DNA from: Plesiomonas shigelloides
GTDB lineage: Bacteria; Pseudomonadota; Gammaproteobacteria; Enterobacterales; CAMTGL01
NCBI RefSeq assembly: GCF_900087055.1
Contig: NZ_LT575468.1
Location: forward strand, 806,001 to 870,000
DNA: 64,000 nucleotides
Reading direction: 5' to 3'
In this document: piece after piece, positions 1-64,000 of the stretch
Position numbering within the stretch: position 1 is the stretch's first letter
Layout of the letters: the number at the start of each line of letters is the position of its first letter
Notes under the pieces: model-generated
What the model saw: only the letters and a program-made list of their open reading frames with translations
Databases searched by the model: none
What the model was told of the DNA's origin: nothing
Position numbers and translations under genes: made by a program

Positions 1-1
1 G

Positions 2-316
2 CAGGGTAACAACGTGTTTATCTTCCCGGGAGTTGGCCTTGCGGCAATTGTGAGCCAAATTCGCGAGATCTCACCGGATATCTTTACCACCGCCGCTTTT
101 GCTTTGGCCGAGTGCGTAGAGCCTTCCGATCTGGCGCGCGGTACGGTGTATCCGCGGATCAGTGAACTGCGCCGAATTTCGGTGCATGTAGCATCGGAGA
201 TCTTAAAAGAGATTGTCCGCAATGATCCGCAGCATCCGCTAAACGGCAAAGATCTGATGCAGCACATTGAAGCTTGTATGTGGGCGCCGATGTATCTGCC
301 GTATCGCCGCGTGTAA
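2..316 (+). CDS. maeA: NAD-dependent malic enzyme, C-terminal fragment (5' end outside window)
   Basis: The reading frame is open from base 2 and ends at TAA 314-316, so only about the last 104 residues are here. The segment beginning QGNNVFIFPGVGLAA matches the NAD-binding domain of the bacterial and eukaryotic-type malic enzyme (E. coli MaeA has a very similar GNNVFVFPGLGLGA stretch), and the end WAPMYLPYRRV corresponds to the family's conserved C-terminal Y-x-x-Y-R motif. The enzyme oxidatively decarboxylates malate to pyruvate with NAD in the cytoplasm. A stem-loop and a rho-independent terminator follow. Catalytic residues lie upstream and cannot be checked. Confidence 0.88.
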   Translation, partial: QGNNVFIFPGVGLAAIVSQIREISPDIFTTAAFALAECVEPSDLARGTVYPRISELRRISVHVASEILKEIVRNDPQHPLNGKDLMQHIEACMWAPMYLPYRRV

Positions 317-335
317 CTGGCGGAGTAAGAGTTAA

Positions 336-383
336 ACGCTGTCTGTACCGGAGTGGTTGTGAGCTGGGCGGTACAGACAGTGT
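336..383 (+). other. Long stem-loop in the 3' UTR of the malic enzyme gene
   Basis: Bases 339-350 and 369-380 are perfect 12-bp inverted repeats (CTGTCTGTACCG and its complement) with an 18-base loop. The stem extends to 336-350/369-383 if one G-T pair is allowed. No T-run follows directly, so it is more likely an mRNA 3'-end stabiliser or a protein site than a terminator; the true terminator lies at 435-468. Confidence 0.5.
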
Positions 384-434
384 GCGTTTCCTTATCAGCT
401 CCATCCACTGCTTGTTTGTGGAGAACCTTTCCCG

Positions 435-468
435 CCGCTGCCGTTACCTAACGACAGCGGTTTTTTTT
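435..468 (+). terminator. Rho-independent terminator of the malic enzyme gene
   Basis: CCGCTG (435-440) pairs with CAGCGG (455-460). The inner bases extend the stem with one mismatch, and eight T residues follow at 461-468. It lies between the malic enzyme and the convergent gene that ends at 476. Confidence 0.8.
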
Positions 469-475
469 ATCTCCA

Positions 476-3025
476 CTATAAGCTCTCGTAGAGCGGACTG
501 TGGCTTTGTGTGATGCTGCCGTCCGGTTGGCGGCGCAGATGCAGACGCTGTTCTCCATCAGGCAGCGGTTGTGCCAGACTGAGCCAGTTTCCCTGTGGGT
601 CATACAGCACTTCGTACTGCACGTTCGCCGTATCATCGGCGTAGCGCAGCCGGTTTAGCTGACCGGTTGGGCTAAATCGGTATTGGCTCGCGCAGCGTGC
701 CGTGGCGTTACGCCACGCAGCGGGTAGGCTATATACTGCTTCGGGATCTGATTGGTCATTACGCTGACGACAACCTTGTTCGAGGGCGCTCAAGCTGCCA
801 TCGGCGGCAAATAGCCACAGCGGCCCGATAGGCACGTTGTCTTGCGCGTCATTGTAGCTGATCAGCCGCTCGCCCTGTGCTGGGGCGGATTTTGTATCGG
901 TCAGGTAGCGGCTGATGGCGCCGTCATTGCGATCGTTACGATACAGGTTGCTGCTGGTGAGGCGCGCTCCACTGAAACTGTAGCTGGGGCCATTGCGTTG
1001 ACCAGTCTGATAATATTCGACATTGACCAGTTGACCTTGTGCGTCATAGTCGCGTTGTTCGCCTTCGAGCAGCGAGTTGGGCTTATCTTTATCTTGCAGG
1101 CAGCTAAAGCCGCGGCAGAGTTTGGGGTTTTCCGGTACCGGGAGTGGCTGCCAGTGACGCACCTGAGCCAGTTGCCCGTTGGGGTGATACATCAGTTGTG
1201 CGCCGGTGCGCGCATTGTTCTGATAGTGGCTAATTTCTTTAAGCTGTCCGGACGGGTAAAAGAGCTGCTCCTCCCCTTGACGCTCCACGCCTTGAAGATG
1301 GGAGATGCGGAGCAAACGCTGCTCGGCATCGTATTCGCGCTGTTCGCCGTTGACTTGGCTGTTTTGGTACTGGGTATCGGTATAACCGCCGTCAGCCAGA
1401 CCTGAGCGCCATACGCCTTCATAGTTACCATTTACCCGTTGACCTTGCTCTGATAGCTGCAGTTGGACTTGATTTTCCCCGTTCGCATCTTTGCCCATGA
1501 CTAAGCGGTAGGATTGATAAGCGCCATGCAAGACGCCGTTCTGGTAGTGCTTTTCTCCTCCGGCGAAGGGGGTATCTCGGCCACGTATCGACTCATGATA
1601 AATCAAGGTTTGCTTCCACAGGCCTTGCGGCTGGTCATTCAGATAGCGACCTTGCCAGAGGTTGTTGGAGGTATAGATGGGTGGAAAAGGCTGGCGGCGG
1701 CCCAGTTTCCACTCGCCTTGCCGTTGACCTTGTACGTACTCTCCTTGCTCGAGCAGCAATACGTAGTCATGATCCCACGTTTGCCATTGGCCGTGGCGTA
1801 TTCCTTGTTGAAAATGCGCCACGCGCTCAGGGCGAAGCTCACATTGCTGGGCGATGAAACGCACCTGCTCGCCATCGAGTAAGGTTTCCTCAATCTCATC
1901 GGGGTTTTGCTGCAGGCTATCCGCCTGCTGATAGCGCATTTCAGTGAGAATAAACGACTGAAAATTACTGCCACAAGATACGTTTTGGCGACGTAGCAAC
2001 GCGGTAAGCACGTAGGGTGAGGCCGGTGCAGGCTTATCTGTTGTGGTTGTATTCGTTGCCGGCGCTGCTGGGCGTGTGTGCTCGGGAACGGTCAGCAAAA
2101 TGGTCTGCACTTGACCCATTTCACGCGCTCCTAGCTGACTTAACACCACAGGCGTATTGGTCGAGTCCGCTGACCGCGGGCGAAACAGGGCAAAGCCATT
2201 TTCATCGAAAACCGCCTGCACTTTCGCTTTGGCCAGTAATGGACCGTGCAGCAGTGCGAGCAGCAGTGGGTCGGTCAGTGCTCTGTCGTCATAACGTGCC
2301 TGATACAACTGGGGAGGAACGGCGAGTAGGGCGCGCCGAGTCTGGTTTACGGTAAAGGGCTTGATGGTTGGCGCTAGCGTATCCAGCAGCGGTTGCAGGC
2401 GCGTGAGTGGCACTTGCACATTGGCGGAAGGTGGCGGCGGGGTTAGCCAATCGCCTTCGGCTAAAGTAGCCTCATTTTTACCGTAAGCGCGCAGGCGTTG
2501 TCCGGTGGCATCTTCATACATCACAATGACTTCGTCTTCCCCGCCGGTATCCAGATCGGTATAGAACACCGCCTTGATGGGCGAAGAGGAGGCTAAGTTG
2601 TCTAAGCGATCCCAAATCTTGGCTTCAGACGGGTGTTTATCACCATAGGGAAACGTCACCGGATATACCGCATTCTCAAACAGATAGAAGCGCAGATCGC
2701 GCTTTGTTTGCTCGGCTTTGTCATACACATTATTCAATAGCGGCAGCGGGCCGTGCACCAGCGTGCCTTGCGCGAGCAGAGTGCTGATGTTGGGAAATGC
2801 GGGTTGGTGAGCTGTAGTATCCGCAGCGTCTGTTTTGCTGGCGGGGGGATCGGTTGGGATGACGGCGGTGGATGGCGTGGCCTGCGCTACGCTGGTGCTG
2901 AGTAATGTTGCCAGTATTGTGACCGTCAGACCACGCAGAGCGGCGCGGGGAGTCATCACATTTTTAGATGAAGCGTCAAGGGATTGAAAGAGCATCGGGT
3001 AGCCTGAGCGCAGAGTAAAATCCAT
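476..3025 (-). CDS. Large exported protein with MORN_2/YwqK-type repeats
   Basis: This gene encodes about 849 residues. An N-terminal hydrophobic stretch (LTVTILATLLSTSVAQA) looks like a signal peptide ending near residue 50, so the product is probably periplasmic or surface-exposed. Residues about 150-200 contain a metal-loop-like segment (YTDLDTGGEDEV) resembling FG-GAP/VCBS turns. The C-terminal half holds many short repeats of the form G-x-x-x-x-Y-x-x-x-G-x-L (for example YPSGQLKEISHY and YHPNGQLAQVRHW). Databases usually name such repeats MORN_2 or 'YwqK family antitoxin', but nothing here shows antitoxin activity. Start choice is uncertain: ATG 3025 has GGTGAT upstream, ATG 3040 is possible, and ATG 2956 would give a standard-length signal peptide without a Shine-Dalgarno. 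It appears monocistronic. Function unknown. Confidence 0.72.
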   Translation of the reverse strand: MDFTLRSGYPMLFQSLDASSKNVMTPRAALRGLTVTILATLLSTSVAQATPSTAVIPTDPPASKTDAADTTAHQPAFPNISTLLAQGTLVHGPLPLLNNVYDKAEQTKRDLRFYLFENAVYPVTFPYGDKHPSEAKIWDRLDNLASSSPIKAVFYTDLDTGGEDEVIVMYEDATGQRLRAYGKNEATLAEGDWLTPPPPSANVQVPLTRLQPLLDTLAPTIKPFTVNQTRRALLAVPPQLYQARYDDRALTDPLLLALLHGPLLAKAKVQAVFDENGFALFRPRSADSTNTPVVLSQLGAREMGQVQTILLTVPEHTRPAAPATNTTTTDKPAPASPYVLTALLRRQNVSCGSNFQSFILTEMRYQQADSLQQNPDEIEETLLDGEQVRFIAQQCELRPERVAHFQQGIRHGQWQTWDHDYVLLLEQGEYVQGQRQGEWKLGRRQPFPPIYTSNNLWQGRYLNDQPQGLWKQTLIYHESIRGRDTPFAGGEKHYQNGVLHGAYQSYRLVMGKDANGENQVQLQLSEQGQRVNGNYEGVWRSGLADGGYTDTQYQNSQVNGEQREYDAEQRLLRISHLQGVERQGEEQLFYPSGQLKEISHYQNNARTGAQLMYHPNGQLAQVRHWQPLPVPENPKLCRGFSCLQDKDKPNSLLEGEQRDYDAQGQLVNVEYYQTGQRNGPSYSFSGARLTSSNLYRNDRNDGAISRYLTDTKSAPAQGERLISYNDAQDNVPIGPLWLFAADGSLSALEQGCRQRNDQSDPEAVYSLPAAWRNATARCASQYRFSPTGQLNRLRYADDTANVQYEVLYDPQGNWLSLAQPLPDGEQRLHLRRQPDGSITQSHSPLYESL

Positions 3026-3215
3026 GTAATCACCGCGCATCGCATTGTAGACAATGGGTGCGCGATAGCGTCGGTAGCGGTGGCAGCATTATCGAACCAT
3101 ATCTAGATCTAGCCATATCACCGCATCTTTCATTATACAATTGCAGTGCAAGCAAAACAGTTGGCGTCATCCAGAACGTGATGGCGGTACACCACAGATT
3201 GAAGGAGACCCCAAA

Positions 3216-3626
3216 ATGAGCGTGGAAGGACAGCAGATGATCGGCAAAGTGGCGCTGGTGGTACGCGATTATGATGAGGCGATCGCCTTTTATACCGAAA
3301 AACTGGGATTTATCCTGACAGAAGATACGCCACTTGGTGGAGGTAAACGTTGGGTACTGGTCGCACCGCGCGGCCAGCAAGGGACACAGCTGTTGCTAGC
3401 CAAGGCTGTCGGCGAGCAGCAAGTTGCGGCGATAGGAAATCAAAGCGGTGGACGGGTCTTTTTATTTTTACAGACCGATGATTTTTGGCGTGATTACCAC
3501 ACGATGCAGCAGGCTGGGGTATCGTTTTGTGAAGCGCCACGGGAAGAAGCGTACGGCACCGTGGTGGTGTTTCAGGATCTGTACGGCAATAAATGGGATT
3601 TATTGCAGTTAAATCCGGCGTCGTAA
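3216..3626 (+). CDS. VOC-fold (glyoxalase/bleomycin resistance-like) protein
   Basis: A 136-residue protein whose ATG 3216 follows AAGGAG (3202-3207), so the upstream in-frame ATG at 3141 is unlikely. The beta-alpha-beta-beta-beta pattern is clear: IGKVALVVRDYDEAIAFYTEKLGF at the N terminus (residues about 11-33) and a second half ending VVFQDLYGNKWDLLQ, in which the Asp-x-x-Gly-N-x-W/F-x-L motif is typical of the vicinal oxygen chelate superfamily. These are small metal-binding cytoplasmic enzymes (glyoxalases, dioxygenases, fosfomycin or bleomycin resistance proteins); the substrate cannot be told. It stands alone between two minus-strand genes. Confidence 0.82.
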   Translation: MSVEGQQMIGKVALVVRDYDEAIAFYTEKLGFILTEDTPLGGGKRWVLVAPRGQQGTQLLLAKAVGEQQVAAIGNQSGGRVFLFLQTDDFWRDYHTMQQAGVSFCEAPREEAYGTVVVFQDLYGNKWDLLQLNPAS

Positions 3627-3670
3627 CGCCGGATGGTTTTGAGCTGCGATGAACTGCCGTAAGGCTGGTT

Positions 3671-4327
3671 TTACGCCAGTACGGTAAAAATCTCGGTTTC
3701 AGGCAGGCGCGATTTTGGCAGTTTGGCGTTAAAGTCAGACTCTTTGCGATATCCTAGCGCGACCATTGCCACTGCAGTAAAGCCTTGCTCACGCAGGTTC
3801 AGCTCTTGATCCAAAATGCGGGTATCACAGCCTTCAATTGGCACGGCATCAATGCCCAGCGCGGCAGCGCCCAGCAGCAAGGTTCCCATATTCAGGTAAA
3901 CCTGCTTTTCCATCCAATGTTGCAGATCTTTGAGGTCATAGCGGTGCATGTTGACGAACAACGAGCGCGCATTGTGGCTCAGGGTTTTAATCGCTGGATC
4001 GGCAAAGCGGCCATCGCGCTCTTCGGTGGCAATCAGGTGCTCAAGATAAGCATGGTCGACTCCAGTGCGAGCGCAAAACAGTACCACGTGTGAGGCATTC
4101 ATCACTTTGGCTTCGTTAAAGCTGTATAGGTCTTGGGTGCCTTTGGCCAGACGGCGTTTGGCATTGTCGGTGCCTGCAATCACAAAATGCCAAGGTTGCA
4201 GGTTGACACTGGATGGGCTTAAGCGCAATAAGGCCATCAGCGATTCGACATCGTTATCGCTGATTTTACGAGTGTCATCGAACGCTTTGGTGGAATAACG
4301 GGTTTGCGCTGCATCAACGATATTCAT
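3671..4327 (-). CDS. nfsB: Oxygen-insensitive NAD(P)H nitroreductase / dihydropteridine reductase
   Basis: The 218 residues match the length of E. coli NfsB (217). Diagnostic stretches are the N-terminal RYSTKAFD (FMN phosphate contact), SPSSVNLQPWHFVIA, the central MEKQVYLNMGTLLLGAAALGIDAVPIEG, and the C-terminal ALGYRKESDFNAKLPKSR. The family is a homodimeric FMN flavoenzyme reducing nitroaromatics and quinones by two electrons in the cytoplasm. AGGA lies upstream of ATG 4327. No mar/sox box was recognised in the upstream region by eye. Confidence 0.93.
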   Translation of the reverse strand: MNIVDAAQTRYSTKAFDDTRKISDNDVESLMALLRLSPSSVNLQPWHFVIAGTDNAKRRLAKGTQDLYSFNEAKVMNASHVVLFCARTGVDHAYLEHLIATEERDGRFADPAIKTLSHNARSLFVNMHRYDLKDLQHWMEKQVYLNMGTLLLGAAALGIDAVPIEGCDTRILDQELNLREQGFTAVAMVALGYRKESDFNAKLPKSRLPETEIFTVLA

Positions 4328-4513
4328 GCTATTTTTCCTTCATTTTTCGTCACATTCAGTCCGCTTTCTGGGTAGGACGGATCTTGGTTCTGGCTATCAT
4401 AAAAGGGATAACGGCGGACGGCACGTGCTTTATGCAACAAGGTGTGTGTCGTATAGGTGGGGTTGTTGTAACGCGTTGAGTTTGAAGAAATAGGCACTTG
4501 AGAATCAGGTTAT

Positions 4514-4537
4514 GGGCGTGTCGTTATGAACACGCCC
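4514..4537. other. GC-rich hairpin between yiaV and nfsB
   Basis: GGGCGTGT (4514-4521) and ACACGCCC (4530-4537) form a perfect 8-bp stem with an 8-base loop in the 256-bp gap downstream of yiaV. There is no clear T-run on either side. It could attenuate or stabilise the yiaWV transcript. Confidence 0.45.
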
Positions 4538-4583
4538 AATTATTGGTACAGGAAAAGCCGATGCTCTCCAATCGCGGTGATTA

Positions 4584-5720
4584 TCAGTGATCCAGATACA
4601 GGTAGTGCATCCAGCTGGTCATGCGTAGCAGCACTTTACGCATCACGGCCACGTGTTCGAAATGCTTGGAGTAAATCGCCACTTGCGCATTCACCCCGTC
4701 TGGCAGCGCGTATTGGTCGATTTCCGGCCCCAGTAGCAAGGTGACGTAAATACCGTCACGCGAGGGGTCAAAGGTCAATCCTTGCAGCGTGCCTTGGGCT
4801 TGATAACTGCCGTTTGGCACGATCGGAGCAACATTCAGCACTTTAGCAGGGAAGACTTTGCCGGGAATACCGTTAAATGCGGCCTCCGCTTCATCGCCCG
4901 GTGTTATGCTGAGAAATGAGTTTTGCCGAAAGACGGCGGTGATGCGGCGGTCTTGGGCTGGAATAAAGACCATCACCGGTCGCAGCGGCATGGCTACCGC
5001 ATAGGTGCCCGGTTGCAATAAAACTTGCGTGACATAGCCATCGCTTGGGGCGCGGATAATGGTTTGGTCTAGATTATAGCGGGCTTCCGCCAATTGGGCT
5101 TTCAGGCTGGCGACTTGTGAGTTATCGCCGCTGATGATGCCATCGAGTTGTGCTTGGATCTGCTCGCGATCCGCAATCGCCGAGGCGAGTACCGCTTCTT
5201 GGGCTAAATAGTTTTGCCGAGCATTGGTGATCTCTTGTTCGGAGAATGGGCTGACAGCTTTCTTGCCGCCTCCAGAATAACGCTCGGAGTCGCGCAATGC
5301 TTTATCGCGATCGGCTTGTGCGCGGCTGACATTGGCATTGGCTTCACGCACACTGGCTTGCAGTGACGACACTTGTTGTTTAACGGTGACCAGATCCGCT
5401 TGCAGCCGCTCGACACGCGCTTGATAGCGGGTGGGGTCCAGTTTAAACAGAATATCGCCCTTTTTGATCCAATCATTAGACTGCACCAGAACCTCGGTGA
5501 CCACGCCGGAGACTTGCGGCACGATCGGTACCGAAATCACCGCTTTTTGCGCGCGATAGGTGTAAGGGTGGTTATAGTTCATGGTCAGCACTAACGCGCC
5601 GACAATCACAATTCCGCCCAAAATGGCAGTCGGAACCGTCCATTTATTAACGGGGATCCGAAACAGTTTAAAGCACCCATACGCAAAGGCGGTATAGGTC
5701 AGGATGATGAGTAAATCCAT
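4584..5720 (-). CDS. yiaV: YiaV-type inner-membrane HlyD-family membrane fusion protein
   Basis: The 378 residues equal the length of E. coli YiaV, with matching start (MDLLIILTY) and end ([18 protein letters not shown]). Two N-terminal hydrophobic segments (about residues 1-20 and 31-48) anchor it in the inner membrane. Residues about 60-95 are the first barrel-sandwich half ([26 protein letters not shown]), residues about 95-205 a coiled-coil hairpin, and [20 protein letters not shown] the second lipoyl-like half. Such proteins link an inner-membrane exporter to the outer membrane; no transporter is encoded nearby. yiaW lies 18 bp upstream, forming a two-gene operon. Substrate unknown. Confidence 0.93.
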
Positions 5721-5738
5721 ACGTTTCCCTGCTGATTG

Positions 5739-6080
5739 TTATTCGGTTTTTGAGCGGGTTTCGGCCGGTTTTACTGAGGCTTCGAGTACCGCAAGCCGGG
5801 CCTTGAGTTGTTGAATTTCGTTTTCTTCAGCATCGAGTTTTTGCTGCACAAATCCCCAACCGCGATCTTCGCGGTACAAGGTGGCCCAAATCCATAAGAA
5901 TGGCCATAAAACGTGCAGAGTGAACAGGCTGACCCAGCCCGCAACATGGATGGCATCTTGGTGTGGATGGTTACGTTTTTGCGCGATGTGGTAAGGAATA
6001 TCGTGAATGACGATCACCCCGTAAAATATGGTGAGCACCACAAAAACCAAGATCCCCAAAGCAAAATAATCGAGGAACAT
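5739..6080 (-). CDS. yiaW: YiaW-type DUF3302 inner-membrane protein
   Basis: This 113-residue protein carries the features of E. coli YiaW: a hydrophobic N terminus (FALGILVFVVLTIFYGVIVIHDIPY), the charged KRNHPHQDAIHVAGWVSLFTLH segment, a second membrane segment (HVLWPFLWIWATLY), and a coiled-coil-like C-terminal tail (residues about 80-105, leucine and glutamate rich). The family role is unknown; its fixed pairing with the fusion protein YiaV suggests the two act as one membrane unit. ATG 6080 is preceded by AAGGAGC. Confidence 0.9.
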   Translation of the reverse strand: MFLDYFALGILVFVVLTIFYGVIVIHDIPYHIAQKRNHPHQDAIHVAGWVSLFTLHVLWPFLWIWATLYREDRGWGFVQQKLDAEENEIQQLKARLAVLEASVKPAETRSKTE

Positions 6081-6580
6081 AGGAAGCTCCTTAAATAATT
6101 TATGAAATTTTTGCTGCTATTATTTAATGCAGTGAATTAGTTTTGTGGTAATTCATTCATTTTCTGCATATTGATATAGACATTTATTGATGAAAGTTCA
6201 ATTTGCTCGTTGTTTATAGCTCCATCTTATTTAAAAGCAGTGGACTATAGCAAAAAAAGTACTTAGCCAACATGAATTATTCATTTTAAGGTATACAAAA
6301 TCATGAGTATTGTTTTGTTGATAATTCAAGTTGTTATGCTGTGCTTTGTCGATTGGTTGCGTATTTTAGGTATCTATTTATTCAGTGAATGAAGGAGTAG
6401 TCTATTAATTCATTTATTGCCACTAATAAATGAATGCTCTTTCAGTGTCGCTGTAACGTTCTTATGACAGCTATATTCTACAATGCGATGAGATAACAAA
6501 TTGCACCGTATAAATGTATTAGCGTAAGTGCACTCTCAACGAAGCGACAATCAGAGTTAACGGATGAAGTAAGGCATAGC
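6081..6580. other. AT-rich intergenic region between yiaW and the outer-membrane barrel gene
   Basis: About 500 bp of AT-rich DNA between divergent genes, expected to hold the promoters of yiaWV (leftward) and of the barrel gene (rightward). No convincing small gene or strong hairpin was found. Confidence 0.5.
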
Positions 6581-7534
6581 ATGAACAAAATAACGTTAAG
6601 TTGTGTTTTATGCATGGTATGGAGCGGGTTGTTGAGCGCGCCGAGTGATGCCCAGTCACTGTTGCAAAATGATGAGCTGGTTCGAAAACGTATTAACGCT
6701 GCCGCCAGTTTGCTCAGCTTCACGGTCGTGCCGGATGTGACGACAAGCAATTTGTCTGTGGCGTCCGGTAATGTGAATGATGACGATGTTGGCATGCGAC
6801 TGACTCAGTTTGGTGGCGGCGCAACTTTAAGTAGCGATTTCCCGCTGTATGCCGAAGGCACTATGGGCTATAGCCGTTATGATCCGCGTTTTATCGTCAC
6901 CTCGGGTGAAGAGGTGCGCAGTGTGCCGTTTCGTTGGAATGCCTTTTCGGCTGCTGGAGGATTGGGTTGGGATTTTCCCTTGCGTGAGCATTTGGTGCTG
7001 CGTCCAATCTTAAACATTTCGTTGGGCACGGTGGCCAGTGATGTGTTGATAGGTCGCCTGATTTTGGAAAATCGCACCGGACGAGAGTTGGCTTTCCTAG
7101 ATGGCGGCAGTATGAGCTTTTATGGCTATGGCGGCTCGTTAATGTTGGATTATGAATTTTTCTCTGATGCCTATGACATGGATGTGGAAGCGCGTTACTC
7201 CAACATCCGTCTCGAGCCATTTCAAAAAGATGACCGTGCGGTGGCCGGCGGTGCGTCGGCCGAGCAGTTGAATCTCTATTTTCGTACCCGTATCCCAACC
7301 GGAATGCACCTTTTTGAGCGCCCGGTGCGGGTGGTGTTGGAGTCAGCGCATACCGAATTTCTTGATGATCAGCGCGGGGCATTGGGGTTTGATTACCTGA
7401 CCTCGTTTGGCTTGGGGATGGAAATTGATACCAGCAAATACGATATCTGGATCTCCCGCACACGGCTGGTAGCGCGCTATATTACCGGCGATAACACCAC
7501 CGGATATTCATTGGGATTGGCGGTCAGTTTCTGA
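6581..7534 (+). CDS. Predicted outer-membrane beta-barrel protein, function unknown
   Basis: The protein has 317 residues. Residues 1-24 form a signal peptide (MNKITLSCVLCMVWSGLLSAPSDA). The rest alternates polar and hydrophobic residues in strand-sized blocks (for example YAEGTMGYSRYDPRF, YGYGGSLMLDYEF, LVARYITGDNTTGYSLGLAVSF) and ends in Phe, the signal recognised by the BAM outer-membrane assembly machinery. It resembles autotransporter-type or porin-like barrels, but there is no passenger domain and I do not recognise the family. It precedes the periplasmic glucosidase gene by 229 bp and could take part in glycan entry, though linkage is only positional. Confidence 0.65.
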   Translation: MNKITLSCVLCMVWSGLLSAPSDAQSLLQNDELVRKRINAAASLLSFTVVPDVTTSNLSVASGNVNDDDVGMRLTQFGGGATLSSDFPLYAEGTMGYSRYDPRFIVTSGEEVRSVPFRWNAFSAAGGLGWDFPLREHLVLRPILNISLGTVASDVLIGRLILENRTGRELAFLDGGSMSFYGYGGSLMLDYEFFSDAYDMDVEARYSNIRLEPFQKDDRAVAGGASAEQLNLYFRTRIPTGMHLFERPVRVVLESAHTEFLDDQRGALGFDYLTSFGLGMEIDTSKYDIWISRTRLVARYITGDNTTGYSLGLAVSF

Positions 7535-7604
7535 TTGTTCGGCAGTCTCTTTTCCCTGTTTAACCCTTTGTTTGTCTGCTCTTTATTGGCATTTGAAAGA
7601 CAAA

Positions 7605-7618
7605 TGTAAACGATTACC
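7605..7618. promoter_or_regulatory. Possible LacI/GalR-family operator upstream of ygjK
   Basis: TGTAAACGATTACC has the central CG and the near-symmetric TGTAA-N4-TTACC arms typical of LacI/GalR-type operators. It lies about 150 bp before the ygjK start. No LacI-family gene is in the window, so the regulator would be elsewhere. Pattern match by eye only. Confidence 0.35.
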
Positions 7619-7760
7619 CGATCTGGCTCACTGAACGCGGTTGAGAAACGGAGCTGATTCACACTTTCCCGGAAAGGCACAAGCAAAATGCGAAGAGCTG
7701 TTTTATTTTTGCGCGAAAAATAAAACCCGTTTGATGTGCTGTACATAAGGGAAGTCGTAA

Positions 7761-10250
<2,490 letters not shown>

Positions 10251-10270
10251 TCGACATGGCTTGTGACTTC

Positions 10271-10299
10271 AGGCCTAACGCGATGCGTTAGGCCTTTTT
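10271..10299 (+). terminator. Rho-independent terminator after ygjK
   Basis: AGGCCTAACGC (10271-10281) and GCGTTAGGCCT (10285-10295) form a perfect 11-bp stem with a 3-base loop, followed by a T-run through 10299. Confidence 0.93.
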
Positions 10300-10706
10300 A
10301 TAACTCTGATGTCTAGTATTTTTTTCAAATAAATTATTTCAATGGGTAATTTAGCTGTTGGAATTATATTTGTTTTTACCCTCACATCTAAGACCTAGAT
10401 CTCTTTTATTTTATATTGCCTTTCATTTCATGTGCTTCCATTCGTACCTTAACGTCTAATTTAATTTATGGTTTCTTTACTACATATCATCTTACATGGC
10501 GAAATGATAAAGAAATAACAATTGGTCAAGATAATCCCGTCTGAGAAGTCATGCTTAGCCTAAAGACTGTGTTGGTCGAATTAATAATGCTCAGGATCGA
10601 GGTCAATTTTCTTTGGATATAAACATAGAACTGAATGGTTTCACATTGCTTTCGCTCACTCACTGAATAGCGCTATGTAAGTAATGTGATAAAAGAGAAT
10701 ATTGAA
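10300..10706. other. AT-rich intergenic region upstream of the autotransporter
   Basis: About 400 bp of markedly AT-rich sequence between the ygjK terminator and the autotransporter start. It should contain the autotransporter promoter. No gene, strong hairpin or recognised operator was seen. Confidence 0.5.
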
Positions 10707-12950
10707 ATGAAAATAAACTCATTACGAGCAATAACAGGAGTTGCTGTCTTATCACTCTCTATGAGCGTATGGGCTGCAACAGTCCCTTTGGCAAAAAATG
10801 GTTTGCTAGAAAATTTCGATAAAGACGGTATCGTTGATTTGGGCGGAAATCCCTATTCAGATATGTTGGCATTATCGTCATCAGGGAAAATTGCAGTCGG
10901 ATTCATTGCAACGCCAGCCAATAATAATCAAGCAGGTGCTTGGACCGTATCTCATGGGCTTATTGCTTTACCTATCCCTTTTGCTCAAACAGAGGGGATG
11001 AGTAATGCTCAGGGCGTCAGCAGTGATGGAAGGTATATTGTTGGTTATGTTATGCCTGAGAACTCATCATTAATGCTGGGGGTCTTGTGGACAGATGCAT
11101 CAAAATTAACTTATTTAACGCCACTGGCTCCCGGTGCTGATTATTATGCAAATGGTATTAGCGCAGACGGGAGCATCATTGTTGGTACTGCATCAGATAA
11201 AAATAATAATGTACATGCTGTTTATTGGGATCGCGTGGCGAATACGATCCATGATTTAGGTTCGTTCAGTCATTCATCAAGTCAGTATTCTAATGCCATA
11301 GCGGCGAATCATGATGGTTCGGTAATTGTCGGGAGTAGTACCAATTTCGCAGGTGTTACGCAAGGATTTCGTTGGACGACTCAAGCCGGTATGGTCGAAT
11401 TACAATCGTTAGGCGGAACTTCGCAAGCGACAGGAGTCAGCGATACAGGGCGAATTATTGGTTATTCCACGAATGCTAAAAATGAAGGTCGTGCCGTTTA
11501 TTGGGATAAGAATAAGATTAGAGATTTAGGTACACTGCGGGCAGATAACAGCGGTTCTAGCTCTGCACAGGCTATTAGTGCGACTGGTAAAGTGATCGTG
11601 GGGTCAGCGGATAGCGACACACAACGTACCGGCTTTATATGGAAAGAAGGGGCCGGGATGTACTCGGTTAATGAGTGGCTAAAATATGCGCATGTGCAAG
11701 CGAATAGTATGTCGGTGAAGTCGGTTAATGCAATTTCGGCTGATAGTGAAACTATTGCAGGGCAATTGACAAATGGCCATGGTTATGTGGCTCATTTGAT
11801 AGAATTAAAAGATCCTGCTGATGTTAATCCTTCAAGCCCCAAACCTGATCCCGAATTACCCACACCAGAGCAACCTAAACCAGAGCTGCCTAAGCCAGAG
11901 CAGCCAAAACCAGAGCAACCTAAGCCAGAGCAACCTAAGCCAGAGCAACCGAAACCAGAGCCTGAACATCCTAGTGATCACCATGTGGTTAAGCCGGGTT
12001 ATCACGCCAGTGGTATCGTCGAAACGCGGCAGGTGGTGTCCTCCTTGTACTTTGTACAACGTAATTTAGAGGTACAGCGTCAGTTACTGGATGTGGCCGC
12101 GTCACAGGCCGATTGCGCCAGTTTTGGCGCCGATGGGATGTGCGTCAAAGCGCAGGCTGATTTACGTTTCCGTGGTGGTGAGGTGCAATATCGAGTGCCG
12201 GCCGCGAGTCTGACCGTTGCCTACCAATTTTATCCACAGTGGCGCTTAGGGTTATCGGCCATGGCTGCGGATATGCACATCAAAGATGCCAATGGTGGCC
12301 GTATTACCCAGCAAGCACCAGCCTTTACCCTGTTTACCGGTTACGGTAATGCGGGCGAGGCAGGATGGAAAGCTTATGCTGGTGTCACCTTACTGGATGC
12401 AGGGATGGACATTGAGCGGGCTTACCACAATGGCGATGCTCGCGAGATCGGTTATGGCCATACACGCACCCGTGCCTATGATTTTAATCTCAGTGGCGGT
12501 TATACCTTCACACCATGCACCCATGTACAACTGACCCCGTATCTCGTCTTGAGTTACCACGACTTGCGTTGGAATGGCTATGACGAAGTCGATACCTCCG
12601 TTTTTACCGCACATTTTGATGGGCTACGCAGCAAAGTCACCTCGGCTGCTCTTGGGGTAGCTACGCAGTGGCAGGTCAGCGCGCGCTCTTCACTGGGCTT
12701 GGATATCAGTCTCGAGAAAAACCTCAAGCAACACAACAGCCGTGCAGTCGCCAGTGTGCTGGGTGGTTTTGCCGGTCTAGCAAGCCAATACCAAGTGCCG
12801 GATGTGGATGATGTCATGCCGCACGTCGAGGCCAGTTATACCTTTGCTGCGGATAAACATCAGGCGGTGAGTCTCTCGGCAGGCTACCAAGATATCGGTT
12901 TTGGCAGTGGCGAAGGCAATGTGGGTTTGACCTATCGAATTGCGTTCTGA
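10707..12950 (+). CDS. Autotransporter with HAF-type repeat passenger and PEQPK linker
   Basis: The 747-residue product has three parts. Residues 1-23 are a signal peptide (MKINSLRAITGVAVLSLSMSVWA). Residues about 30-375 are a passenger built from repeats of the 'HAF' extracellular type, each with an alternating motif such as G-V-S-S-D-G-R-Y-I-V-G-Y or G-I-S-A-D-G-S-I-I-V-G-T followed by A-V-Y-W-D. Residues about 385-425 are a Pro/Glu/Lys repeat linker. The last 300 residues are an autotransporter-type beta-barrel ending YRIAF. It is expected to be exported by Sec and displayed or released by a type V mechanism; similar proteins are usually proposed as adhesins. A GTG at 10686 is also in frame, but ATG 10707 gives a proper signal peptide. 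The passenger half is lower in GC than the barrel half. Confidence 0.85.
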   Translation: MKINSLRAITGVAVLSLSMSVWAATVPLAKNGLLENFDKDGIVDLGGNPYSDMLALSSSGKIAVGFIATPANNNQAGAWTVSHGLIALPIPFAQTEGMSNAQGVSSDGRYIVGYVMPENSSLMLGVLWTDASKLTYLTPLAPGADYYANGISADGSIIVGTASDKNNNVHAVYWDRVANTIHDLGSFSHSSSQYSNAIAANHDGSVIVGSSTNFAGVTQGFRWTTQAGMVELQSLGGTSQATGVSDTGRIIGYSTNAKNEGRAVYWDKNKIRDLGTLRADNSGSSSAQAISATGKVIVGSADSDTQRTGFIWKEGAGMYSVNEWLKYAHVQANSMSVKSVNAISADSETIAGQLTNGHGYVAHLIELKDPADVNPSSPKPDPELPTPEQPKPELPKPEQPKPEQPKPEQPKPEQPKPEPEHPSDHHVVKPGYHASGIVETRQVVSSLYFVQRNLEVQRQLLDVAASQADCASFGADGMCVKAQADLRFRGGEVQYRVPAASLTVAYQFYPQWRLGLSAMAADMHIKDANGGRITQQAPAFTLFTGYGNAGEAGWKAYAGVTLLDAGMDIERAYHNGDAREIGYGHTRTRAYDFNLSGGYTFTPCTHVQLTPYLVLSYHDLRWNGYDEVDTSVFTAHFDGLRSKVTSAALGVATQWQVSARSSLGLDISLEKNLKQHNSRAVASVLGGFAGLASQYQVPDVDDVMPHVEASYTFAADKHQAVSLSAGYQDIGFGSGEGNVGLTYRIAF
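11865..11954 (+). repeat. Six tandem 15-bp repeats encoding PEQPK
   Basis: Six consecutive copies of a 15-bp unit close to CCAGAGCAACCTAAG encode PEQPK or PELPK and join passenger to barrel in the autotransporter. Since the unit is a multiple of three, copy-number change would lengthen or shorten the linker without a frameshift. Confidence 0.9.
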
Positions 12951-12993
12951 TAGAGCCTCGTTCGATAGCCGTTAACTAGCGGTAATGCGCCGT

Positions 12994-13036
12994 AATAGGT
13001 ACTGCGAGTGGCAGTGCCTATTGCTGTTTATTTTTT
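12994..13036 (+). terminator. Probable terminator of the autotransporter gene
   Basis: AATAGGTACTG (12994-13004) pairs with CAGTGCCTATT (13012-13022) with one G-T pair, and an interrupted T-rich stretch runs to 13036. The stem is long; the T-run is interrupted by GC and A. Confidence 0.65.
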
Positions 13037-13048
13037 ATGATTAACATC

Positions 13049-13146
13049 TCGCTGGTCGCTGGTCGCTGGTCGCTGGTCGCTGGTCGCTGGTCGCTGGTCG
13101 CTGGTCGCTGGTCGCTGGTCGCTGGTCGCTGGTCGCTGGTCGCTGG
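13049..13146 (+). repeat. Perfect 7-bp tandem repeat, (TCGCTGG)14
   Basis: Bases 13049-13146 are 98 bp made of fourteen identical copies of TCGCTGG, directly after the autotransporter terminator. All reading frames stay open through it, which makes short repetitive ORFs (SLVAGRW or DQRPATS) with no other sign of coding. A perfect microsatellite with a 7-bp unit should vary in length by slipped-strand replication. Confidence 0.97.
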
Positions 13147-13533
13147 TGTGCAATTGAGTGCGTATTTGCTGTTGCGTGGTTTGCTGAGCAAATATTCCCT
13201 CTCTGGTCTGACAAAACATAAAATAATGTTACAAACTTGGTTATCAGAATAAACATCCAGATAATTTCTGCGTAAATAATCGTTGTTTTAAGTTGATCCC
13301 CTTCAAAAAAATCGATGAATATCGGCCAGAATCACGATTAGTGTTTGCCTTGACCTGCCTGTTTCGGGTTATTTTCAGAATGTGTGTTTTTGTGATGGGG
13401 TGTAACTTTCCTCCGCTTGATTGTTGACGCCCCGTCATTCGTCTTCTTGCCGTGAAGACATTGCACCTACCCACGTTATCTCCCCGTGAGGGGACGATGG
13501 CACTCTTCTGATGACGATAAAAAGGATTAATTG
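13147..13533. other. Intergenic region between the 7-bp repeat and the TRAP transporter
   Basis: Non-coding stretch of about 390 bp that should carry the TRAP operon promoter. No gene or strong operator was recognised. Confidence 0.45.
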
Positions 13534-14505
13534 ATGAAGGGATTAACCCTGGCATGTGCCATTTCTGCTGCTTTATTTGGAACCTTGTCTGTACCGGCCA
13601 CGCAAGCGGCTGAGCGTTTTGTCACTATTGGTACCGGTGGGCAAACCGGGGTGTATTACGTGGCTGGCCAGTCTATCTGTCGTTTTCTTAATCAGGGTGC
13701 GTCGCAGAACGAGATCAAATGTAACGCCCCGGCTAGCGGTGGTGGCGTGGCTAACGTTAACGGGATCCGCAGTGGCGAATTTAATTTCGGTATCATGCAA
13801 TCTGATCACCAGTACAAAGCGATGAAAGGCTTAGAGCCATTCAAGGCGCAAGGTGCGATGGACGATATGCGGGCGGTATTCTCGCTGCAAAGCGAAATTT
13901 TCACCATCTTGGCACGTAAAGATGCGGCCATTGGTGGCTTTGATGAGCTGAAAAATAAGCGCGTGAATATCGGTAATCCGGGCTCGGGTCAGCGTGATAC
14001 CTTTGAAGAGATCATGGGCGTTAAAGGTTGGGATAAGTCGGCATTTCGTCTGGTTTCGGAGTTGAAACCGGCCGAGCAGGCTTCCGCGTTGGGTGACAAT
14101 AATATCGATGCCATGAGCTATTTTGTCGGTCATCCAAACGGTGCTATTCAAGAAGCCTCGACCACCACCGATGCGGTGCTGGTGCCAGTCACCGGACCTG
14201 AAATCGATAAACTGTTAGCCGAGAAGAGCTATTACACCAAAGCTGAGATCCCGGGTGGATTGTATAAAGGCAACCCGCAGCCAACGCCATCGATTGGCGG
14301 GAAAGCGGTGCTGTCGACCAGTGCCAAGACTGATCCTGAAGTGGTGTACCAGCTCACCAAATCAGTGTTTGACAATTTAGCGCGCTTTAAGCGTCTGCAT
14401 CCGGCGTTTGCCGATTTGCAAGAAACCGACATGATCAAAGTGGGGCTTTCAGCGCCGCTGCACGAAGGGGCCGAGCGTTACTACAAAGAGCGTGGCTGGA
14501 TGTAA
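13534..14505 (+). CDS. TAXI-family TRAP transporter solute-binding protein
   Basis: The 323-residue periplasmic protein has a signal peptide at residues 1-25 (MKGLTLACAISAALFGTLSVPATQA). The mature start RFVTIGTGGQTGVYYVAGQSICRFLN is the signature of the TAXI family, whose name comes from this T-x-G-x-x-G-V-Y-Y/x type motif. VNIGNPGSGQRDTFEEIM and the C-terminal HPAFADL are also family features. TAXI proteins deliver substrates (glutamate or other organic acids in studied cases) to fused TRAP permeases; the substrate here is unknown. ATG 13534 follows AAAGGATTA; the adjacent TTG 13531 is less likely. The permease gene follows 94 bp downstream. Confidence 0.93.
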   Translation: MKGLTLACAISAALFGTLSVPATQAAERFVTIGTGGQTGVYYVAGQSICRFLNQGASQNEIKCNAPASGGGVANVNGIRSGEFNFGIMQSDHQYKAMKGLEPFKAQGAMDDMRAVFSLQSEIFTILARKDAAIGGFDELKNKRVNIGNPGSGQRDTFEEIMGVKGWDKSAFRLVSELKPAEQASALGDNNIDAMSYFVGHPNGAIQEASTTTDAVLVPVTGPEIDKLLAEKSYYTKAEIPGGLYKGNPQPTPSIGGKAVLSTSAKTDPEVVYQLTKSVFDNLARFKRLHPAFADLQETDMIKVGLSAPLHEGAERYYKERGWM

Positions 14506-14544
14506 TCAGTGTCACTGATTATGCCGCACGTTACGCAATAAGGC

Positions 14545-14570
14545 AGGCCGGCTTGTTAGAGAGCCGGTCT
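14545..14570 (+). other. Intercistronic hairpin between TRAP binding-protein and permease genes
   Basis: AGGCCGGCT (14545-14553) pairs with AGCCGGTCT (14562-14570) through 9 bp with one G-T pair and an 8-base loop. GTTTGTGT follows. It may act as a partial terminator or stabilise the upstream message, giving more binding protein than permease. Confidence 0.5.
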
Positions 14571-14599
14571 GTTTGTGTAGTATCAACGGAGTCATCCCC

Positions 14600-17194
14600 A
14601 TGCAACACACACCACAACAAGAACTGCAATCAGCAGAAGATCTGATTGCTCAGGATGTCGGCGCCCGCCTGCCATTGGGCGCGATGAGCAAAGTGATTGC
14701 CATGCTGGCACTACTTTGGTCATTGTTTCAGCTCTGGATCGCCTCACCACTGCCGTTTGTTTTAGGTATCGGGGTGCTGAATGATACCGAAGCGCGCTCC
14801 ATTCATCTGGCGTTTGCCATTTTGCTTGCTTACTTGGTTTTCCCGGCCTTGCGCACCTCGCCGCGTGATCGCGTGCCTATCGGCGATATCCTATTGGGAT
14901 TAGCCGGAGCTGGCTGCGCCGCCTATCTATTTTTAGCCTATGAGTTTTTAGCCCAGCGACCGGGTAATCTGACAACGTTAGATTTTGCCGTGGCTTGTCT
15001 GGGTATCCCGTTGCTGCTGGAAGCTGCGCGACGCGCATTAGGCCCCGCGTTAGCGGTGATTGCGATTGTCTTTTTAGGCTATAGCTTGGCCGGCCCTTGG
15101 ATGCCGGGTTTACTGGCGCATCGCGGCGTCAGTTTGATGGCGTTGGCCAATCACCAGTGGATCACCACCGAAGGGGTATTTGGTATTGCCCTTGGGGTGT
15201 CGACCAGTTTTGTCTTTTTGTTTGTGCTGTTTGGCGCGCTATTGGAGCGAGCTGGAGCTGGACACTACTTTATCCAACTGGCCTTTAGTATGTTGGGGCA
15301 CCTGCGTGGTGGGCCAGCTAAAGCGGCCGTGGTGGCATCGGCCCTGACTGGGGTAATTTCCGGTTCATCCATTGCCAACGTAGTGACTACCGGCACCTTT
15401 ACCATCCCGATGATGAAGCGGGTGGGCTTTTCCAAGGAAAAGGCCGGCGCGGTGGAAGTGGCCTCCTCAGTGAACGGGCAAATCATGCCGCCGGTGATGG
15501 GCGCGGCCGCCTTTTTGATGGTGGAGTATGTCGGCATTCCGTATGTTGAGATCATCAAGCATGCGTTTTTACCCGCGGCAATTTCTTATATTGCGCTGCT
15601 CTATATCGTGCATTTGGAAGCGTTGAAACTCGGCATGCAGCCGATCGGTAATGTACAACCGCGCCCTTGGTTACAACGTTTGACCGGCTTTGCCTTTGGC
15701 GCGGCGTTGGTTAGCGGTGTGTCACTGGCCGTGTACTATGGCCTTGGCTGGCTTAAGCCATTGCTGGGCGATTATGCGCTGCCAGGGATTGGGGTTTTGC
15801 TGGCACTGTCTTATCTGGGGTTGCTGAAAGTGGCAGCCAGCAATGAGCCGCTGCCGCCAGAAGACCCTGATGCGCCACTGGAGCGCCTGCCGCAGACGCG
15901 TTCGGTGTTGCTGTCGGGCTTGCATTTCCTGTTACCGGTGGTGGTGCTGGTCTGGTGTTTGATGGTCGAGCGCTTATCGCCGGGTTTGTCGGCGTTTTGG
16001 GGCACCGTCATGTTGGTCGTGATTTTGTTGACTCAACGCCCGCTGCTGAACTGGCTGCGCACCGATGGGCGCCATGATTATGGTTCGTTCAATGATGGTG
16101 TGGTGGACTTGCGTGAAGGGCTGATTGCTGGCGCGCGCAACATGATAGGGATCGGTATTGCTACCGCCACTGCCGGTATTATTGTTGGCGCCGTTTCTCA
16201 GACCGGGGTCGGCTTGGTCTTGGCCGATCTGGTGGAATACCTGTCGATGGGCAACTTGCTGCTGATGCTGCTCTTGACCGCCTTGCTCAGTTTGATCTTA
16301 GGGATGGGCTTGCCGACCACCGCGAACTACATCGTGGTGTCCAGCTTGCTGGCGCCGGTGATTGTCACGCTGGGTCAGCAAAATGGCCTGATAGTCCCGC
16401 TGATTGCCGTGCACCTGTTTGTGTTTTACTTCGGGATCATGGCGGATGTGACGCCACCAGTCGGTTTGGCCTCGTTTGCCGCTGCGGCGGTCTCCAAAGG
16501 CGATCCGATTAAAACTGGGATCACCGCGTTTTATTACAGCTTGCGAACCGCGGCGTTGCCGTTCTTGTTTATCTTCAACACCGATCTGTTGCTGATCAAC
16601 GTGGATTTTGCCCACGGGGTACTGATCTTTGCGGTCGCAACAGTTGCCATGTTGATCTTTGCTGCGGCAACGCAGGGATATTTCCTCGTCAAAAGCCGCT
16701 GGTATGAGAGCTTATTGCTGCTGTTGGTGGCCTTTACCTTGTTCCGTCCAGGATTTTGGATGGATCGGATCCATGACCCCTATCGTCAGATAGAGCCCGC
16801 GCAGCTAGTACAAACGTTGGGTGATGTGGAAGAGGACAGCAATTTGCGCTTGCGAGTAGAAGGGCCAGATGCGGTAGGGAAAATTCGCCGCTTTACGGTC
16901 TTGCTACCGGTACCCGCTGGCGAAAGTGGTGAAGAGCGCTTACAAAAGCTCGGAATTGCGCTGTATGAGCAAGATGGTAAGACACTCATTGATAATGTCA
17001 CCTTTGGCAGTACAGCCGCTGAATTGGGATTGGAGTTTGATCAGCAGATTATTGGCGTGAAAGCGCCTACCGATCGCTGGCGTAAAGAAATTATCTGGAT
17101 CCCAGGCTTTATGCTCTTTGGATTAATTGTGTGGTGGCAGCGTCGCCGTTTACCGCTGACTGCCGCAGCGCCTTTAGCGCGAGCGCAGCAATAG
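14600..17194 (+). CDS. TRAP transporter fused permease (DctQM type) with DUF3394-like C terminus
   Basis: An 864-residue polytopic inner-membrane protein. The N-terminal segment (residues about 30-150) carries four hydrophobic helices that correspond to the small DctQ subunit. The central part (about 150-660) is the DctM-like transport domain with the conserved GSSIANVVTTGTFTIPMMKRVGF and GLPTTANYIVVSSLLAP stretches, two inverted-repeat signatures. The last 170 residues include two further helices and a soluble stretch of DUF3394 type, common in TAXI-TRAP permeases. It works with the preceding binding protein as a Na+ or H+ coupled uptake system. ATG 14600 follows GGAG; upstream TTG 14573 is less likely. 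A terminator follows. Confidence 0.93.
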   Translation: MQHTPQQELQSAEDLIAQDVGARLPLGAMSKVIAMLALLWSLFQLWIASPLPFVLGIGVLNDTEARSIHLAFAILLAYLVFPALRTSPRDRVPIGDILLGLAGAGCAAYLFLAYEFLAQRPGNLTTLDFAVACLGIPLLLEAARRALGPALAVIAIVFLGYSLAGPWMPGLLAHRGVSLMALANHQWITTEGVFGIALGVSTSFVFLFVLFGALLERAGAGHYFIQLAFSMLGHLRGGPAKAAVVASALTGVISGSSIANVVTTGTFTIPMMKRVGFSKEKAGAVEVASSVNGQIMPPVMGAAAFLMVEYVGIPYVEIIKHAFLPAAISYIALLYIVHLEALKLGMQPIGNVQPRPWLQRLTGFAFGAALVSGVSLAVYYGLGWLKPLLGDYALPGIGVLLALSYLGLLKVAASNEPLPPEDPDAPLERLPQTRSVLLSGLHFLLPVVVLVWCLMVERLSPGLSAFWGTVMLVVILLTQRPLLNWLRTDGRHDYGSFNDGVVDLREGLIAGARNMIGIGIATATAGIIVGAVSQTGVGLVLADLVEYLSMGNLLLMLLLTALLSLILGMGLPTTANYIVVSSLLAPVIVTLGQQNGLIVPLIAVHLFVFYFGIMADVTPPVGLASFAAAAVSKGDPIKTGITAFYYSLRTAALPFLFIFNTDLLLINVDFAHGVLIFAVATVAMLIFAAATQGYFLVKSRWYESLLLLLVAFTLFRPGFWMDRIHDPYRQIEPAQLVQTLGDVEEDSNLRLRVEGPDAVGKIRRFTVLLPVPAGESGEERLQKLGIALYEQDGKTLIDNVTFGSTAAELGLEFDQQIIGVKAPTDRWRKEIIWIPGFMLFGLIVWWQRRRLPLTAAAPLARAQQ

Positions 17195-17225
17195 CTATCA
17201 TAATATATTAGTGCGTATACCCACT

Positions 17226-17254
17226 AAAAAAGCAGCCGTTGGGCTGCTTTTTTT
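17226..17254 (+). terminator. Rho-independent terminator after the TRAP permease gene
   Basis: AGCAGCC (17231-17237) and GGCTGCT (17242-17248) pair around a GTTG loop, flanked by A residues upstream and a T-run (17248-17254) downstream; it could work in both directions. Confidence 0.92.
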
Positions 17255-17832
17255 GATAAGAATAACGTGAAATTAGAATGTCTTTAGATAATTAATTGAT
17301 TCGTAAATCAACTACCTTAAACGAGCTTTATTTGCGAACACTATGCAAAATGTTAATCACTTTGTTTAATCTTGGTTTAATGATGCCACCTGTAGTAGAA
17401 AGTGAATTTAGTGATTGGATGAAAAACAAATAATTCCATTTTGTTCTAGATTTATTGAGTTGTATTCCATTATGTTATTTGTATCTACATCTATCCTGGT
17501 TAATAGATTTTGCCCTATATAAGACGACCATCTCCGAAAATGTTTAAATTGTTTTTATATGAAATCATTGGCATTGGGATATGTCTCACATTTAATGTGA
17601 TTTGTAAGCAATCATGTAGTTGCGTTTAATTGACAGGGTAGATTTTCCACGTATATTACTCAGACAAATTAGATGGATGAGATTTCTAGCATTATCTGCT
17701 TCTCAACCGTGTAGTCGCGAGTAAACCTGTCTTTGCTTCGTTGTAATACCGTCTGTAGATCCTGCAGTTAGCGGTATATCTGATATTTCCTCATCTAGGC
17801 CTGTTTGGCCTTCTAACCTTGGTATCTGGAAT
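17255..17832. other. AT-rich leader region upstream of the T6SS cluster
   Basis: About 580 bp with many A/T runs between the TRAP terminator and tssB. This is the likely site of the main T6SS promoter. I scanned for the sigma-54 pattern (GG-N10-GC with TGGCAC/TTGCA context), since the cluster encodes VasH, and found no convincing match. No small gene was seen. Confidence 0.5.
17586..17600. promoter_or_regulatory. Palindrome upstream of tssB, possible operator
   Basis: TCACATTTAATGTGA has 7-bp arms around one central base, about 235 bp before tssB. The arrangement TCACA-N5-TGTGA is the reverse of a CRP site, so the binding protein is not identified. Confidence 0.35.
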
Positions 17833-18336
17833 ATGGGTAAAGGAATTACTGGCGTGAGCGTTGCGCCAAAAGAACGTATCAATATTAAATATGTTCCCGC
17901 CACAGGTGGTCAGCAGGCCGAAATCGAATTACCAATGACAATGATGGTTATCGGTAATATGAAAGGTCGCGTCGAAGATACACCGATTGAAGAGCGGCAG
18001 ACCGTTTCCATCGATAAAAATAACTTCTCTTCCGTGATGAAAGAGTCGGGTTTGGAACTTAATTTCAGCGTGCAAAATCGTCTGGAAGAGGGGAGCCAAG
18101 ATGAATTACCAGTGAAATTGCAGTTTGCCTCTATGGCCGATTTTGCGCCAGACAGTATTGCTAACCAAGTTCCCGAATTGCAAAAACTGCTGGAATTGCG
18201 TGAAGCGCTGGTAGCTCTGAAAGGTCCACTGGGAAATATTCCGGCGTTTAGAAATCGTTTGCAGGATTTATTATCCAGCGATGAAGCGCGCGAACAATTA
18301 CTGAAGGAATTAGATCTGGTTGCTCCGGCGGAATAA
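17833..18336 (+). CDS. tssB: T6SS contractile sheath small subunit TssB/VipA
   Basis: A 167-residue protein matching the VipA/TssB family in length and sequence: the start KGITGVSVAPKERINIKY, the conserved ELPMTMMVIGNMKGR block (residues about 33-50), DKNNFSSVMKESGLEL, and the helical C terminus with PELQKLLELREALVALKGPLGN. TssB pairs with TssC to build the sheath that contracts around the Hcp tube in the cytoplasm. It opens the cluster, 29 bp before tssC, after a long untranslated leader. The Shine-Dalgarno (GGA) is weak. Confidence 0.95.
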   Translation: MGKGITGVSVAPKERINIKYVPATGGQQAEIELPMTMMVIGNMKGRVEDTPIEERQTVSIDKNNFSSVMKESGLELNFSVQNRLEEGSQDELPVKLQFASMADFAPDSIANQVPELQKLLELREALVALKGPLGNIPAFRNRLQDLLSSDEAREQLLKELDLVAPAE

Positions 18337-18365
18337 TCGGATAAGAAAGGAAGAGAGAGCGAAAC

Positions 18366-19844
18366 ATGTCTGTGGTTGAAGAACAAGTTAAAGCCGGGGT
18401 GCAGGCCTCTTCAGGTTCGTTGCTGGATGAAATTATGGCGCAAGCCAGAATTACACCGGTAGACGAGGGATACAGTGTTGCTAAGCAGGGTATTGCTGCG
18501 TTGGTGGCCAATATTCTGGATAGCGGCAACACCGCTGAGCCAGTGAATAAAGCGCTGGTGGATAGCATGATTGTTGAGTTAGATAAAAAACTCAGCAAGC
18601 AGATGGATGTCATTTTACATGCTCAGCCACTGAAAGAGCTGGAATCTTCTTGGCGCTCCTTGAAGCTGTTGGTGGATCGTACCGATTTTCGTGAAAACAT
18701 CAAAATCCAAGTCTTGCATGCCACTAAAGAAGAGCTGCTGGATGATTTTGAGTTTGCGCCAGAAATTACCCAGTCCGGTTTTTACAAACATGTTTACTCC
18801 AGTGGTTATGGCCAATTTGGTGGTCAACCGGTGGGGGCGGTGATCGGTGATTACGCCTTTAGCCAAAGCTCACCAGATATCAAACTGATGCAGTATGTCA
18901 GTGCCGTTGGCGCCATGGCGCATGCTCCGTTTATCTCTTCCGTAGCCCCGACTTTCTTTGGGGTTGATAGTTTTACTGATCTGCCGTCCATCAAAGATCT
19001 GAAATCGGTATTTGAAGGTCCGGCTTACACCAAGTGGCGCTCACTACGTGAGTCCGAAGATGCACGCTATCTGGGTCTGACCGCACCGCGTTTCTTGGCG
19101 CGTCTGCCGTACGATCCGGTTGAAAACCCAATCAAAACTTTCAACTACAAAGAAGATATCAGCGCGGATCACGACCACTACCTGTGGGGTAATACTGCTT
19201 ATCTGATGGGGTCGGCGTTGAATGACAGTTTCGCCAAGTACCGTTGGTGCCCGAACATTATCGGCCCACAAAGCGGTGGTGCGGTAACCGATTTGCCGGT
19301 ACACGTGTACGAAGCGATGGGACAGCTGCAGGCGAAGATCCCAACTGAAGTGCTGATCACCGATCGCCGTGAATACGAGATGGCTGAAGAGGGCTTTATC
19401 ACCCTGACCATGCGTAAAGACAGCGATAATGCGGCATTCTTCTCGGCAAATTCGGTACAAAAGCCGAAGGTCTTCCCGAATACCAAAGAAGGTAAAGAAG
19501 CGGAAACCAACTACAAACTGGGTACGCAGCTGCCTTACATGTTCATCATCAACCGTTTAGCGCATTACATCAAAGTGTTGCAGCGCGAGCAGATCGGCTC
19601 TTGGAAAGAGCGTCAGGATCTGGAGCGTGAACTGAATGGCTGGATTAAGCAGTACGTAGCGGATCAGGAAAACCCGCCAGCCGATGTTCGTAGCCGTCGT
19701 CCACTGCGCGCGGCACAAATTAAAGTGCTGGATGTGGAAGGTGAACCGGGCTGGTATCAGGTCGCGATGTCAGTACGCCCACACTTTAAATATATGGGTG
19801 CCAGTTTTGAGCTGTCTCTCGTGGGCCGTTTAGATAAGGAATAA
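18366..19844 (+). CDS. tssC: T6SS contractile sheath large subunit TssC/VipB
   Basis: The 492 residues are family-typical. Diagnostic blocks are LDEIMAQARI at the N terminus, LKELESSWRSLKLLVDRTDF (residues about 94-113), EFAPEITQSGFYKHVYSSGYGQFGG, PYDPVENPIKTFNYKE, and the C-terminal PLRAAQIKVLDVEGEPGWYQV and VRPHFKYMGASFELSLVGRL. With TssB it forms the sheath; the N-terminal part carries the region whose release allows ClpV-mediated disassembly. AGGAAGAGAG precedes the ATG. It is co-transcribed with tssB and tssE, with only 5 bp to the latter. Confidence 0.97.
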   Translation: MSVVEEQVKAGVQASSGSLLDEIMAQARITPVDEGYSVAKQGIAALVANILDSGNTAEPVNKALVDSMIVELDKKLSKQMDVILHAQPLKELESSWRSLKLLVDRTDFRENIKIQVLHATKEELLDDFEFAPEITQSGFYKHVYSSGYGQFGGQPVGAVIGDYAFSQSSPDIKLMQYVSAVGAMAHAPFISSVAPTFFGVDSFTDLPSIKDLKSVFEGPAYTKWRSLRESEDARYLGLTAPRFLARLPYDPVENPIKTFNYKEDISADHDHYLWGNTAYLMGSALNDSFAKYRWCPNIIGPQSGGAVTDLPVHVYEAMGQLQAKIPTEVLITDRREYEMAEEGFITLTMRKDSDNAAFFSANSVQKPKVFPNTKEGKEAETNYKLGTQLPYMFIINRLAHYIKVLQREQIGSWKERQDLERELNGWIKQYVADQENPPADVRSRRPLRAAQIKVLDVEGEPGWYQVAMSVRPHFKYMGASFELSLVGRLDKE

Positions 19845-19849
19845 GGTTT

Positions 19850-20281
19850 ATGCCGTCACTCACCTCGTGGGATAGAGGGAGTACGGCCAGCCTGTTCGAT
19901 CGCATTCGCGGAGAGACAGTCACTGTCTCTCCGGATAAAGAACTTGAGACACTGATTGTATCGGTTAAAAAACAACTCGATTGTGTCCTCAATACCCGTC
20001 CTGGCAGTTGCCGCAGTGCCCCTGAATTAGGCGTCATTGATTTGAATGATGCGACACAAGGCAGTGCAGATATTCGTGGACGGATCAGGGAAGCGATCCG
20101 GCAATGTATCCGCCGGTATGAGCCCCGAATAGTGCATGTGGATGTTCAGTCAGCGGACTCATTAATGAACCCGTTGGAAATGTCATTTCAAGTCACAGCA
20201 CATGTTCGGTTGGAGAATATCGAGCAGGTGACCTCCTTCAATATTCATATGGATAACCATCGTCACTATCGAATGGTGTAA
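19850..20281 (+). CDS. tssE: T6SS baseplate subunit TssE (gp25-like)
   Basis: A 143-residue homologue of phage T4 gp25. The family's SLFDRI motif is present near residue 15 and the region RIREAIRQCIRRYEPRI (about 81-97) contains the conserved E-x-R-Y-E-P-R-sequence (here RRYEPRI) found in the gp25/gpW group. TssE is part of the baseplate wedge and starts sheath polymerisation. It starts 5 bp after tssC and ends 6 bp before tssF. Despite the old 'lysozyme-like' label, the family has no catalytic residues. Confidence 0.92.
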   Translation: MPSLTSWDRGSTASLFDRIRGETVTVSPDKELETLIVSVKKQLDCVLNTRPGSCRSAPELGVIDLNDATQGSADIRGRIREAIRQCIRRYEPRIVHVDVQSADSLMNPLEMSFQVTAHVRLENIEQVTSFNIHMDNHRHYRMV

Positions 20282-20287
20282 TTACTG

Positions 20288-22060
20288 ATGCCGCTGGACA
20301 ATTATTTCAGGGATGAATTGGCGTATTTGCGTCTGCAAGGGCGTGAATTTGCTGACGCTCATCCGGAGCTGACGCGTTTTCTTTCCGAACAAACTACAGA
20401 TCCGGATGTCGAGCGCCTGCTGGAAGGCTTTGCCTTTTTAACCGGTAGTCTGCGCGCCAAAATTGAAGATGAATTCCCAGAATTAACCCACGGTTTGCTA
20501 GGTATGCTGTGGCCTAATTATTTGCGGCCAGTACCTAGCATGACGGTCATGCAATTTTCGGTGATCCCTGGCGCGATTGTGCAACCGGCTCCGGTGGCAC
20601 GCGGTTGTCGTTTAGACAGCTTGCCGGTTGATGGGGTGACGTGCCATTTTCAAACTTGCCATGATGCCTGGATTTATCCGGCAGATATTCACGATATTCG
20701 CGCGCAAAGCGGCAATGATTTATCCACCATCACCACCGAAATTCATTTACACAGTCCACTGACCTTAGCCGAATTACAGTTGGATAAATTGCGCTTTTAT
20801 TTGGGCGGTGACAGCTATACCGCCAATGAGCTGTATTACTGGTTATCGGCGCAATTGTCTTATATCGAGCTAGAGGTTAATGGTCAGCGTTTTCGTCAAT
20901 CGGCGTCGGTGTTAAAGGCGCTGGGTTTTGAACGTGATGATGCGCTGCTGCCCTATCCAGGGAACGTTTATTCCGGTTATCGCATTTTGCAGGAGTATTT
21001 CTGTTTTCCAGAAAGTTTCTTGTTCTTTGAGCTCTCAGGCGCGGGCGCCGATTGGCCAAAACAGCCGTTAGCGGTGACTGAATTTAAATTGCATTTTTGC
21101 TTTGAGCGGCCTTTGCCGTCGGCATTAAAAATTCGTCCAGATTCCTTGCAGCTTAATTGTGTGCCAGCGATTAATTTATTTCAGCATGACAGTGAGCCGA
21201 TTAATTTGCATGGCCGTCAGACCGAATATCCGCTGAAAGCCAGCTATCGCTATGCGGACAGTTTCGAGATTTTTTCGGTCGATAAAGTGGAGAGCTGGGC
21301 TGAAGGTGGCATTGGGCGCGCCCGCGGAGCGACGCGGCAATATCACCCGTTTGAGAGCTTCCAGCATCAGATTGAACGGGCTAAAGGTCGGCAGGCATTG
21401 TACTACCGTATCCGAGTACGGGAAGCGGTCAGCGGTGATGGATTTGAGCATGCGCTGTCTTTTGTGCGCGGCGATGAAACGGCCATGTTGGGGCTGGATG
21501 AGTCGGTTTCGGTCTCGTTGACCTGCACTAATCGTGGCAAAGCGGCGCGGTTACCGGTCGGTGCGATTTGTGTGCCCACGGGCAGCTCACCGTCATTTGC
21601 CACGTTCAAGAATTTACTGCGCCCGACGCGCCCACTGCGCCCAGCGCTAGATGGCAGCTTGCATTGGACGCTGATTTCTAACTTATCCCTGAACTATGTT
21701 TCGCTGCTGCGCCGTGATGCCTTGGTGCAAATTTTGCGCACCTACGATTTTCCTGCCTTGCATGACAAGCAGGCGGAACAGGCATCGCGTAAGCGTCTGG
21801 CAGGTATTGAGCAGATTGAAACCGTTCCGGTGGATCGTCTGGTACGCGGTATGCCTGTTCGTGGGTTGAAATCGGTGCTGTCGATTCGCCAAAGCGCCTT
21901 TGGCAGTGAGGGCGAACTTTACTTGTTCAGCACCGTGTTGGCGCACTTTTTTTCGTTGTATGCCAGCGTGAATGCGTTTCACCTGCTGGAAGTGGTCAAC
22001 CTTGATAACCAGGAGCGCTACCGATGGCCGGTGCAGATAGGTCAGCACTCCATGATGTGA
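20288..22060 (+). CDS. tssF: T6SS baseplate subunit TssF/VasA
   Basis: At 590 residues this matches TssF. The start DNYFRDELAYLRLQGREFADAHPELTRFL and DPDVERLLEGFAFLTGSLRAKIEDEFPELTHGLLGMLWPNYLRPVPSM are the family hallmark (residues 4-82). Later blocks include AYDSFEIF-like SYRYADSFEIFSVDKV and the C-terminal FSLYASVNAFHLLEV. TssF forms a 2:1 wedge with TssG and contacts TssK. The gene overlaps tssG, consistent with coupled translation. Confidence 0.96.
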   Translation: MPLDNYFRDELAYLRLQGREFADAHPELTRFLSEQTTDPDVERLLEGFAFLTGSLRAKIEDEFPELTHGLLGMLWPNYLRPVPSMTVMQFSVIPGAIVQPAPVARGCRLDSLPVDGVTCHFQTCHDAWIYPADIHDIRAQSGNDLSTITTEIHLHSPLTLAELQLDKLRFYLGGDSYTANELYYWLSAQLSYIELEVNGQRFRQSASVLKALGFERDDALLPYPGNVYSGYRILQEYFCFPESFLFFELSGAGADWPKQPLAVTEFKLHFCFERPLPSALKIRPDSLQLNCVPAINLFQHDSEPINLHGRQTEYPLKASYRYADSFEIFSVDKVESWAEGGIGRARGATRQYHPFESFQHQIERAKGRQALYYRIRVREAVSGDGFEHALSFVRGDETAMLGLDESVSVSLTCTNRGKAARLPVGAICVPTGSSPSFATFKNLLRPTRPLRPALDGSLHWTLISNLSLNYVSLLRRDALVQILRTYDFPALHDKQAEQASRKRLAGIEQIETVPVDRLVRGMPVRGLKSVLSIRQSAFGSEGELYLFSTVLAHFFSLYASVNAFHLLEVVNLDNQERYRWPVQIGQHSMM

Positions 22061-23022
22061 TGGCGCAGGACGACGCGCCTCGTTTTAATTTTTTCCAGCT
22101 GGTCGAGGTGTTGAGCCGCCTTGAGCAGATGGATCTGGAAGCGGAAACCGATCGCTTACCGGCACAGGAAAAAATCCGGTTTAAATCGGCTGCGTCGCTC
22201 GGTTTTCCGGCCAGCGATGTGTTGCAGGTCTCGCAAGATGAGGTGGGACGCCACCAGTTGGAGGTGGCGTTTTTGGGGCTGCATGGCAGCCAATCGCCAA
22301 TGCCCGGTTATTACTTGGATGATTTGGCCTGGGAGTACGCACAGGGTGAGCCGAAACTGGGCTTGTTTCTGGACTTTTTCCATCATCGCCTATTGACCTT
22401 GTTACACCGCGGTTGGCGCAAGTACCGCTATCACGTGCGTTTTCAAGATAACGGCAGTGATGGGTTTTCGCGGTTGATGTTTGCGCTCGTTGGCCTTGGT
22501 AATCAGGCGGTGCGCGATAGCTTGCCGGTCAACCGCGCCAAGATGCTGTCTTACGCCGGAATGCTGGCAAGCCCCAGCCGTTCACCGGAAGTGGTCGCCG
22601 GTTTGGTTTCGCACTGTTTTGACCTTGAGGATGTGGTGTTAGAGGCGTGGCAGGCGCGCAAAGTGGCTGTCCATCCCGAACAACAAAACCGTTTAGGGCG
22701 GGCCAATGTGCGACTCGGCGGCGAGTTGGTGCTGGGCGATAAGGTCAACGATTGTGCCGGTAAGTTTGTTTTACGCATTAACGCCTTAAGTTTTGAGCGA
22801 TTTTTGAGTTTCCTCCCCAATGGTGAACATTTTCAGCCGTTGGTGCGTTTTGTCTCGTTCATTTTGCGTGACCAGTTGGCGTGGGATCTGCGTTTGGGAT
22901 TTGGCGCAGAGCAAGCGCGCGGTTTACGGCTCGGTGATGAACAAAGTGGTCGGCTCGGCTGGAGCAGTTTTTTAGGGCAACCCCCCGTTGACCCGTATGT
23001 GACGATTTGTGTGCAGGAGTAA
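22024..23022 (+). CDS. tssG: T6SS baseplate subunit TssG/VasB
   Basis: 332 residues from ATG 22024, or 320 from ATG 22060, which overlaps the tssF stop as TGATG and is at least as likely. Family features are APRFNFFQLVEVLSRLE at the start, KIRFKSAASLGFPASDV, VAFLGLHGSQSPMPGYYLDDL (about 78-98), and FLDFFHHRLLTLLHRGWRKYRY. TssG bridges two TssF copies and recruits TssK in the baseplate. Translation is coupled to tssF through the overlap. Confidence 0.95.
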   Translation: MAGADRSALHDVMAQDDAPRFNFFQLVEVLSRLEQMDLEAETDRLPAQEKIRFKSAASLGFPASDVLQVSQDEVGRHQLEVAFLGLHGSQSPMPGYYLDDLAWEYAQGEPKLGLFLDFFHHRLLTLLHRGWRKYRYHVRFQDNGSDGFSRLMFALVGLGNQAVRDSLPVNRAKMLSYAGMLASPSRSPEVVAGLVSHCFDLEDVVLEAWQARKVAVHPEQQNRLGRANVRLGGELVLGDKVNDCAGKFVLRINALSFERFLSFLPNGEHFQPLVRFVSFILRDQLAWDLRLGFGAEQARGLRLGDEQSGRLGWSSFLGQPPVDPYVTICVQE

Positions 23023-23024
23023 GT

Positions 23025-24266
23025 GTGAACCCGTTCAATCAGCAACTCTCTTTGGTAGTACTGAACAGCGAGCAACTGGATGGCCATTCTCAGGTGCAAT
23101 ATCAGTTTGATCATGATGGCGGCACCTTAGGTGCGGCCTCGCATGATGACTGGGTATTAACCGATCGTCTGGGCGCTGTATTGCCTTCTCATGCCCGTAT
23201 CGAGCTGCACGATGGCCGTTTTTGTCTGTGCGATTTAAGCGGACAAACGTTTATTAACGGCGCCACCACGCCCGTCGGACGCAGTCGCAAAGTCTATCTA
23301 GAGCAGGGTGATGAGTTGCTGGTTGGGCCATTTCGTCTGCGGGTCTATCTGGGACAGGTGCAGGCCGAGGCCAACATTGAACAGGTGCTGGGCAATCATC
23401 CTGCCGATGAGTTGGATGACTGGCTGGCCAGCGATGGGAATCGTGAGCTGGCCAGTCATGATTCGGCGCGCTTGTCTGTGTTGCACAGCGATCCGTTACA
23501 TGCCCTAGAGCGTGAGCAGGCTACGTCACTGAGCGCGTTATTGCATACACCCGAGGCGCAGACGTCAGCGCTGTCGTCAGCTATTCCGGCATCTGTTTTT
23601 TCAGCTATCGAGGACACCATGGATCAGGAATTCATTGATATGCCGGGGATTGATAATCCCTACAGCATCCCAGCCGAACAAGGCGATGTGGATCATGTGG
23701 CGTTAACGCCACTGATGCGTGGACTGGGCCAGCGCTTGCAATTGCGCGACTCCCAGCAAGCCCACGATATGCTAGAAGAAATGGGCAAAACCTTGCGTGC
23801 GATGGTGGAAGGGCTACTCGCGGTACAAGCCGATCAAGCAGCGCTGGCCGACAAACACTTGCGCCCCATTGAAGATAATCCTCTGCGTCTGGGGCTGGAT
23901 TACGAAGCAACCTTGCCGCTGCTGTTTGCCGACGGCAAAAGCCCGGTGCATCTGTCTGCACCGGCTGCAATCAGCGAAGTGCTGCACAATGTGCGTACCC
24001 ACCATATTGCGAACCAGCAGGCAATTGCTACGGCGCTGGACAGTATTTTACATGCCTTTTCGCCAGAGGCATTGCTCGGGCGCTTTGAACACTATCGCCG
24101 TACCGGTACTAACGACAGCCTCGATGAAGGTTGGGCGTGGACCATGTACCAGCACTATTACCGTGAGCTGACCTCAGTACGTCAACAAGGCTTCGATAAG
24201 CTCTTCCATCAGGTGTATGCGCAAGCCTATGACCGCGCAGTACGCGAACAACAGGGGCTGCGTTGA
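23025..24266 (+). CDS. tagH: T6SS-associated FHA-domain protein TagH/VasC
   Basis: The protein has 413 residues from GTG 23025, which follows AGGAG at ideal spacing; the longer frame from TTG 23007 is unlikely. Residues about 20-105 form a forkhead-associated domain (GAVLPSHARIELHDGRFCLCDLSGQTFING), which binds phosphothreonine. The C-terminal 170 residues carry the type VI-specific TagH domain (LMRGLGQRLQ..., ILHAFSPEALLGRFE, YRELTSVRQQGFDKLFHQVYAQAYDRAV). No PpkA-type kinase or PppA phosphatase gene is in the cluster, so post-translational control as in Pseudomonas is not evident. It overlaps tssJ as TGATG. Confidence 0.92.
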   Translation: MNPFNQQLSLVVLNSEQLDGHSQVQYQFDHDGGTLGAASHDDWVLTDRLGAVLPSHARIELHDGRFCLCDLSGQTFINGATTPVGRSRKVYLEQGDELLVGPFRLRVYLGQVQAEANIEQVLGNHPADELDDWLASDGNRELASHDSARLSVLHSDPLHALEREQATSLSALLHTPEAQTSALSSAIPASVFSAIEDTMDQEFIDMPGIDNPYSIPAEQGDVDHVALTPLMRGLGQRLQLRDSQQAHDMLEEMGKTLRAMVEGLLAVQADQAALADKHLRPIEDNPLRLGLDYEATLPLLFADGKSPVHLSAPAAISEVLHNVRTHHIANQQAIATALDSILHAFSPEALLGRFEHYRRTGTNDSLDEGWAWTMYQHYYRELTSVRQQGFDKLFHQVYAQAYDRAVREQQGLR

Positions 24267-24781
24267 TGCTGCGAACACTGTGGTGTGTGGTATGGCTGTT
24301 GGCGCTGACCGGCTGTACCACACTCGGCAAGATGGCTGATGTGGCGATGAACCCGGATATTCAGGTGGGCAGCAATGCCGATCAACCTTCAACTGTGGGC
24401 TTAAGTTTGCTGGCAGAGCCGGATGTCAATCCGAATGAAAGTGGCGAAGCGGCACCCATAGAGTTTCAGGTTTTGCTGCTGTCTGAAGATTCGCGCTTGT
24501 TGGCCACCGATTACGATCAAGTGACCGAGGATGTGGCCAAGGTATTGGGGAAAAACTACCTCGATCATCAGGATTACACCTTACTTCCTGGGCAATTCAA
24601 GTACCTACCGCCCGTGAAGCTGGAAGAAGAGGTGCGCTATATCGGGGTGATTGCCCATTACGCCGAGCCGGATAAGGCCGAGTGGCGCAAAGTCATCAAG
24701 GTCAAAAACACCGGCCGCCATTATCAGATCTTGGTGCACCTGCGTCAGGATGAAGTTGAACTGCAAAAAGAAGAAGAATAA
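24266..24781 (+). CDS. tssJ: T6SS outer-membrane lipoprotein TssJ/VasD
   Basis: A 171-residue lipoprotein. The signal sequence ends in the lipobox LTGC (Cys near residue 17). The body has a transthyretin-like beta-sandwich pattern, including the family's VNPNESGEAAPIEFQVLLLSEDSRL (about 50-75) and the region VRYIGVIAHYAEPDKAEWRKVIKV. TssJ anchors the trans-envelope TssJLM complex to the outer membrane through TssM. Translation is coupled to tagH by a TGATG overlap, and tssK follows 2 bp after its stop. Confidence 0.94.
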   Translation: MLRTLWCVVWLLALTGCTTLGKMADVAMNPDIQVGSNADQPSTVGLSLLAEPDVNPNESGEAAPIEFQVLLLSEDSRLLATDYDQVTEDVAKVLGKNYLDHQDYTLLPGQFKYLPPVKLEEEVRYIGVIAHYAEPDKAEWRKVIKVKNTGRHYQILVHLRQDEVELQKEEE

Positions 24782-24783
24782 CC

Positions 24784-26124
24784 ATGTCGAGCCGAAATCG
24801 GGTCATCTGGCGTGAAGGGCTGTTCATCAAGCCCCAGCATTTCCAGCAGCAGCAACGGCATACGGATCACATGCTGCATGCTCGCTTAAGTGCCCTGAGT
24901 GACTATTTTTATGGTCTGCAGTCGCTGAGCATCAATGAAGATTACTTAGGCTTTGGGCGCATTGCGCTGGTCGGCGCCAGTGGCGTGATGCCGGACGGTA
25001 CGGTGTTCAGTATTCCCGTGGATGATGTATTGCCGCCGCCATTGGAGGTCACCGATGTTTCGGTGGCCAACCAGAAAGTGTATCTGGCGTTACCGCTGTC
25101 GGTCAGTGGCGTCAGTGAGGTCGGTGAGTCAGGGCAAGCGGTAGCGACTCGTTTGCAATCGCATCGCCATGACCTGCGCGATCTGCACAGTGACGGCGGC
25201 GATATTACGTCACTGGAAGTGGGCAAAGTCAGCTTACGTCTGATGTTGGAGCGTGAAGATCGCAGTGCCTATGCCGCGATCGCGATTGCGCGCATTTTGG
25301 ATAAGCGCCCAGATGGCGGCTTGGTGCTCGATCCGAACTTTATGCCGTGCAGTATTAGCGTGGCAGCGATCCCGACCTTAAAGCGCTTTTTGGGCGAGTC
25401 CGCCGGACTGGTGGCTGAACGCGCGCGCAGTCTAGCCCAGCGTCTGGCCGCTCCCGGTCAGCAAGGGGTGGCGGATGTCGCTGAGTTCATGATGTTGCAG
25501 CTGCTCAATCGGGCACAGCCACAGCTTTCTCATCTGGCCCGTTTGGGCACTTTGCATCCTGAGCGTTTACATGAGGCCTTGGTGCAGCTGTGTGGTGAGT
25601 TGATGACCTTTACCGACGAGTCGCGATTGCCGCCAGAGTTTCCGGCCTACCGGCATGATGATCAGCAAGTCAGTTTCGAGCCGGTGATCTTGGCGCTGCG
25701 CCAATCACTGAGCACCGTGCTGTCACCGCGTGCGGTGTCTATCCAGCTGCGCAAACATCCGTACGGCATCATGGTCGCGATGGTGGGCGACAGCGATTTG
25801 ATGGCCAGTGCCGAGTTTGTTCTGGCGGTGCGTGCGCGGATGCCACAAGAGCAGCTGCGTAAGCAATTGCTGCAGCAAACCAAAATTGCCTCCAGCGAGA
25901 AAATTCGTGAGCTGATTAGTTTGCAGTTACCGGGGATCCCGTTATTGCCTTTGCCGGTGGCGCCGCGTCAGCTGCCATACCACGCCGGTTACAGCTATTT
26001 CCAACTGGATAGACAAAGCCCCGCGTGGCAGATGTTGGCCCAAAGTAACACGTTGGCTTTCCATATCGCCGGAGACTTCCCTGAGCTGGATATGCAGTTC
26101 TGGGCGATCCGCAGTCAGGGATGA
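24784..26124 (+). CDS. tssK: T6SS baseplate-membrane complex adaptor TssK/VasE
   Basis: 446 residues with the hallmark TssK start NRVIWREGLFIKPQHFQQQQRHTDHMLHARL (about 4-34), the middle AIARILDKRPDGGLVLDPNFMPCS, and the C-terminal VAPRQLPYHAGYSYFQLDRQSPAWQML. TssK is a trimer whose N-terminal shoulder resembles phage receptor-binding proteins; it joins the TssEFG baseplate to TssL and TssM. The gene sits 8 bp before tssL in the continuous operon. Confidence 0.96.
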   Translation: MSSRNRVIWREGLFIKPQHFQQQQRHTDHMLHARLSALSDYFYGLQSLSINEDYLGFGRIALVGASGVMPDGTVFSIPVDDVLPPPLEVTDVSVANQKVYLALPLSVSGVSEVGESGQAVATRLQSHRHDLRDLHSDGGDITSLEVGKVSLRLMLEREDRSAYAAIAIARILDKRPDGGLVLDPNFMPCSISVAAIPTLKRFLGESAGLVAERARSLAQRLAAPGQQGVADVAEFMMLQLLNRAQPQLSHLARLGTLHPERLHEALVQLCGELMTFTDESRLPPEFPAYRHDDQQVSFEPVILALRQSLSTVLSPRAVSIQLRKHPYGIMVAMVGDSDLMASAEFVLAVRARMPQEQLRKQLLQQTKIASSEKIRELISLQLPGIPLLPLPVAPRQLPYHAGYSYFQLDRQSPAWQMLAQSNTLAFHIAGDFPELDMQFWAIRSQG

Positions 26125-26132
26125 GATGAGCG

Positions 26133-26909
26133 ATGACTATCGACATTATTCAACATGAGCAACTGGACGATCTGCTGTATGACCATGCCGCACAGCTGGA
26201 TCTGGACTCTGATTATTGGTTCCGCCTACGCGGCCACAGCATTAATCCTATGATTGATGCGGTTACGCCGCTACTGGGCATGGTGCTGCGTGTCCGTCAG
26301 CTGTCTAGCCACAGCCAAGTCGGCGAGCTGTATCAGCGTGTGGTGACAGAAATTCAGGCCATCGAACAAGAGCTGATGGCCCATGGCTATGAAAACGGTG
26401 TGGTGCTCTCGTTTCGCTACATCCTGTGCACCTTTATCGATGAGGCGGTGATGAGCCGTGAGTGGGGCAGCCAAAGTGAATGGTCTGAACACTCGTTATT
26501 GACTCGGTTTCACAACGAAACCTGGGGCGGCGAAAAGGTGTTTGTCCTGTTAGGCAAATTACAAGAAGACCCCGCGCGCTATCGCGATGTGCTGGAGTTT
26601 ATCTACCTGTGCCTGTGTCTGGGTTTTGAAGGGCGCTATCGGGTGATGAGCCATGGTCGGGATGAGTTTGAGCGCGTGGTCCGCCAGTTGCACCGCCAGC
26701 TGTATCCCGATGGCCGTGATGCACCCACGGTATTTCATCTCGATTTAGGCCAGCAAGCATCCCGTTACCAGCTTAAGCGGCAGGTGTCGCTGCGTAGCCT
26801 GTGTATCGGCGCCGCTCTGCTGCTGACCGGCATTTTTGTTTTGTATTACACCCGGCTGGATAACCAGACGCAGGACGTACTGCGCCAGCTAAGCGATTTG
26901 TTGAAATAA
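26133..26909 (+). CDS. tssL: T6SS inner-membrane protein TssL/DotU (short form)
   Basis: A 258-residue protein in which the cytoplasmic hook domain comes first (HSINPMIDAVTPLLGMVLRVRQL, YILCTFIDEAVMSREWG, HNETWGGEKVF, and FIYLCLCLGFEGRYRV near residues 150-172) and a single membrane helix follows at about 222-243. No C-terminal OmpA-like peptidoglycan-binding domain is present, so peptidoglycan attachment of the complex would need another protein. DotU contacts TssM and TssK. Confidence 0.95.
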   Translation: MTIDIIQHEQLDDLLYDHAAQLDLDSDYWFRLRGHSINPMIDAVTPLLGMVLRVRQLSSHSQVGELYQRVVTEIQAIEQELMAHGYENGVVLSFRYILCTFIDEAVMSREWGSQSEWSEHSLLTRFHNETWGGEKVFVLLGKLQEDPARYRDVLEFIYLCLCLGFEGRYRVMSHGRDEFERVVRQLHRQLYPDGRDAPTVFHLDLGQQASRYQLKRQVSLRSLCIGAALLLTGIFVLYYTRLDNQTQDVLRQLSDLLK

Positions 26910-26926
26910 GTTAAGGAGAGCGTGCT

Positions 26927-29533
26927 TTGATCCGTATTGAACTGCCCGTCTTGGTGGAAAGGCTGAATCCGGTCTGCCGGCATATGCTGGAAGAAGCGGC
27001 AGCCCTGTGTGTAAATCATCAGGGCACGGAGATCCGAATTGAGCATCTGCTGCTCAAAATGCTGGAAACCCCACTGTGTGATAGCAAAGCGATCATGCAG
27101 CGTGCAGGGGTGGATATGGCGGCGCTGCATGAACTGTTGCAGCCTGCTCTCAATGGCCAGTCTTTTGAGCAGGGATATCCCTCTTTTTCTCCGTTATTGG
27201 TGGAGTGGTTACAAGATAGCTGGCTGTTCGCGTCGGCGGAGTTGCAACACGCTCAGCTACGTAGCGGGGTGTTATTGCTGGTCTTGCTGATGAGCCCTGC
27301 GCGCTATTTACCTGCTTCGGTAGTGCGTTTACTGACAGTGATTAATCGCGATCTGGTGCGCCAGCAGTTTGATGAGTGGGTTAAAGACTCGGCTGAAACC
27401 GAGGTGGTGGCGCAGGCTGGCGAAAGCAAAGCAAACGCCGTCGCTAGCGATGCCTCTTTGTTAGGACGTTTTACCGAAAACATCACCGAGCAAGCACGCA
27501 AAGGGCAGCTGGATCCGGTGTTGTGCCGCGATCATGAAATCGACCTGATGATCGATATCTTATCCCGTCGCCGTAAAAATAACCCGATAGTGGTTGGCGA
27601 AGCTGGGGTGGGTAAAAGTGCCCTAATTGAAGGCTTGGCTCTGCGGATTGTGGCCGGACAGGTGCCAGAAAAATTGCGTAATGTAGCGCTGTTGTCGCTG
27701 GATTTAGGGGCGATGCAGGCCGGCGCTTCGGTTAAAGGGGAATTTGAAAAGCGCTTTAAAGGCGTGATGCAAGAGGTGAAAGCCTCCGAGTACCCGATCA
27801 TCCTCTTTATTGATGAAGCGCATACCTTGATCGGTGCGGGTAATCAGGCTGGTGGATTGGATGTGTCTAACCTGATTAAACCGGCCTTGGCGCGCGGTGA
27901 GCTGCGTACCATTGCGGCAACCACGTGGAGTGAATATAAAAAATACGTCGAAAAGGATGCGGCGCTCTCTCGGCGTTTCCAGTTGGTGAAAGTGGGCGAG
28001 CCTGATGCGCAAGAAGCGACAGTCATTTTGCGTGGCTTACGCGGCATTTATGAAAAAGCCCACGGCGTATTGATTGATGATGAAGCACTGCAAGCGGCGG
28101 CGCAGTTATCGGCTCGTTATATCTCCGGTCGCCAGCTGCCCGACAAAGCCATCGATGTGCTGGATACCGCCTGTGCGCGCGTCGCCATCAATTTGACCAC
28201 TCCGCCGCGCGCGATTAGCCATTTGCAGAATGCGCTGCGCCAACGTGAGTTGGAAATTACCCAATTAGAGCGCCAAAGCGTGATTGGGCTAGGAGAGCAC
28301 AGTGAGCGTTTGGCGCAACTGCATGCATTGCAGGAGCAAGATAACGCCGAACTGACACGCTTGCAGGCCAATTGGCAGCAGCAGCAAGTGATGGTGCAGC
28401 AAATCATCGATGTGCGCGCCGCGTTGTTGCAACACGATGCAGCCACCGATGATGCGAATGTGACAGAACAAACCACGCAGCTTACCGCGCTTGAAGCCGA
28501 GTTGTCGGTGTTGCAACAAGAGTCGGTGCTGGTTTCAGCGCATGTGGATAAGAGTCAGATCGCCTCGGTGATCGCTGAGTGGACTGGCGTGCCACTTAAT
28601 CGGATCTCGCAAGGCGAGTTAGATGTGGTGACTCGCTTACCGGAGTATCTGGGGGCCTGTATCAAAGGCCAAGATGTGGCCGTTAGCCATCTGCATCGCC
28701 ATTTGTTGACTGCGCGCGCCGATTTGCGCCGTCCAGGGCGTCCGCTGGGGGCATTTTTGCTGGTTGGGCCGAGCGGGGTCGGTAAGACTGAAACCGTAGT
28801 GCAGATTGCCGATCTGATGTTTGGTGGCCGTCAGTATCTGACCACCATCAACATGTCGGAATATCAGGAAAAACATACCGTTTCGCGTTTAATCGGCTCG
28901 CCGCCGGGTTATGTCGGTTTTGGCGAAGGCGGCGTGTTAACCGAGGCTATCCGGCAAAAACCGTATTCGGTGGTGCTGCTGGATGAGGTCGAAAAGGCGC
29001 ACCCTGATGTACTGAACCTGTTCTACCAAGCCTTTGATAAAGGGGAATTGGCCGACGGTGAAGGGCGCATCATCGATTGCAAAAATGTGGTGTTTTTCCT
29101 CACCTCCAACTTAGGTTTCCAAACCATTGTCGAGTATGCCCAGCAGCCAGAGCATCTGCTCGATGCCCTGTATCCAGAGTTGGCGGCATTCTTTAAGCCC
29201 GCACTGTTGGCGCGGATGGAAGTGATCCCCTATTTGCCGCTGGATCATGCCACGTTGGTGGAGATTGTCGGTGGCAAGCTGGCGCGTTTGACGTCGTTGC
29301 TCCAGAGCCGCTTTGGCGCCGAGGTAGACATTGACCCGCAGGTGCACGAGGAGATCTTACGCCGCGCTAATCGCAGTGAGAATGGTGCGCGGATGCTCGA
29401 GTCGGTGATTGATGGTGCGCTGTTGCCACCGGTTTCGCTGCAATTGTTGCAGCGGCTGTCAGCGGGCGAATCGGTGCGTAAAGTCAGCTTTGGCGTCACT
29501 GCGGGCGAGTTTATCGCTGAGGTGGAGTGCTAA
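26927..29533 (+). CDS. tssH: T6SS AAA+ sheath-disassembly ATPase TssH/ClpV
   Basis: 868 residues starting at TTG 26927, placed about 8 bases after AAGGAG; the product start MIRIELPVLVERLNPVCRHMLEEAA is the family's usual N terminus. Residues 1-160 form the ClpV N domain. The first AAA module has Walker A GEAGVGKS (about 224) and Walker B LFIDEAHTL; a coiled-coil M domain spans about 410-530; the second AAA module has Walker A GPSGVGKT (614-621) and LLDEVEKAHPDV. ClpV unfolds contracted TssB/C sheath by binding the TssC N terminus. The TTG start may limit its translation. Confidence 0.96.
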   Translation: MIRIELPVLVERLNPVCRHMLEEAAALCVNHQGTEIRIEHLLLKMLETPLCDSKAIMQRAGVDMAALHELLQPALNGQSFEQGYPSFSPLLVEWLQDSWLFASAELQHAQLRSGVLLLVLLMSPARYLPASVVRLLTVINRDLVRQQFDEWVKDSAETEVVAQAGESKANAVASDASLLGRFTENITEQARKGQLDPVLCRDHEIDLMIDILSRRRKNNPIVVGEAGVGKSALIEGLALRIVAGQVPEKLRNVALLSLDLGAMQAGASVKGEFEKRFKGVMQEVKASEYPIILFIDEAHTLIGAGNQAGGLDVSNLIKPALARGELRTIAATTWSEYKKYVEKDAALSRRFQLVKVGEPDAQEATVILRGLRGIYEKAHGVLIDDEALQAAAQLSARYISGRQLPDKAIDVLDTACARVAINLTTPPRAISHLQNALRQRELEITQLERQSVIGLGEHSERLAQLHALQEQDNAELTRLQANWQQQQVMVQQIIDVRAALLQHDAATDDANVTEQTTQLTALEAELSVLQQESVLVSAHVDKSQIASVIAEWTGVPLNRISQGELDVVTRLPEYLGACIKGQDVAVSHLHRHLLTARADLRRPGRPLGAFLLVGPSGVGKTETVVQIADLMFGGRQYLTTINMSEYQEKHTVSRLIGSPPGYVGFGEGGVLTEAIRQKPYSVVLLDEVEKAHPDVLNLFYQAFDKGELADGEGRIIDCKNVVFFLTSNLGFQTIVEYAQQPEHLLDALYPELAAFFKPALLARMEVIPYLPLDHATLVEIVGGKLARLTSLLQSRFGAEVDIDPQVHEEILRRANRSENGARMLESVIDGALLPPVSLQLLQRLSAGESVRKVSFGVTAGEFIAEVEC

Positions 29534-29535
29534 GC

Positions 29536-31077
29536 ATGCAACAGGCACTCGAATTCGCGTTCTCCCTGACGCAGGCGCGCGGGGAGCCGTCACTGTGTGA
29601 TTGGTTGCTGGCGATTGTGCGCCAAGGATGGCAGCCACGCGGTGCGTTACTGGGCATGCTGGATGTCAGCGGTCGCCAGTTGCAATGCCGTGGCTGGGTG
29701 GGAGAGCAGGAGACGACGTTGTCATTGGCGGCGGATGATTTTACCCATCCGCTGGCCTTGGCGCTGTGTCGCGATCAGGTGTGCACTTGGGAGTCTCTCC
29801 ATGGCGGCGCGCGTATTGGTCCAAGCGGATTGCGTCGCATGTTAGCGCAAGCCGGCACCGATAGCGGGATCCACTGCCTGCCATTACATAGCCATGACGG
29901 TAAACCGGTAGCGGTTTTAGCTTTGTTGGATACGGCAGACTGTTTAAAACAGTGGCAAGCGCAAGATGCGCTGGCGTTGCTAACCCAGATTTTTACCGGT
30001 CAGCTTACGCTGATCCGCGATTTAGGGCGTTCGCGTCGAGGGGTCAGCGATTTACAAGACTCTATCCGCGTAATGCGCGGTGAAGGCGAGCAGCGTCGGC
30101 GTCAGGATGAGCGGTTGAAAGAAACCTTAGTCGGTGAATCGCGTGCGATTCGACAGCTGCGTGAGCAAATTGCTAAGGCCGCAGCGCATCGCCTCAATGT
30201 GTTGATTCAGGGCGAAACGGGCACCGGTAAAGAGGTGGTCGCTCGTCTGCTGCATCAGTGTTCTGCGCGTGCTGATAAGCCGTTTGTTGCGATCAACTGT
30301 GCGGCTATCCCAGAAAACCTGATTGAAAGCGAGCTGTTTGGGTACCAAAAAGGAGCGTTTTCGGGGGCGCAAAGCAATAAAACCGGTCTCGTTGCACAAG
30401 CCAATGGCGGCACCTTATTTCTGGATGAAGTGGGTGATATGCCTGCGGGAATGCAGGCCAAGTTGCTGCGCGTGCTGGAAACACGCCATTTTCGGCCGTT
30501 GGGCGGCGATAAAGAGGTGTATTCCGATTTTCGCCTGCTTGCGGCTACGCACCAGCCGCTGGAGCAGCGGGTCAGTGAAGGGCTGTTTCGCCAAGACTTG
30601 TACCATCGCTTATGTCAGTGCCTGTTGATGCTCACGCCGCTGCGTGAGCGGCCGGATGATATCAGTGTGCTTAGCGAGCATTTCATTGCTCATTTTGCCG
30701 CGCAAGAAGGCAAATCGTTTGGTGCGCTGCAGCGTGGTTTTCTCAAGCAGTTAATCAGTTATGACTTTCCCGGCAATGTGCGTGAGCTGCGTAACTTGTT
30801 GGAAGTAGCGTGTGCTCAGACGCCGTCTGGACAGGCGATCACCTTGTCGGCCTTACCGCCGGAAATTCACGACCGCCTGACCGTGGAGCCGGATGCTTAT
30901 CAGGATGATTTTTGCCACGTCAGTGATTTGCGCCAAGCCTTGCAGCAATTTGAGGCTTCCGTGATTGAAGCGCGGTTGCGTTATTTCCAAGGTAACCGGA
31001 TGCGGGTGGCGGAAAGCCTCAATATCCCGAAGCGCACACTGGATCACAAATGCCAGAAGCTGGAGGTTAATGGATGA
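29536..31077 (+). CDS. vasH: Sigma-54-dependent T6SS activator VasH
   Basis: 513 residues from ATG 29536, three bases after the clpV stop. The first 190 residues are a divergent sensory region of GAF-like type. The AAA+ domain has Walker A GETGTGKE (about 225), the sigma-54 contact loop as GAFSGA instead of the usual GAFTGA (about 273), Walker B GGTLFLDEVGD, and the arginine-rich FRQDLYHRL. A Fis-like helix-turn-helix closes the protein (FQGNRMRVAESLNIPKRTLDHKCQKL). In Vibrio cholerae VasH drives sigma-54 transcription of hcp operons outside the main cluster. The Ser variant of the loop is worth noting. Confidence 0.93.
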   Translation: MQQALEFAFSLTQARGEPSLCDWLLAIVRQGWQPRGALLGMLDVSGRQLQCRGWVGEQETTLSLAADDFTHPLALALCRDQVCTWESLHGGARIGPSGLRRMLAQAGTDSGIHCLPLHSHDGKPVAVLALLDTADCLKQWQAQDALALLTQIFTGQLTLIRDLGRSRRGVSDLQDSIRVMRGEGEQRRRQDERLKETLVGESRAIRQLREQIAKAAAHRLNVLIQGETGTGKEVVARLLHQCSARADKPFVAINCAAIPENLIESELFGYQKGAFSGAQSNKTGLVAQANGGTLFLDEVGDMPAGMQAKLLRVLETRHFRPLGGDKEVYSDFRLLAATHQPLEQRVSEGLFRQDLYHRLCQCLLMLTPLRERPDDISVLSEHFIAHFAAQEGKSFGALQRGFLKQLISYDFPGNVRELRNLLEVACAQTPSGQAITLSALPPEIHDRLTVEPDAYQDDFCHVSDLRQALQQFEASVIEARLRYFQGNRMRVAESLNIPKRTLDHKCQKLEVNG

Positions 31078-31682
31078 AAGGTTGGGCGCTGGCCGCGTTA
31101 CTGCTGACCAGCAGCGCGGTGGCACAAACGGATTGGCCTGTGGAATGGCAACGTTGTCGTGCGCAAGCCGCGCCGTTGGCGCGTTTAGCGTGTTATGACG
31201 CAATAGGTGCGAGCAAGGCTCCTGTGTCGGTTAGCGCGCATGATGCCGCACCGCGTTCACTTATCTGGCGTCAAATCCAAGCGCAGGAAGCAAGCCGCAG
31301 TGGTGATAGCCCGCTTTTTATGTTGGGCCAACTGCCGGATTCCGATGATCTGCTACTGACGCGTGCAGCGCTGCGCGGTGGCACCTTGGCGATAGGTTGT
31401 AATAACGCCATTACCCGCATTTGGCTGCGTTTAGATAGCTCCTGGGTGGGCGATCAGGTGAGCGCATCGGTAGATGGTGAGCCGGCAGGTAATAACTGGT
31501 TTGTTCGTGACCACGGGCTGCTGTTGGAGTTTGGTCGTGGATTGCCGGCGATTGACGAGCTTAAGCACTGGAGCGGTCAACGCGAGTTGTTGCTACAGGC
31601 CTCCGATGGCTCTTCGATTCGCGTGGATTTGAGTGGCATGCCCGAGGCATTGCAACCGCTGCGCCAGTTGTGTCGGTGGTAG
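31074..31682 (+). CDS. vasI: T6SS-associated periplasmic protein VasI/TagO
   Basis: A 202-residue protein whose ATG overlaps the vasH stop as ATGA. Residues 1-18 are a signal peptide (KGWALAALLLTSSAVA). The mature start has paired cysteines, WQRCRAQAAPLARLACYDAI, the W-x-x-C-x-x-x-x-x-x-x-x-R-L-x-C-Y-D motif shared by VasI/TagO proteins; the LWRLDSSW-like and VRDHGLLLEFGRGLPAIDELKHW segments also match. The role is accessory and poorly defined; the family is periplasmic and occurs in the V. cholerae-type cluster at the same position. Confidence 0.85.
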   Translation: MKGWALAALLLTSSAVAQTDWPVEWQRCRAQAAPLARLACYDAIGASKAPVSVSAHDAAPRSLIWRQIQAQEASRSGDSPLFMLGQLPDSDDLLLTRAALRGGTLAIGCNNAITRIWLRLDSSWVGDQVSASVDGEPAGNNWFVRDHGLLLEFGRGLPAIDELKHWSGQRELLLQASDGSSIRVDLSGMPEALQPLRQLCRW

Positions 31683-31690
31683 GAGGCAGG

Positions 31691-33112
31691 ATGCAGCATT
31701 CACACCCTTGGTGTCAGCGTTTGCTGACGCCGCTACCGGATGAAGCCATGCGCTGCGCCGTTGCCGCTGACGATCCGCTGTGGGAGAGCGTCGAGACCGA
31801 GTTAGTCAAACTCGGCTCTTTGGCGCATAGCCAAGTGGATTTACAGAAAGTGGCGGGCGCTTGTTTAACCTTACTGGAAACGCGCACCAAAGATATGCGG
31901 GTGTTGGCGCAATTGACCCGTTGTCTGCAGCACCCAGCTAAAGCCACGCCGTTTGCTACCGCACTGATGTTACTGGATTGCTGGGTCGAGGCTTATTGGG
32001 CATGTGCGTGGCCGGCCAGCGTGATGCAAAAACAGCGGGTGGTGAGCCAGATCATCAAGCGTTTTGAGGGAGTATTAGAGCGCGTATGTAGCGCGGCCTC
32101 AAGCGCCGAGTTAACCCAGCTCTTGCAACTGAGCGAAGCGTTTGCTGAGCGTTGGAATGCATTAGCACCGGATAAAAGTGCGCTTTTAGATGAATTATTA
32201 GCGGGTTTACGCCGCGCGCAGCGACAAAAACACGAACAGGCGAAGGCTGATGCGGCGGCGACGCCTGCTGCATCAACAGCATCGTCAACGATATCGGGCC
32301 AGAACGCGGTGTCGGGCGGGGCGGCATCACTGATGAGCGCCAGTAGCCAGTCGGCGATTGATACCTCGGATGAACGGGCTTGGCGTCAGACGCAGTTGCG
32401 CGTCGCTGAGTTACTCATTGAGGCGCAGCCGAGTGCGGCAATCGGTTTTCGCTTACGGCGGCACGCACTGTGGAGTGGGATCACGGCCGCGCCCTTGGTT
32501 AGTCGCGCTAATAAAACCCAGTTGGCGCCGTTTTCTGCTGATATGGCGGATGAGTATCGCAGCGCACTGGCGCAAGCGGATCTGGCGCTATGGCAGAAAA
32601 TCGAGCACAGCCTGACGTTGGCACCCTATTGGTTTGAGGGGCATTACCTCTCGGCACAAGTGGCGCTCAAACTCGGCTATACCGCCGTCGCGAATGCCAT
32701 TGCTGATGAGGTGGGGGCGTTTTTGGCGCGCTTACCGACACTGCGCGAGATGACCTTCAGTGATGGCACCCCGTTTTTAAGTGCTGAATGTAGCCAGTGG
32801 TTGCAACCGGCCGCCAGTGTAGCGGGCGGCTCAGCGGATTTAGGCGGCGAGTTGCAGGCTTGCTGCCAGACACAAGGGCTGTCCGGCGCCTTGAGCATGC
32901 TGGATGAAAAAGTGCGGCAGCTCAAAGAGCCGCGCAGTCGCTTTTATCACCAGTTGGCCGGTGCTGACCTTTTGGCTGCAGAAGGGATGCCGCACTTGGC
33001 CGCCCAACAATATCAATCTTTGTGGCAGGAAACACAGCGCTTAGGACTGGCACAGTGGGAGCCTGGGTTGGTCAACCGCCTGGCACGTTACGCGACCCCG
33101 CGGTCGGCATGA
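31691..33112 (+). CDS. tssA: T6SS assembly protein TssA (VasJ type)
   Basis: 473 residues from ATG 31691, preceded by TAGGAGG at good spacing; the in-frame GTG 31670 overlapping vasI is unlikely. The N terminus carries an ImpA-type domain (PDEAMRCAVAADDPLWESVETELVKLGSLAHSQVDLQKV). A low-complexity Ala/Ser-rich linker lies at about 185-220, followed by the VasJ-specific C-terminal helical domain (WRQTQLRVAELLIEAQPSAAIGFRLRRHALW, LTLAPYWFEGHYLSA). TssA caps the distal end of the growing sheath and coordinates tube and sheath polymerisation. Confidence 0.92.
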   Translation: MQHSHPWCQRLLTPLPDEAMRCAVAADDPLWESVETELVKLGSLAHSQVDLQKVAGACLTLLETRTKDMRVLAQLTRCLQHPAKATPFATALMLLDCWVEAYWACAWPASVMQKQRVVSQIIKRFEGVLERVCSAASSAELTQLLQLSEAFAERWNALAPDKSALLDELLAGLRRAQRQKHEQAKADAAATPAASTASSTISGQNAVSGGAASLMSASSQSAIDTSDERAWRQTQLRVAELLIEAQPSAAIGFRLRRHALWSGITAAPLVSRANKTQLAPFSADMADEYRSALAQADLALWQKIEHSLTLAPYWFEGHYLSAQVALKLGYTAVANAIADEVGAFLARLPTLREMTFSDGTPFLSAECSQWLQPAASVAGGSADLGGELQACCQTQGLSGALSMLDEKVRQLKEPRSRFYHQLAGADLLAAEGMPHLAAQQYQSLWQETQRLGLAQWEPGLVNRLARYATPRSA

Positions 33113-33137
33113 GACATTCGGAGCTGAATGGATAGTT

Positions 33138-36100
33138 ATGTTCAAAACTTTTTTTTCCCTCATTAAGCAAGTCATGTCCCGATTCCGGATCTCATGGATG
33201 GTGATCGGCGTAGTGCTCTGGGCGGTGACGCTCATGTTGGGCTGGTGGTTAGGCCCACAATTAACGCTCGGAGAATTTAAACCCTTGGCCGGTATTTGGC
33301 ATCGGGTGGTGTTTACCCTGGTCTGGTTGTGGCTGATTTTTGGCGTCTACTCTTGGCAGATTTGGAAAAAGATGCAGCAGCTCAAGGCCGAGCGACAAGA
33401 GCAAGAGAGTGCCGAGGCCGATCCGGTCAAGCCGCGTTTGGACGCGCAGCAGCATTTTCTCGATCGCTGGTTACAGGCGCTGCGTGAGCATCTTGGGCGC
33501 GGTGCGCTGTATGCCATGCCGTGGTATCTGGTGATTGGTTTACCGGGCAGTGGTAAAAGCAGTTTGATCCATCGCGCCAATCCGGCCAACAAACTCAATC
33601 CGCGTTTGGAAGCGGAGCTGCGCGATTATGCCGCCGATCAGCAGATTGATTGCTGGGTTGGGGAGCAGGCTGTGATGCTCGATCCGGATGGCAAATTGCT
33701 GACGCAAGCGCACAGCGGTGCGCAGGAGTCGGAGCGGGCTGATGAGCGTTTGTGGCAACACGCCTTGCGCTGGTTGAGTAGCAACCGCCGTCGCCAGCCA
33801 TTAAATGGCTTGGTGCTGACCTTAGATCTGGCGTGGTTGGCACAAGCTGGGGTCGCAGAGCGTCAGGCATATGCGCAGATGATGTGCGCGCGTTTGCAGG
33901 ATATCAGCTTACACATTAATACCCGTTTGCCGCTGTACATCACGCTGACCAAGCTGGATATGCTGCGTGGCTTTGATGTCTTGTATCAGCAGTTGGATAA
34001 AGAGGCGCGTGATGCCGTACTGGGAGTCACGTTCAGTCCGGATAGTAGCCAAGGCGATGAGTGGCTGCAGGAGCTGGATAAGTTCTGGACGCAGTGGCTG
34101 GATCATCTGAACAACAACCTGCCGTCGATGATGTTGGATAAGCTCGATGCGGCGCAGCGCAGCACGTTGTTTGCGTTTGTACGCCAGCTAGCGGGGCTGA
34201 AAGATTATGTGCTGGAAGTACTGGGCGACATCTTAACCGACAAAGAGCAAAAAGGGCTGTTGATGCGCGGGGTGTATATCAGCTCGGTGTATCAGCAAGG
34301 TGTGCCGTTTGATGCTTTCACGCAAGCGGCGTCCAACCGTTATCAGCTGGCCGAGCCGGTGCATTCGGCGCTACGTGGTGAATCGAACGCCTTTTTTGTG
34401 CGTAGCTTGTTTGCCGACATCATCTTCCCTGAGGCGCATTTGGCCGGGGAGAACCGTCTGCATACCTTGTATCGCCGACGTCGGATGGCGATCGGGGTGG
34501 GTTCACTGTCGTTGTGTTGTGCGCTGCTGATTGCCGGTTGGCACCACTTTTACCGCGTCAATGAAGCGGCGGGTCACAATGTGCTGAACAAAGCGCAGGC
34601 CTTTACCGGTACCGGAGAGCTGACGGGGGAGCAAGGCTTTGGCTACAGCCAGTTGCCGCGCTTGAACTTGATTCGTGAGGCGACGCTGTCGTTTGGTGAT
34701 TATCGCGATAAAACCCCATTGTTGGCCGATTTGGGTCTGTATCAAGGCGATCGGATCGGGCCATATGTTGAAGGCACTTATCTGCAGCTGCTGAACCTGC
34801 GCTTTTTACCGGCGGTCATGCAAGGGTTGCTGGATGATTTAAATCAGGCGCCGGCAGGCAGTGAGCAGAAACTGGCGATCTTGCGCGTAATGCGCATGCT
34901 CGATGATGCCTCTGGGCGCAATAACGCCCTGGTCGAACAGTTTATGGCTCAGCGTTGGCAGCAGGCATTTCCTGGTCAAGGGCAGGTACAAGAACAGCTG
35001 ATGCAGCATCTGGATTATGCCCTGCAACACACCAACTGGTATGGCGCTCGGCAAAATAAAGATCAGGCTGCAATCAGTGCCTTCGCTCCGTTCAGTAAGC
35101 CGGTTTATGCCGCGCAGCGTGAGCTGAGCAAGTTACCGATGTTCCAGCGCGTGTACCAAAGCTTGGTGGTGAAGGCCAACGATCAGTTAGCGCCCGATTT
35201 GGCCATTCGTGACGAAGTGGGTCCAACCTTTGACAGCGTATTTGTGCTGCGTAGCGATGATGCTGGCACCGTACCGCGCCTATTAACGTGGCCAGGCTTT
35301 AGCGAGTTTTTCTTGCGTCAGGATAAAACCCTGATGGATTTAACCGCCATGGATGTTTGGGTGTTGGGCCAGCGCCAGCAAGTCAGTTTGAGTGCGGCGG
35401 ATCGTAAGGAGATCTCTCGTCAGGTCAATGATCGTTATGTGACCGATTACGTTAACCACTGGCAAAAAATGCTCAGCAGCTTGGATGTCCAGCCACTGAG
35501 TAGCCCTGAGCAGGCGCTGAACGTGTTGGCCGCTGTGATTGGCAATGATCAACCGTTCCAACGGGTATTGAGCGCGCTCAACAACAACACGCGAATTCGG
35601 CCGTTGTCGGAGGAAGAAAATGCGTTGGCGCAAGGGATCCTGAGCCGTATTGGTCGACCGTTTATTAACAGCAATGCCGCGTTAAGTGGTAATGGCGAGC
35701 AAGCGCCAGTGATTCAGGAGGTTAACCAAAAACTGACTGAGCTGTATCACTATCTGGAGCTGATTGTGAATGCCAATGATCCGGGCCAATCGGCGCTGAA
35801 AGCCGTGCAAGTCCGCCTAGGTAACAAGTATGCCGATCCGGTGTTTGCTCTGCAGCAGTATGCGCGCAGTCTGCCGGCGCCGCTGAATCGCTGGGTAGGG
35901 CAGATAGCCGAGCAAAGCGCTGCCTTGGTGGTGGATATGGCCATGTCATCACTCAACCAAGAGTGGCAAGAGCAGGTGATTCAGCCGTTTACCACCCTGC
36001 TGGCCGATCGTTATCCGTTTGATTTAGGGGCGGATAAAGATGCGCCACTTTCTGAAATGGAGCGTTTTTTTGCTCCTGGCGGCACGCTGGATAGCTTCTA

Positions 36101-36635
36101 TCAAACCAACTTAAAACCGATGGTAGACAGTGGGTTAATGAGTAGCGAACAAGGCTCGCCGTTGCAAAATGAGCTGTTAAAGCAGCTGGAGCGCGCCAGC
36201 AAAATTCGGGAAACCTTCTTTAACGCTCAAGGCTATCTGGAAGTGCAGTTTGCGCTGGAGCCTATTGAGCTGACCGCCAATAAACGGCGCAGTGTGCTCA
36301 ATATTGATGGGCAGCTGCTGGAGTATGCGCATGGCCGGCGTAGCAAAATCCCACTGATTTGGCCGAACACGATGCGTGATGGTGCTGAAAGTAAAATCAC
36401 CTTGGTGCCAGCTAACCGTGAAAACTCGCCCCGCAGTGAAAGCTTTACCGGACCGTGGGCGATGTTCCGCTTGATGCAAAAAGGTGAGCTGACACAGGTG
36501 AATGCTGGCACGTTTGATGTGCGCTTCCCAGTCGACAAAGGCGCGATGACCTATCGGGTATACGCCGATGCTAGCCATAACCCATTTGCCGGTGGATTGT
36601 TCAATCAGTTCCGTCTGCCCGAATCACTGTATTAA
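33138..36635 (+). CDS. tssM: T6SS inner-membrane scaffold TssM/IcmF/VasK
   Basis: At 1165 residues this has the full TssM architecture. Two membrane helices lie near residues 13-35 and 54-73, a third near 450-472. The cytoplasmic domain between them has a Walker A (GLPGSGKSS, about 134-142) as in IcmF GTPase-like domains. The long periplasmic part ends with the conserved TssM C terminus (GPWAMFRLMQKGELTQVNAGTFDVRFPVDKGAMTYRVYAD) that binds TssJ. TssM with TssJ and TssL spans the envelope and allows passage of the tube. A GC-rich hairpin follows the stop. Confidence 0.96.
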   Translation: MFKTFFSLIKQVMSRFRISWMVIGVVLWAVTLMLGWWLGPQLTLGEFKPLAGIWHRVVFTLVWLWLIFGVYSWQIWKKMQQLKAERQEQESAEADPVKPRLDAQQHFLDRWLQALREHLGRGALYAMPWYLVIGLPGSGKSSLIHRANPANKLNPRLEAELRDYAADQQIDCWVGEQAVMLDPDGKLLTQAHSGAQESERADERLWQHALRWLSSNRRRQPLNGLVLTLDLAWLAQAGVAERQAYAQMMCARLQDISLHINTRLPLYITLTKLDMLRGFDVLYQQLDKEARDAVLGVTFSPDSSQGDEWLQELDKFWTQWLDHLNNNLPSMMLDKLDAAQRSTLFAFVRQLAGLKDYVLEVLGDILTDKEQKGLLMRGVYISSVYQQGVPFDAFTQAASNRYQLAEPVHSALRGESNAFFVRSLFADIIFPEAHLAGENRLHTLYRRRRMAIGVGSLSLCCALLIAGWHHFYRVNEAAGHNVLNKAQAFTGTGELTGEQGFGYSQLPRLNLIREATLSFGDYRDKTPLLADLGLYQGDRIGPYVEGTYLQLLNLRFLPAVMQGLLDDLNQAPAGSEQKLAILRVMRMLDDASGRNNALVEQFMAQRWQQAFPGQGQVQEQLMQHLDYALQHTNWYGARQNKDQAAISAFAPFSKPVYAAQRELSKLPMFQRVYQSLVVKANDQLAPDLAIRDEVGPTFDSVFVLRSDDAGTVPRLLTWPGFSEFFLRQDKTLMDLTAMDVWVLGQRQQVSLSAADRKEISRQVNDRYVTDYVNHWQKMLSSLDVQPLSSPEQALNVLAAVIGNDQPFQRVLSALNNNTRIRPLSEEENALAQGILSRIGRPFINSNAALSGNGEQAPVIQEVNQKLTELYHYLELIVNANDPGQSALKAVQVRLGNKYADPVFALQQYARSLPAPLNRWVGQIAEQSAALVVDMAMSSLNQEWQEQVIQPFTTLLADRYPFDLGADKDAPLSEMERFFAPGGTLDSFYQTNLKPMVDSGLMSSEQGSPLQNELLKQLERASKIRETFFNAQGYLEVQFALEPIELTANKRRSVLNIDGQLLEYAHGRRSKIPLIWPNTMRDGAESKITLVPANRENSPRSESFTGPWAMFRLMQKGELTQVNAGTFDVRFPVDKGAMTYRVYADASHNPFAGGLFNQFRLPESLY

Positions 36636-36642
36636 GCCGTTA

Positions 36643-36660
36643 CGGGGCCATCAGGCCCCG
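36643..36660 (+). other. Intercistronic hairpin between tssM and vasL
   Basis: CGGGGCC and GGCCCCG form a perfect 7-bp all-GC stem with an ATCA loop. No T-run follows, so it probably stabilises or processes the message rather than terminating it. Confidence 0.6.
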
Positions 36661-36681
36661 AAGTGACAGGACCTATTAAAG

Positions 36682-38094
36682 ATGCAAGATGCACAACAGG
36701 CGCTGAAAGTCGGGCAAGACCCACGCATGCTGCCGGAATATGAAGCGCTGCGCGCGGAAATTAACAAACTGAGCCACGCATCGCGCCCCGATGTGGATTG
36801 GCAACGGATCCATCAGCTCGCCAGTCGCATTTTTGAGATTCACGGGGTGGATTTACAAACCGCCATTTATTTCACCTTGGCACGTGCGCGCTTACAAGGG
36901 CTGCGCGGCTTTACCGAAGGCTGTGAGTTTCTGGCGAATCTGATTGTGACGCAGTGGGACACCTTCTGGCCGCCTCGGCATCAAGAGCGCGCTCGGATCG
37001 AGATGCTGGATTGGTTCATTGCCCGGATCAGCGATGTGATGCGCCAATACCCGATTAGCCATGAAGACAAACGGCTGATTTACCGTAGTGAGCGAGCGCT
37101 GCAATTGATCAGTGAAAAGCTGCATACCTCGGGGCTGAGTCGTGTGCCGCGCATTGAGAATCTGCTGCATTTCGTCGAGGGCTATAGTCATCTGTTTGAT
37201 GAGACCGAGATTGTGATTGTGTCTGACGAACAGATCAGCAAAGTCGATGACATGCAGGTCCCGCCAATGGTGTTCTTCAGCCCTGACAGCGCGAGTGATG
37301 GTGCCGTGACGGTGGCACCAACCTTGCCACACGGCAGCATCTTGGTCGGCCGTGAAAAAGGGCAAGTGAAACCAACGGTACTCAAAATTGAGACCCAGCG
37401 TAAGCCAAAACCGGCATGGTTCTGGTTTGCCTGTGGCGCTCTGAGTTGTTTATTGCCCGCGTTGATTGCGTGGATTGGCTATGGCCAGCAAGAGAAAAAA
37501 GAGGCTGCGTTAGCACTGGTGCAGCCAGTGGCAATCCAGCCGTTGGCGCTGACCTATGACGATATTCGCCAAGCGCGATCTACGTTAGGTGAGCAGGCAT
37601 TGCAGGGGATGGAGCGCCGTGTGTTATCTCGCTACCAGAGTCAATTGACGCAGGCTGAGCAAGCCTCGCCTTTGTATTGGTATCGCTATGGCGACAGCTT
37701 AAATCAGGCATTACAGATGCTGTATCCGGACTCTTTGGCCGTTAAAACTATGAACCAGCAATGGCAGGATGGCTTGCAAAAAAATCTCACCAATTTGCCA
37801 TCGCTGGCCGATTACGATGCCGCTCGGGAAGGTGTTGATGCGTTATTGGAGCGTTTACAGGTACTCGAGAGTCAGCGTAAAAGCGTCAGTATTTCCTACC
37901 TCAAAACTCAGTTGTACGAAGTACAAAAGTCGTTGCTGACGGGAGCCCCGTTTGCACAGCGCTTGAATGCATTGGAAGCCAGATTGAGTGCGCAAGAGCC
38001 GATCAGTCAAGCCGATCTCAGTGCACTGGAAAGTGAGTTGAAAGCGTTCAGCGTGCGTTTGTATCAGTTGCAAAAAAGCCGCTCTGATAGCTAA
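36682..38094 (+). CDS. vasL: T6SS VasL-type membrane protein with ImpA N-terminal domain
   Basis: A 470-residue protein. Residues about 15-160 are an ImpA_N domain (YEALRAEINKLSHASRPDVDWQRIHQLASRIFEIHGVDLQTAIYFTLARARLQGL...) related to TssA. A single membrane helix follows near 246-268 (WFWFACGALSCLLPALIAWIGYG), then a coiled-coil-rich C-terminal half, presumably periplasmic. In V. cholerae the corresponding gene (vasL) occupies the same place downstream of vasK. Role is accessory; membrane-bound TssA-like proteins of this type stabilise sheath anchoring in some systems. Confidence 0.87.
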   Translation: MQDAQQALKVGQDPRMLPEYEALRAEINKLSHASRPDVDWQRIHQLASRIFEIHGVDLQTAIYFTLARARLQGLRGFTEGCEFLANLIVTQWDTFWPPRHQERARIEMLDWFIARISDVMRQYPISHEDKRLIYRSERALQLISEKLHTSGLSRVPRIENLLHFVEGYSHLFDETEIVIVSDEQISKVDDMQVPPMVFFSPDSASDGAVTVAPTLPHGSILVGREKGQVKPTVLKIETQRKPKPAWFWFACGALSCLLPALIAWIGYGQQEKKEAALALVQPVAIQPLALTYDDIRQARSTLGEQALQGMERRVLSRYQSQLTQAEQASPLYWYRYGDSLNQALQMLYPDSLAVKTMNQQWQDGLQKNLTNLPSLADYDAAREGVDALLERLQVLESQRKSVSISYLKTQLYEVQKSLLTGAPFAQRLNALEARLSAQEPISQADLSALESELKAFSVRLYQLQKSRSDS

Positions 38095-38134
38095 AGGCCT
38101 CATTAACGGATCAGACGATCAATAGGAGCTAACT

Positions 38135-38422
38135 ATGTGTCCTTCAATTGTATTGCTGGGTGATATCGGCACCGATCATGACGGCTTTCATCCTTCTCCG
38201 GTGATTGCGGCCAGCCCTGATGTGTTCTTGGACAACAAGCCGGTGGCACGGCAAGGCGATGCCCTTGAGCCGCACGATAAACCCAATAATCCCCCCCATC
38301 CACGCAGTATTGCAGCAGGGGTTGGTTCAGTGTTGGTGAATGGCCAGCCAATAGCGGTTACCGGTAAGCCGGTCGATTGCGGTGGTGTCGTCATCGGCTC
38401 TGGCAGTGGTCAGGCTGGCTGA
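38135..38422 (+). CDS. PAAR-domain spike tip protein
   Basis: A 95-residue protein consisting of little more than a PAAR domain: the repeats SPDVFLDNKPVARQGDALEPHDK and GVGSVLVNGQPIAVTGKPVDCGG have the P-x-V-x-x-N-x-x-x-A-x-x-G-D pattern with histidine and cysteine residues that could bind the tip zinc. PAAR proteins form the sharp tip on the VgrG trimer. It lies 27 bp before vgrG, and AGGAG stands upstream of its ATG. No C-terminal effector extension is fused to it. Confidence 0.92.
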   Translation: MCPSIVLLGDIGTDHDGFHPSPVIAASPDVFLDNKPVARQGDALEPHDKPNNPPHPRSIAAGVGSVLVNGQPIAVTGKPVDCGGVVIGSGSGQAG

Positions 38423-38449
38423 TAAGCGCGACAGAGAAGAGGATGGGTG

Positions 38450-40480
38450 ATGACAGACAGTACGGGATTACAGTTTACGGTTAAGGTGGGCGCGCTGCCG
38501 CAAAACACCTTTGCCGTGGCGGCATTTGACTTGGATGAGCAGCTTAATACGCCGTTTTTGCTCAGCCTAGATTTGGCCAGTTTGCAACCGGATATCGATG
38601 CAGCTGACGTGTTGGAGCAGCCGTGCGAGTTGCTGATATGGTTTGATGGCGAGTTACAGCGCCGCGTGAACGGCGTGGTGAGTCAGTTCTCACAGGGTGA
38701 TACCGGTTTTCGCCGTACTCGCTATAGCCTAGCGGTGCGCCCCGCGCTGTGGCGCTTATCGCTGCGCCATAACGCACGCATGTTTCAAGCCCTGACACCA
38801 CAGGAAATCATCAGTATCTTGCTGCAAGAGGCTGGGGTGACTGATTATGCTTTTGCGCTCAAAGATAGCCATGCGCAGCGTGAATACTGCGTGCAATATC
38901 GCGAAACCGATCTGGCTTTTCTGGCGCGCTTAACTGCAGAAGAGGGGATGTGTTGGTATCACGAGTTTACCTCGGGCAAACATAGCGTGGTGTTTACCGA
39001 TCATCATGCCGCGTTGCAGCAAGGCCCCGCGCTGTTTTTCAATCTGGCTAATCAAGGTCAGCAACACGGGCCGTTTGTGCGCCGTTTCCAGTATGTCGAA
39101 GCGGTGCGTCCGGCGGAAGTTGAGCTCAAAGATTACTGCTTCAAAACGCCGGCTTACGCACTCTCCCATCGTCAGCAAGGCAGTGCGCTTGCGCATCAGC
39201 AGGACCACTACCAACATTTTGATTATCCCGGACGTTTCAAGCAAGACCCGAGTGGTAAAGCGTTGAGCGGTTATCGCCTTGATGCGCTACGCGCAGATGC
39301 TCTTCGGGGGCAAGGTGAATCGAATGCGCCGCAGTTGCAACCCGGCATGGCCTTTACGTTAAACGAGCACCCGAATGCCAAATTCAACGTCGCGTGGCAA
39401 GTGGTTGGCATTCGCCATACCGGTCAGCAACCGCAAGCATTGGAAGAAGAAGGCGGTAGTGAGCCAACACTGTATTACAACCAGTTTGCGGTGATCCCGG
39501 CGGACATGTCATGGCGTGCATTGATGCCGCATAAGCCGATGGTGGATGGCCCGCAGATAGCGACCGTGGTCGGTCCGGCAGGTGAAGAGATCTATTGTGA
39601 CAACTATGGGCGTGTACGGTTGCAGTTTCCGTGGGACAGATACGGCGCGAGTAATGAACAAAGCTCTTGTTGGGTGCGCGTATCGCAAGAATGGGCCGGT
39701 GGACATTATGGCGCCATGGCGCTTCCGCGCATCGGGCATGAGGTGATTGTGTCATTTCTGGACGGTGATCCTGACCAGCCCATAGTGACGGGGCGAACCT
39801 ACCATGCCACGCAGCGCCCAGTGTATCCGCTTCCACAACATAAAACGCGCACAGTGCTGCGGACGATGACTCATCAAGGGCAAGGGTTTAACGAGCTGCG
39901 CTTTGAAGATCAGGCTGGGCAGGAAGAGATCTATATCCATGGCCAGAAGGATCTGAACGCTCTTATTGAGCAGGATGCGACTTGGCACATTACACATGAT
40001 GAGCACTGCGCGATTGATAATGAACGCGTGACGCGGATTAAGGCCAATGATCACCTGACGGTTGATGTGCAGAAACGAGAGCACATCCAAGCTGATTACT
40101 CTTTGACCGTAGATACCAATATGCACCAAAAAGTGGGGCAATCCCTGTTGGTGGATACAGGCACTGAAGTGCACATCAATGTCGGAGAGAAATTGGTATT
40201 AGAAGCAGGCTCGGAGCTGACGCTAAGTGGCGGCGGTAGCTTTGTGAAGCTCGACCCAAGTGGCATCAAGCTGGTGGGTCCAGATATTAAGCTCAATGCA
40301 GGAGGAAGCCCAGAAGTGGGGACGAGTTGGGCGGGGCAGGCTCCCGCGCTTCCTAAAGGCATTGGCGCGGAGAAGGCTCCAGAGCCGGTTGAGCTGATTA
40401 AGGCACTGCCTACGGAAGAGGCGATGGAGGCATTGCTCAAAGAGCGGATGCTTAAAGTGGATTATCAACCGTCTGTTTGA
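38450..40480 (+). CDS. vgrG: T6SS spike protein VgrG/TssI
   Basis: 676 residues. Residues about 1-370 match the gp27-like hub ([37 protein letters not shown]), 380-470 the gp5-like OB domain ([72 protein letters not shown]), and about 480-610 the beta-helix needle with repeated short strands. A tail of about 55 residues after [28 protein letters not shown] is Pro/Glu rich and may recruit the next gene's product as cargo. No catalytic extension is fused. GTG 38447 is adjacent; ATG 38450 is preferred. Confidence 0.96.
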
Positions 40481-40514
40481 TGGCTTACGTATAATATAGG
40501 GTTGAACAGTAAAG

Positions 40515-43112
40515 ATGAAAATCGTCTACCCCATGCAGTTGGCGGGAGAGGGTACTCCCAAGGAAATTGCATCACTTGATGAGTTTATTAGCCAGCTCAA
40601 TAAATTAAATAGTGGAACCTTCCCTATAGGACGTAATCGTATTTGGCATGGTGGAGTTCACCTCAGCGAAAAAGGGGGATGGCATTCAAGCGGTGCTGTT
40701 CGTGCTATTGCTGATGGAGAAATTGTTGCTTATCGGTTTGCGACTGAACCTGCTAAAGCAACGCGTAAATCTGAAGCCGGGGAGCCTGAGCACGAGATTG
40801 ATTTGTATACCTCTCCTTCGTTTTGCCTAATTCGTCACCGCTATGAGGCGGGAGAGAAAAATAAAAACAGCTTAACTTTTTATAGCTTGTACATGCATAT
40901 AGCTTGTGAAAACAGCTATAGCGCTGAGCCTGAGCGGTATGTTGTTGATGGTAATGACGTCTCTATTTATAAGGGATCTGCGGGGTTGCAGCTTAAGTCT
41001 GAAGATAAATTAGGCATTGCGCGGAAAGGGGCTGAAGTTATTTTAGTGGATAGGAATAATTGGTCTGAGAGATACAACTTGCGCAATGAGCCTCAAATTT
41101 ACCAATTGATGTGCTATGCCGAGCCCAAGGCCGGAGATCCTGAACTGTTTTATATTGCGGCAAAATATATCAAGGCCGAGTGTAAAATGAAACCTAACTG
41201 GCTGACTCCACCGGAAAGTAAGCCAGCTCGCTATACAGTACCTAATAATACATGGCTAAGAAAAACGGCGGACAGTACTGAAGAAAGTACTGGAGTACCT
41301 GCCGGTAGTGAAGTTGTGTTGTTAGGTGAGCAACAGATGGTAACGATTAACGGTGGTCTTACTGATTTTCGTCAAGTTCAAGTGTTCAAAGTGGGGAACG
41401 GAACCGTCAAGAATAGTGCTAATCAGGTGATGGCTAATGCTAGCAAGGGTTCGATTGGCTGGTTAGCAAAAAATAAATTCGGTGCGGCTTTAACCGCGGA
41501 ATCTAGCATCCCGATTGAGTTTGATAAGGTTGTATTGCGTGATAGTAACCCAATAGCTGTTCAGGCAGGCGAGGTTATCGGCCATTGGGGCGAGCACCAA
41601 GTGGCAACGTCCAGTGCGAGTGGATTTAGCCTCGATCCTGATCAGAAGGCTGTACATTTTGAAGTGTTTGTCACTGAGAAAGATACGCAAGATAAGCAGA
41701 TGCTTAACGATTGTATCCAGAACAAAGCGCAGGTAACCGGTGGTCAGGATTACTTGGTTATTAAGAAGAATGAGGTTGATACGTGCCGCCTGACTAACCA
41801 TAAAAACCAACCAAGTTATAAGAATGTGGCTAAACTTGGTCCACTGACTGTCCCGTTGGCGGTAAAGAAGGCTGATATTGTTACTCATGGCACCCAAAAA
41901 TTTGTTCGAGTACGCGAACGTGCTGCGGCAAAAGGGGAATTGGCTGGGGAATTTGTCTTATTGGCGGGTGATACTGAGTTACTAAGCCAACATGATTGGG
42001 GCAAGTTAGGGGTTAAACTCGTTGATGGCAGTAGTGATCCTGATGGGTTCTTGGATAAACAGGATACAGAAGGTCAGGAAGGTGGGGCATTTTTTAGCAC
42101 TCTTTATGACCAACTAACTATAGATCGAGACAATGATAATGTACTGAGTGGCGACGAAATTAAATCTGCTTTGGCCGATGATGATTTGGCAAACAAGCTG
42201 CGCCGGTTATTTATCAAGCATGAAAGTGAATGGATAAAGCGTGATAAAGGGTGGCCACGTCTTCAAAAAGAGCTAGCTGACCAGCCTAAACTGTATGAAT
42301 ATGCAATGCAGGTACACAACAATATGGCTTGGGTTGAAGAAGCTAAAGAGATATTGGGCAACTCTAAAATGTGGTTTATTCATCCGGCTGGGATGATGGG
42401 GTTGGTGTCTGAGTTTTCAAAGAAAAAAATCACACTGGCCATGTTAAGAAAAATATGGAGTGACATAGGATTAGTCTCTGACGATTTACTAGATGTTGTT
42501 GCTAATGAATTAAATAGTAATATTGAAAATATGAAAATTAATACTAGTAACCGACTATACCACTTTATGGCTCAAGTTTACCAAGAGGTAGGTTCTTCTT
42601 TTAAGGTTGTTGAGAATTTAAACTATAAGCCAAGTGTTCTTATTGGTAAATTTGAATACTATTCTAAGAGGCCAGATGAAGCTGAGCAAGATGGAAGGAC
42701 TCGAGAGCATCCTGCTAACCAAATCACTATAGCTAATAAAGCTTATGCTAATAGATATGAAAATGGTTCTGTGAAAAGTGGTGATGGTTATAAATATAGA
42801 GGTAGAGGCGCGAAACAATTAACGTTTAGAAGTAATTACAAGGAGTTCACCCGATTTAGTCGGGCAGAGTGGGGTACGCTTGATGATTATGAGTTGAATC
42901 CCGATTTACTTGTTAACATAGATATATCAATTCGCTCTGCATTGTTTTTTTGGCGACAAAAGAAATTATATTCCATAGCCGATCAAGGTGTCACATACGC
43001 TGAATCAAGCGCTATAACTAAAGTGGTTAACAAATATGATGATAGCTATCAAAAACGATTTAAAAATCTTACGTCATTTATTTCAATGGGAGTTTTTGAT
43101 GATGTTTTATAA
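40515..43112 (+). CDS. Putative T6SS cell-wall effector: split M23-like + EF-hand + GH19 lysozyme-like domains
   Basis: An 865-residue protein directly after vgrG. The start resembles an M23 peptidase (WHGGVHL with H45 and H49; AIADGEIVAYR; FYSLYMH with H128). Its closing strand, AGEVIGHWGEH ... VHFEVF (H381), comes only after an SH3-like segment at about 235-322. Compared with M23, the usual HxxxD Asp is His49 and the first His of HxH is missing. Residues 537-548 are a perfect-length EF-hand loop (DRDNDNVLSGDE). Residues about 680-860 match GH19 chitinase/lysozyme domains: AQVYQEVGSSF with Glu691 as likely acid, ENLNY, SGDGYKYRGRGAKQLTFRSNY. There is no signal peptide, as expected for T6SS cargo. 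From memory, this order resembles the Aeromonas dual-function effector TseP; that was not checked. The coding GC falls toward the 3' end. Confidence 0.8.
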   Translation: MKIVYPMQLAGEGTPKEIASLDEFISQLNKLNSGTFPIGRNRIWHGGVHLSEKGGWHSSGAVRAIADGEIVAYRFATEPAKATRKSEAGEPEHEIDLYTSPSFCLIRHRYEAGEKNKNSLTFYSLYMHIACENSYSAEPERYVVDGNDVSIYKGSAGLQLKSEDKLGIARKGAEVILVDRNNWSERYNLRNEPQIYQLMCYAEPKAGDPELFYIAAKYIKAECKMKPNWLTPPESKPARYTVPNNTWLRKTADSTEESTGVPAGSEVVLLGEQQMVTINGGLTDFRQVQVFKVGNGTVKNSANQVMANASKGSIGWLAKNKFGAALTAESSIPIEFDKVVLRDSNPIAVQAGEVIGHWGEHQVATSSASGFSLDPDQKAVHFEVFVTEKDTQDKQMLNDCIQNKAQVTGGQDYLVIKKNEVDTCRLTNHKNQPSYKNVAKLGPLTVPLAVKKADIVTHGTQKFVRVRERAAAKGELAGEFVLLAGDTELLSQHDWGKLGVKLVDGSSDPDGFLDKQDTEGQEGGAFFSTLYDQLTIDRDNDNVLSGDEIKSALADDDLANKLRRLFIKHESEWIKRDKGWPRLQKELADQPKLYEYAMQVHNNMAWVEEAKEILGNSKMWFIHPAGMMGLVSEFSKKKITLAMLRKIWSDIGLVSDDLLDVVANELNSNIENMKINTSNRLYHFMAQVYQEVGSSFKVVENLNYKPSVLIGKFEYYSKRPDEAEQDGRTREHPANQITIANKAYANRYENGSVKSGDGYKYRGRGAKQLTFRSNYKEFTRFSRAEWGTLDDYELNPDLLVNIDISIRSALFFWRQKKLYSIADQGVTYAESSAITKVVNKYDDSYQKRFKNLTSFISMGVFDDVL

Positions 43113-43728
43113 ATTTTTCATCGCTGCATTTTTTTTCGTTTTTCCAAATAGCTCTGTTATGGCTACGGAGGTTTATGCTCGATTATTGAACGATTCATCT
43201 TGGGGTATATTCATCGAAGGAAAAAGTCATGAAATAATATCTTTTGAGTTAGATGGAAATGCTAGGGATGTTAATATTGTTGAAAAACATAGGCGAGAAT
43301 GTAATTCTCAGGTTGTTGATGAAGTGGTGGTTAATTCTAACTCATCTAACGGTGATAGTGGTGAGGTATATTTTTATAAAATAGCAATATCCTCATCTGG
43401 TATAGTGATATTTTTTGATGTGTCCACATTAAGTTTAAATAAAAAAAATGGGCTTCAATCTTCACAGTCAGATATTTGCGATTATATAGATTCCGATCTT
43501 AATTTAAATATTTTGTATAAGAAGAAAATAAACACATTAAAATCACCTCTTCTGTTAGAGCGATTCAAAGACTCCCAAAGAAAGTGGTTAGCTTATAGAG
43601 ATGCAGCTTGTCTTTATGAGTCAACTGATTTTAATTATGAGAGTGACGCTCCTTATATGAAGGCGGTGGGTCAAACCTGTATATCGAAAATTACTCTAGA
43701 TAGAAATAAGTATATCGAAACCATTTAG
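43099..43728 (+). CDS. Putative periplasmic immunity protein with LprI lysozyme-inhibitor-like domain
   Basis: 209 residues from ATG 43099, which follows GGGAG; the ORF is open further upstream to 43036, but only this start gives a signal peptide (MMFYKFFIAAFFFVFPNSSVMA). It overlaps the effector stop by 14 bp, so translation is probably coupled. The C-terminal segment DSQRKWLAYRDAACLYES ... AVGQTCISKITLDRNKYIE (about 157-205) has the W-x-x-Y-R-D-x-x-C and C-x-x-x-x-T-x-x-R pattern of the LprI/DUF1311 family, named after a mycobacterial lysozyme inhibitor. The N-terminal half is not recognised. Location, export and fold fit protection of the periplasm against the GH19 domain. Very AT-rich. 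Confidence 0.72.
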   Translation: MMFYKFFIAAFFFVFPNSSVMATEVYARLLNDSSWGIFIEGKSHEIISFELDGNARDVNIVEKHRRECNSQVVDEVVVNSNSSNGDSGEVYFYKIAISSSGIVIFFDVSTLSLNKKNGLQSSQSDICDYIDSDLNLNILYKKKINTLKSPLLLERFKDSQRKWLAYRDAACLYESTDFNYESDAPYMKAVGQTCISKITLDRNKYIETI

Positions 43729-44139
43729 ATTTTATAAGAGTTAAGTTAATTGTATATTTTTAATTTAATTTTGCTAGGAATGGGTCTTAGATAACATGGT
43801 TTTTATTGTTCATGTTGACTTAAAATAATCATGTGGTAGATGTAGCGTAGTTTAGAGTTATTCAGACTAATTATAAATAATTGTGGGTTACTTGTACAGA
43901 GCGAACACCCCTGTGTAAGTAACCAAATTAGGATTCAGTATTTGCATCTATCTTAAATTTAAAACAGTACCATAAATCACCCCCCATACATTAATCTTCA
44001 TGTTTTTATTTACCAAACATTACCACTCATCTCCGCTTACAAAATGTAACTCGCTGTTAATTTCGATGATTTGTGGAGGGAAAAAAGTCAGTCTACTGTT
44101 TTAGTCTCGGTGAGACAGAAGAGAAAAACGGAGTTCCTT
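43729..44139. other. AT-rich intergenic region downstream of the T6SS cluster
   Basis: About 410 bp separating the immunity gene from the dipeptidase gene. No clear terminator hairpin was found after the immunity gene and no small gene is evident; the dipeptidase promoter should lie here. Confidence 0.45.
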
Positions 44140-45606
44140 ATGAAGACCACGCTGCTTGCTGCGTTGATGACAGCGCTGTTTGCTGGACAGGTGTCCGCTT
44201 GTACCACCATTTTGGTGGGGAATCAGGCGTCGGCGGATGGCTCATTTATTGCGGCGCGTAATGAAGATTATTCCGCAACCAATGCCAAACACATGGTGAG
44301 CCATCCGGCGGCACATCATCAGAAAGGGGTTTTCAAAGCACACGGTAATGATTTTACCTATCCGTTGCCGCAAGAGGCGCTGAGCTATACCGCAATCCAT
44401 GATTTTGATACACAAGATAAATCTATGGGCGAGGTGGGTTTTAACTCTGCTGGCGTGGGAATGACGGCGACTGAAACTATCTATAACGGTCAGCCGGTGC
44501 TGAAAGTCGATCCATATGTGGAAAAAACGGGGATCACCGAAGACTCGATCCAAACCGTGATTTTGCCGCGGATCCATTCTGCGCGTGAAGGCGTGGAATT
44601 ACTGGGAAAAATTATTGAGCAGCAAGGGGCGGGTGAAGGTTTTGGGGTGGCGTTTGTTGACCAGCACGATCTTTGGTATCTGGAGACCGGCAGTGGCCAC
44701 CAGTGGATGGCCACTCGTTTGCCTGCGGATCAATATTTTGTCTCGGCTAATCAGGGCCGGTTGCAAAAATACGATCCTAAAGATACGGCAAACTATTTAG
44801 GCTCACCAACCTTGATTAGCTTTGCTGAGCAGCATGGTCTGTATAACCCACAGCAAGGGCCGTTTAATTTCCATCAGGTGTATTCACAGGATGTCGAAAA
44901 CGATCTGACCTATAACTATCCTCGGGTTTGGACTTTACAGCATATGTTCAATCCGGAGCTGAAAACCACCATTACTGATGGCAAAAACTTCCCAGTATTC
45001 CTAAAACCGGCGCAGAAGATCTCGGTCGCGCAGGTTGAACAGGCGCTGCGTAATCATTATCAAGGCACCAAACACGATCCGTATACGAACAATAATCCAG
45101 CAGAGCCATATCGCCCGATTGCTGTGTTCCGTACACAAGAGTCGCATATTTTGCAGGTTCGCCCGAACTTACCCAAAGCCATTGGAGAGGTGGAGTATGT
45201 GGCTTATGGAATGCCAGCGCTGAGTGTGTACGTGCCGTATTACCAAGGTATTCAGCACTATTTGCCAGGTTATGATAAAGGCTCCGATCAGGCAGATAAT
45301 GAATCGGTAAACTGGAAATACCGCAAACTGCAGACGCTGGTGATGCAAAACTACAACGCGTATGCCCCTGATGTGCAACGCGCTTATAAAGCGTTCGAAG
45401 AACAAACCGCTGCGCGGCAAGCAGCGATGGAGCAAGAGTATCTGAAGCTCTATAAAACCGAGCCTGCTAAAGCGCAACAAGTGCTGCAAAAGTTTGAAGA
45501 TAAAACCATGCAAGCGGCGCTTGATTTAACCGATAAATTGACCAACCAGGTCTTTACTAAAATGACCCATGACACGGATATGAAGTACCACTTCGAGGGG
45601 GCGTGA
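44140..45606 (+). CDS. C69-family dipeptidase (Ntn hydrolase)
   Basis: The 488-residue protein starts at ATG 44140 after GGAG; an in-frame ATG at 44071 would bury the signal peptide. Residues 1-20 are a signal peptide ending ...GQVSA, and the mature protein begins with Cys (CTTILVGNQASADGS), the N-terminal nucleophile of peptidase family C69; RNEDYS follows as in family members. VGFNSAGVGMTATET, WYLETGSGHQWMATRLP and FVSANQGRL are further conserved blocks. Export would place it in the periplasm or outside, where it would cleave dipeptides with broad specificity. It shares a bidirectional terminator with fucA. Confidence 0.88.
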   Translation: MKTTLLAALMTALFAGQVSACTTILVGNQASADGSFIAARNEDYSATNAKHMVSHPAAHHQKGVFKAHGNDFTYPLPQEALSYTAIHDFDTQDKSMGEVGFNSAGVGMTATETIYNGQPVLKVDPYVEKTGITEDSIQTVILPRIHSAREGVELLGKIIEQQGAGEGFGVAFVDQHDLWYLETGSGHQWMATRLPADQYFVSANQGRLQKYDPKDTANYLGSPTLISFAEQHGLYNPQQGPFNFHQVYSQDVENDLTYNYPRVWTLQHMFNPELKTTITDGKNFPVFLKPAQKISVAQVEQALRNHYQGTKHDPYTNNNPAEPYRPIAVFRTQESHILQVRPNLPKAIGEVEYVAYGMPALSVYVPYYQGIQHYLPGYDKGSDQADNESVNWKYRKLQTLVMQNYNAYAPDVQRAYKAFEEQTAARQAAMEQEYLKLYKTEPAKAQQVLQKFEDKTMQAALDLTDKLTNQVFTKMTHDTDMKYHFEGA

Positions 45607-45642
45607 TCCGCGGTTATGAGTGTTTGATGTGAATCAATGCAG

Positions 45643-45669
45643 AAAAGCGGTGCTGAGCACCGCTTTTTT
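45643..45669. terminator. Bidirectional terminator between the dipeptidase gene and fucA
   Basis: AAAAGCGGTGC (45643-45653) and GCACCGCTTTT (45657-45667) form a perfect 11-bp stem with a TGA loop. T residues at 45664-45669 serve the plus strand; the A-run on the left side gives T residues for minus-strand fucA transcription. Confidence 0.93.
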
Positions 45670-45699
45670 GTGTCCGAAAGGCGGAGATGAGAGCGTGGC

Positions 45700-46347
45700 T
45701 TACTCTTCAATACGTAAACCGTAGGTTTTGAATTTCTCCAGCACCACAGCGATCTCTTCGTCTGACAGCACCGGCACTGGATCGGTAATTGCCAGTGTCG
45801 TGAGATAAAGGCGCGCTAATACTTCGACTTCATGTGCTAGCCACAGGGCCTTGGTTAGGTTTTCTTCGCAGGCGATCAGCCCGTGATGTTGCAGCAAGGT
45901 CGCTTTACGGTATTTCAGCGCTTTAATGACATGTTCAGACAGCTCCCGTGTGCCGAAGGTGGCGTAAGGCGCACATGGAATGCTGTTGCCGCCAGCGGCG
46001 GCAATCATGTAATGAATCGCAGGGATCGGGCGGTTGAGAATAGATACCGCTGTGCAGTGGATAGCATGGTTATGCAACACGGCATTGGCATCAGGGCGTG
46101 TTTGATAGGCGGCCAGATGGAAGCGCCATTCACTCGATGGCAGCTTACCGGCTTCATGTTGGCCATTGCCATCAATATAGACAATATGATCTTCGGTCAA
46201 TTGCTCGTAAGGAATGCCGGTTGGCGTGATCAGCATACCATCACGATAACGTACGCTGACGTTACCGGCAGTTCCCTGATTCAGACCCAGTCGGGTCATC
46301 TCCAGACAAGTCGCAATAATCTCACGAGCCAGTGTTGCTCTTTCCAT
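45700..46347 (-). CDS. fucA: L-fuculose-1-phosphate aldolase
   Basis: 215 residues, the same length as E. coli FucA. The class II aldolase signature includes GLNQGTAGNVSVR, the PSSEWRFH segment (active-site Glu near residue 73), zinc ligands in LHNHAIHCTA (His near 92 and 94) and QHHGLIA (His near 155). The enzyme cleaves L-fuculose-1-phosphate to dihydroxyacetone phosphate and L-lactaldehyde. AAGGGG precedes ATG 46347. It is divergent from fucPIKUR, as in E. coli, but without the fucO partner gene. Confidence 0.96.
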   Translation of the reverse strand: MERATLAREIIATCLEMTRLGLNQGTAGNVSVRYRDGMLITPTGIPYEQLTEDHIVYIDGNGQHEAGKLPSSEWRFHLAAYQTRPDANAVLHNHAIHCTAVSILNRPIPAIHYMIAAAGGNSIPCAPYATFGTRELSEHVIKALKYRKATLLQHHGLIACEENLTKALWLAHEVEVLARLYLTTLAITDPVPVLSDEEIAVVLEKFKTYGLRIEE

Positions 46348-46512
46348 GCTGTACCCCTTTTACGACGAGCGTCATCTATGTTCGGTTATATTCAATCAGT
46401 GATAGGCGATGCCGGATCACCGGTGTTGGCCTTGAGTATGTGCTGGCGCCAAGTAAAGCGGTTTGGCAATACGTGATAATCGCACCAGATGAAAGCGTTA
46501 ATGATTACGGTG

Positions 46513-46554
46513 TTTCGATATTTCGTTTTGGATTTTAATTTCGATAATTCGTTA
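46513..46554. promoter_or_regulatory. Candidate FucR operator: two 16-bp direct repeats
   Basis: TTTCGATATTTCGTTT (46513-46528) and TTTCGATAATTCGTTA (46539-46554) match at 14 of 16 positions with 26-bp periodicity, and each contains two TTCG cores. DeoR-family sugar regulators such as AgaR bind repeated TTTCG-like elements, and FucR is DeoR-type. The site lies about 165 bp before the fucA start. Confidence 0.5.
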
Positions 46555-46673
46555 AATACGTCTGCTTCTCTATACCCGTCTCTATATGTGAGTCTCGATA
46601 GAGGCAGTGAGTAAATTGTTGTTGAGTTATCTTCAGCTTAATATCGGTTGAATTGAATTTTTCGCGTTTATTT

Positions 46674-46689
46674 TGTGACGTTCGTCAAT
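46674..46689. promoter_or_regulatory. CRP-like site (imperfect) in the fuc regulatory region
   Basis: TGTGA-N6-TCAAT has a perfect left half and three of five bases in the right half of the CRP consensus TGTGA-N6-TCACA. Confidence 0.4.
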
Positions 46690-46903
46690 AGGAATTACTT
46701 TCTTTAAAGTAAACCCTATGTTTAATCGGGAATTATTTTGTCCGTTTGTTTTGTTGGGTCGCTAAAACGGGCATTAAATATGTGCGTGGCTGTATGAATG
46801 ACCGTTTTTGATTATTACGCGCTTATTCGGTCATGATGTATTTGGTATTTGTGTTTTTTCTTTAGGGAACGAATCAAACGGTCAGCGGTTTATGTGGTGA
46901 TAA

Positions 46904-46919
46904 AGTGATTAAATTCACA
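46904..46919. promoter_or_regulatory. CRP-like site in the fuc regulatory region
   Basis: AGTGA-N6-TCACA matches nine of the ten conserved CRP bases with correct spacing. Catabolite control of fucose genes by CRP is established in E. coli. Confidence 0.62.
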
Positions 46920-47232
46920 TTTTAACCGGATGAAAGGGGGCGATGTGAGCCCCGTCATATTTTATTCGTGTTAGGTCTTTAAATTAATTGTCAGCAACAC
47001 CCGCAAGCAGAAAGAAATGAAAAACAAAACAGAAACAAAATACAAAGAGTGCAAGCCAATAGAGCTCAGCAACAGAGATAAAAGTAGAGTAAGAAAAGCT
47101 AAATCTGACTGAGGGTTTTTTATCGTACGGATTGTTAAATCGCGAAGCTTTTTATGGCATCACTGGCGTGGTGTCATGAATAAATTAGATTGTGTGATTT
47201 AATGGCGGTGTGATGAGGCCTAAATCAGGATT

Positions 47233-47304
47233 ATGAAAAAATCAGGTAAGAAGCGTATTACAGGTAGCAAACTCTGTGGCATAACAGCGCTGTTATCTGG
47301 CTGA
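47233..47304 (+). other. Possible short ORF (23 codons) in the fuc intergenic region
   Basis: ATG 47233 has AGGA four bases upstream and encodes a basic then hydrophobic peptide (MKKSGKKRITGSKLCGITAL...) ending at TGA 47302-47304. A second hydrophobic mini-ORF of 15 codons begins at the overlapping ATG 47304. They could be leader peptides or the remnant of a signal-peptide gene; chance is also likely. Confidence 0.18.
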
Positions 47305-47676
47305 TGTTACTGAGCTTGTTGCTTACGCTTGGCGCTGAGAGACCGGTTTAACCTGCTCTTAGCTCTGCGGTGATGTATGCGGTTACCTGATGGTTATCTT
47401 ACTTAGGTTTCCTTTTTCGGCAGCAGTGCTGCGCTGAAAAATGGGCCAATGACGTTAATCTGCAGCGCATTATGGTGGGCGAATGGCTATTCATCCACAG
47501 GCGTATTCTGGCGTCAGTAGTAGAAAGAATAATGCATTGCATTGCGACCAATTCCTTCTGAACTGCGGGACATCCCTACAGTCATGTTCCTGATTATTGT
47601 TCGGTTTGACCGTAATAAATAACAGCATGACATAAAAATAATGATGCCCTACCCGATAACCAATGGAGTGTTAGCC

Positions 47677-48984
47677 ATGTCAGAAATAACGACCAAAAGC
47701 ACGGAGGCTGCGGACATTATTGCTGGTAATGCACCGTCAGCCGAGGTGGTGCCTAAGAATATTCTGATCCCGTTTATATTACTGACCAGTTGTTTTGCAT
47801 TGTGGGGACTGGCCAATAATATGACCGATGTGCTGATTGCACAGTTTAGAAAAGTATTTACCTTGACGGATATGCAATCTGGTTTAGTGCAGACTGCTTT
47901 TTATGGTGCCTATTTTTGCCTGGCTTTACCCGCCGCGCTCTTTATTAAACGGTTCAGCTATAAAGCCGGCGTGCTATTAGGCCTCGGATTATTTTGTACT
48001 GGCGCATTGTTATTTTATCCCGCCAGTCAAATTATGGAGTATGGCCCGTTCCTGATGGCGTTGTTCGTGCTGGCCGGTGGTTTATCGATTCTGGAGACCA
48101 GTGCCAACCCCTACATTATTGCGATGGGGCCACAAGAAACGGCCACTCGCCGTTTGAATCTGGCGCAATCGTTTAACCCGATTGGCTCTATCACCGGTGT
48201 CTTGATCGGTAAGTTCTATATTTTGTCGCAACTGCACCCCGCAACCGATGCTGAACGGGCGGCCATGTCGCCGGAAGCGCTGGGTTCTATCCAGTCGGCT
48301 GAATTGTCGGCGGTGATGGGGCCGTATGTGGTGGTAGCGCTGGTTATCATGCTGGTGTGGTTAGCCATTGCGTTTACTCGCATGCCAGTGGCCAGTGATA
48401 CCGGTGGCAGTGACCAGAGCCTGAAGAGCAGCTTTGGGCGCTTGCTGGCCAAGAAATACTTTGTGCGCGGTGTGCTGGGGCAATTTTTCTATGTCGGTGC
48501 GCAGATTGGTTGCTGGTCTTACACCATCCGTTATGTGATGACGGAAATGGGCGGTAACGAGGCGGATGCATCTACCTATCTGCTGGTGTCTATCGTGTTG
48601 TTCTCGGCCTCACGTTTTGTGTGTACCGCCATGATGAAGTTTATCTCACCTGCGGTGCTGTTGGGGTTACTGGCTTCTCTGGCGTCACTCAGTCTGCTGC
48701 TGGTGATGTTTGTGGGCGGGATGACCGGCATTTATGCGTTGGTCGCGGTATCTGCCTGCATGTCTTTGATGTTCCCTACCATTTTCGGTTTGTCAGTGCA
48801 CGGCCTGGGTAAAGACACTCAGTTTGGTGGCAGCTGCTTGATTATGGCCATTTTGGGCGGCGCGGTACTCACTGCGATTATGGGACAAATCTCCGATATG
48901 GCCGGGATCCGGATGGCGTTTGTTATCCCGATGCTGGGCTTTATCTACCTGATTCACTTTGGTTTTAAAGGTCACAAGGCCTAA
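47677..48984 (+). CDS. fucP: L-fucose:H+ symporter
   Basis: 435 residues from ATG 47677, which has GGAG upstream; ATG 47641 would add 12 residues. Twelve hydrophobic helices of the major facilitator superfamily are visible. Similarity to E. coli FucP is clear: CFALWGLANNMTDVLIAQFRKVFTLTDMQSGLVQTAFYGAYF with the helix-1 Asp, FSYKAGVLLGLGLF, and GGLSILETSANPYI with the helix-4 Glu; these Asp and Glu positions are implicated in proton coupling and sugar recognition. It imports fucose across the inner membrane and is first in fucPIKUR. fucI follows after 128 bp. Confidence 0.93.
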   Translation: MSEITTKSTEAADIIAGNAPSAEVVPKNILIPFILLTSCFALWGLANNMTDVLIAQFRKVFTLTDMQSGLVQTAFYGAYFCLALPAALFIKRFSYKAGVLLGLGLFCTGALLFYPASQIMEYGPFLMALFVLAGGLSILETSANPYIIAMGPQETATRRLNLAQSFNPIGSITGVLIGKFYILSQLHPATDAERAAMSPEALGSIQSAELSAVMGPYVVVALVIMLVWLAIAFTRMPVASDTGGSDQSLKSSFGRLLAKKYFVRGVLGQFFYVGAQIGCWSYTIRYVMTEMGGNEADASTYLLVSIVLFSASRFVCTAMMKFISPAVLLGLLASLASLSLLLVMFVGGMTGIYALVAVSACMSLMFPTIFGLSVHGLGKDTQFGGSCLIMAILGGAVLTAIMGQISDMAGIRMAFVIPMLGFIYLIHFGFKGHKA

Positions 48985-49112
48985 GAGGGAAGAGGGCCTG
49001 CCGGTCAGGCCTCTTCTTGAGACGCATTAACAATCATTTTCATAACGCGATTCTGACAGCAGGCTGGCCAAGGCCGCTCTGACTTGCTTAGCCGATTACA
49101 TGAGGTAACCCG

Positions 49113-50888
49113 ATGAAAACGAAATTAAGTCTGCCAAAAGTAGGGATCCGTCCGGCGATTGATGGCCGCCGCATGGGGGTGCGTGAATCACTGGAAGAGC
49201 AGACCATGAGCATGGCGCGCGCTACCGCAGCGCTGATCAGTGAAACGCTGCGCCACCCTAGCGGTGAGCCGGTTGAGTGTGTGATTGCCGATACCTGTAT
49301 TGCTGGGCTGGCCGAATCCGCGGCCTGTGAAGATAAATTCAGTCGCCATAATGTGGGCCTGACCATTACCGTGACGCCGTGCTGGTGCTACGGCAGCGAA
49401 ACTATCGATATGGATCCGCAGCGCCCGAAAGCCATTTGGGGCTTTAATGGCACTGAACGTCCTGGGGCTGTCTATCTGGCCGCAGCGCTGGCAGCGCACA
49501 GCCAAAAAGGGATCCCAGCCTTCTCGATTTATGGCGAAGATGTGCAGGATGCTGGCGATAACAGCATTCCGCAGGATGTGCAGGACAAATTGCTGCGCTT
49601 TACGCGCGCCGGTTTAGCGGTGGCCGCCATCAAGGGTAAGAGCTATCTGTCGCTGGGCGGCGTTTCGATGGGGATCGCCGGTTCAATTGTCGATCATGAT
49701 TTCTTTGAGTCTTGGTTGGGGATGAAGGTGCAGGCGGTGGACATGACCGAGCTGCGTCGCCGTATTGATCAGGGCATTTATGACGAAGAAGAGTTAGCGT
49801 TGGCGCTGTCATGGGCGGATCGGCATTTCCGCTATGGGCCGGATCTGAATAGCGAACAATATCGCCGTTCGCCGGAAGATAACTACCAAGTGCTGCGTGA
49901 AAGTCTGCTGATGGCGATCTGTATCCGCGACATGATGCAGGGCAATCCGAAGTTAGCCGAAAAAGGATGGGGTGAAGAGGCGCTGGGGTATAACGCAGTG
50001 GCCGCCGGTTTCCAAGGTCAGCGTCACTGGACCGATCAATACCCGAATGGCGATACCGCCGAAGCGTTGCTGAACAGCGCGTTTGACTGGAATGGGGTGC
50101 GTCAACCGCTGGTGGTGGCGACCGAAAACGATAGCTTAAATGGCGTCGCGATGCTGTTTGGCCATCAGCTCACCGGTACGGCACAAGTGTTTGCTGATGT
50201 TCGGACGTATTGGTCACCGGAGGCGGTACAGCGAGTGACAGGCCAACCGCTGACCGGTCTGGCGGAAAACGGCATTATCCACCTGATTAACTCCGGCTCG
50301 GCAGCGCTGGATGGAACCTGTCGTCAGCAAGATGCGGAAGGGCGTCCAACTATCAAGCCGCATTGGGAGATTAGCCAAGAAGAAGCGGATGCGTGCTTGG
50401 CGGCGACCGAATGGTGTCCGGCGATCCACGAATATTTCCGTGGCGGCGGTTTCTCATCTCGCTTCCTGACCCGCGGTGGCGTGCCGTTTACCATGAGTCG
50501 CGTCAACTTAATCAAAGGAGTTGGGCCGGTTCTGCAAATTGCTGAAGGTTGGAGCGTCGAGCTGCCGGATGAGATGCATGACATTCTGGACAACCGCACC
50601 AATGCCACTTGGCCGACCACCTGGTTTGTACCGCGCCTGACTGGGCAAGGGCCATTCCGCGATGTCTATTCGGTGATGGCAAACTGGGGCGCTAACCACG
50701 GTGTGCTGACAGCCGGACACGTGGGCGCTGATTTGATCACGTTGGCCTCTATGCTGCGCATTCCGGTTTGCATGCATAACGTGGCTGACGAAGCGATTTA
50801 TCGTCCATCCTCGTGGGCGGCGCATGGCATGGATAGCGAAGGCCAAGATTATCGTGCCTGCAGTAACTACGGTCCGCTGTACAAATAA
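49113..50888 (+). CDS. fucI: L-fucose isomerase
   Basis: 591 residues, identical in length to E. coli FucI. Conserved stretches include [61 protein letters not shown], the metal-site region [34 protein letters not shown] (Glu and Asp ligands), and the C-terminal [30 protein letters not shown] with a His ligand. The Mn2+-dependent cytoplasmic enzyme converts L-fucose to L-fuculose. GAGGTAA precedes the ATG. Confidence 0.97.
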
Positions 50889-50923
50889 GGGCTTTCCTTT
50901 GCGCTTACGTTGAAATTACCTCA

Positions 50924-50944
50924 GTGGGCGGCTATGCCGCCCAC
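50924..50944 (+). other. Perfect hairpin between fucI and fucK
   Basis: GTGGGCGGC (50924-50932) and GCCGCCCAC (50936-50944) form a 9-bp perfect stem with a TAT loop, just before the fucK ribosome-binding site. There is no T-run; REP-like message stabilisation is possible. Confidence 0.65.
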
Positions 50945-50962
50945 ATTTGCCAAGGAGCCTGT

Positions 50963-52438
50963 ATGACTCATGATGTGGTTTTGGTTCTGGATTGCGGTGC
51001 GACCAATGTCCGAGCCATTGCGGTTGATTCACGCGGTAATCGGCTGGCGCAGGCAGCGGTCGCCAATGCCAGTGCGCCGGGAGCGGAAAATCCCGATTGG
51101 CATGTGTGGTCTTTGGATGCCATTTTGCAGCGTTTTACGGATTGTTGTCGGCAAATCATGCCGCAATTACAAGGGGCGCGAATTCATGCGCTGACGGTGA
51201 CCACGTTTGGCGTCGACGGCGCATTGGTGGATGCCAAAGGGCAGATGTTGTATCCGGTGATCAGCTGGAAATGTCCGCGCACGGTGGCCGAGATGGAGCA
51301 GGTGGCGCGCTATATTGATGCGACGCAGCTGCAAACCCTGTCAGGGATTGGGCAGTTCAGTTTCAATACGCTGTACAAACTGCTGTGGTTTAAGCATCAC
51401 CGCCCTGATGTCCTCGAACAAGCGCATGCGTGGCTGTTTATCTCTTCCCTCATTAATCAGCGTTTGACCGGTGAATTTACCACCGATCGCACTATGGCAG
51501 GCACCAGCCAGTTATTGGATGTACGCAGCGAACGTTTCAGTGACGAAATTTTGCAGCGTACTGGCCTGCGCAATGATTTATTCCCCCGAATGGTTTCCGC
51601 CGGTGAGGTGGTTGGGGCATTGCTCCCGCAGATGGCTGAGCAATTGGGCATACCAGCGGGGATCCCAGTGATTTCAGCCGGTCACGATACTCAGTTTGCG
51701 CTGTTTGGCTCCGGTGCTGGCTTAGATCAACCGGTCTTATCCTCCGGCACCTGGGAAATTTTGATGGTGCGCACGCCGAATGTGAACACGGCACTGTTAC
51801 CGGCACATGCTGGCTCAACGTGCGAGCTAGATAGCTGTGCGGGGCTGTTTAATCCGGGTCTGCAGTGGTTGGCCTCTGGCGTTTTGGAGTGGGTGCGGGA
51901 GTTGTATTGGCCGCAAGTCGCACGGTCAGACGCTTATCCACAAATGATGGCGGAGGCGGCGGCGGTAGCGCCTGGTTGTGACGGATTGGTGATGGACAGC
52001 AGCTTGCTGTCGGCCAAACGGCAAGCGGGTTGGCGCGGCGCGTCACTGAATACCCGTCGCGGGCATTTTTATCGGTCGGCGCTGGAAAGCTTGAGTGGGC
52101 AATTGAGCCATAACTTGAACGTGTTGCAAACCATTGGTGGGTTTACTGCCGAGAGTTTGCTGTTGGTGGGCGGCGGCAGCCGTAACAGCCTGTGGAATCA
52201 AATCAAGGCCGATATGCTCGGGTTGCCGGTGCGCGTATTGGATAATGCTGAGACCACGGTGTCGGGAGCGGCCATGTTTGCTTGGAGTGGCGCGGGACAT
52301 TTTAGCTCACCAGAGCGGGCGCGCGCAGAAGTGGCGCTGACCTATCATGAGTACTTGCCAAGCGCGCAGCAGGCGCAGTACCACGCGTGGCGTGAACAGC
52401 TGGCGAGTCAAACCGAATGTGAGAGTGAATTATGCTGA
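50963..52438 (+). CDS. fucK: L-fuculokinase
   Basis: 491 residues from ATG 50963 after AAGGAG; a GTG at 50924 inside the hairpin is not credible as start. It belongs to the FGGY sugar kinase family: N-terminal [22 protein letters not shown] (phosphate loop), [34 protein letters not shown], and the C-terminal ATP site [25 protein letters not shown]. The enzyme phosphorylates L-fuculose to L-fuculose-1-phosphate. Its stop overlaps the fucU start by 7 bp, indicating translational coupling. Confidence 0.95.
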
Positions 52439-52863
52439 AGAATATTTCGCCGTTAATTTCACCGGATTTACTGAAAGTGCTGGCGCAAATGGGGCACGGT
52501 GATGAGATTATTTTTGCCGATGCACACTTCCCCGCCCACAGCATGGGCCCACAGGTGTTACGTGCCGATGGCGTGAGTGTTAGCGATTTGCTGGCGGCCG
52601 TGATCCCACTGTTTGAGCTGGATAGCTATGCCCCGCCGTTGGTGATGATGGCCGCTGTCGAAGGGGATAGCCTCGATCCGCAGGTGGAGTTGCGTTACTT
52701 GCAAGCGCTGGCCGGCGCCGATGCGCGGCAGCCGTTACCGCCGGTGCAGCGAATTGATCGTTTTGCCTTCTATGAGCGAGCACAACGGGCCTTTGCGATC
52801 GTAGTCACAGGAGAGTGTGCCAAATACGGCAATATCCTGTTAAAGAAAGGCGTGACCCAGTAA
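52432..52863 (+). CDS. fucU: L-fucose mutarotase
   Basis: A 143-residue RbsD/FucU family protein (E. coli FucU has 140). The family start [36 protein letters not shown] contains the catalytic-site HGD and DAHFP motifs; VDR-type and C-terminal [34 protein letters not shown] are conserved. It interconverts alpha- and beta-L-fucose so that FucI receives its preferred anomer. It overlaps fucK. Confidence 0.96.
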
Positions 52864-52915
52864 TCTTGCCCTGCTGCCGCCTGCGAGGTGTGGGCGGCCT
52901 TGTGCAGGAGGCAGG

Positions 52916-53617
52916 ATGAAAAGCGAACGCCATCAGGCTATTGTGCAGTTATTGGCACAGCATGAAACACTGTCTACCGAGGCGCTGGCGCAGATGCTGG
53001 CAGTCAGCAAGGAAACCATTCGTCGCGACTTGAATGTGTTGCAGAAACAAGGGCGCATTGTGCGCCGTCATGGCCGCGCGGCCGCCATCGGATTGGGTAA
53101 TCAAGACAGTGGTGATCCGTTTAGCTCCCGTCTAAAAAGTCATTTTTCCAGTAAAGCCGATATCGCCCGCCAAGCATTGTCATGGATTGAGCCGGGGATG
53201 GTGATTGCGTTAGATGCCAGCTCGACTTGCTACTATTTAGCGCGGCAGTTACCGGATATTGATATCACGGTATTTACCAATAGCGTGCGTATTTGCCAAG
53301 CGTTAGCGCGCTGTCAGCATATCCGGCTCATCAGCTCAGGTGGGGTGCTTGAACGCAAATATGCCTGTTATGTTAATCCGGCTATTCTCTCCCAATTACG
53401 TCATCTGGAGATCGATCTGTTCATTTTTTCCTGTGAAGGGATTGATGCGCAAGGCGAGCTGTGGGAGTCCAATGCCTACAACGCCGATTTTAAATCTTTG
53501 CTGCTTAAGCGCGCATCACAATCATTGTTGCTGAGTGATAAAAGCAAATTTAATCGTGCGGGGGAAATTCGGATTGGTTCGCTGGCAGACGTCACGCAAG
53601 TCATAAGTGACACTTAG
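52916..53617 (+). CDS. fucR: DeoR-family fucose operon regulator FucR
   Basis: 233 residues, preceded by AGGAGG. An N-terminal DeoR-type helix-turn-helix is clear (RHQAIVQLLAQHETLSTEALAQMLAVSKETIRRDLNVLQKQGRIVRRHGRA), followed by a DeoRC sugar-phosphate sensing domain (ALDASSTCYYLARQLP, TVFTNSVRICQAL, LISSGGVLERKY, LLLSDKSKFNR). In E. coli FucR is an activator responding to fuculose-1-phosphate. It is last in fucPIKUR and is expected to act on the fucA-fucP region. No obvious terminator follows. Confidence 0.92.
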   Translation: MKSERHQAIVQLLAQHETLSTEALAQMLAVSKETIRRDLNVLQKQGRIVRRHGRAAAIGLGNQDSGDPFSSRLKSHFSSKADIARQALSWIEPGMVIALDASSTCYYLARQLPDIDITVFTNSVRICQALARCQHIRLISSGGVLERKYACYVNPAILSQLRHLEIDLFIFSCEGIDAQGELWESNAYNADFKSLLLKRASQSLLLSDKSKFNRAGEIRIGSLADVTQVISDT

Positions 53618-53950
53618 TGTGTAATTTTATGTTTACGCTTTACTGCCATTAGTCAAGCACTATTGTGTGTGGTATTGATTGTTCTGTGTGCTCAAGTTCA
53701 AAAAAATGAGAAATATATTTCGTCTAAAAAATAAACAATGAGTTCTATTTATCGCGCTTTATTGTAATACATTATGTGTTATCAAAACATCGTATGAAAT
53801 AAAATGACGGAATATTGTCAGCATTACGTTCCACATCAAATGTATGCTTATTCACCTCGTTTTACATCGAATTTTCGTTATGGTATACCTTCCCTAGCAT
53901 CTGCGGGATGTTATTTAAAATGCCCTTATATAAAACGAAGATAATTATAA
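53618..53950. other. AT-rich intergenic region between fucR and the EAL gene
   Basis: About 330 bp, rich in A/T. It should contain the EAL gene's promoter. No clear terminator, gene or operator seen. Confidence 0.45.
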
Positions 53951-54667
53951 ATGTTAAACAACGTTCTCTTTAAATATAAATATAGAGAAATGGAGTTCGG
54001 AGTCATCGCGCAACCAATAATTGAAAATAGGACTAAGAAAGTCAGTTCTTTTGAATTACTTTCACGAAGTATCGCCATTGATTGCGTGGACAGCTTCTTC
54101 GGAACCCTTTCGGCCTCTGATGTGACAAAAGTTAGCTGCATCCAAATGAACCAAATTGCTGATCTTTTATCGGTCAGTAATAAAGGTGATAACCTGCGTG
54201 TACATGTGAATATTCATTACAAAACACTATTTAATGCCGACTTTATAAAGTTGGCTAAAAAAATAAAATGGGTTAATTTTGCCTTTGAGATTAATGGTTT
54301 TGAATGTGATGCGGAACAGCTAATTAAATTAAAAAACGCCTTTAAAATAATTCAATCTTTTGGTCATGAAATATGGTTGGATGATCACGGCGTCAATAAT
54401 GCGACAGTCAGCTTGTTACTGGACTTACCTTGGGATGGGGTAAAGATCGATAAAGAGATTGTCTGGCGTAGTTCGCAAGAGCAACTCTGTGCCTTAGTGC
54501 ATTGCTGCAAATGTTATGCAGGCAAAGTGACGCTAGAAGGGGTGGAGGATGAGTATCTGCAAGACTTGTCGGTGTATGCAGGATCAGATTTTAGCCAAGG
54601 CTTCAATTGGCGCTTGTTAAATAAGGGCTTTTTTATGCAAGAAAGCCCTCTGCTGCTCGAAGCGTGA
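53951..54667 (+). CDS. Stand-alone EAL-domain protein (c-di-GMP phosphodiesterase or degenerate relative)
   Basis: 238 residues made almost wholly of an EAL domain, without GGDEF, sensor or membrane segments. The signature Glu is kept but as FELLSR in place of EAL. VHVNIHY (Asn), FEINGFE (Glu), WLDDHG in place of DDFG, VKIDKEIV (Lys), LEGVED (Glu) and SQGFNW (Gln) are all present, so most metal and catalytic positions survive. It could hydrolyse c-di-GMP or act as a protein-binding EAL regulator such as the flagellar anti-factor types. The AT-rich 5' half differs from its neighbours. ATG 53990 is an alternative start. Confidence 0.82.
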   Translation: MLNNVLFKYKYREMEFGVIAQPIIENRTKKVSSFELLSRSIAIDCVDSFFGTLSASDVTKVSCIQMNQIADLLSVSNKGDNLRVHVNIHYKTLFNADFIKLAKKIKWVNFAFEINGFECDAEQLIKLKNAFKIIQSFGHEIWLDDHGVNNATVSLLLDLPWDGVKIDKEIVWRSSQEQLCALVHCCKCYAGKVTLEGVEDEYLQDLSVYAGSDFSQGFNWRLLNKGFFMQESPLLLEA

Positions 54668-54679
54668 CGCCATGACTGC

Positions 54680-54718
54680 GCCACAAGCTCGACTCCGAGT
54701 GGATGTGTTGCTTGTGGC
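54680..54718. other. Inverted repeat downstream of the EAL gene
   Basis: GCCACAAGC (54680-54688) and GCTTGTGGC (54710-54718) are perfect 9-bp arms with a 21-base loop and no T-run. It lies between convergent genes and may serve as a weak terminator or mRNA end structure. Confidence 0.45.
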
Positions 54719-54780
54719 TACCATGCGGATTGTTACGGCGAGTTGTGATTACTAGTGATAAATTCGCCGATCAATGTTGT

Positions 54781-54800
54781 ACGGCTTACGCGTAAGCCGT
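54781..54800. other. Perfect 20-bp palindrome at the 3' end of the WYL gene
   Basis: ACGGCTTACGCGTAAGCCGT reads the same on both strands and overlaps the last codons and stop of the WYL regulator gene. It could form a hairpin ending both convergent transcripts, or be a protein site. Confidence 0.6.
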
Positions 54801-55730
54801 GCTTGCAACGGTAATGGATGGCTGCAAGTCGGCACTTTTAAGTTTAAATGTGCAGCCTTGCGCGATCAGTTCGGCGCGATTTTTCAAAATGATCGGCGCA
54901 TGTGCCGGTTGCTGATGATGCTCATCATCAAAGCTGACTTGCATCCGCTCCAGTGCGTAATGCATCAGCGGCATGCGCTGGGTTAACAACAAATGTCCGT
55001 CGTCCATCGCGTAATCGGCGGCAATAATGGCTTGTTGTCCGGCGCTCAGATGTGGATTGGGGATAATCTCGGCCGTAACCAAGGTGTTCCATTCGACATC
55101 GTGCTCGCGGCCATGCTCGGAGGCATCCAGCAAATCCGGTTCACCGCGAAAGCGGCTCATCACAAAATCCAAATACTCGCTTTTTTTCTCGCAATACGCG
55201 CGCACATGCCAGCGGATCCCATCATAGACCAGAGTGTGCGGCACGATATTGCGTCCGCTTTCCTCTTCTGAGCTGAGTGACACATAGTTCACATCCACCC
55301 GTAACTGACCGCGTGCTGCTTGCACCAACCCGCGCACAATCACCGGATCGACATGGCGAGTGGGGACATCCAGCATCTCGATATGGCCGTAGCGCAAATC
55401 TAGCAGCGGGAGCGTAAGTAGCGCTTGTTGCTGCGATTGCACGGCGTGCTGCTTTTCGCGGTGCAGCAGCGTCAGGTATTCATCAACCTTTCCTTGGCTA
55501 AACTGCGGTTTAAATTCGGCGGTAGGGCGATAACCTTTTAGGGAGTGGTCATACTCTAACCCTTGCGGAGCAAAATCATTTTTATAGCGGTTGATGTCCC
55601 GTGAGGCCTGCTGGCGACCAATATTAAAGGCGGTACACAGGTGGTTGGTAGTCAGGCGACCTTCCCATTGCAGGACAATCTCTAGCAGACGAAAGCGTAG
55701 CGTCTGATCCCAAGTTAGCTCCGTGCTCAT
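54786..55730 (-). CDS. WYL-domain transcriptional regulator, CapW/BrxR-like
   Basis: 314 residues from ATG 55730, chosen because GGAG lies 9 bases upstream; the frame is open to 55970 but the added residues show no domain. The N terminus is a winged helix (TLRFRLLEIVLQWEGRLTTNHLCTAFNIGRQQASRDINRY), followed by LEYDHSLKGYRPTAEFKP, a WYL domain with YDGIRWHVRAYCEKKSEYLDFVMSRF (about 190-215), and a C-terminal WCX-like segment. This layout is that of the CapW/BrxR regulators that repress defence systems, though no recognised defence genes are adjacent. It is divergent from a DUF4258 gene with an inverted repeat between them, so autoregulation is plausible. Confidence 0.82.
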   Translation of the reverse strand: MSTELTWDQTLRFRLLEIVLQWEGRLTTNHLCTAFNIGRQQASRDINRYKNDFAPQGLEYDHSLKGYRPTAEFKPQFSQGKVDEYLTLLHREKQHAVQSQQQALLTLPLLDLRYGHIEMLDVPTRHVDPVIVRGLVQAARGQLRVDVNYVSLSSEEESGRNIVPHTLVYDGIRWHVRAYCEKKSEYLDFVMSRFRGEPDLLDASEHGREHDVEWNTLVTAEIIPNPHLSAGQQAIIAADYAMDDGHLLLTQRMPLMHYALERMQVSFDDEHHQQPAHAPIILKNRAELIAQGCTFKLKSADLQPSITVASTAYA

Positions 55731-55758
55731 GCGGTGTGCTCCAAAATGCGACATGTTG

Positions 55759-55794
55759 ATGTAGCCAGTATCGGCATGACTACACAGGCTACAT
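55759..55794. promoter_or_regulatory. Inverted repeat between the WYL and DUF4258 genes, candidate operator
   Basis: ATGTAGCC (55759-55766) and GGCTACAT (55787-55794) are perfect 8-bp arms with a 20-base spacer. A second nested pair, CAGTAT near 55766-55771 and ATACTG 55795-55800, lies beside them. Its place just upstream of the WYL start suits an autoregulatory site. Confidence 0.5.
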
Positions 55795-55926
55795 ATACTG
55801 ACAGGGTGAATAGGGCGCGTCAAAAATATGTGACGATGGGTTTTGTTAGTGAGCGTCAAATTGACCATACTGAATCGAGCGTCCTTAACACCCCTTCGTA
55901 TCTTCATTTGCTTAAGGAGTGAGCCT

Positions 55927-56196
55927 ATGTATAGCCGACATGCACAACAACGGATGCAGCAGCGCGGCATTTCGAGTCAAGCCGTGGAGTGGTTGCTGGA
56001 TTTTGGTCATGCTGATTATCATCGCGGACGGGAGATTTTCTTCTGGAGCCGCAAGAGCTTGGCGCGCCTCGCGCAACAGACCAGCATCAGTCACCAGCAG
56101 TGTCAGCGTTTACGCCGCCACTATCTGGTGCTGGATGACGGGGAGATAGTGACGGTAGGTCATCGCACGACCCATTTTAAGCGCGACCGCCACTAG
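55927..56196 (+). CDS. DUF4258 domain protein
   Basis: An 89-residue basic protein from ATG 55927 after AAGGAG. The start YSRHAQQRMQQRGISSQAVEWLLDFG fits the DUF4258 pattern (S-R-H-A-x-x-R-M-x-x-R-G-I-x), a family with an RNase-like toxin fold in some members, and LDDGEIVTVGHRTTHFKR closes it. It stands divergent from the WYL regulator across 196 bp. Function unknown; a toxin-like or nucleic-acid role is speculative, and no antitoxin gene was seen besides the possible WYL repressor. Confidence 0.68.
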   Translation: MYSRHAQQRMQQRGISSQAVEWLLDFGHADYHRGREIFFWSRKSLARLAQQTSISHQQCQRLRRHYLVLDDGEIVTVGHRTTHFKRDRH

Positions 56197-56288
56197 TTAC
56201 TCGCACATGGCCTGCTGAGCTCGGCGTGTGCATTTTGCCGATGCCTTACGTGGATGGCTCTGGCGTGGGTGACTTTGGCGTAGATGAT

Positions 56289-56942
56289 TCAGGCAGATAG
56301 CGTGATGCAAAGCGGACCTTGCGCCGGACAATCAATCGTAATCTGCTGCCAATCGCGGATGATCGCGCGGACATCTGGATGTTGTTTTTGCTGGCCGCCG
56401 ACTTGAATCACCTGACAACCGGCTTGCAAAGCGCTGGTGATCCCTGCATGGGCATCTTCAAAGACTAAGCAGCGTGCCGGTGCCAGGCCAAGGCGCGCCG
56501 CGGCCAGTAAATAGGGCTGTGGATCGGGTTTGCCATGAGCCACATCTTCTGCGCCAATCAGCAAGGCGGGTAAAGGTAAGTCGGCGCTTTGCAATCGCTG
56601 ACGCGCCAACGGATGGCTGGCGGATGTTACTAGCGCCCAGCGCGAGGGAGGGAGGCGTTGCAGCCATTCACGACAACCGGCGATGGCATGCACGTCGGTG
56701 GTTAGGCTGAGCTCCAGCGCATCTAGGCGCGCTGCTTCGGTGGCAATGTCCAAATGAGGGGCAATCGTTCGGATCACCTCTTGCGCGCGCTGGCCATGGC
56801 ATATCGCCAGCACCGGCTCTGGCGCTAAAGCGTGCCATTGACACCATTGTCGCCAGACCTTTTCTACCTCGGTGGTGGATTGTACCAGCGTGCCATCCAT
56901 ATCCAGCAGTAATGCCTCGGCCTGCAGTTGTAAGTGCTTCAT
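56289..56942 (-). CDS. HAD-superfamily sugar phosphatase (YfbT/HxpA-like)
   Basis: 217 residues with all HAD motifs: LLLDMDGTLVQST (nucleophile Asp and acid/base Asp, about 12-25), the helical cap (residues about 25-85), ALVTSASHPLARQRLQ (motif II Ser/Thr), and HGKPDPQPYLLAAARLG with CLVFEDAHAGITSALQAGC (motif III Lys and motif IV acidic pair). This set is typical of beta-phosphoglucomutase-like sugar-phosphate phosphatases such as E. coli YfbT. It shares an ATGA overlap with the upstream 97-residue gene, forming a two-gene operon. Substrate not determined. Confidence 0.85.
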   Translation of the reverse strand: MKHLQLQAEALLLDMDGTLVQSTTEVEKVWRQWCQWHALAPEPVLAICHGQRAQEVIRTIAPHLDIATEAARLDALELSLTTDVHAIAGCREWLQRLPPSRWALVTSASHPLARQRLQSADLPLPALLIGAEDVAHGKPDPQPYLLAAARLGLAPARCLVFEDAHAGITSALQAGCQVIQVGGQQKQHPDVRAIIRDWQQITIDCPAQGPLCITLSA

Positions 56943-57232
56943 GCGATCACCTGTACGGGTGCAGGGTGGCCATTTTTGCTGCGTGCGAGACGGGTGGTCA
57001 GGACTTGCAGCTGCGCGTGCTGGTCATAACAGTCTAACGCCTGCCGGCTGTCTGTGGCGCGAATGGTGACCGGCCCGACAATAAAGCCTTGGCGTAATAA
57101 ACTGACCAGCAGCTCACCGGTTTCTGGTGCCTCGAGGGGTTGGGCGATCACCAGAGGCTCTTTGATTAAAAACAAAAATGTTTGGCTACTCTGTGCAGGG
57201 CGCAGCAGTCGGGATTCGGTGGATGTCGACAT
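56939..57232 (-). CDS. Hypothetical 97-residue protein in operon with the HAD phosphatase
   Basis: A small soluble protein with no signal peptide or membrane segment (TFLFLIKEPLVIAQPLEAPETGELLVSLLRQGFIVGPVTIRATDSRQALDCYDQHAQLQVL). The alternating pattern suggests an alpha/beta fold. Its stop overlaps the HAD phosphatase ATG, so the two are translationally coupled. I do not recognise the family. A LysR regulator is encoded divergently 152 bp away. Confidence 0.6.
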   Translation of the reverse strand: MSTSTESRLLRPAQSSQTFLFLIKEPLVIAQPLEAPETGELLVSLLRQGFIVGPVTIRATDSRQALDCYDQHAQLQVLTTRLARSKNGHPAPVQVIA

Positions 57233-57384
57233 AGGAGAACCTCGTTAGATAACGAAATAATTCACTGAACGCAAAGTGATGCATCGTGATGAATACAGTG
57301 TTGTCCCGCGCGGATGAGACTATTAGAACAAGTCAGTTAGATAATTTATAATCAATAAATCGCCAATTTCGATAACTAAATGGA

Positions 57385-58302
57385 ATGAAACTCGATCTTC
57401 GACAGCTACAAGCTTTTGTCACTGTGGCGCAAACTGCCAACTATCGCGCCGCCGCCGAGCGCTTATTTATCACCCAACCTGCGCTTACCAAGCAGATCCA
57501 GGTGTTAGAGCAGACTCTTGGCTGCACCTTATTTCATCGTGGCCGACATGGTGCGGAGTTGACGGCGGTGGGTCGTCAGCTGTTGGTGCAGGCTCAGGCG
57601 TTGATTGAGCAGGCGAGTGAGTTCGAGCGTCATGCGTTGGCGTTGGCCAAAGGGCTGGCCGGTCAGTTACGCATTGGTTTTGGCTTGTCGAGTTTTGTGT
57701 TGGCGCCGTCATTGGTGGCGCGTTTTAAGCAGCAGGCTCCGGATGTCATGGTGCATTTGCAGGATATGCCATCGGCGGTGCAGCAGGAAATGCTGCTCTC
57801 TGGCCAGTTGCAACTGGGCTTTATGCGCCGGCCACGGGGCACTACCTTGAGCGAGCATCGTTTGCTCAGTGATCGTCTGGTGCTGGCCGTGCCGACCAGT
57901 GTGGTGGGGGCGGATCCGGCTGCGTTTGATGTGCCGGCGGCGCTGGCCAGTCAGCCATTGCTGCAGATGGTGGGGCGGCGTTGTCCGGGCTTGAGTCAGC
58001 AAATTGCTAATTTCTTGGGCGCTAACCGCTTAACTGGAGTGATTCAAGAAGCCGAGGATATCCAAACGCTGGTGGCTTTGGTGGCGGCGGGGATTGGTAG
58101 CGCGATTTTACCGCATAGCGTCAGTTTTATAGCCGGGCCAGCAGTCACCTTGTTTCCGTTGACTGGGCCGCATTCTCGCTGGGAAATCAGTTTGGTGTGG
58201 AATCCGGCGTTAGCCGATCCGCTGCGTGACCGGTTTGTCGCGCTTGCCACTTCGCACTATCCGCAGCCGGTGCATGCCGTGTGTGAGTCGGCGCCGCAAT
58301 AA
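57385..58302 (+). CDS. LysR-family transcriptional regulator
   Basis: 305 residues with the N-terminal LysR winged helix (LDLRQLQAFVTVAQTANYRAAAERLFITQPALTKQIQVLEQTLGCTLFHRGRHGAELTAVGRQLL, residues 3-67), a linker helix, and a periplasmic-binding-protein-like effector domain (LRIGFGLSSFVLAPSLVARFKQQAPDV ... LVALVAAGIGSAILPHS). Divergent placement suggests it controls the hypothetical/HAD-phosphatase operon, as is common for LysR proteins. The 152-bp gap contains two copies of GTTAGATAA (57244 and 57336), 92 bp apart. The inducer is unknown. Confidence 0.9.
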   Translation: MKLDLRQLQAFVTVAQTANYRAAAERLFITQPALTKQIQVLEQTLGCTLFHRGRHGAELTAVGRQLLVQAQALIEQASEFERHALALAKGLAGQLRIGFGLSSFVLAPSLVARFKQQAPDVMVHLQDMPSAVQQEMLLSGQLQLGFMRRPRGTTLSEHRLLSDRLVLAVPTSVVGADPAAFDVPAALASQPLLQMVGRRCPGLSQQIANFLGANRLTGVIQEAEDIQTLVALVAAGIGSAILPHSVSFIAGPAVTLFPLTGPHSRWEISLVWNPALADPLRDRFVALATSHYPQPVHAVCESAPQ

Positions 58303-59149
58303 CAGCGGGGTAATAACGCGGTGGTTGATGTGGCTGATTCGGTGGATAAGTGAGCTATCGAGCCATTATTGTATTATTTTAAATATTGGCGCTTATTACT
58401 TCGTCAGAATAATTTACGCCAAAACTCCTTATCGTCATTTATATGGCGTTAATCTTCGCATTCTCCGTCAGTAAATAGTCATTTCATATTGAGATTGAAT
58501 ATTCCATTGGTATTTGTTTGCCATTTATTTGACTGTTTTCTTGGCTATTTATCTTACTATTTCCGCAAGTTGAATTGTCATTGAAGAGTGCTATTTTTAA
58601 GTGCCGTGATATTTATTTAGCAAATGGTGTGAATCTACGAGCATAAGAAATCTGTTTGTTGTATTGGCGCTATTTTTTATGACATTATCATGCCCGCTTA
58701 TTGAAGCACGCTTATCTTGAGTGCTGTTTTAAAGCGGATTATTCATGTGATAAATAAGTTATCTCGGTAAGGGATAGGTGATTAGTCATATAAATTATCT
58801 GTGGCCGTGCAAACAATAGCAAATAATCATATGTATGATGTCTGTGAGGCTAAATATTCCATCGGCTATAGGGTGCTGGGTTTGTGTATATCGACAGTTT
58901 ATTTAGGTTGATGCGCGGTTATAGCGCGTGGCCATGAATTGCATGATTAAATACACGATGAAACCACAGCAATAACTAACGCTCTAGCGTACTGACTCTC
59001 TGACTTATAGGGTTAATCACCGCTCAAGGCGGTAATGTGATTATTCGTTTAGGCAGCCTTATATCATACCTATTTAAATGGCATGCCGCGGCTGTCTACT
59101 CGTTTACGTTTAAGCTGAATTTGGGCTAATGCCACACGTTAGGTTGAGA
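58303..59149. other. Long AT-rich intergenic region upstream of the type II secretion operon
   Basis: About 850 bp with no credible gene. It should contain the gsp operon promoter. An imperfect stem around ACCGCTCAAGGCGGT (near 59020-59034) is the only structure noted. No tRNA, sRNA with a terminator, or mobile-element end was recognised. Confidence 0.45.
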
Positions 59150-59575
59150 ATGAAACAATACGGTTATATCGCTTCGGCAGTCTGTCTGCTTATTTTATCT
59201 GGCTGCAGCACCTCGACGAAAAACAGTGTGGCGGAAAGCATTGCTGAGAGTCAGGTACAAAAAATTAATCAAAGCCTGCCGGCAAAAGCGGCCGGTTATA
59301 CGTTGGTCTTTGCACAGCAGCAGGGCGCGGAAATTGGTTTGACCTTGGTGGCGGATAATCAAAGTGCTGCGCGTATGAGCCCGAGCGCTGTGCTGGCTGG
59401 TTATCAGCAAGGTTTATGTAGCGATCCGACGGTACGAACCTATTTGGCGAAAGGGGTGAGCTACCGGCTGCAGGTGAATAATCTGCAAGGGAGCAGCCTG
59501 CAAGCGGCGCACCTCACGGCAACACAATGCGCGAATCAGTCCTATGCCCGCGCGGCTAACCGCGCTGGTGAATGA
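59150..59575 (+). CDS. gspS: Type II secretion pilotin lipoprotein, GspS-beta/AspS type
   Basis: 141 residues from ATG 59150. A lipoprotein signal ends at LSGCSTS (Cys near residue 19). The mature part INQSLPAKAAGYTLVFAQQQGAEIGLTLV ... LAGYQQGLCSDPTVRTYLAKGVSYRLQVNN resembles E. coli YghG (GspS-beta), including the Cys in CSDPTV and another near the C terminus (TQCANQ) that form a disulfide in the family. The pilotin carries the secretin to the outer membrane. Its place directly before gspC is as in the ETEC beta-type operon. An upstream ATG at 59129 is also in frame. Confidence 0.85.
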   Translation: MKQYGYIASAVCLLILSGCSTSTKNSVAESIAESQVQKINQSLPAKAAGYTLVFAQQQGAEIGLTLVADNQSAARMSPSAVLAGYQQGLCSDPTVRTYLAKGVSYRLQVNNLQGSSLQAAHLTATQCANQSYARAANRAGE

Positions 59576-59613
59576 TTTTCTGAATATGACGAGTGGAACG
59601 AGCAGGGCGCGCA

Positions 59614-60534
59614 ATGACAGCTCATCGACGGTTTAAGTTGCCCAGTGCGCCGTGGCGTGGGGCATGGCGTGCGCAGGGGCGCCGTATATCGGTGCGCCTG
59701 TGCTGTGGCTTTTTGCTGTTACCGGCCAGTTTGTTGACGGTAGGGGCGATCAGCTACTCGCTGTGGCAAGCGCTGACGTTCGATCCGGTTGCGGTCAGCG
59801 TAAGTTCGCCAAGGCACGATGCGGCTCTGTCTGCGAATTCGGCATCTGCAACAGGCAGCGCTGATGCCGAGTCGCTAAATTGGCAGCGGGTAGCCCAGCA
59901 ACATTGGTTTGGACGTCCCGCACCGGTAACGGCTGTGACGCCACCGCCGCCAGCGGTTTTAAAAGAAACGCCGTTAAAACTGGTGCTGCGCGGTATCTCC
60001 GCGGGGCGTTTTCCTTCGGCGGTGATCGATGCGGCGGGTAATACCCAGACGTACGAAAAAGGCGATGAACTGCGCCGACATAACGCCACCGTGGTGGATA
60101 TTCAGCCGGATTTTGTGGTGCTGTCGATTAATGGCCGTTTGGAGCGTTTGAGCTTTCCGGCTGAAGCCGAGCAAGCCGGTTTGCTGACCGTGACGCGCAC
60201 GGCTGCGCCCACCCAAACCGAACTGTCGTCAATGGCAAAGGTGCGGCAAACCTTGGCCGCGGATCCGCAAAAGTTATTCAGTTTTCTTCGTTTTAATCCC
60301 GTGAACAAGGATGGGCACAGGTATGGATGGGGGGTCGAGCCTGGGGCTGACCGCACCCTGTTTGATGCTGCCGGACTGCAGCTGGGGGACATCGTGGTGG
60401 CGCTCAATGGTCAGTCATTGACTGAGCACGCCAAAGCGATGGAGCTCTTGATGACGCTACCGGCGATGACCGAATTGGTGATGACGGTTGAGCGGCAAGA
60501 GGCGCACCACGAGTTGCGCATTCCCCTGCGTTAA
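59614..60534 (+). CDS. gspC: Type II secretion inner-membrane protein GspC
   Basis: 306 residues from ATG 59614 after AGGG; the GTG at 59593 is less likely. A short basic cytoplasmic tail precedes one membrane helix (CCGFLLLPASLLTVGAISYSLWQAL, about 30-54). A Pro/Ala-rich linker leads to the homology region (about 115-190: KLVLRGISAGRFPSAVIDAAGNTQTYEKGDELRRHNATVVDIQPDFVVL), which contacts the secretin N0 domain, and a C-terminal PDZ-type domain (GLQLGDIVVALNGQSLTEHAKAMELL). GspC connects the inner-membrane platform to GspD. Confidence 0.93.
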   Translation: MTAHRRFKLPSAPWRGAWRAQGRRISVRLCCGFLLLPASLLTVGAISYSLWQALTFDPVAVSVSSPRHDAALSANSASATGSADAESLNWQRVAQQHWFGRPAPVTAVTPPPPAVLKETPLKLVLRGISAGRFPSAVIDAAGNTQTYEKGDELRRHNATVVDIQPDFVVLSINGRLERLSFPAEAEQAGLLTVTRTAAPTQTELSSMAKVRQTLAADPQKLFSFLRFNPVNKDGHRYGWGVEPGADRTLFDAAGLQLGDIVVALNGQSLTEHAKAMELLMTLPAMTELVMTVERQEAHHELRIPLR

Positions 60535-60620
60535 TGAACCGGCACTCAGTAATACAGTGCTGAACCACTACTTCAGTGATCCTGTACCAAACGGTATTCC
60601 ATCCGGGAGAGATTTCCATC

Positions 60621-62702
60621 GTGTTGTGGCCTAACAGTTTTGTATCCCCTCGTGCTGCGCGTGTTAGCGCTACGCGCACTTTTTGGCGTCGTCCGGCGGC
60701 CTTGATGTTGTGTCTGGCTTTAGTCGGCACAACGCTGAGCCCGCAGGCGGTGTTGGCCGAAGAGTTCAGCGCCAATTTCAAAGATACCGATCTCAAAACC
60801 TTCATCGAGACCAGTGGCCGTAACCTGAATAAAACCATCATCATGGGCGCGGATGTCAAAGGCAAAGTCAGTATCCGCACCGTGACGCCGCTTAATGAGC
60901 GGCAGTATTACCAGCTGTTTTTGAATGTGCTGGAGTCGCAAGGCTACGCGGTGGTGACGCTGGATAATGGCGTGCTGAAAGTGGTGAAGTCGAATGTGGC
61001 GAAAACCGAGCCGCTGCCGGTATTGGGTGAACAGGGCAATGATTATCAGGGCGATGAACTGATCACGCGTGTGGTGCCGGTGCGCAATGTGTCGGTACGC
61101 GAGCTGGCACCGATTTTGCGCCAGATGATTGATAACGCGGGCTCCGGCAACGTGGTCAATTACGATCCGTCGAACGTGATTATGCTGACTGGCCGCGCGG
61201 CGGTGGTAGAGCGTTTGACCGAGGTGATCCAACGGGTGGATCGCGCCGGGAATAAGTCCGAAGAGGTGATCCCGCTCGAGCATGCTTCCTCCTCCGAAAT
61301 CGCGCGTGTACTGGAAAATCTGACCAAAAATAGCAAAGACAGCCAACCGGCGAGCATGAAATCGCAAGTGGTAGCCGATGAGCGTACCAATAGTTTGGTG
61401 ATCAGCGGCGATCCGGCAATCCGCGACAAAATGAAGCGCCTGATCCGCCAACTTGACTCCGAGATGGAGCGCAGTGGCAACAGTCAGGTGTTCTACCTTA
61501 AGTACAGTAAAGCCGAAGATCTGGTGGAAGTGCTCAATCAGGTCAGCGGCTCGTTGAAAGCGGCGCAAGGGGAAGGTCAAGCGGGCGTGCGTAGCCGTCA
61601 GGATGTGGTGTCGATTGCGGCCAGCAAAACCAGCAATGCGCTGATTGTCACCGCGCCGCAAGACATTATGCGCTCGCTGGAAAGCGTGATCACCCAGCTG
61701 GATGTGCGCCGCGCGCAGGTGCATGTGGAAGCGCTGATCGTAGAAGTCGCCGAAGGCAATAACATCAACTTTGGCGTGCAATGGGCATCCAAAGATGCCG
61801 GATTGATGCAGTTCTCCAATGGCACTCAGATCCCTATCGGATCTTTGGTCGGCGCGTTGTCGAAAGCCCAGCCGCAAAAAGGCTCCACTATTATCAGTGA
61901 AAATGGCGCGACCACCATTAACCCTGATAAAGAGGGGGATCTGTCGGCGTTAACCCAGCTGCTGGCCGGTTACAGCGGCACGGCGGTGGGCGTTGTGAAA
62001 GGCGATTGGATGGCGCTGGTACAGGCAGTGAAGGCCGATTCGTCATCCAACGTGCTCTCCACGCCAAGTATTACCACCTTGGATAACCAAGAAGCGTTCT
62101 TCATGGTCGGGCAAGATGTGCCGGTGTTAACCGGCTCTACCACCGGCTCGGACAATAAAAATCCGTACAACACCGTCGAGCGTAAGAAAGTCGGCATCAT
62201 GCTTAAAGTTACGCCGCAGATTAACGAAGGTAATGCGGTGCAGTTGGTGATTGAGCAGGAAGTTTCCAAAGTGGAAGGCCAGACCAATCTGGATGTGGTG
62301 TTCGGCGAGCGTAAGCTGAAAACCACCGTGTTGGCCGATGATGGTGAGCTGATTGTGCTGGGCGGTCTGATTGATGATCAGGCCGGCGAAAGTGTCGCGA
62401 AAGTACCTTTGCTGGGCGATATTCCGCTGCTGGGGCATCTGTTTAAATCCACCGCCAATAAAAAAGAAAAACGCAATCTGATGGTGTTTATCCGACCAAC
62501 CATCTTACGTAACGGGCTAGCGGCGGACGGCATTTCCCAGCGCAAATACAACTATATCCGCGCCGAGCAAATCTACCGTGATGAGCAGGGTTTGAGCCTG
62601 ATGCCACAAACCGCGCAGCCGATTTTGCCGGCCTATGGCCAGCAACCGGTGGCGGTGGAAGTACAAGCCTTCTTACAGCTCGGGAAAGCTCCGCATGGCT
62701 AA
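60621..62702 (+). CDS. gspD: Type II secretion outer-membrane secretin GspD
   Basis: About 693 residues from GTG 60621 (GGGAGAG upstream); a GTG at 60576 would add 15 residues and cannot be excluded. After a signal peptide ending QAVLA, the N0 domain begins [30 protein letters not shown]1-N3 repeats follow ([61 protein letters not shown]). The secretin core has [50 protein letters not shown] and [16 protein letters not shown]. The final 60 residues would include the pilotin-binding S domain. It overlaps gspE by 8 bp. Confidence 0.95.
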
Positions 62703-64000
62703 TCGGTTAACGACCTCGCGGGTGACTGAGCAGGGCGCTAAACTGGACTCAGAACAGTGCACTGCTTTGGATGCGCCCTGCAGTGCGAACTCCGCGACCG
62801 AGCGCGCGCCACGCTTACCCTATAGCTACGCTCGCCGCTGGCAATTACTGGCAGTGCCTAATGCAGAAAATACGCATGGCTTAACGCTGTATCACGTGCA
62901 TCCCTTGTCGCGCGCGGTGTTGCTCGAGCTTCGCCGTGGCTTGGATACGCCTTTTGCTTTGCAGCACGTGGATGAGGCGCAGTTGGAGCTGTTGCTGGAG
63001 CAAACTTACCAGCGCGACTCGTCTGAGCGCCGTCAGTTGATGGAAGACATTGGCGCGGACGATGATTTTTTCAGTCTGGCCGAAGAGATGCCGGAAACGG
63101 AAGATCTGCTGGAAAGCGCCGACGATGCACCGATGATCAAACTCATCAACGCCATGCTGACCGAAGCTATCAAAGAGGGCGCGTCGGATATTCATATCGA
63201 GACATTCGAGAAAAGCCTGATCATCCGTTTTCGGGTCGATGGCGCGCTGCATGAAGTGCTGCGTCCGGGACGGCGCTTGGCTTCGCTGCTGGTTTCGCGC
63301 ATCAAGGTGATGGCCAAGCTGGATATCGCTGAAAAGCGGGTGCCGCAAGATGGCCGCATTGCGTTGCTGCTCGGTGGCCGCGCGGTGGATGTGCGTGTCT
63401 CTACGCTGCCTTCCACCTGGGGTGAGCGCATCGTCTTGCGTTTGCTCGATAAAAATCAGTCTCGCCTGACACTGGCGCACCTTGGCATGCAGCCGGCGAT
63501 GGCGGATGAACTGCGCACGTTGCTGCATCGTCCGCATGGCATTTTTCTGGTTACCGGCCCTACCGGCTCGGGGAAAAGTACCACCTTGTATGCGGGCTTG
63601 CAGGAGCTGAACGATCAGGCGCGCAATATTCTTACCGTTGAAGACCCGGTGGAATACGTCATTGAAGGTATTGGTCAGACCCAAGTGAACAGTCGGGTCG
63701 GCATGACCTTCGCTCGCGGCCTGCGCGCGATTTTGCGTCAAGACCCGGATGTGGTGATGGTGGGGGAGATCCGCGATACCGAAACGGCGGAGATCGCCAT
63801 CCAAGCCTCACTGACCGGCCACTTAGTGCTGTCGACTCTGCACACCAATACCGCCGTGGGTGCGATCACCCGTTTGCAAGATATGGGCATCGAGCCGTTT
63901 TTGCTCTCCTCCAGTTTGCTCGGCGTAATGGCGCAGCGTCTGGTGCGTACCTTGTGTCCGGCTTGCCGGCGCGCCGCGCCTGCCAATAGCGAAGAGCGCC
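62695..64000 (+). CDS. gspE: Type II secretion ATPase GspE (3' end outside window)
   Basis: The frame is open from ATG 62695 to the window end, giving 435 residues. An N-terminal domain (about 1-160) contains [13 protein letters not shown] and the [42 protein letters not shown] stretch, in which ASDIHIE starts the core. Walker [10 protein letters not shown] begins near residue 288; the Asp box LTVEDPVEY, Walker [15 protein letters not shown] and His box [13 protein letters not shown] follow. The first CPAC of the family's tetracysteine zinc site appears near the end. GspE powers pseudopilus assembly on the cytoplasmic face. Start overlaps gspD, with GGGAAAG upstream. Confidence 0.96.

What the first reader, a model, noticed from the sequence alone, without database searches (positions are those of the whole stretch)
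40515..43728. VgrG-linked effector-immunity pair at the end of the T6SS cluster
The sequence shows a large unexported protein with two cell-wall hydrolase-like domains directly after vgrG, followed by an overlapping gene for an exported small protein. Effector plus coupled immunity gene after vgrG is the known T6SS cargo arrangement. The domain combination (M23-like, SH3-like, EF-hand, GH19) with an LprI-type immunity partner is, to my knowledge, not a standard textbook pair, although the Aeromonas effector TseP may be related.
Basis: partly seen in the sequence, partly recalled or inferred. Interest (0 to 1): 0.78.

Follow-up and report, generated by a model that had tools for sequence, protein, structure and literature searches.

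The report
TseP/WHIX-type T6SS effector with immunity gene
This Plesiomonas locus encodes a cell-wall-cutting toxin of the kind that a bacterial injection machine fires into rival bacteria, followed by the gene for its antidote; it is a new example of a recently described effector family rather than a new kind of system.

Summary
A T6SS cluster ends in PAAR, vgrG, an 865-aa effector (40515-43112) and a coupled, exported neighbour. The neighbour most likely starts at 43102 (or 43099), not 43036, so the overlap is 11-14 bases.

The effector is a TseP-family, subclass-I WHIX effector. All six residues whose mutation reduced TseP's amidase activity are present (H45, H49, H128, H361, H381, E572), as are both lysozyme glutamates (E691, E700). 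The C-domain best matches crystallised TseP-C (8xcl). Identity to relatives collapses after residue ~640, where C-domain and neighbour gene are swapped between loci. VgrG tail type follows the N-domain type. The neighbour has a signal peptide and an LprI domain; LprI immunity for WHIX effectors is already in print, so the kind is known.

Against function in this strain: three searches found no hcp (T6SS tube) gene in the genome, although a same-genus genome has one.

A synthesis I found in no paper searched: the "bipartite" WHIX domain resembles an M23 peptidase fold with HxxxH for HxxxD, split by SH3-like stretches; one amidase-critical histidine occurs in 11 of 11 TseP-clade and 0 of 15 other WHIX sequences. 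No activity was tested.

The parts
17833..38094 (+). T6SS core cluster: tssB, tssC, tssE, tssF, tssG, tagH (Fha), tssJ, tssK, tssL, clpV (tssH), sigma-54 regulator, vasI, tssA, tssM, VasL-like; no hcp found here or elsewhere in the genome
   Evidence: NCBIfam and Pfam VasL; hcp searches
38135..38422 (+). PAAR tip protein (only PAAR match in the genome)
   Evidence: NF033420 E=5e-43; one match in own genome
38447..40480 (+). VgrG spike (only match in the genome); C-terminal tail ends DYQPSV, like the VgrGs upstream of the closest Aeromonas effector relatives
40515..43112 (+). TseP-family / WHIX subclass-I effector, 865 aa
40587..40949 (+). WHIX region I (residues 25-145): WHxxxH (W44, H45, H49) and YMH (H128), resembling the first half of an M23 peptidase
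40938..41180 (+). SH3-like stretch 1 (residues 142-222), between the two WHIX halves
   Evidence: VIA-align, weak to moderate
41214..41504 (+). SH3-like stretch 2 (residues 234-330)
   Evidence: VIA-align best Z 7.9 to 2hbw
41517..41714 (+). WHIX region II (residues 335-400): AGEVIGHWGEH...AVHFEV with H361 and H381, resembling the second half of an M23 peptidase
42123..42155 (+). EF-hand loop (residues 537-547, DRDNDNVLSGD)
   Evidence: Pfam EF-hand in relatives
42435..43109 (+). C-terminal GH19/TseP-C-like lysozyme domain (residues 641-865), putative catalytic E691 and E700; 34.2% GC
43087..43092 (+). Shine-Dalgarno-like TGGGAG for the immunity gene, inside the effector gene
   Evidence: sequence
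43102..43728 (+). Putative immunity protein (208 aa from 43102, 209 aa from 43099), with signal peptide
43489..43707 (+). LprI (PF07007) domain of the immunity protein, residues 130-202 of 208
   Evidence: E=1.1e-7; helical model with a DUF1311 protein, 3gi7, as top fold match

Best explanation
The effector is T6SS cargo. [quoted passage not shown] There the C-domain (641-865) hydrolyses peptidoglycan glycan strands. The N-module, an M23-like fold with a His-based metal site interrupted by SH3-like domains, most likely also cleaves stem peptides from the glycan as TseP-N does. The translationally coupled, Sec-exported LprI-domain protein binds the effector in the producer's own periplasm and protects it and its kin. 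Shown here: homology, conserved catalytic residues, gene order, overlap with its own ribosome-binding site, signal peptide, domain swapping. Inferred: docking, secretion, both enzyme activities, immunity. Whether this strain can fire its T6SS is doubtful, because no hcp gene was found; the pair would then act only as immunity here, or need an hcp unit such as the one in the sister genome.
For: T6SS cluster with PAAR and vgrG directly upstream. TseP-C 8xcl is the best solved relative of the C-domain: E=2.2e-16 with the single sequence, 1.8e-21 with a 17-sequence profile that includes it. TseP positions H19/H23/H109/H339/H359/E539 and E655/E663 map, with one constant offset on the A. piscicola relative L006, onto H45/H49/H128/H361/H381/E572 and E691/E700 (residues from PMC11893102). 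The same GC steps as reported for TseP: vgrG 54.3%, N-domain 44.4%, C-domain 34.2%. VgrG tails sort with N-domain clade, as expected from published tail swaps (PMC8668125, passages). The C-domains and neighbour proteins at 23 related effector loci fall into several unrelated types.
Against: No activity, secretion or protection data for this protein. No Hcp found in this one-contig genome with PF05638, with TIGR03344 at E<=1 or with the sister genome's Hcp at E<=10, while same-genus G001 has one (E=5e-62): the machine may not work in this strain unless hcp lies in a masked stretch or outside the assembly. Pfam GH19 is below its cut-off and M23 is not called in the window protein. The AlphaFold model of the effector is mediocre (mean pLDDT 64.5, residues 1-60 under 50). 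The immunity protein's first ~110 residues have no relative in 369 genomes of the class, only a sub-threshold NCBIfam match (YqiH, 17.2 against 140 bits) and no confident model. The immunity protein shows no detectable likeness to the neighbour of the TseP-like gene in L006.
Confidence: 0.87

Rival explanations
1. Single-blade WHIX effector: the N-module is only a secretion adaptor (a catalytically dead M23-like fold) and all toxicity comes from the C-terminal lysozyme domain.
For: The WHIX domain of Awe1 was not toxic in the E. coli periplasm (PMC12135965, passages). The canonical M23 HxxxD is HxxxH here, and the first His of HxH is Ala. TseP H339A still kills E. coli prey (PMC11893102).
Against: All six residues whose mutation reduced TseP-N amidase activity are present, including H361, which 0 of 15 other WHIX sequences have. 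TseP-N is a reported amidase in vitro, and two homologues are reported to have both activities (PMC11893102).
Confidence: 0.25
2. A relic: the effector-immunity pair belongs to a T6SS that no longer fires in this strain, and persists mainly because the antidote protects against T6SS-active kin.
For: No hcp by three searches; only one vgrG, whereas sister genome G001 has an hcp-vgrG unit and another paper lists hcp, vgrG1 and vgrG2 primers for P. shigelloides (PMC9743648, passages).
Against: The other core genes, the effector and the neighbour are open reading frames of full expected length against their families, which suggests either recent loss or an hcp not visible in the held sequence.
Confidence: 0.2
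3. A phage- or housekeeping-type GH19 endolysin gene beside vgrG by chance, not a T6SS effector; the LprI protein is a general lysozyme inhibitor.
For: 992 of 50,697 phage records match the C-domain; the ten listed are mostly annotated endolysin or chitinase. Three further LprI matches lie elsewhere in this genome, two over the cut-off, and LprI relatives stand beside unrelated genes in others.
Against: The C-domain is fused to a 640-residue WHIX module found beside vgrG in Aeromonas. The neighbour overlaps the effector stop with its own ribosome-binding site.
Confidence: 0.03
4. The LprI-domain protein protects mainly against host or foreign lysozyme and is not the cognate antidote of this effector.
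For: M. tuberculosis LprI is described as a lysozyme inhibitor (cited in PMC8867033).
Against: Overlapping start. LprI proteins also follow pesticin-type WHIX effectors in Aeromonas. LprI/DUF1311 proteins are listed beside WHIX toxins (PMC12135965).
Confidence: 0.07

Closest known systems
TseP-TsiP, Aeromonas dhakensis (PMC11893102; 8xcl)
   Same: VgrG-linked; N-domain with the published amidase residues; GH19-like lysozyme C-domain with both glutamates; EF-hand; GC steps
   Different: C-domain diverged (26-52% identity per 50 residues over 701-850 to the L006 and L016 relatives); the neighbour carries an LprI domain and has no detectable likeness to the neighbour in the TseP-like locus L006
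WHIX subclass-I effectors (PMC12135965)
   Same: WHxxxH plus second conserved region at the N-terminus, C-terminal peptidoglycan enzyme, VgrG/PAAR neighbourhood, signal-peptide immunity gene, LprI/DUF1311 reported among immunity proteins
   Different: Carries the extra His (H361) confined in this sample to the TseP clade, so the N-module may itself be an enzyme
LprI-domain immunity SED_RS06230 of the LysM effector, Salmonella Dublin (PMC8867033)
   Same: Signal peptide plus PF07007 beside a predicted T6SS peptidoglycan-hydrolase effector
   Different: 146-aa protein with a LysM/transglycosylase effector; here 208 aa with an N-terminal part of its own and a GH19-like effector
Tae17, Acinetobacter baumannii (PMC11796386, abstract and outline seen)
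   Same: Bifunctional amidase plus glycan-cleaving VgrG cargo effector
   Different: Glycan-cleaving part is a lytic transglycosylase; homology not tested

Membership tests
TseP family | N-domain residues whose mutation reduced amidase activity (H19, H23, H109, H339, H359, E539) | tested here: met
   H45, H49, H128, H361, H381, E572
TseP family | C-domain related to TseP-C with E655/E663 | tested here: met
   8xcl E=2.2e-16; E691/E700; Z 13.0
TseP family | Encoded directly after its carrier vgrG | tested here: met
TseP family | Dual amidase and lysozyme activity | not testable with these tools
   needs purified protein
TseP family | TsiP-type immunity protein (partner, not part of the effector definition) | tested here: inconclusive
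   No likeness to the neighbour of the TseP-like gene in L006; the TsiP sequence itself was not in hand
WHIX effectors | WHxxxH in a first conserved region plus a second conserved region | tested here: met
   WHGGVH at 44-49; H45/H49 in 25 of 26 (the 26th has a gap there), H128 and H381 in 26 of 26 aligned sequences
WHIX effectors | C-terminal (subclass I) peptidoglycan-targeting domain | tested here: met
WHIX effectors | Encoded in a genome with a T6SS | tested here: inconclusive
   Core genes, PAAR and VgrG present, Hcp not found
WHIX effectors | WHIX-mediated T6SS secretion | not testable with these tools
   needs secretion assay
M23 peptidase (PF01551) | Pfam profile match | tested here: not met
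   No PF01551 match in the window protein at E<=1; filed only as M23-like
M23 peptidase (PF01551) | HxxxD and HxH metal motif | tested here: not met
   HxxxH and AVH instead
M23 peptidase (PF01551) | Same fold/profile in register | tested here: inconclusive
   Regions I and II score 25.3 and 25.0 against shuffled maxima 17.8 and 14.9, but hhalign probabilities are 24% and 41%; compact homologue L086 aligns over 95 columns, probability 32%; the low-confidence model does not show it
GH19 (PF00182) | Pfam score over cut-off | tested here: not met
   17.2 against 25.5 bits; described as GH19-like
GH19 (PF00182) | GH19 endolysin fold | tested here: met
   9ms7 Z 16.2, 9eoi Z 14.3
LprI / DUF1311 (PF07007) | Pfam score over cut-off | tested here: met
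   32.6 against 22 bits
LprI / DUF1311 (PF07007) | DUF1311 fold | tested here: inconclusive
   3gi7 is the top match, prob 0.92, but E=0.42

The most novel reading that the evidence does not exclude
The WHIX secretion domain as a whole is a repurposed M23 (LytM-type) peptidase fold, split by SH3-like insertions and with HxxxH in place of HxxxD. It is catalytically active only in the TseP clade that has an extra histidine (H361 here), and a dead-enzyme docking module elsewhere. The Plesiomonas effector would then be a true two-enzyme member whose docking domain is itself a blade, covered by one LprI-containing antidote.
Probability: 0.4. Interest if true: 0.55.

Novelty: new member of a known kind. 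Interest (0 to 1): 0.34.

Why it matters
It places the one VgrG-linked effector seen in this Plesiomonas genome in a known class and gives residue-level tests. More widely, it links two 2025 descriptions (TseP-N as a zinc amidase; WHIX as a non-toxic secretion domain), which I found connected in no paper searched, through one structural hypothesis and one diagnostic histidine. It also adds a case where N-domain and VgrG tail travel together while the toxic C-domain and antidote are swapped.

Tried and rejected
Chance neighbour or endolysin reading: rejected because of the fused WHIX module and the vgrG linkage. Full-length relatives of the immunity protein: none in 369 genomes drawn from the class (4 genomes besides its own matched, only within residues 112-206), none in the 5 genomes of the effector relatives, none in plasmids (2 records, partial). 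Three of the four LprI loci were looked at; they stand beside unrelated genes (gene naming by recall). PDB sequence search with the immunity protein: no match at E<=10. The fold search with the effector model listed four chains at E<=0.001, all endolysins or 8xcl. VIA-align listed one lytic endopeptidase (8s3m, Z 5.4, rmsd 5.3) over a range spanning both WHIX halves, too weak to count. TsiP's own sequence and PSPTO_5204 (reported amidase-active, 343-residue N-domain) were not in hand and the 2021 TseP paper was not held, so the H361 idea lacks its sharpest existing test. The 26 aligned effectors are a convenience sample: ORFs of at least 600 aa from held loci with a hit reaching query residue <140, exact duplicates removed. 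Shorter fragments (for example L038, L040) and C-domain-only hits (for example L009, L010, L033, L034, L036) were dropped before counting. The 15 'other WHIX' sequences all come from the Aeromonas genus search or an Aeromonas locus and most are closely related, so 0 of 15 is few independent events; by eye L083 has Tyr and the plasmid protein P0001 has Phe at that place. One genome per species is held, so polymorphism within the species was not testable.
Full report
WHAT IS THERE. The window lies in a 3.41-Mb single-contig genome. Its genus is Plesiomonas: the same-genus genome G001 carries an effector gene identical in DNA to that of a contig titled uncultured Plesiomonas sp.. T6SS genes run from 17833 to 38094 (tssB, tssC, tssE, tssF, tssG, tagH, tssJ, tssK, tssL, clpV, a sigma-54 regulator, vasI, tssA, tssM and a VasL-like gene), then PAAR and vgrG, the only PAAR and VgrG matches found in this genome. 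The 865-aa ORF begins 34 bases after vgrG. Its stop codon (43110-43112) overlaps the likely start of the next gene at 43102 or 43099, which has a Shine-Dalgarno-like TGGGAG at 43087-43092 and a typical signal peptide. The 43036 start given in the finding is the first ATG of the frame and is unlikely.

A GAP. No hcp, the tube protein every T6SS needs (established knowledge), was found in this genome: PF05638 gave nothing, TIGR03344 nothing at E<=1, and the Hcp of sister genome G001 nothing at E<=10. The TIGR03344 search works in the same run: G001 matches at 5e-62, beside a second vgrG, and another P. shigelloides paper lists hcp and two vgrG genes and shows killing of E. coli that partly depends on RpoN (PMC9743648, passages). 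Either this strain has lost the hcp-vgrG unit and cannot fire, or hcp lies in a masked stretch or outside the held sequence. This bears on function in this strain, not on what the effector is.

THE EFFECTOR. The C-terminal domain matches the crystallised C-domain of TseP (8xcl) at E=2.2e-16, then GH19-type endolysins. A profile of 17 sequences, the window's included, gives 1.8e-21. The model's C-domain aligns with endolysins, chitinases and 8xcl at Z 9.7-16.2. Related domains occur in 992 of 50,697 phage records. Relatives of the N-domain or of most of the protein sit in Aeromonas and a second Plesiomonas (5 loci; 25 of 37 genomes of the Aeromonas genus group have some match at E<=0.001, many of them partial). 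I mapped the residues published for TseP (PMC11893102: abstract, Introduction, parts 1 and 2 of 3 of Results, and passages read) by way of the A. piscicola relative L006. A single offset of 26 puts H19, H23, H109, H339, H359, E539, E655, E663, Y720, R723 and K796 on the stated residue types; only E654, which the paper also names in one sentence, falls on His. The window protein has H45, H49, H128, H361, H381, E572, E691 and E700 at the mutated or catalytic positions.

MODULARITY. In the 11-member clade, identity to the window protein is mostly 40-80% per 50 residues up to about residue 600 (lower in a few blocks), 38-58% at 601-650, and mostly 0-30% beyond. Pfam types among 17 aligned members at E<=0.01: GH19 in 6, pesticin in 5, one muramidase, one VgrG3-like. 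Of 25 proteins scanned (the window's neighbour, 23 neighbours of related effectors, and one orphan in L005), 5 carry LprI, 1 TsiV3 and 1 SH3_3. The scan does not name the five; by BLAST linkage they are presumably the window's, L013, L037, L018 and the L005 orphan. In those four others the associated toxin is pesticin-like, by Pfam for L013 and the L005 orphan and by close likeness for L037 and L018, whereas the window pairs LprI with a GH19-like C-domain. VgrG tails group as ...DYQPS(A/V) in the window, L003, L004, L005 and L013...FFVPSR in L006, L016 and L018; and ...LFSE beside the more distant WHIX effectors in L005 (second unit), L022 and L031. L013 and L018 share C-domain type and LprI neighbour but differ in N-domain (best-alignment identity to the window protein 66% and 45%) and VgrG tail. 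This fits delivery specificity residing in N-domain plus VgrG tail, and toxicity plus antidote being exchanged. The GC steps (vgrG 54.3%, N-domain 44.4%, C-domain 34.2%, immunity gene 32.1%) repeat the pattern reported for TseP.

THE N-DOMAIN. It has WHGGVH at 44-49, the WHxxxH signature that names WHIX (PMC12135965; section 6, Discussion and passages read). Among 26 aligned sequences, H45 and H49 are present in 25 (the 26th has a gap there), and H108, H128, H381 and E572 in 26. H361 (TseP H339) is present in 11 of 11 TseP-clade members and 0 of 15 others, which have V (14) or Y (1); these 15 are Aeromonas sequences, most of them closely related. Pfam does not call M23 here. I compared the pieces with a profile of 25 M23 domains, those of 30 fetched loci that passed a motif filter. 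WHIX region I and region II, tested apart, score 25.3 and 25.0 against maxima of 17.8 and 14.9 from 20 column-shuffled profiles each; the absolute hhalign probabilities are modest, 24% and 41%. The stretch between them scores 15.3 (shuffled maximum 13.6) and the stretch after them 11.8 (17.4), each with probability under 1%. The matches are in register: WHGGVH on HxGxD, YMH on YxH, AGEVIGHWG...AVHFEV on GqvIa..G...HLHFEv. A relative without the long insertion (L086) aligns to M23 over 95 columns, score 27.8, probability 32%, against a maximum of 15.5 in 50 shuffles, and Pfam gives it Peptidase_M23 at E=0.0017, below the cut-off. The region between the halves contains the SH3-like stretches 142-222 and 234-330 (best Z 7.9). 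I read this as an M23-like fold with His replacing the metal-binding Asp, interrupted by SH3-like domains. The TseP paper itself superposes its amidase domain on 3SLU. The WHIX paper says the identity of the sequence separating the two halves remains to be investigated, reports that WHIX alone is not toxic, and cites the 2021 TseP work among secreted WHIX proteins. Searching the held library for WHIX with TseP gave that paper alone, so I found no statement linking the two 2025 results; preprints and most subscription journals are not covered.

THE IMMUNITY PROTEIN. 208 aa from 43102: signal peptide, about 90 residues without detectable relatives beyond a sub-threshold NCBIfam match, then LprI (residues 130-202). 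Only the last 80 residues model well (pLDDT mostly 84-93, dipping to 61-70 around residues 171-190), with a DUF1311 protein as top but statistically weak fold match. LprI immunity is not new: it is proposed for Salmonella Dublin SED_RS06230 (PMC8867033, passages) and listed for WHIX loci (PMC12135965). TsiP is reported to inhibit both TseP domains; whether one LprI-containing protein covers both blades here is open.

JUDGEMENT. A well-supported new member of the TseP/WHIX class with an LprI-type partner, in a strain whose T6SS may lack its tube protein. The added value is the M23-fold reading of WHIX and the clade-restricted histidine as a testable marker of whether the secretion module is also an enzyme. 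Results against it: a poor N-terminal model, no fold-search M23 hit, modest profile probabilities, HxxxH instead of HxxxD, and no access to PSPTO_5204, the reported distant amidase that could break the histidine rule.

Noticed in passing
whole genome G000; L090 1501-2019 and 2211 onward for comparison: No hcp gene found in the window's genome by three searches and only one vgrG, while sister genome G001 has an hcp-vgrG unit: a T6SS cluster possibly without its tube protein.
   Followed up: partly
L002 5042-7612 and 7597-8325 (uncultured Plesiomonas): A TseP-like effector and its secreted neighbour stand alone between ampD-like and nadC-like genes (names by recall from sequence), with no vgrG found in 5 kb upstream: an orphan WHIX pair.
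   Followed up: partly
L088 2462-4687 and 4688-5125 (CP057065.1): A 6.7-kb E. coli plasmid with Rop carries a 741-aa WHIX-type protein and a 145-aa neighbour with an apparent signal peptide, and none of its 7 listed features is named a T6SS gene: a WHIX effector pair on a tiny plasmid.
   Followed up: partly
L005 9389-10479: A free-standing pesticin-like ORF with an LprI neighbour lies between two vgrG-WHIX units, perhaps a spare C-domain cassette.
   Followed up: partly
   Followed up: yes
window 44071-45606: A peptidase C69 family gene (PF03577, E=1.7e-145) follows the T6SS cluster; apparently unrelated.
   Followed up: no
own genome C1:1577437-1577709, 1313944-1314108, 1148515-1148799: Three further LprI-like matches elsewhere in the genome, two of them over the Pfam cut-off; their neighbours were not examined.
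   Followed up: no
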